From Sphingomonas bacterium (GTDB lineage: Bacteria > Pseudomonadota > Alphaproteobacteria > Sphingomonadales > Sphingomonadaceae), in NCBI RefSeq assembly GCF_903643065.1, contig NZ_CAHJWX010000014.1:1-15988 (forward strand): 15,988 nucleotides of DNA, written 5' to 3'. The translations under genes and the position numbers were made by a program. Numbering within the stretch: position 1 is the stretch's first letter; each line of letters begins with the position of its first letter. Below the pieces are notes generated by a model. The model ran no database searches, had not been told where the DNA came from, and worked only from the letters and a program-made list of their open reading frames with translations. Of this stretch, positions 1-15,988 are shown piece by piece.

Positions 1-203
1 AGTTCGGCGATGTCGGCCCCGGCGAAGAAAGTCCGTCCGCCGCAGATCAGTACGATCGCTCTCACTGCGGGATCGGCATCGAGCGTGCGGAAGCCTTCAT
101 CGAGGCCCCGCCGAACCGCGATGCCTAGAGCATTGACCGGCGGATAATCGACAGTGAGGATGCCGATGCCGTCCTCGACGGCGACGGTTGCGACGCTAGT
201 CAC
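1..203 (-). CDS. Enoyl-CoA hydratase domain protein, probably fused hydratase/3-hydroxyacyl-CoA dehydrogenase (partial, C-terminus outside window)
   Basis: Only the first 67 codons are visible; the gene runs off the left edge. The start is a GTG at 203 preceded by an AGGAG ribosome-binding site about 7 bases upstream. The peptide has the crotonase N-terminal strand (ILTVDYPPVNAL, residues 15-26) and the first oxyanion-hole loop (GRTFFAGADI, residues 56-65). The PPVNAL plus CGGRTFFAGADI pattern is, from knowledge of the family, typical of the hydratase half of FadB/FadJ-type multifunctional beta-oxidation enzymes, which continue into an NAD-binding 3-hydroxyacyl-CoA dehydrogenase domain. That second domain cannot be seen here, so the fusion is inference. 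It lies 28 bp downstream of the crotonase at 232-1014, in the same direction, and is probably the last visible member of the operon beginning at 3820. Confidence 0.8.
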   Translation of the reverse strand, partial: MTSVATVAVEDGIGILTVDYPPVNALGIAVRRGLDEGFRTLDADPAVRAIVLICGGRTFFAGADIAE

Positions 204-231
204 GGATCTTGCTCCTGTTGCAAAGAACGCG

Positions 232-1014
232 TTAACGTCCCTGGAAGTCGGGCTCGCGCTTCTGCCGGAACGCCGCGACGCCCTCCGCGAAGTCCTCGGT
301 ACGCCCTGACTGTTTCTGGAGAGTGCGCTCGCGGGCGAGTGCCTCGACGAACGGCTGATCGGTGCCAGCCCAGGCGGCGGCGCGAATGTGGCCGAGCGAA
401 CGTGGTCCGCGCGCTAGCTGGACGGCGAGCGCAAGCGCCACCGCGTCGACGTCGTCATCGGGAACGACGCGGTTGATCAGGCCCCAGTCGAGCGCGGTGG
501 CGGCGCGCAGCCTCTCGCCGAGCAGCATCATTTCCATTGCCCGTACCCGGCCGATGGCGCGAGTCAGCAGATAGCTCGATCCGCCGTCTGGAGACAGCCC
601 GACGTGACAGAATGCCTGGTAGAAATAGGCGCTCTCGCCCGCGACGATCAGGTCGGCCGCCAGCGCCAGCCCGCAGCCGACGCCGGCCGCGGCCCCGCGC
701 ACCGCGCTCAGCACCGGAATGGCGGATGCACGGAGATCGAGCAGCAGCGGATTGAACACCGCCTCCAGCCCCGAGCCCGCATCGCGCTCCGGATCATCCA
801 TCGAGAAGCTGCCGCCCGACAGGTTCGCGCCCGAACAGAAGGCTCGGCCGTGACTGCCGATCAGCAACGCTCGTGCCTCGCCTTGGGCACGGGCGACGGC
901 CTCGCGCAATTCCTCGCCCATGGCGTCCGACATGGCGTTGAGCGTTGCCGGATCGTTCAGTCGAGCGATCGCGACGCCATTTTCCAGCGTATAGTCGACC
1001 AGCCCGTCGTTCAT
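232..1014 (-). CDS. Enoyl-CoA hydratase/isomerase (crotonase) family protein, PaaG-like active site
   Basis: A 260-residue crotonase-fold protein acting on acyl-CoA thioesters in the cytoplasm. I chose the ATG at 1014 because it overlaps the stop of the upstream MaoC-like gene as ATGA (4-base overlap), implying translational coupling; an in-frame ATG at 1035 lies inside the upstream gene. Visible: the first oxyanion loop GRAFCSGANL (residues 56-65) and the second GVGCGLALAAD (111-121). The two glutamates that catalyse hydration in rat crotonase (Glu144, Glu164) align with Gly115 and Phe135. Asp143 in the SPDGG loop is retained; this aspartate is used by isomerase-type members such as PaaG. 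A delta-isomerase or other enolate chemistry is therefore more likely than classical hydration. The exact substrate is unknown. Confidence 0.9.
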   Translation of the reverse strand: MNDGLVDYTLENGVAIARLNDPATLNAMSDAMGEELREAVARAQGEARALLIGSHGRAFCSGANLSGGSFSMDDPERDAGSGLEAVFNPLLLDLRASAIPVLSAVRGAAAGVGCGLALAADLIVAGESAYFYQAFCHVGLSPDGGSSYLLTRAIGRVRAMEMMLLGERLRAATALDWGLINRVVPDDDVDAVALALAVQLARGPRSLGHIRAAAWAGTDQPFVEALARERTLQKQSGRTEDFAEGVAAFRQKREPDFQGR

Positions 1015-2285
1015 TTTCCGCGACCGAGCTCCCAATGGCGCGCCATCATCGCTACGGCTCGCGCCGCGACTTCCGGCGGTACTGCTGGATATAGCGCCGG
1101 CCGGCCGGCGGACGGCAGCGCGATCGTTGCGGTCGCCTTCACCGTTTCCTCGTCACGCTGGTTGGTGAAGCGCACGGCGACGTCGACCAACAATTGGCCG
1201 CTTTCCTCGCGCTTGTTCGTCACCTCGCCAGTGATGGTTTGCACGTCGCCCATATAGTTGAACTTGCGGATCTCATCATGAACGTGGAGCACGACACCGT
1301 CGTCGCCGGCCCAGTCGGTCAGGTAATGATAAAGATAGTTCTCGCGCATTACGCCGTAATCATAGGCCATCGGATTACCGATCGCCTGCGCCCAGACCGG
1401 ATCCCAGTGGAGCCGCTGCGCGACGTCCGGCACGCCGTATTCGTTTTTGATGTAAAATGGCGCGATGCGTTTGCGGTTCTGGTAGGCGAGCCGCCCCACC
1501 GATGGCGCATAGGGCGTAAAACCATAGCCGGCGGCGTGGAAGCATATCACATCCGTGACGGTCAGCGGCCCCTTCGCCATTGTTCCCAGGCTGTCTCCAA
1601 CCGCAACGTCCGCGTAATCGCGCGGTGTCGCACCGCGGACCTGCTCCGCCTCGTAGATCGCGTCGACCTTGGCGATGTCGTCGTCGGTATACGTCGCCGG
1701 CTCGATCGCGGCGTATTTACCCTTCTTCTTGGCCGTGCCTCGCTCGGTAAGCACGGTCAGCACGCGATATATAGCGACAACCTCCGATCGCTGGTTGACC
1801 TTGACGTGACGCAGCACATTGATGACCGATCGGCCGGCGAACTCGGACTGCTTGACATCGCACGACTCCCATCCCTCGAAGCTGTAAAGGGTGTCGCCGG
1901 GGCGGACCGGGCCATACCAATCCCACTTGGACCCTGAGACGAAGACGTGGATGCCCCGGAACAGCGATTTCTTAAGCGCGCGGAGGTGGTCGGGAGTCGG
2001 GTCGCCACGCATCGGCGCATTGATGATCCCCGCCATCATGCCCGGCGCGACGATCCCGCCCCAGCGGGTGCCGCGCGCATAATTCGGATCGCAGTGCAGC
2101 AGGTTGTCGTTGCCAACGCCGTGCGCGAAGTTGCGGATCGTGTCCTCGGTCGCGGTCTGCACGTATTCGCGGGTCCGCGACGCTTGATCATGGCCGATCA
2201 ACCGCTTCTGGCGGTCGATGTCCTCATCGGTGATGCGGTAATCGATGGCCTTCTGCCACTCGTCGCTTTCGAGGATGCTAGCCAT
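1011..2285 (-). CDS. MaoC/FAS1-like double-hotdog dehydratase
   Basis: About 424 residues, the length of a tandem-hotdog acyl-CoA dehydratase of the MaoC / N-terminal MaoC-like (FAS1-type dehydratase) families. It would hydrate or dehydrate a 2-enoyl-CoA intermediate. The N-terminal half carries the hydratase-2-like signature GNDNLLHCDPNYA (residues 58-70) followed by a WGGIVAPG stretch, with His64 as the likely catalytic histidine. The usual Asp of the G-D-x-N-P-x-H motif aligns with Asn59, with Asp60 next to it. The C-terminal half begins around residue 220 and contains a second hotdog lacking that motif. The start at 2285 has GGAGA seven bases upstream. An in-frame ATG at 2303, overlapping the synthetase stop as TGATG, is the alternative and would add six residues. 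The gene lies between the synthetase and a crotonase. Confidence 0.88.
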   Translation of the reverse strand: MASILESDEWQKAIDYRITDEDIDRQKRLIGHDQASRTREYVQTATEDTIRNFAHGVGNDNLLHCDPNYARGTRWGGIVAPGMMAGIINAPMRGDPTPDHLRALKKSLFRGIHVFVSGSKWDWYGPVRPGDTLYSFEGWESCDVKQSEFAGRSVINVLRHVKVNQRSEVVAIYRVLTVLTERGTAKKKGKYAAIEPATYTDDDIAKVDAIYEAEQVRGATPRDYADVAVGDSLGTMAKGPLTVTDVICFHAAGYGFTPYAPSVGRLAYQNRKRIAPFYIKNEYGVPDVAQRLHWDPVWAQAIGNPMAYDYGVMRENYLYHYLTDWAGDDGVVLHVHDEIRKFNYMGDVQTITGEVTNKREESGQLLVDVAVRFTNQRDEETVKATATIALPSAGRPALYPAVPPEVAARAVAMMARHWELGRGK

Positions 2286-2302
2286 CGTCAGGTCTCCACT
2301 CA

Positions 2303-3820
2303 TCAGGCTGCGTCGAGCCCGGCGACAAACAATTTACGAACCTCGGTCAGGGCGGGCTTCATCGATTCGGTCCGCGGCACTTCGTCGACGACCAGGATCT
2401 TCGAAGGAACTTGGTAGGGCAGCAGGTGTGCACGTGCGAAGTCCGCGAAGTCCTCCTCGGACGGAGACGCTACTCCTGCCTTCAGCATGACCGCCGTGAC
2501 CGGAACTGCGCCAAGCCGGCGGTCCGCGATTCCTACTGTCACGGCCTCACGAACGGCGGGATGGCTTTCCAGCGCCTTGTTGACATCGTCGGGGTGCACC
2601 TTGAAGCCGCCTCGATTGATCGCGAGGTCGGCGCGGCCGCGGATGAACAGAAAGCCGTCGGCATCGATCACGGCGCGGTCCGTGGTGCGTAGCCATGCTC
2701 CACCATTGCCGAACTGTTCCGAGCGCATCTCGAGCACGCCTTCGATACCGGCTGACACTTCTTCGCCATTCCCAGGGTCGATGACGCGGCCGATCACACC
2801 GGGCTGGAAGCGCCCGACGCTTTCGGTCTTTGATGCATGGAAGGCAGCGAAGTCCTTCATCGTCCAGCCTGCCACCGCGCCAGAGAACTCGGTCGCACCA
2901 TAGTTGGATAGGACCGGGATCCTGTAGCGGGTCCAGAACTCGGCGACGATCGCAGGATCGAGGGGCGCCGCACCGGTCCGAATCGCGCTAAGGCTAGCCA
3001 GATCTTCGCGCGGGATATCCGCGTCTAGGATCATGCGCAGCCCCGCCGGGACCGTGCCCGCCACCTTGGGCCGATGGCGGACTACCGCGTCGCGCCAGCC
3101 GGCGACGGTGAACCTCTCCAACAGGCACGCCTTGCGGCCGCCGGCGATGCAGGTCAGCGCACCCCACAGGCCACCGATATGCGACATCGGTCCGCTGAGA
3201 ATCGTAGTGCCGGGCCGCAGGCGAGCGGTATCGCTCGCCCGTCGACCCTTTTCGTATGACAACGCCGCTGCAAAGCTCCGTTCAAATGCATCGCGCTTTA
3301 GAGATACGCGCTTCGGGGCGCCGGTGGTGCCGCTCGTCAGCATCTCGACGATCACGCCGGGTTCGGTCAGTCGCATGCCCGCCGGGGGCGAAGCGGAGGG
3401 GGCCAGGAGAGCGGCTCCATCCAGAATACCAGGCAGCTCGATTAATGCCGATCCAGAAGCGCGGATCGCGTCCCGCACAGAGGGACGCGCAAGGTCGGCG
3501 CTTTCACCGATCACAACCGGGAGCGCCAAGGCTAACAGGTCGGTCGCGAGCCGCTCGTCAGGAAGGAGCGGGTTGATCGACACCATGCAGGCGTCGCCAG
3601 CCACGACCGCGAGGACGGCCGCGAATGCCGAAGGTCTGCTCCGCATCAGTATGCCGACTCGCGCGTCGCGTCCCAGCTTCATTTCAGCCAGCGCCGCGCG
3701 GACTTCGCCAATCGTGCCGGCAAGACGCGCCCAGCTATACCATTTCCCATCGAACTCGATGGCGTCGGCCGCGGGATCAATCGTCGGGACATCGTGTAGC
3801 AGGACGGACAGTTCCGACAT
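2303..3820 (-). CDS. AMP-dependent acyl-CoA synthetase (class I adenylate-forming)
   Basis: A 505-residue ANL-superfamily enzyme that activates a carboxylic acid with ATP and CoA through an acyl-adenylate. All core motifs are intact: the P-loop TSGTTGAPK (residues 162-170), SNYGATEFSG (305-314), the ribose-binding TTD (379-381), the hinge FIRGRAD (392-398), INRGGFKV (401-408) and the A10 lysine Lys488 in PRTESMKPA. Length and arrangement fit FadD3-like ligases of ring-containing acids as well as general medium/long-chain ligases, so the substrate is open. The ATG at 3820 has GGAG six bases upstream. It is the first gene of the left operon; the 62-bp gap before it carries a copy of the shared motif (3832-3846). 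Its stop touches the start region of the dehydratase gene. Confidence 0.93.
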   Translation of the reverse strand: MSELSVLLHDVPTIDPAADAIEFDGKWYSWARLAGTIGEVRAALAEMKLGRDARVGILMRSRPSAFAAVLAVVAGDACMVSINPLLPDERLATDLLALALPVVIGESADLARPSVRDAIRASGSALIELPGILDGAALLAPSASPPAGMRLTEPGVIVEMLTSGTTGAPKRVSLKRDAFERSFAAALSYEKGRRASDTARLRPGTTILSGPMSHIGGLWGALTCIAGGRKACLLERFTVAGWRDAVVRHRPKVAGTVPAGLRMILDADIPREDLASLSAIRTGAAPLDPAIVAEFWTRYRIPVLSNYGATEFSGAVAGWTMKDFAAFHASKTESVGRFQPGVIGRVIDPGNGEEVSAGIEGVLEMRSEQFGNGGAWLRTTDRAVIDADGFLFIRGRADLAINRGGFKVHPDDVNKALESHPAVREAVTVGIADRRLGAVPVTAVMLKAGVASPSEEDFADFARAHLLPYQVPSKILVVDEVPRTESMKPALTEVRKLFVAGLDAA

Positions 3821-3831
3821 GCAGGCTCCAG

Positions 3832-3846
3832 ACTTGTATAACTAGG
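3832..3846 (+). promoter_or_regulatory. Shared motif copy A, upstream of acyl-CoA synthetase operon
   Basis: ACTTGTATAACTAGG, which agrees at 11 of 15 positions with ACATMGSTAACTAGG, the consensus of four copies in this window. It is the weakest copy. It lies in the 62-bp gap between the 402-residue acyl-CoA dehydrogenase gene (ending at 3883) and the synthetase start at 3820, only about 11 bases before the start codon. An operator at that place would overlap the transcription start or the ribosome-binding region. The nearest -35 candidates are poor (TTGCAC at 3870-3875 on the minus strand). Function as a binding site is inference. Confidence 0.4.
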
Positions 3847-3882
3847 TTCTCTATATGAATTAGCGATCCGTGCAAGCCGATC

Positions 3883-5091
3883 TTACAGCTGATCGAACGG
3901 CACATCGCGATCGGCCCTGATGTCTCCCGGCATGCCGAGCATCCGCTCGGCAAGCTGATTGCGCAGAACCTCGTCCGCTCCCCCGGCGATACGCAACGCG
4001 GCCGACCAGATATAATCGTCCTGGAGCTTCCGTGTCGCGAGGTCGCTTGGTTCGGCGGCTAGGCCGGCGGGGCCCCGCAGCTCCAGCGAGAGGCCTGCGG
4101 TGATCTGGAGCCGCCGCGTGTAAGCGAGCTTCACGATCGCACCCGCCGCACCTGGGTTCTCACCAAGCGAGACCATCGCGCGCAGACGGCTCTGATAATG
4201 CTTCTCGGCTTGCTCCTCGGCATAAGCGGAGGCCAACGCGAGGCGGACGGCGGCGCTGTCGAGTGCGCTTCCCGCGCCGCGCGGCGTCGCGGCGGCATAG
4301 CGGATCAGGCCCTCAATGCCCTCGTCACCGCTCTCGCCGCTCTGGTTGATCCGCTCGCCAGTCAGCGTGGTCATCGCACACGCCCAACCCTCGCCGACCG
4401 CGCCGACCCGATCGCGATCCGGAATGCGCACGTCGGTCAGAAACGTCTCGTTGAAATCGGACAGACCTGACATCTGACGGATCGGACGGATGTCGATGCC
4501 AGGCGTCTTCATGTCGACGACGAAGAAGGTCAGCCCCTTGTGCTTGGGCAGCGCCGGATCGGTGCGGGCCACGAGAATGCCCCAGTCCGCATGATGCGCC
4601 CAGCTCGACCACACTTTCTGCCCGTTGACGATCCACGCGTCGCCGTCGCGCACCGCACGGGTGCGGAGCGCCGCGAGGTCCGATCCGGCCGCCGGTTCCG
4701 AGAAGAGCTGGCACCAGGTGAGTTCTCCGCAGAGCGTCGGCCCAACGAACCGCTCGATCTGTTCCGGACTGCCATGTTTTTCGATAACGGGCAGCGCCAT
4801 CGCCAGGCCGATGCCGACGTAGGGGCCTTTTGGCAGGCGGTAACGCGCCTCCTCCTCCCCGAACACTATCGCTTCCAGCATCGTGCCACCGCGACCGCCG
4901 ATCGCGGCCGGGCTCGCAATGCCGGCATAGCCACTGCGTGCGAGTTCGGCCTGCCACGCCCTGCCGCGCACGACCACTTCAGCATCGTCAAGGCGGTCGG
5001 CGGCGGGAAGTTCATGGAGCGGCGCATGCTCGGCGAGCCACTGGCGCGCCTTTGTACGGAAGTCGGCGTCGGCCGATCGCTCTTCTTCCAT
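3883..5091 (-). CDS. Acyl-CoA dehydrogenase family protein (second of a pair)
   Basis: A 402-residue FAD-dependent acyl-CoA dehydrogenase that introduces an alpha,beta double bond into an acyl-CoA and passes electrons to ETF. Visible: the family signature CQLFSEPAAGSDLA (residues 127-140), a NGQKVWSSWAH strand typical of the flavin-contact region (156-166), and the C-terminal IAGGADEVLRNQLAERMLG (368-386). The start is the ATG at 5091, which overlaps the stop of the upstream dehydrogenase as TAATG. The open frame continues upstream to 5235, but that part overlaps the upstream gene and has no family similarity. Overall the protein resembles the FadE29-type subunit of heterotetrameric dehydrogenases. 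The neighbouring 375-residue protein looks like the partner. The pairing is inference. Confidence 0.92.
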   Translation of the reverse strand: MEEERSADADFRTKARQWLAEHAPLHELPAADRLDDAEVVVRGRAWQAELARSGYAGIASPAAIGGRGGTMLEAIVFGEEEARYRLPKGPYVGIGLAMALPVIEKHGSPEQIERFVGPTLCGELTWCQLFSEPAAGSDLAALRTRAVRDGDAWIVNGQKVWSSWAHHADWGILVARTDPALPKHKGLTFFVVDMKTPGIDIRPIRQMSGLSDFNETFLTDVRIPDRDRVGAVGEGWACAMTTLTGERINQSGESGDEGIEGLIRYAAATPRGAGSALDSAAVRLALASAYAEEQAEKHYQSRLRAMVSLGENPGAAGAIVKLAYTRRLQITAGLSLELRGPAGLAAEPSDLATRKLQDDYIWSAALRIAGGADEVLRNQLAERMLGMPGDIRADRDVPFDQL

Positions 5092-6218
5092 TACGCGGTC
5101 TCCCGCCGTGGAACGGGTTGCGCGCCATTCGAAGCGAGATGGGCTATCAGGCGGTCGGCCCAATGTTCCCGCCCAGCCAAGCCAAGCGCGAGCGTTCGTT
5201 CGCGCCGATAGTAGAAGTGGCAGTTCGCCTCCCACGTGTATCCGATGCCACCATGGACCTGGAGATTCTCGCGCGCGGCACGTTCGAAGGCGTCGGCCGC
5301 GGTCAGCCGCGCACCGGCCGCAGCGACCGGCAGCGCGCCCGGATCATGCGACGCGGTCCATGCGGCGAAATGCGCGCTCGATCGTGCCAGCTCGACCGCC
5401 ACCAGAATGTCTGCCAGCTTGTGCTTGATCGCCTGATACCCAGCGAGAGGGCGGCCGAAGATGCGTCGCTCAAGCGCGTAATCGCGCGCCATATAGAGGC
5501 ATGCCTCCGCGCCGCCGACCGCCTCGAACGCGGCCTGCACAGCGGCCCCGTCGAAAAGCTGGTCGATTATGTCGCCACCAGCCTCGAGCGGTTCCGCCGC
5601 CGCGCCGTCAAACGACAATGTGTAATGCGCCCGGAGCTGGTCGAAGCTTTCCAGTCTCGTCCTGCTGACGCCTGGCCGGTCCAGTTCCACCAGCGCGAGC
5701 GTAGGCGTGCTTGCGGTTCGCGCCAGGACGACTGCGAGTTGCGCTATACCGCCGTCCGCGACTGGCGTCTTTGTCCCGGACAGGGCTCCTCCGGCGAGCG
5801 TGCTGCGGATCGCCTCCGCTGAAAAGCCGGCAGGTCCTTCGGCATAGGCGAAGGTGGCGATCACGTCGCCCGAGGCAAGCCTGGGGAGCCAGCGCGCGTG
5901 CTGCTCCTCGCTTCCACCGAGGCGGATCGCTTCAGCGGCGAGCACGATCGACGAGAAGAATGGCAGCGCGGCATTGGCGCTGCCGAGCGCCTCGCTGATG
6001 ACGCCGAGATCAAGCGCGGCGAGACCGAGGCCGCCATGCGCCTCGGGAATGGCCGCACCCAGAAAACCCAAGTTCCCGAATTCTCGCCACAACGGCTCAT
6101 CCCACTCGGCACCTTGCTCGATCAATCGTCGCAGGCGATTGGGCGCGGAGCATTCGGCCAGCAAGGCGCGCGCCTGTTCGCGCAGCATGACCTGCTCCTC
6201 CGATATGTAGAAATTCAT
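5091..6218 (-). CDS. Acyl-CoA dehydrogenase family protein (first of a pair)
   Basis: A 375-residue acyl-CoA dehydrogenase starting at the ATG at 6218 (MNFYISEEQVML), with GAGG five bases upstream. Visible: GFLGAAIPEAHGGLGL near residues 51-66, the FAD-contact helix ERRIFGRPLAGYQAIKHKLAD in the second half, and near the C-terminus VHGGIGYTWEANCHFYYRR. The GYTWE glutamate followed by a tyrosine/arginine-rich helix is typical of FadE28-like subunits. The frame stays open far beyond the start, to 7529, but that stretch is antisense to the thiolase-like gene and is not coding. The gene overlaps the next dehydrogenase by one base. It is divergent from the thiolase-like gene at 6300 across an 81-bp intergenic region holding shared motif copy B. 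Confidence 0.92.
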   Translation of the reverse strand: MNFYISEEQVMLREQARALLAECSAPNRLRRLIEQGAEWDEPLWREFGNLGFLGAAIPEAHGGLGLAALDLGVISEALGSANAALPFFSSIVLAAEAIRLGGSEEQHARWLPRLASGDVIATFAYAEGPAGFSAEAIRSTLAGGALSGTKTPVADGGIAQLAVVLARTASTPTLALVELDRPGVSRTRLESFDQLRAHYTLSFDGAAAEPLEAGGDIIDQLFDGAAVQAAFEAVGGAEACLYMARDYALERRIFGRPLAGYQAIKHKLADILVAVELARSSAHFAAWTASHDPGALPVAAAGARLTAADAFERAARENLQVHGGIGYTWEANCHFYYRRERTLALGLAGREHWADRLIAHLASNGAQPVPRRETA

Positions 6219-6243
6219 GCTAGCCTCGCAGACGGGATATGTG

Positions 6244-6258
6244 ACATCGGTAACTAGG
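6244..6258 (+). promoter_or_regulatory. Shared motif copy B, divergent dehydrogenase/thiolase-like promoter region
   Basis: ACATCGGTAACTAGG in the 81-bp gap between the divergent genes starting at 6218 (minus) and 6300 (plus). It is identical to copy E (13797-13811) at 13 of 15 positions. One base downstream is TATACA (6260-6265), a possible -10 for the plus-strand gene that would leave a leader of roughly 28 bases. The -35 at a 17-base spacing is poor (ATATGT), which would fit a regulated or activator-dependent promoter. One site could serve both directions. The binding role is inference. Confidence 0.5.
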
Positions 6259-6299
6259 ATATACATCTTCGCGAGGCAATCCGCTTCAGAGGGAACAAC

Positions 6300-7469
6300 A
6301 TGGCATTGGGCGCTGCTGTGACCGGTATCGGCATGTCGAAGGTGGGACGCAATCTTCATCGCGCCGCGATGGATCACCTGCTCGATGCCGCGATCGAGGC
6401 GATCGCGGACGCTGGGCTCACGCGCGACGACATCGACGGCATCTCGACCTATCCCGGGCGGTCCAGCGTGGCACCAGGCATGTCGCCGCTCGGGACGGGC
6501 GAGGTACGCAACGCGCTGGGTCTCAATACCCGATGGCATTCGGCGACGCCCGAAGGCCCGGCGCAGATGTCGGCGATCATGGTGGCCGCGATGGCGGTGG
6601 CGACCGGCCAGGCGCGCCATGTGCTGTGCTTTCGCGCACTCACCGAATCCTCGTCGCAGACCGCCGCGCAGCGTGCCAGCGTGCCGACCGGTGGCGGCGG
6701 ACGGATCGGCGGATGGCTGGGGTATCTGCTGCCGATGGGCGCGATCTCCGCGACCAATTGGATGGCGTGGGTGGCGACGCGCTATATGCACGAATACGGC
6801 CTCACGCGTGGACAGCTCGGCGCGCTCGCCGTCGGCCAGCGCACCTTTGCGCAGGCCAACCCGCGCGCCTTGTTCCACGGCAAGCCGCTCACGCTCGAGG
6901 AATATATGGCCGCGCGGATGATCTCGACGCCGCTCGGCCTGTTCGATTGCGACATCCCGATCGATGGCGCCTGCGTCATCATCGTGTCGGCCTCCGATGC
7001 CGCGCGCCATTGCGCCAAGCCGCCGCTCCGGATCGAGGCGATGGGTGCGGCGATGCGCGGCAAGGAGAGCTGGGATCAGCAGCCCGACCTGACACGGATG
7101 GCGGCGCATGACGCTGGTGCCGACCTGTGGTCGCGCACCGCGCTGACACCGGATGATGTCGACGTACTGGCGCTGTACGACGGCTTCAGCATCCAGATTC
7201 CGTTGTGGATCGAGGCGCTCGGGTTCTGCAAGCGGGGAGAGGCTCCCGGCTTCATCGCGGATGGCCACCCGCTGCCCGGCGGTCGCTTCCCGGTCAACAC
7301 CGGCGGCGGTCAGTTGTCTGCCGGACGACTGCACGGGTTCGGGCTGCTGCACGAGGCGTGCATGCAATTGTGGGGTGAAGGCGGCGAGCGTCAGGTGCCG
7401 GACGCAAGGGTCGCCGCCTGCGGCATGGGCGGCGGGCCGCTTGCCGGCGCGATGCTGTTGGTGCGATAA
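6300..7469 (+). CDS. Thiolase-like (lipid-transfer/SCP2-type) protein without the N-terminal active cysteine
   Basis: A 389-residue thiolase-superfamily protein. The N-terminal GAAVTGIGMSKVG and the C-terminal NTGGGQLSAGRLHGFGLLHEA (residues 333-353) and ACGMGGGP (373-380) are typical of SCP2-type thiolases. The position of the nucleophilic cysteine carries SATPEGPAQ (81-89), with no cysteine. His345 and Cys374 are retained, and LYDGF (292-296) supplies a tyrosine. Members of this group, such as the Ltp2 aldolase of steroid degradation, carry out retro-aldol cleavage rather than thiolysis and usually work with a DUF35 partner. A DUF35 gene lies at 14639-15046 but not adjacent. The start at 6300 has GAGGG upstream. 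The stop overlaps the transporter start as TAATG. Confidence 0.88.
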   Translation: MALGAAVTGIGMSKVGRNLHRAAMDHLLDAAIEAIADAGLTRDDIDGISTYPGRSSVAPGMSPLGTGEVRNALGLNTRWHSATPEGPAQMSAIMVAAMAVATGQARHVLCFRALTESSSQTAAQRASVPTGGGGRIGGWLGYLLPMGAISATNWMAWVATRYMHEYGLTRGQLGALAVGQRTFAQANPRALFHGKPLTLEEYMAARMISTPLGLFDCDIPIDGACVIIVSASDAARHCAKPPLRIEAMGAAMRGKESWDQQPDLTRMAAHDAGADLWSRTALTPDDVDVLALYDGFSIQIPLWIEALGFCKRGEAPGFIADGHPLPGGRFPVNTGGGQLSAGRLHGFGLLHEACMQLWGEGGERQVPDARVAACGMGGGPLAGAMLLVR

Positions 7470-8893
7470 TGACTGCCGAGCGCTCGCCGGCGGCGTCGAT
7501 CCTGTTCGCGTTGTGGCTGGCGGAAGCAACTGGCGCGTTCGAGACCGCGATGATCTATGCCGCGTACAAGGCGTTGATCGTCACGTTCCACGACCCAGTC
7601 AAGGTTGGCTGGCTCGTCACCGCCTTCCTGCTGGTCAGTGCCGGCGGCGCGGCGGTGGTCGGGCGATCAGGCGACCTGTACGGGCGACGGCGGGTCCTGC
7701 TGTGGCTGCTTGGGGCGGGTGCCTTTGGCGCGGCGGTCAGTGCCTCGGCGACGAGCTTTGCTGCGCTCCTTGTCGGGCGCTCGATTGAGGGGTTGAGCGC
7801 GGCGATCCTGCCGCTGGTGATCGGTCTCGTGCGTGAGAATCTACCGCGCGAGCGTGTCGCGCTGGGCATCGGCCTAATGATCTCCGGCGCATCGGCCGGC
7901 ACTGCGGCTGGGCTGGTGATCGGCGGCCTCCTCGTCGATCATTTCTCGTGGCATGCTGTGTTCCTCGCAAGCACGTCGTTTGCGCTACTGTCCTTCGGGC
8001 TGGTGCTGGCATGGGTTCCCCGGTCGCACGTCGCTACCGGGCACGCGCGGCTCGACTGGGTCGGCGGCGTGCTGTTCGTGCCGGCGATCGCGGGCTTGCT
8101 GCTCTATATCAGCGACGGCCGCGTCTGGGGCTGGGGTGGCCCGTGGATGACCGTCTTGCTGATCGCTTCCGCGGCGCTGTTTGCGCTGTGGATCGCGCGA
8201 AGTCTGCGGACGCCAGATCCGTTGATCGACATTCGGCTCTTCGCCGACCGACGGGTGCTGCTCGCGAATGCAATCGGCGCGCTGGTTGCCACGGGCGCGT
8301 TGCAGATCACGCTCGTCTTTTCGGTGTTGCTTCAGGCGCCGCGCTGGACTGGCATAGGTCTGGGGACGAGCGCGACCCTGGCGGGGCTGGCCAAGCTGCC
8401 GTCGAACCTCGGCTCGCTGTTCGCCGGGCCGCTCGGCGGATATTTGACCGAGCGCCGGGGCGCACGGCTGACGATGACTGGCGGCGGCCTTCTCGCGACG
8501 TCCGGGTGGCTGCTCGCGATGTGGCAGCATGGCTCGGTCGCGATGCTCGTCGCGGTGCTGTGCGTCATCTCGTTCGGTACCACGATCCTGTTCGCGGTCG
8601 GTCCGACGCTGCTGGTCGCGGCGGTGCCGTCGGCACGGACCAGCGAGGCGGCGGCGATGATGGGGGTGGTCCGCCAGCTGTTCATCGCGGTCGGCGCGCA
8701 ACTCGTCGCCGTGCTGCTCGCAACAGACACGGTCATCGGGCCGGACGGCGCGCGCTATCCGACCAGTGATGCCTTCATGCTGACGATGGGGGTGGTTCCC
8801 GGGCTATGCGGGCTGGCGACGCTCGTCGCGCTGGCGCTACCCGAGGCGCTTCAGGTCGGACCGGCGCCGGCGGTTTCTCCCGCCGGCGCCTGA
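7469..8893 (+). CDS. MFS transporter, DHA2-like
   Basis: A 474-residue polytopic inner-membrane protein of the major facilitator superfamily. Hydrophobic segments run through the whole length, beginning at about residue 9. Motif A appears in the loop after the second segment as GDLYGRRRVLL (residues 68-78), and a glycine-rich motif C-like stretch (GLMISGASAGTAAGLVIGG) lies near 135-153. Length and pattern suggest a 14-helix DHA2-type carrier. These are usually annotated as drug exporters, but in a catabolic operon this one could import the growth substrate or export an intermediate. The ATG at 7469 overlaps the stop of the thiolase-like gene by one base, so the two are probably co-translated. 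The last codons form a strong hairpin (8863-8890), and the stop is only two bases from the end of the convergent amidohydrolase gene. Confidence 0.92.
   Translation: MTAERSPAASILFALWLAEATGAFETAMIYAAYKALIVTFHDPVKVGWLVTAFLLVSAGGAAVVGRSGDLYGRRRVLLWLLGAGAFGAAVSASATSFAALLVGRSIEGLSAAILPLVIGLVRENLPRERVALGIGLMISGASAGTAAGLVIGGLLVDHFSWHAVFLASTSFALLSFGLVLAWVPRSHVATGHARLDWVGGVLFVPAIAGLLLYISDGRVWGWGGPWMTVLLIASAALFALWIARSLRTPDPLIDIRLFADRRVLLANAIGALVATGALQITLVFSVLLQAPRWTGIGLGTSATLAGLAKLPSNLGSLFAGPLGGYLTERRGARLTMTGGGLLATSGWLLAMWQHGSVAMLVAVLCVISFGTTILFAVGPTLLVAAVPSARTSEAAAMMGVVRQLFIAVGAQLVAVLLATDTVIGPDGARYPTSDAFMLTMGVVPGLCGLATLVALALPEALQVGPAPAVSPAGA
8863..8890. terminator. GC-rich hairpin at convergent gene junction, possible bidirectional terminator
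   Basis: A perfect 11-bp inverted repeat (GGCGCCGGCGG and its complement) with the loop TTTCTC. It occupies the last codons of the transporter gene just before its TGA at 8891-8893. The convergent amidohydrolase gene ends at 8896. No T-run follows on either strand, so this is not a classical intrinsic terminator. Its position suggests a role in transcript end formation or stability for both converging operons. Confidence 0.45.
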
Positions 8894-8895
8894 AG

Positions 8896-10239
8896 TCACT
8901 CAGCGGCCTCCAGCGCATCCGCGCTCAACTGCCCGTCGGCATCGGTCACTTCGGAGAACATCTTGAGGATGTCGCCCGATGTCACCGGCCGGCGCTCCTC
9001 GCCAGGCGCAAGCGGGGCTGGGCCGCCGAACGATACCGGTGCGGTATCGATGTGCATCGCCAAGTTGCGCAGCGCACCTGCCGTGCAGTTCTCGCGGCCA
9101 CCCATCATCCCGAATGCATCGAACTGGTAAAGGCCAAGCGCGTTCAGATGTGTCACCTTGTCGATTACCGGATCGCTCAGCACGGATACCGATTTAAGAA
9201 GCAGATCTGCCGAATCGGGCCAGACGCTGTCAGAATGTGGATAGTCGCACTCATAGGACACGTTGTCCTCACCGATCGCATCGATGTTCTTGAGACCGAA
9301 AACATCGTCGATAAAGCACGTCATGAAATGCTCGCGGAACACTTCGCTAGGCCGCTTTTTACCGAAGTCCGAGTAGGTCCACGCGCGGTGATGTTCATAG
9401 GTGAAGTCCGCGCGCTCCAGAAAATACGGAATCCAGCCAATACCGCCCTCCGACAGCGCGATCTTCAGCGGATAGCGCTGAATCGCCTTCAGCCACAGCC
9501 AGTCGGCCGCTGAATTTACGATCGAGATCGGCATGGTGACGATCCAGGCGTCGATCGGCGAGTCCATGGACGCATGCGGGGCGGCCGCGCCCGAGCCGAT
9601 ATGGATGTTGATGACGACGTCGTTATCGGCGCACGCCTTCCACAGCGGCTCCCAATGATCGCTATGGATGCTCGGCTGGCCGCGCAGCGACGGATTGTCA
9701 CTGAACGATATGGCGTGGCAGCCCTTTGCGGCAACGCGCTCGATCTCCGCGACAGTCGCAGCGACGTCCCAATAGGGAACGATCGCATTGGGAATATTGC
9801 GGCCAGGGTAGGAGCCGCACCACTCGTCGATATGCCAATCATTATAAGCGCGCAGAAGTGTCAGCGCGTTGTTCTTATCCTCGAACTTGTGAAATAAGGA
9901 CCCGTCGAAGGTGACGACGCTCGGGAAGTTGAGCGAGGCCAGGATGCCGTTGGCGTTCATGTCCTCGATGCGCGCATGAATGTCCCAGGCGCCTTTGCGC
10001 ATCTGATCGAACGAGATCGGCTCGCAGCCATATTCCTCGCGCATGCGGCCCACTACCGCGTTTAGCCCGATGGTGCCGGCGCGACGCCCTTCGAACAGCC
10101 AGAAATCGGCGCCCTTTTCGTCCTTGCGAATCTCGGGCTTGATCGCCTTGTGCTGCACGGACAGATGCTGGTCGAACATAGTCGGCGGTTCGCAGATATG
10201 ATCGTCCACACTGGCGATGATGAGATCTTCAGCCTTCAT
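8896..10239 (-). CDS. Amidohydrolase family 2 (TIM-barrel metal-dependent hydrolase/decarboxylase)
   Basis: A 447-residue protein with the pattern of the amidohydrolase-2 family (ACMSD-like; hydrolases and decarboxylases). Likely metal or catalytic residues: the N-terminal VDDHICEPP (residues 11-19, His14), NIHIGSG (211-217, His213) and ECDYPHSDSVWP (330-341, with Asp332, His335 and Asp337). The first strand has a D-x-H-x-x-E-P form rather than the H-x-H of classical amidohydrolases. This is common among decarboxylase-like members and in homologues found in sphingomonad and actinobacterial degradation clusters. The reaction here could be C-C or ring hydrolysis, or decarboxylation. The ATG at 10239 has AGGAG upstream. 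The gene follows the SDR gene after an 86-bp gap, the only one of the longer gaps without the shared motif. Confidence 0.88.
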   Translation of the reverse strand: MKAEDLIIASVDDHICEPPTMFDQHLSVQHKAIKPEIRKDEKGADFWLFEGRRAGTIGLNAVVGRMREEYGCEPISFDQMRKGAWDIHARIEDMNANGILASLNFPSVVTFDGSLFHKFEDKNNALTLLRAYNDWHIDEWCGSYPGRNIPNAIVPYWDVAATVAEIERVAAKGCHAISFSDNPSLRGQPSIHSDHWEPLWKACADNDVVINIHIGSGAAAPHASMDSPIDAWIVTMPISIVNSAADWLWLKAIQRYPLKIALSEGGIGWIPYFLERADFTYEHHRAWTYSDFGKKRPSEVFREHFMTCFIDDVFGLKNIDAIGEDNVSYECDYPHSDSVWPDSADLLLKSVSVLSDPVIDKVTHLNALGLYQFDAFGMMGGRENCTAGALRNLAMHIDTAPVSFGGPAPLAPGEERRPVTSGDILKMFSEVTDADGQLSADALEAAE

Positions 10240-10325
10240 CGTGCATCTCCTCTTGGCGCGTACCTACACCCTATCTCCACGTTCCAACAAGACCAATCGT
10301 AATACCAGTAGGACTGATCGATCGA
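10240..10325. other. Intergenic gap, SDR to amidohydrolase
   Basis: An 86-bp spacer on the minus-strand operon path. It contains the amidohydrolase ribosome-binding site (AGGAG next to the start) and the left part of a 16-bp perfect palindrome (10314-10329). No convincing -35/-10 pair and no close copy of the shared motif were found by eye. A weak internal promoter or a processed leader is possible. Confidence 0.5.
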
Positions 10326-10329
10326 TCAG
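10314..10329. repeat. Perfect 16-bp palindrome over the SDR stop codon
   Basis: CTGATCGATCGATCAG is its own reverse complement. It covers the TGA stop of the SDR gene (10326-10328). It contains three overlapping GATC sites. As RNA it would make a very short hairpin with almost no loop, so it is a poor terminator candidate; as DNA it could be a protein-binding site. It may also be chance. Confidence 0.5.
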
Positions 10330-11108
10330 CGCGGTGCCATGCGGATTGCTCCGTCGAGGCGGATGGCTTGGCCGTTGAAGTAGCCGTTGCGCACGGTTTC
10401 GAGCACGAGGCTGGCGAATTCCTCCGGATGTCCCAGCCGTTTAGGAAAGGGCACCGAAGCGGCCAGTCCTTCGAGAACCTTCTCCGGGACGCCCAGCATC
10501 GGCGGGGTCGCCATGATGCCGGGCAGGATGGTGTTGATGCGGATCCCCTCGCTAGACAGGTCGCGTGCGATGGTCAGCGTCATGCCGACGATCCCGGCCT
10601 TCGATGCGGAATAGGCGACCTGGCCGATCTGCCCGTCTTGCGCGGCGACCGAGGCGGTGTTGGCGATGACGCCGCGCTCGCCGCCCTCGAGCGGATCGAG
10701 CGTCATCATCCCCGCCGCTGCAATGGTGATGCAGCGGAAGGTGCCAATTAGGTTGAGACCGACGGTGAAAGCGAAATCGTCCATGCTGTGGCGCTGAATG
10801 TCGCCGCTGTCCCGCTTGCGTCCAACGGTCTTGCCGCCACGCGCCCCACCGGCGCAATTGACCAAGATGCGTTCCTGGCCATGTTTGGCACGGGCATGCT
10901 CGAAGCCGGCAAGCGTCGCTGCCTCATCGGTGACATCGACGCGCGCAAACGCGCCGCCGAGTTCGGCGGCGACGGCCTCACCCTTAGCGCTGTCGAGATC
11001 GAAGATCGTCACCCGCGCGCCCGCCGCCGCCAGCGCCCCGGCCGTGGCATGGCCCAGCCCGGAAGCACCTCCGGTGACGATCGCGGCGGTCTTCGAGTCA
11101 ATCTTCAT
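10326..11108 (-). CDS. SDR-family 3-hydroxyacyl-CoA dehydrogenase (HSD10-like)
   Basis: A 260-residue short-chain dehydrogenase. The Rossmann motif TGGASGLG is at residues 12-19, an acidic residue after the second strand (FDLD, Asp37) indicates NAD preference, NCAG is at 84-87, and the catalytic triad is Ser153, Tyr166 and Lys170 in YSASK. The GQIGQVAYSASK and GIVGMTL segments resemble type-2 17beta-hydroxysteroid / 3-hydroxyacyl-CoA dehydrogenases, which oxidise short-chain, branched or steroid-derived hydroxyacyl-CoA. In this setting it most likely converts a 3-hydroxyacyl-CoA to the 3-oxo form. The ATG at 11108 overlaps the stop of the upstream SDR as ATGA, implying coupled translation. 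Its own stop lies inside a 16-bp palindrome. Confidence 0.93.
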   Translation of the reverse strand: MKIDSKTAAIVTGGASGLGHATAGALAAAGARVTIFDLDSAKGEAVAAELGGAFARVDVTDEAATLAGFEHARAKHGQERILVNCAGGARGGKTVGRKRDSGDIQRHSMDDFAFTVGLNLIGTFRCITIAAAGMMTLDPLEGGERGVIANTASVAAQDGQIGQVAYSASKAGIVGMTLTIARDLSSEGIRINTILPGIMATPPMLGVPEKVLEGLAASVPFPKRLGHPEEFASLVLETVRNGYFNGQAIRLDGAIRMAPR

Positions 11109-11896
11109 GCTGCTTCCTCGATGACCGTGCGCGAAACGGCCGCGGGCATGGGCAGCGCGCCGCGTGCCTCGATCAGGTCGATGTTTACGTCCGGTGGCAG
11201 CGCGAGCACCGCCAGTAATGTGTTGGCCATCGATCGCGGGTCAGCCGCCGTGCCGCTGAAGGCGGCGTGACCCGATCGCTGAATCGCCGCGAGGAAGCGC
11301 TCGGCCCGCTCGGAGGTCCAGCCGAGATGGCCGCTAGTGCCGGCCACCGCCCCGGATCGCAAGATGGTTACGCGGATCCGATCATCGCGCAAACCCGCCG
11401 CCAGCGTCTCGGCGCCCGCCTTGGATGCCGCGTACACTGTCAGAAAAGGGAAGGGCATCCGCACCGACTCGCTCGAGACGATGACGATCTGTCCCTCGCA
11501 GCGCCGGAAATGCGGGATGGAGGCACGTATGCAGCGCATCGGGCCGAGCAAGTTGACCGCAACATGCGCCTCGATCTCTTCGTCCCTCGCTTCCTCAAGG
11601 GTAAACGGCTGGAAGATGGCGGCGTTGTCGACGAGGATATCGAGTCGCCCAAAACGCTCGACTACCTCGGCGATCGCGGCCTCGACCGAGCCGGACGAGC
11701 CAACATCGCACGGCACGACGAGTACGCGGTCGCCATGCTCGCCGGCGACTTCGTCGAGATCGCGCGACGCCCGTGCCAAGCACCCAACCTGGGCGCCGGC
11801 CAGGATCGGCGCGGCGACGATATGACGGCCGAGCCCACGCGAACCGCCGGTGACGATCGCCACCTTGCCATCGAGGATGCCCTTCGTCCGCACCAC
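11105..11896 (-). CDS. SDR-family oxidoreductase
   Basis: A 263-residue classical SDR with TGGSRGLG (residues 16-23), Ser142, Tyr155 and Lys159 (YAASK). The second motif reads VDNAAIF instead of the usual NNAG, so Asp90 replaces one of the structural asparagines. It would reduce or oxidise a hydroxyl/keto group on a pathway intermediate using NAD(P). The start is taken as GTG at 11896, two bases after the stop of the upstream flavoprotein gene; a second GTG at 11893 is equally possible, and no strong ribosome-binding site is visible, which fits translation by coupling. Its end overlaps the second SDR by four bases. Substrate and direction are unknown. Confidence 0.88.
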   Translation of the reverse strand: MVRTKGILDGKVAIVTGGSRGLGRHIVAAPILAGAQVGCLARASRDLDEVAGEHGDRVLVVPCDVGSSGSVEAAIAEVVERFGRLDILVDNAAIFQPFTLEEARDEEIEAHVAVNLLGPMRCIRASIPHFRRCEGQIVIVSSESVRMPFPFLTVYAASKAGAETLAAGLRDDRIRVTILRSGAVAGTSGHLGWTSERAERFLAAIQRSGHAAFSGTAADPRSMANTLLAVLALPPDVNIDLIEARGALPMPAAVSRTVIEEAA

Positions 11897-11898
11897 AA

Positions 11899-12974
<1,076 letters not shown>

Positions 12975-12984
12975 GAGGATAAGG

Positions 12985-13770
12985 TCAGTTGCCTTGGGCA
13001 TCACGAGCAGCGCGACGGATCGCCGCCGCTGCCGCGGTCGATAGGCCCATGTTGAGGCATTCCTGATCGAGGGCGTTCGCGAAGCTTCCATCCTCGGCCA
13101 TATTGAAGTTCGCCTTCATGTAGCGCCAGGCCATGCGCGGACCGTCGGCGAGCCTGTGCGCGGCGGCCAAGGTCGCCTCCCGCAGGTCGGCGTCAGCAAA
13201 CAGCTTCGTGTAGAGGCCGCGTGCATGCGCGTCGGCAGCCGACAGCTTCTCTCCCAGGAAAAACAGTTCACGGGCGGTCGCGCTGCCTAAGATCCGCGTC
13301 CAGAACCACGTGGATCCGAAATCCCCGGAGGCGCCGATGCGATCGAACGCGGTGACGAAGGTCGCCATCTCGCCAGCGAAGCGCAGATCGCAGGCGCCGG
13401 CGATGCCAATCCCGGCGCCTGCCACCGGCCCGTTGACCATCGCGATGGTCGGCTTGGGCATATCGTGCAACAGCCGCGACGCCTCGACGAAGCCGCGCAG
13501 TTCGTCAAAGCCTTGTTCAGTACGGCTGCCGCGTTCCGCGTCGACAACCATCGGCGCGAGCTCGCCTTTGAGGTCGCCGCCCGAGCAGAAGCCGCGCCCG
13601 GCGCCGGTCACTACGACGCATCCGGCCGCCGGATCACGCGCAGCGTCGGCCACCGCATCAACCAGCGCCGCCATCATCGAAGGCACCAGCGCGTTCAGCC
13701 GGTCTGGACGGTTCAGCGTGATGATCCGCACACCGCCTTCCTGCTCGACCAAGATCTCCGTCTCGCTCAT
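12985..13770 (-). CDS. Enoyl-CoA hydratase/isomerase (crotonase) family protein
   Basis: A 261-residue crotonase-fold protein. The oxyanion loops are GRGFCSGGDL (residues 58-67) and GAGIGIAGACD (118-128). The classical hydratase glutamates align with Gly122 and Phe142, while Asp150 stands in a SGDFGS loop, again the isomerase-type arrangement seen in the crotonase at 232-1014. Classical hydration is therefore doubtful; isomerisation or another enolate-stabilised reaction is possible. The ATG at 13770 has a strong AGGAGG six bases upstream; in-frame ATGs at 13776 and 13800 are poorer because the first abuts the AGGAGG and the second precedes it. It is divergent from the crotonase at 13837 across a 66-bp gap with motif copy E. 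A 69-bp gap with its own promoter separates it from the next gene. Confidence 0.92.
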   Translation of the reverse strand: MSETEILVEQEGGVRIITLNRPDRLNALVPSMMAALVDAVADAARDPAAGCVVVTGAGRGFCSGGDLKGELAPMVVDAERGSRTEQGFDELRGFVEASRLLHDMPKPTIAMVNGPVAGAGIGIAGACDLRFAGEMATFVTAFDRIGASGDFGSTWFWTRILGSATARELFFLGEKLSAADAHARGLYTKLFADADLREATLAAAHRLADGPRMAWRYMKANFNMAEDGSFANALDQECLNMGLSTAAAAAIRRAARDAQGN

Positions 13771-13796
13771 CCCCATCCTCCTTGCCACTCCGGCGC

Positions 13797-13811
13797 ACAT
13801 CGCTAACTACG
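13797..13811 (+). promoter_or_regulatory. Shared motif copy E, between two divergent crotonase genes
   Basis: ACATCGCTAACTACG, differing from copy B only at positions 7 and 14. With flanks it reads CACATCG, CTAA, CTACGTG (13796-13813), a semi-palindrome whose half-sites agree at five of seven positions. It sits near the middle of the 66-bp gap between start codons at 13770 and 13837 and could control both. No convincing -10 box is visible here by eye. Binding is inferred from recurrence only. Confidence 0.5.
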
Positions 13812-13836
13812 TGGCTTTCGATTGGGAGAGCAAGGC

Positions 13837-14628
13837 GTGCAGTGGCAAACAGTTGTCGTCGAGCAAACCGACCATGTGGCGACCGTCACGATCAACCGGC
13901 CCAGCGCGATGAACAGCTTCGACAAGACGATGATCGCGGAGTTCGCGACGCTCTGGCGCGGCTTCGCGGAGGACGACACCGTGCATGCGATAGTCCTTCG
14001 CGCCGCCCCTGGTCGTGCTTTCTCAACAGGAGTGGACGTCAAGGCCCTGGCGGAGCCGGACGGCGCCATCCTGCACGACAATGTATGGACTGCCGAGGAC
14101 CCGGGTGAGGCCCTCGGACCGAAGGCCAACCGCTGCTGGAAACCCGTGGTCTGCGCAGTGCATGGCATGGCAGCGGGTGGCGCGTTCTACTGGCTGAACG
14201 AGGCTGATATCCTGATCTGCTCAGAGGAGGCGAGCTTCTTCGACCCGCATGTGACCTATGGCATGACGGCGGCGCTCGAGCCTATCGGCGCGACATATCG
14301 AATGCCGCTGGGCGACGTGCTGCGGATGGCGCTGCTTGGGAATGACGAGCGCATCGCGGCGGCGACCGCGTTGCGCATCGGTCTCGTATCGGAGGTGTTG
14401 CCGCTCGACGCATTGTGGAACCGTGCGGACGAACTCGCACGGCTGATCGCGGCCAAGCCGCCCGCCGCGATCCAGGGGACGGTGCGCGCGATCTGGGAGT
14501 CGCTCGACCTGACACGCTCGACGGCGCTCAAACAGGGATTTCGTTACTGCCAGGTCGGTAACCCGGTCGGCGAGGCGCAGCTCAATCCTGCGACGCTCAG
14601 TGGCGGCCGGCGCTACACGACGCGCTGA
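13837..14628 (+). CDS. Enoyl-CoA hydratase/isomerase (crotonase) family protein, divergent active site
   Basis: A 263-residue crotonase-fold protein. I chose the GTG at 13837 because GGGAGAG lies six bases upstream; a TTG at 13822 would precede that site. The first oxyanion loop is GRAFSTGVDVKAL (residues 59-71), and the second lies around HGMAAGGAFYWLNEAD (109-124). The hydratase glutamates align with Tyr118 and His138, and Glu148 occurs in the following AALEP loop where isomerases carry an acid. This differs from the other crotonases in the window. The reaction cannot be deduced; hydrolase or isomerase chemistry is possible. It stands alone on the plus strand, convergent with the DUF35 gene, with only ten bases between the two stops. 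Confidence 0.9.
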   Translation: MQWQTVVVEQTDHVATVTINRPSAMNSFDKTMIAEFATLWRGFAEDDTVHAIVLRAAPGRAFSTGVDVKALAEPDGAILHDNVWTAEDPGEALGPKANRCWKPVVCAVHGMAAGGAFYWLNEADILICSEEASFFDPHVTYGMTAALEPIGATYRMPLGDVLRMALLGNDERIAAATALRIGLVSEVLPLDALWNRADELARLIAAKPPAAIQGTVRAIWESLDLTRSTALKQGFRYCQVGNPVGEAQLNPATLSGGRRYTTR

Positions 14629-14638
14629 GCGGCCCCTT

Positions 14639-15046
14639 CTAGGCGCCCGAGCGACGAAAATAGGGGATCCAGACGTCTTCCGCTTGGACAAACCCGATTT
14701 CTACGCGCTGCCCGATCGTGACGGCGGTGGGATCGGTGTCGTCCAGCCGTGCGGTGAGCCGGACGCCGGGTTCTCCGTCCAGATCCACGACGACCAGGGT
14801 ATAAGGGACGTTCAGGTCGGGCAGCCAGCGCTGATGGTTGACCGTGAAGCTGTGGATCGTCCCCGATCCCCGCGCCGCCCGCGGCGAGACCTTGCGCGAC
14901 AGGCATTTCGGGCAGATCAACTCGGGTGGGTGAATGGCATAATCGCACGCGTCGCAATGCACTATCATCAGCGCACCGTGCGCCCCACCGGTCCAGAAGG
15001 CGGTGTTCTCCGGCGTCAGTTCCGGCAATAACACGGCGCCGCTCAT
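14639..15046 (-). CDS. DUF35 / Zn-ribbon OB-fold protein, acyl-CoA-associated
   Basis: A 135-residue protein with an N-terminal helix, a rubredoxin-like zinc ribbon formed by Cys31, Cys34, Cys45 and Cys48 (CDAC and CPKC), and a C-terminal OB-fold (from about residue 55). DUF35 proteins bind acyl-CoA and partner with thiolase-superfamily enzymes; well-studied cases are ChsH2 with the Ltp2 aldolase and the archaeal HMG-CoA synthase/thiolase complex. The ATG at 15046 overlaps the stop of the thiolase gene as ATGA, so the two are translationally coupled and probably form a complex. An upstream in-frame ATG at 15091 lies within the thiolase gene. It could also serve the atypical thiolase-like protein encoded at 6300-7469, which has no DUF35 neighbour. 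Confidence 0.92.
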   Translation of the reverse strand: MSGAVLLPELTPENTAFWTGGAHGALMIVHCDACDYAIHPPELICPKCLSRKVSPRAARGSGTIHSFTVNHQRWLPDLNVPYTLVVVDLDGEPGVRLTARLDDTDPTAVTIGQRVEIGFVQAEDVWIPYFRRSGA

Positions 15047-15988
15047 AGCGCCTCGATGATCGTCACGTTGGCCAGGCCGCCCCCCTCGCACATAGTCTGC
15101 AATCCATAGCGCCGTCCCCGCGCGCGCAGCGCATGAACCAGCGTCGCCATCAGCTTGGTGCCGCTCGCGCCGAGCGGATGGCCGAGCGCGATCGCGCCAC
15201 CGTTCACGTTGAGCCGCGCATGGTCGGCGCCGACATGCCGCAACCAGGCGAGCGGGATCGACGCGAACGCCTCGTTGACCTCGTACAGGTCGATCTCGCC
15301 GATCGACAGCCCGGCCTTCTTCAGCGCCTTCTCGGTCGCGAATAGCGGCTCCTCCAGCATCACCACCGGATCGCCGCCGGTGACGGTCAGGTCAACGATG
15401 CGGGCGAGCGGGGACAATCCATGCGTCTTGAGCGCGCGCTCGGAAACGACCAGCACGGCCGAGGCACCATCGCAGATTTGACTGGCGTTGCCGGCGGTGA
15501 TCACGCCGCCGTCCACCAGCGTTCGCAACGAGCCGATCGACTCAGCGGTCGCATCGAACCTTATGCCCTCGTCGCGCTCGTGCACCGCCGGCGTGCCATC
15601 GGGCAGCGTCACCGCGACCGGCGCGAGTTCCCCGGCGAATGCGCCGCGCGTCGTCGCTTCGGCCGCGCGACGATGGCTTTCGAGCGCATAGGCATCGAGG
15701 TCGTCGCGCGTGAAACCATATTTCTTCGCGATCATCTCCGCGCCTGCAAACTGGCTGAATCCATCTACGCCGAAGCGCTTGAATACCGTGTCGCTGTGCG
15801 ATCGGGCACCCTGCTCGGCAAGTGCCGGCGATCCCATCGGTACGCGGCTCATGCTTTCCACCCCAGCCGCAACCACCACATCCTGGGTGCCCGACATCAC
15901 GGCTTGCGCGGCGAACTGCACGGCCTGTTGCGAGGAACCGCACTGGCGGTCGATCGTGACGGCTGGCACACTCTGCGGCAGGCGCGAG
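15043..15988 (-). CDS. Acetyl-CoA acyltransferase (thiolase), partial, N-terminus outside window
   Basis: The C-terminal 314 codons of a degradative thiolase, which cleaves 3-oxoacyl-CoA with CoA. The frame stays open to the right edge (SRLPQS before VPAVTIDRQC), so the true start lies beyond it; the GTG at 15969 is internal. All catalytic elements are present: the nucleophilic Cys in DRQCGSSQQA (codon near 15940), NEAFA, the His in NGGAIALGHPLGASG and the second Cys in CEGGGLAN. The CEGGG form, instead of CIGGG, occurs in many FadA-type thiolases, including the steroid-degradation enzymes FadA5 and FadA6. It overlaps the DUF35 gene by four bases. It probably performs the thiolytic step for the cluster. 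Confidence 0.93.
   Translation of the reverse strand, partial: SRLPQSVPAVTIDRQCGSSQQAVQFAAQAVMSGTQDVVVAAGVESMSRVPMGSPALAEQGARSHSDTVFKRFGVDGFSQFAGAEMIAKKYGFTRDDLDAYALESHRRAAEATTRGAFAGELAPVAVTLPDGTPAVHERDEGIRFDATAESIGSLRTLVDGGVITAGNASQICDGASAVLVVSERALKTHGLSPLARIVDLTVTGGDPVVMLEEPLFATEKALKKAGLSIGEIDLYEVNEAFASIPLAWLRHVGADHARLNVNGGAIALGHPLGASGTKLMATLVHALRARGRRYGLQTMCEGGGLANVTIIEAL

Follow-up and report, generated by a model that had tools for sequence, protein, structure and literature searches.

A repeated palindromic sequence in a Sphingomonas catabolic gene cluster as the predicted operator of a GntR-family regulator

The gene cluster and its repeated sequence

The window, i.e. the whole stretch of 15,988 nucleotides analysed here, contains the following genes next to a sequence that recurs between them. 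Start codons were corrected against relatives and then checked as open frames.

232-3820, minus strand: acs unit, with acs (2303-3820), a maoC-like gene (1011-2303) and ech1 (232 to about 1014), downstream of predicted operator 1
3883-6218, minus strand: acyl-CoA dehydrogenase genes acdB (5091-6218) and acdA (3883-5091), downstream of predicted operator 2
6300-8893, plus strand: scp unit, with thiolase-like scp (6300-7469) and an MFS transporter gene (7469-8893), downstream of predicted operator 2
8896-12915, minus strand: nmo unit, with the flavoprotein gene nmo (11899-12915), sdr2, sdr1 and an amidohydrolase gene, amh (8896-10239), downstream of predicted operator 3
12985-13770, minus strand: crotonase gene ech2, downstream of predicted operator 4
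13837-14628, plus strand: crotonase gene ech3, downstream of predicted operator 4

The shared strand and the overlapping or abutting genes suggest that acs, the maoC-like gene and ech1 form one transcription unit. As the initial annotation had noted, there is no regulator gene among the protein families of the window. A reading of the locus as a steroid C/D-ring cluster was set aside, as the Pfam scan found no CoA-transferase family among the 15 window proteins scanned, and a search for structured RNAs and tRNAs in the window found none.

The initial annotation described the repeat as a 15-bp directional motif. The recurrence holds, with the four copies at the coordinates and on the strands originally given: the pattern of nine invariant columns, ACNTNNNTNACTANG, has exactly four matches in the window, while in 200 dinucleotide shuffles of the window it occurred 0.01 times on average and at most once, i.e. 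none reached four. The unit, on the other hand, had to be revised, since the predicted operator is a 16-bp imperfect palindrome near ACCTAGTTAACTAGGT with its dyad centre between columns 8 and 9. Often there is a second dyad, offset from the first by exactly 9 bp; in the window it is strong at 6253-6268, weak at 3841 and 12944, and none was seen at operator 4. The predicted operators are as follows.

3832-3847, plus strand: operator 1, ACTTGTATAACTAGGT, 12-27 bp upstream of acs, with a weak second dyad at 3841-3856; 14 of 16 bases kept in locus L020
6244-6268, plus strand: operator 2, overlapping dyads 6244-6259 and 6253-6268 between the divergent acdB and scp; conserved in L020
12944-12968, minus strand: operator 3, main dyad 12953-12968 and weak dyad 12944-12959, upstream of nmo; conserved in L020
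13797-13812, plus strand: operator 4, ACATCGCTAACTACGT, between the divergent ech2 and ech3; identical in L020

With the corrected starts, each of acs, acdB, scp, nmo, ech2 and ech3 has a site about 12-56 bp upstream of it, close to the range reported earlier. As stated there, the motif is absent from the gap at 10240-10325; a site is not expected there because nmo, sdr2, sdr1 and amh are co-directional and probably constitute a single operon.

Confinement and conservation of the sites

Within the 2.63-Mb assembly, which is 72% complete, ACNTNNNTNACTANG has seven matches, four of them on the window contig, as compared to three for the pattern read backwards. The stricter form ACNTNNNTWACTAGG occurs three times assembly-wide, always inside the window, and its backwards control, a loose one, not at all. 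The check proposed at the outset as a possible refutation has in part been carried out: within the assembly the strict motif is confined to the window contig, and the outcomes for orthologous promoters and for gene interiors are given below. The strict pattern is absent from 182 of 199 genomes (own genome included), its matches in 16 genomes other than our own are probably mostly due to chance (G048 and G049 were examined further), and in most relatives the backwards control is commoner than the pattern itself, partly because the pattern includes the rare CTAG. Across loci L009-L099 the nine-column pattern shows no enrichment (5 matches, 10 for the backwards control). A loose dyad pattern hardly exceeded its control (35 vs. 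31 per strand in the own genome) and was therefore dropped as a means of extending the regulon.

In a sibling Sphingomonas whose cluster is collinear, all four sites are present at the matching promoters, and the core bases are identical in 60 of 64 positions as compared to 172 of 282 in the remaining gap sequence (p = 5e-8). G066 and G048, which are more distant, retain some of the sites. The counts of distinct sites used here (77 and 62) were obtained after merging near-identical sequences; the genomes of origin are related all the same, and an operator with two dyads can enter twice. Mapped genes make up 41% of the bases in the related loci, and not one of the 62 strong sites there falls within them.

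It could be argued that the copies are not operators but chance resemblances or a core promoter element. Their AT-richness and short distance to the starts fit this view, and the main dyad of operator 3 lies within the spacer of a sigma-70-like promoter (12974-12946). Chance, however, does not reproduce four copies in the shuffles, and a core element would hardly be missing in its strict form from so many genomes; the conservation in the sibling and the linkage to a single regulator clade, described below, also speak against this explanation, which we regard as extremely unlikely. The core promoter reading was set aside, sigma-70-like matches numbering 2 as compared to 1.6 expected. The idea that one regulator controls a local regulon is, in contrast, well supported by the confinement of the motif, its conservation at promoters and its position outside genes, with binding and regulation as predictions.

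A GntR/FCD protein as the candidate regulator

The earlier suggestion was to look for a TetR, MarR or GntR gene in the flanks. A GntR gene was found, albeit on another contig, and the TetR gene next door is less favoured as the reader of the motif. The candidate, encoded on contig C362 of the own assembly, is a 261-residue FadR-subfamily GntR protein with a winged helix-turn-helix (wHTH) domain (PF00392, 55.6 bits, cut-off 27) and a C-terminal FCD effector domain (PF07729, 66.7 bits, cut-off 24.3). This gene is separated from an acyl-CoA dehydrogenase operon by a gap that contains ACATGGTTGACTAGGT, and upstream of the GntR gene there is a weaker site. The sibling has the same arrangement of sites around the two; its GntR gene is on the cluster contig, about 4.4 kb beyond ech1, an adjacency visible in the sibling only, as in the own genome the GntR gene and the window cluster are on different contigs.

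The linkage between the sites and this type of regulator can be followed in both directions. All seven tested genomes with matches encode a GntR orthologue at 51% identity or more (the seven are from 10 genomes with matches of at least 15 bits, in loci above 4200 bases; L047, L056 and L068 were left out). Conversely, when loci were selected solely by their orthologous protein, 14 of the 16 with 51% identity or more had a site that reached 14 bits, and 15 of 16 had one that reached 13.6 bits, a line set after the scores were seen; below 51% identity it was 0 of 2 (L178 and L185, repeats of L165 and L168, were dropped from these counts). All 15 orthologues compared at or above 51% identity share almost the same wHTH and wing, with L145 used in place of L154. 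Several genomes have two or more related GntR proteins, any of which may read a given site there.

A palindrome, ACTTAGTTAACTAAGT, was learned de novo from the flanks of 13 GntR-orthologue loci without the sites of the window, the own and sibling loci being excluded from training. Its GT and AC are 2 nt apart. The log-likelihood was 94.7 as compared to 31-53 for 12 shuffles and 41.5 for the flanks of 12 non-orthologous GntR loci, in a test that is not fully blind because the genomes were partly chosen for matches and the match loci L063, L073, L083 and L097 contain the GntR gene. Under the independent matrix operator 1 ranks first, dyad 6253 of operator 2 second, dyad 12953 of operator 3 third and operator 4 fourth, followed by the weak dyad 3841 (rank 5) and dyad 6244 (rank 7). 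Matches on contigs C33 and C91 of the own genome score 14.0 and 5.1 bits with the window-derived matrix; they were treated as chance and not as regulon sites on their low independent-matrix scores (7.5 and 1.7 bits).

Matrix controls were as follows. In the loci scanned, the window-derived matrix at 15 bits has 51 matches and its reverse 19, with duplicates counted. The palindromic matrix at 14 bits gives 108 raw matches, as compared to 10 to 68 for 20 column-permuted versions. In the first set of loci 4 of 15 are without a match at 14 bits of the window-derived matrix. A de novo search in the short flanks of the later 15 loci alone returned a different palindrome, TTGATTGGCCAATCAA (64.6); scanning these later orthologue loci with the matrix nonetheless found sites in 15 of 16.

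Two other readers have to be considered. One is a TetR-family regulator on contig C209, divergent from an SDR-thiolase operon at the right edge of the window. C209 adjoins the cluster (233 bp overlap with the right end of the window at 98.3% identity), the TetR gene occupies the equivalent position in the sibling, and the TetR/SDR gap contains AGGTCTATTACTAGGT (own genome, 17.5 bits) and the weak ACTTACCCCACTAGGT (sibling, 11.5 bits). A site in this gap is, however, just what is expected if the GntR protein controls that divergent promoter, and the TetR plays no part in the motif learned from GntR flanks. Moreover, a search at E 1e-15 detects it in only 3 of 20 genomes that have sites and the GntR gene (own, sibling and G066); as it is missing from the other 17, it was rejected as the main reader, a role we find very unlikely for it. 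Against named NCBIfam models the C209 TetR had no score above cut-off.

The other is a different regulator, either a further FCD-type GntR paralogue such as those of G048, G049 and G066 or a DNA-binding protein encoded on the missing part of the incomplete own assembly. G048 has three GntR genes in or near its cluster, and one of them, coding for 224 residues, is beside the site at L127:5602. Yet a search with this protein at E 1e-6 gave one match each in the own genome and the sibling, the C362-type gene itself, which in both has sites directly beside it. We consider this alternative very unlikely.

Our preferred reading, to which we assign a probability of roughly 0.8, is that the four copies are operators of the one FadR-subfamily GntR regulator from C362. 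It starts from sites, site conservation and linkage to GntR orthologues that were directly computed, and it would make the repeated sequence, very probably, the site of a GntR-family switch that jointly controls breakdown genes in Sphingomonas and some related genera.

Proposed mechanism and comparison with known systems

The GntR protein would bind the 16-bp palindrome, and the second dyad would create three half-sites within 25 bp that two dimers may occupy. Since the sites are so close upstream of the starts, repression would be the simplest mechanism; it would extend to the CoA-ligase, dehydrogenase, thiolase/transporter, flavoprotein/SDR/amidohydrolase and crotonase units, as well as to the genes of the regulator's own neighbourhood. 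Binding of a pathway acid or acyl-CoA to the FCD domain would relieve it, so that the predicted GntR regulon is probably one of repression lifted by a pathway intermediate.

The candidate has Gly at what we take to be the position of FadR Arg35. We speculate, tentatively, that an undescribed FadR-subfamily clade with this Gly and the wing SVVRGSRTGA is a dedicated switch for the CoA-dependent catabolism of a bulky substrate in several sphingomonad genera, and that its 25-bp operator, two dyads offset by 9 bp, takes up two dimers side by side for a cooperative response to the pathway acyl-CoA. Gly in place of Arg, together with tolerance of A at the corresponding operator base, would be a case of protein-DNA co-variation that is open to test. 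The sphingomonad catabolic cluster family gains a candidate regulator and a defined operator, which can help to locate scattered pathway genes, as happened with the dehydrogenase operon on C362, and thereby to get closer to the nature of the substrate.

It is worthwhile to compare this system with KstR2, whose regulon in steroid-degrading actinobacteria comprises CoA-ligase, dehydrogenase, crotonase, thiolase and flavoprotein genes. Both have a local regulator over a similar gene set, but KstR2 is a TetR repressor, while the linked candidate here is a GntR/FCD protein; the early remark that the motif is unlike that of KstR2 agrees with such a candidate.

No paper with the literal string ACCTAGTTAACTAGGT was found in the open-access literature, and titles and opening lines of abstracts on GntR proteins of sphingomonads, Sphingomonadaceae or Novosphingobium included none on the candidate regulator. 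According to one study, FadR-subfamily GntR proteins with 2-nt spaced operators include UxuR, HypR, PrpR, MdcY and others; the general operator is an AT-rich palindrome with TKGT/ACMA boxes whose GT and AC are 2 or 3 nt apart, and an extra half-box is reported 7-12 nt from the palindrome centre (PMC4494728). Our candidate resembles the 2-nt members in its GntR wHTH and FCD domains and in the extra half-box of its predicted operator. The fit of that AT-rich palindrome to the general operator is partial: its GT and AC boxes are 2 nt apart, as in these members, while the K of TKGT is A or G and one arm is degenerate in single window sites. Gly at the presumed FadR Arg35 position is a further difference. 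Its target genes also differ from those of the named members, and its similarity to named NCBIfam models is low. The nearest of these by score is E. coli NanR (NF003011, 87.9 bits, below the cut-off of 260), which is also an FCD GntR protein with more than one half-site per operator (PMC8012715). NanR is described there as binding three GGTATA direct repeats (PMC8012715), whereas the candidate operators of the window are overlapping dyads 9 bp apart.

Conservation of the motif in the window and in relatives

The assembly comprises 2.63 Mb and is 72% complete; the window is its entire contig C14. Of the named relatives found, the closest is a Sphingomonas MAG from a lichen, with an amidohydrolase identity of 93%. 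The predicted products are an acyl-CoA ligase, a MaoC-like hydratase, two acyl-CoA dehydrogenases, a thiolase-like protein, an MFS transporter, an amidohydrolase, two SDRs, an NMO-type flavoprotein, three crotonases, an OB-fold protein and a thiolase. The amidohydrolases of the gammaproteobacterial (Pseudomonas/Stutzerimonas) loci L021, L023-L026 and L029 are 78-80% identical, i.e. closer than those of many sphingomonads, which suggests that this gene was laterally transferred.

The initial annotation described four copies of an intergenic motif; all are present, and four were reached in no shuffle:

Site 1, from 3832, plus strand, at acs
Site 2, from 6244, plus strand, at acdB/scp
Site 3, from 12953/12954, minus strand, at nmo
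Site 4, from 13797, plus strand, at ech2/ech3

The local regulon proposed there agrees with a genome scan, in which the pattern of nine invariant columns occurs 7 times in the assembly (4 inside the window) and a stricter form 3 times, always inside the window; over this genome as a whole, a loose dyad pattern does not rise above noise. Conservation at orthologous promoters was likewise found. The sibling Sphingomonas locus, L020, is collinear with the window (DNA identity 83%) and has all four sites at the same four promoters, with 60/64 bases kept in the core sites vs 172/282 in the remaining gap sequence (Fisher p 5e-8). Among 289 16-bp gap stretches the identity ranks of sites 1-4 are 34, 9, 9 and 1; the conservation of site 1 is thus real but does not stand out.

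Of the more distant genomes, G066 has sites upstream of its nmo, acdB and acs orthologues and G048 upstream of nmo (protein identity 67-77%). Across loci L009-L099 the exact nine-column pattern is not enriched (5 occurrences vs 10 for the backwards control); outside the sibling the sites have therefore drifted and a matrix is needed for their detection. At L080:11758 (a Novosphingobium MAG) the sequence ACCTAGTTATATAGGT, which has a partner dyad at a distance of 9 bp, is found upstream of an apparent TonB-dependent receptor gene, as read from the protein start alone, hence uptake may be part of the regulon in relatives. In the window, a perfect palindrome, CTGATCGATCGATCAG (10314-10329), closes the one gap that lacks the motif and overlaps the end of sdr1; its sibling counterpart is ACTGATCGAACAATCAGCG.

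A 16-bp dyad with a second dyad

Two matrices, one built from nine sites (four from the window, four from L020, one from L080) and one palindromic, trained solely on GntR-orthologue flanks of other genomes chosen in part for having hits, both describe a 16-bp dyad. Among the about 16,000 positions of the window the palindromic matrix ranks the four sites 1, 3, 4 and 7. Second comes 6253, the partner dyad of 6244, and fifth 3841, a weak partner of 3832; simulated sequence has a mean of 0.4 positions at the level of the weakest window site. A de novo search in short flanks of later orthologues gave a different palindrome.

A second dyad is found at exactly +9 in 8/12 own and sibling sites and at distance 9 in 40/77 sites elsewhere. 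Among these 77, distance 4 accounts for 12, probably through self-overlap of the AT-rich core, and every other distance for 0-4. Since the two dyads share a middle box that is itself almost symmetric, the outer arm was tested by itself: it peaks at the single predicted place (22/77 vs 0-6 at the 19 other distances), and the wrong-way arm reaches a maximum of 6 in the 77 sites. The feature has a precedent, as PMC4494728 describes additional half-boxes for the FadR subfamily, at 7-12 nt from the centre.

Candidate regulators and a possible mode of action

Contig C362 of the same assembly carries a gene for a GntR/FCD (FadR-subfamily) protein. The site ACATGGTTGACTAGGT separates this gene from an acyl-CoA dehydrogenase operon, and upstream of the GntR gene there is a weaker one, ACCTATATAATGACGT. 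In the sibling this gene is on the cluster's own contig, about 4.4 kb past ech1, and is likewise followed by a site and dehydrogenases.

Ten genomes have hits scoring 15 bits or more; 7 of them were searched, and all 7 have a GntR orthologue (51-92% identity). Of 10 genomes without hits, 8 have no orthologue and 2 have relatives at 37-41%. Among 199 genomes, a close GntR (at least 58%) occurs only in this one, G048, G049 and G066. With the window-derived matrix, sites that score 14 bits or more lie near the GntR gene at 11/15 loci of at least 51% identity (own and sibling included) and at 1/9 below it. A protein search of 396 genomes of the order gave matches in 20 genomes and 6/84 genera; of loci chosen from this set by protein alone, 15/16 at or above 51% have a site that scores at least 13.6 bits with either matrix, vs 0/2 below 51%. 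If only sites up to 250 bp from the gene are counted, 8/16 measured loci, including one at 45% identity, reach 13.6 bits. Of 1970 random pieces, 3.1% reach 11 bits and 1.1% reach 14. Counts across genomes are inflated by relatedness, and the own assembly is incomplete.

On the minus strand of 3700-13900 the sole promoter-like match (TAGACC-17-TATTAT) is at nmo, with the main dyad of the operator inside its spacer. Because of this position, and of the sites near starts, we tentatively favour repression by steric block at the putative operators; the support is weak, with two promoter-like matches found vs 1.6 expected. The 15 GntR orthologues hardly differ in their wHTH and wing, which have Gly where FadR has Arg35. 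According to PMC4494728, Arg at this position correlates with a G/C pair; the operators here have A or G; Gly together with A or G is consistent with that correlation but is no test of it. The same paper gives carboxylic acids as FadR-subfamily effectors, and by analogy the inducer might be a CoA ester or an organic acid.

A TetR gene, present in 3/20 genomes with sites, lies on contig C209 (L123), of which positions 1-233 overlap the right end of the window (15755-15988) at 98.3% identity over 233 bp; as this is below 100%, it hints that the assembly mixes strains or contains a second copy. Past the TetR gene, L123 2411-4853 encodes a cytochrome P450 and an aldehyde dehydrogenase, found at the same place in the sibling.
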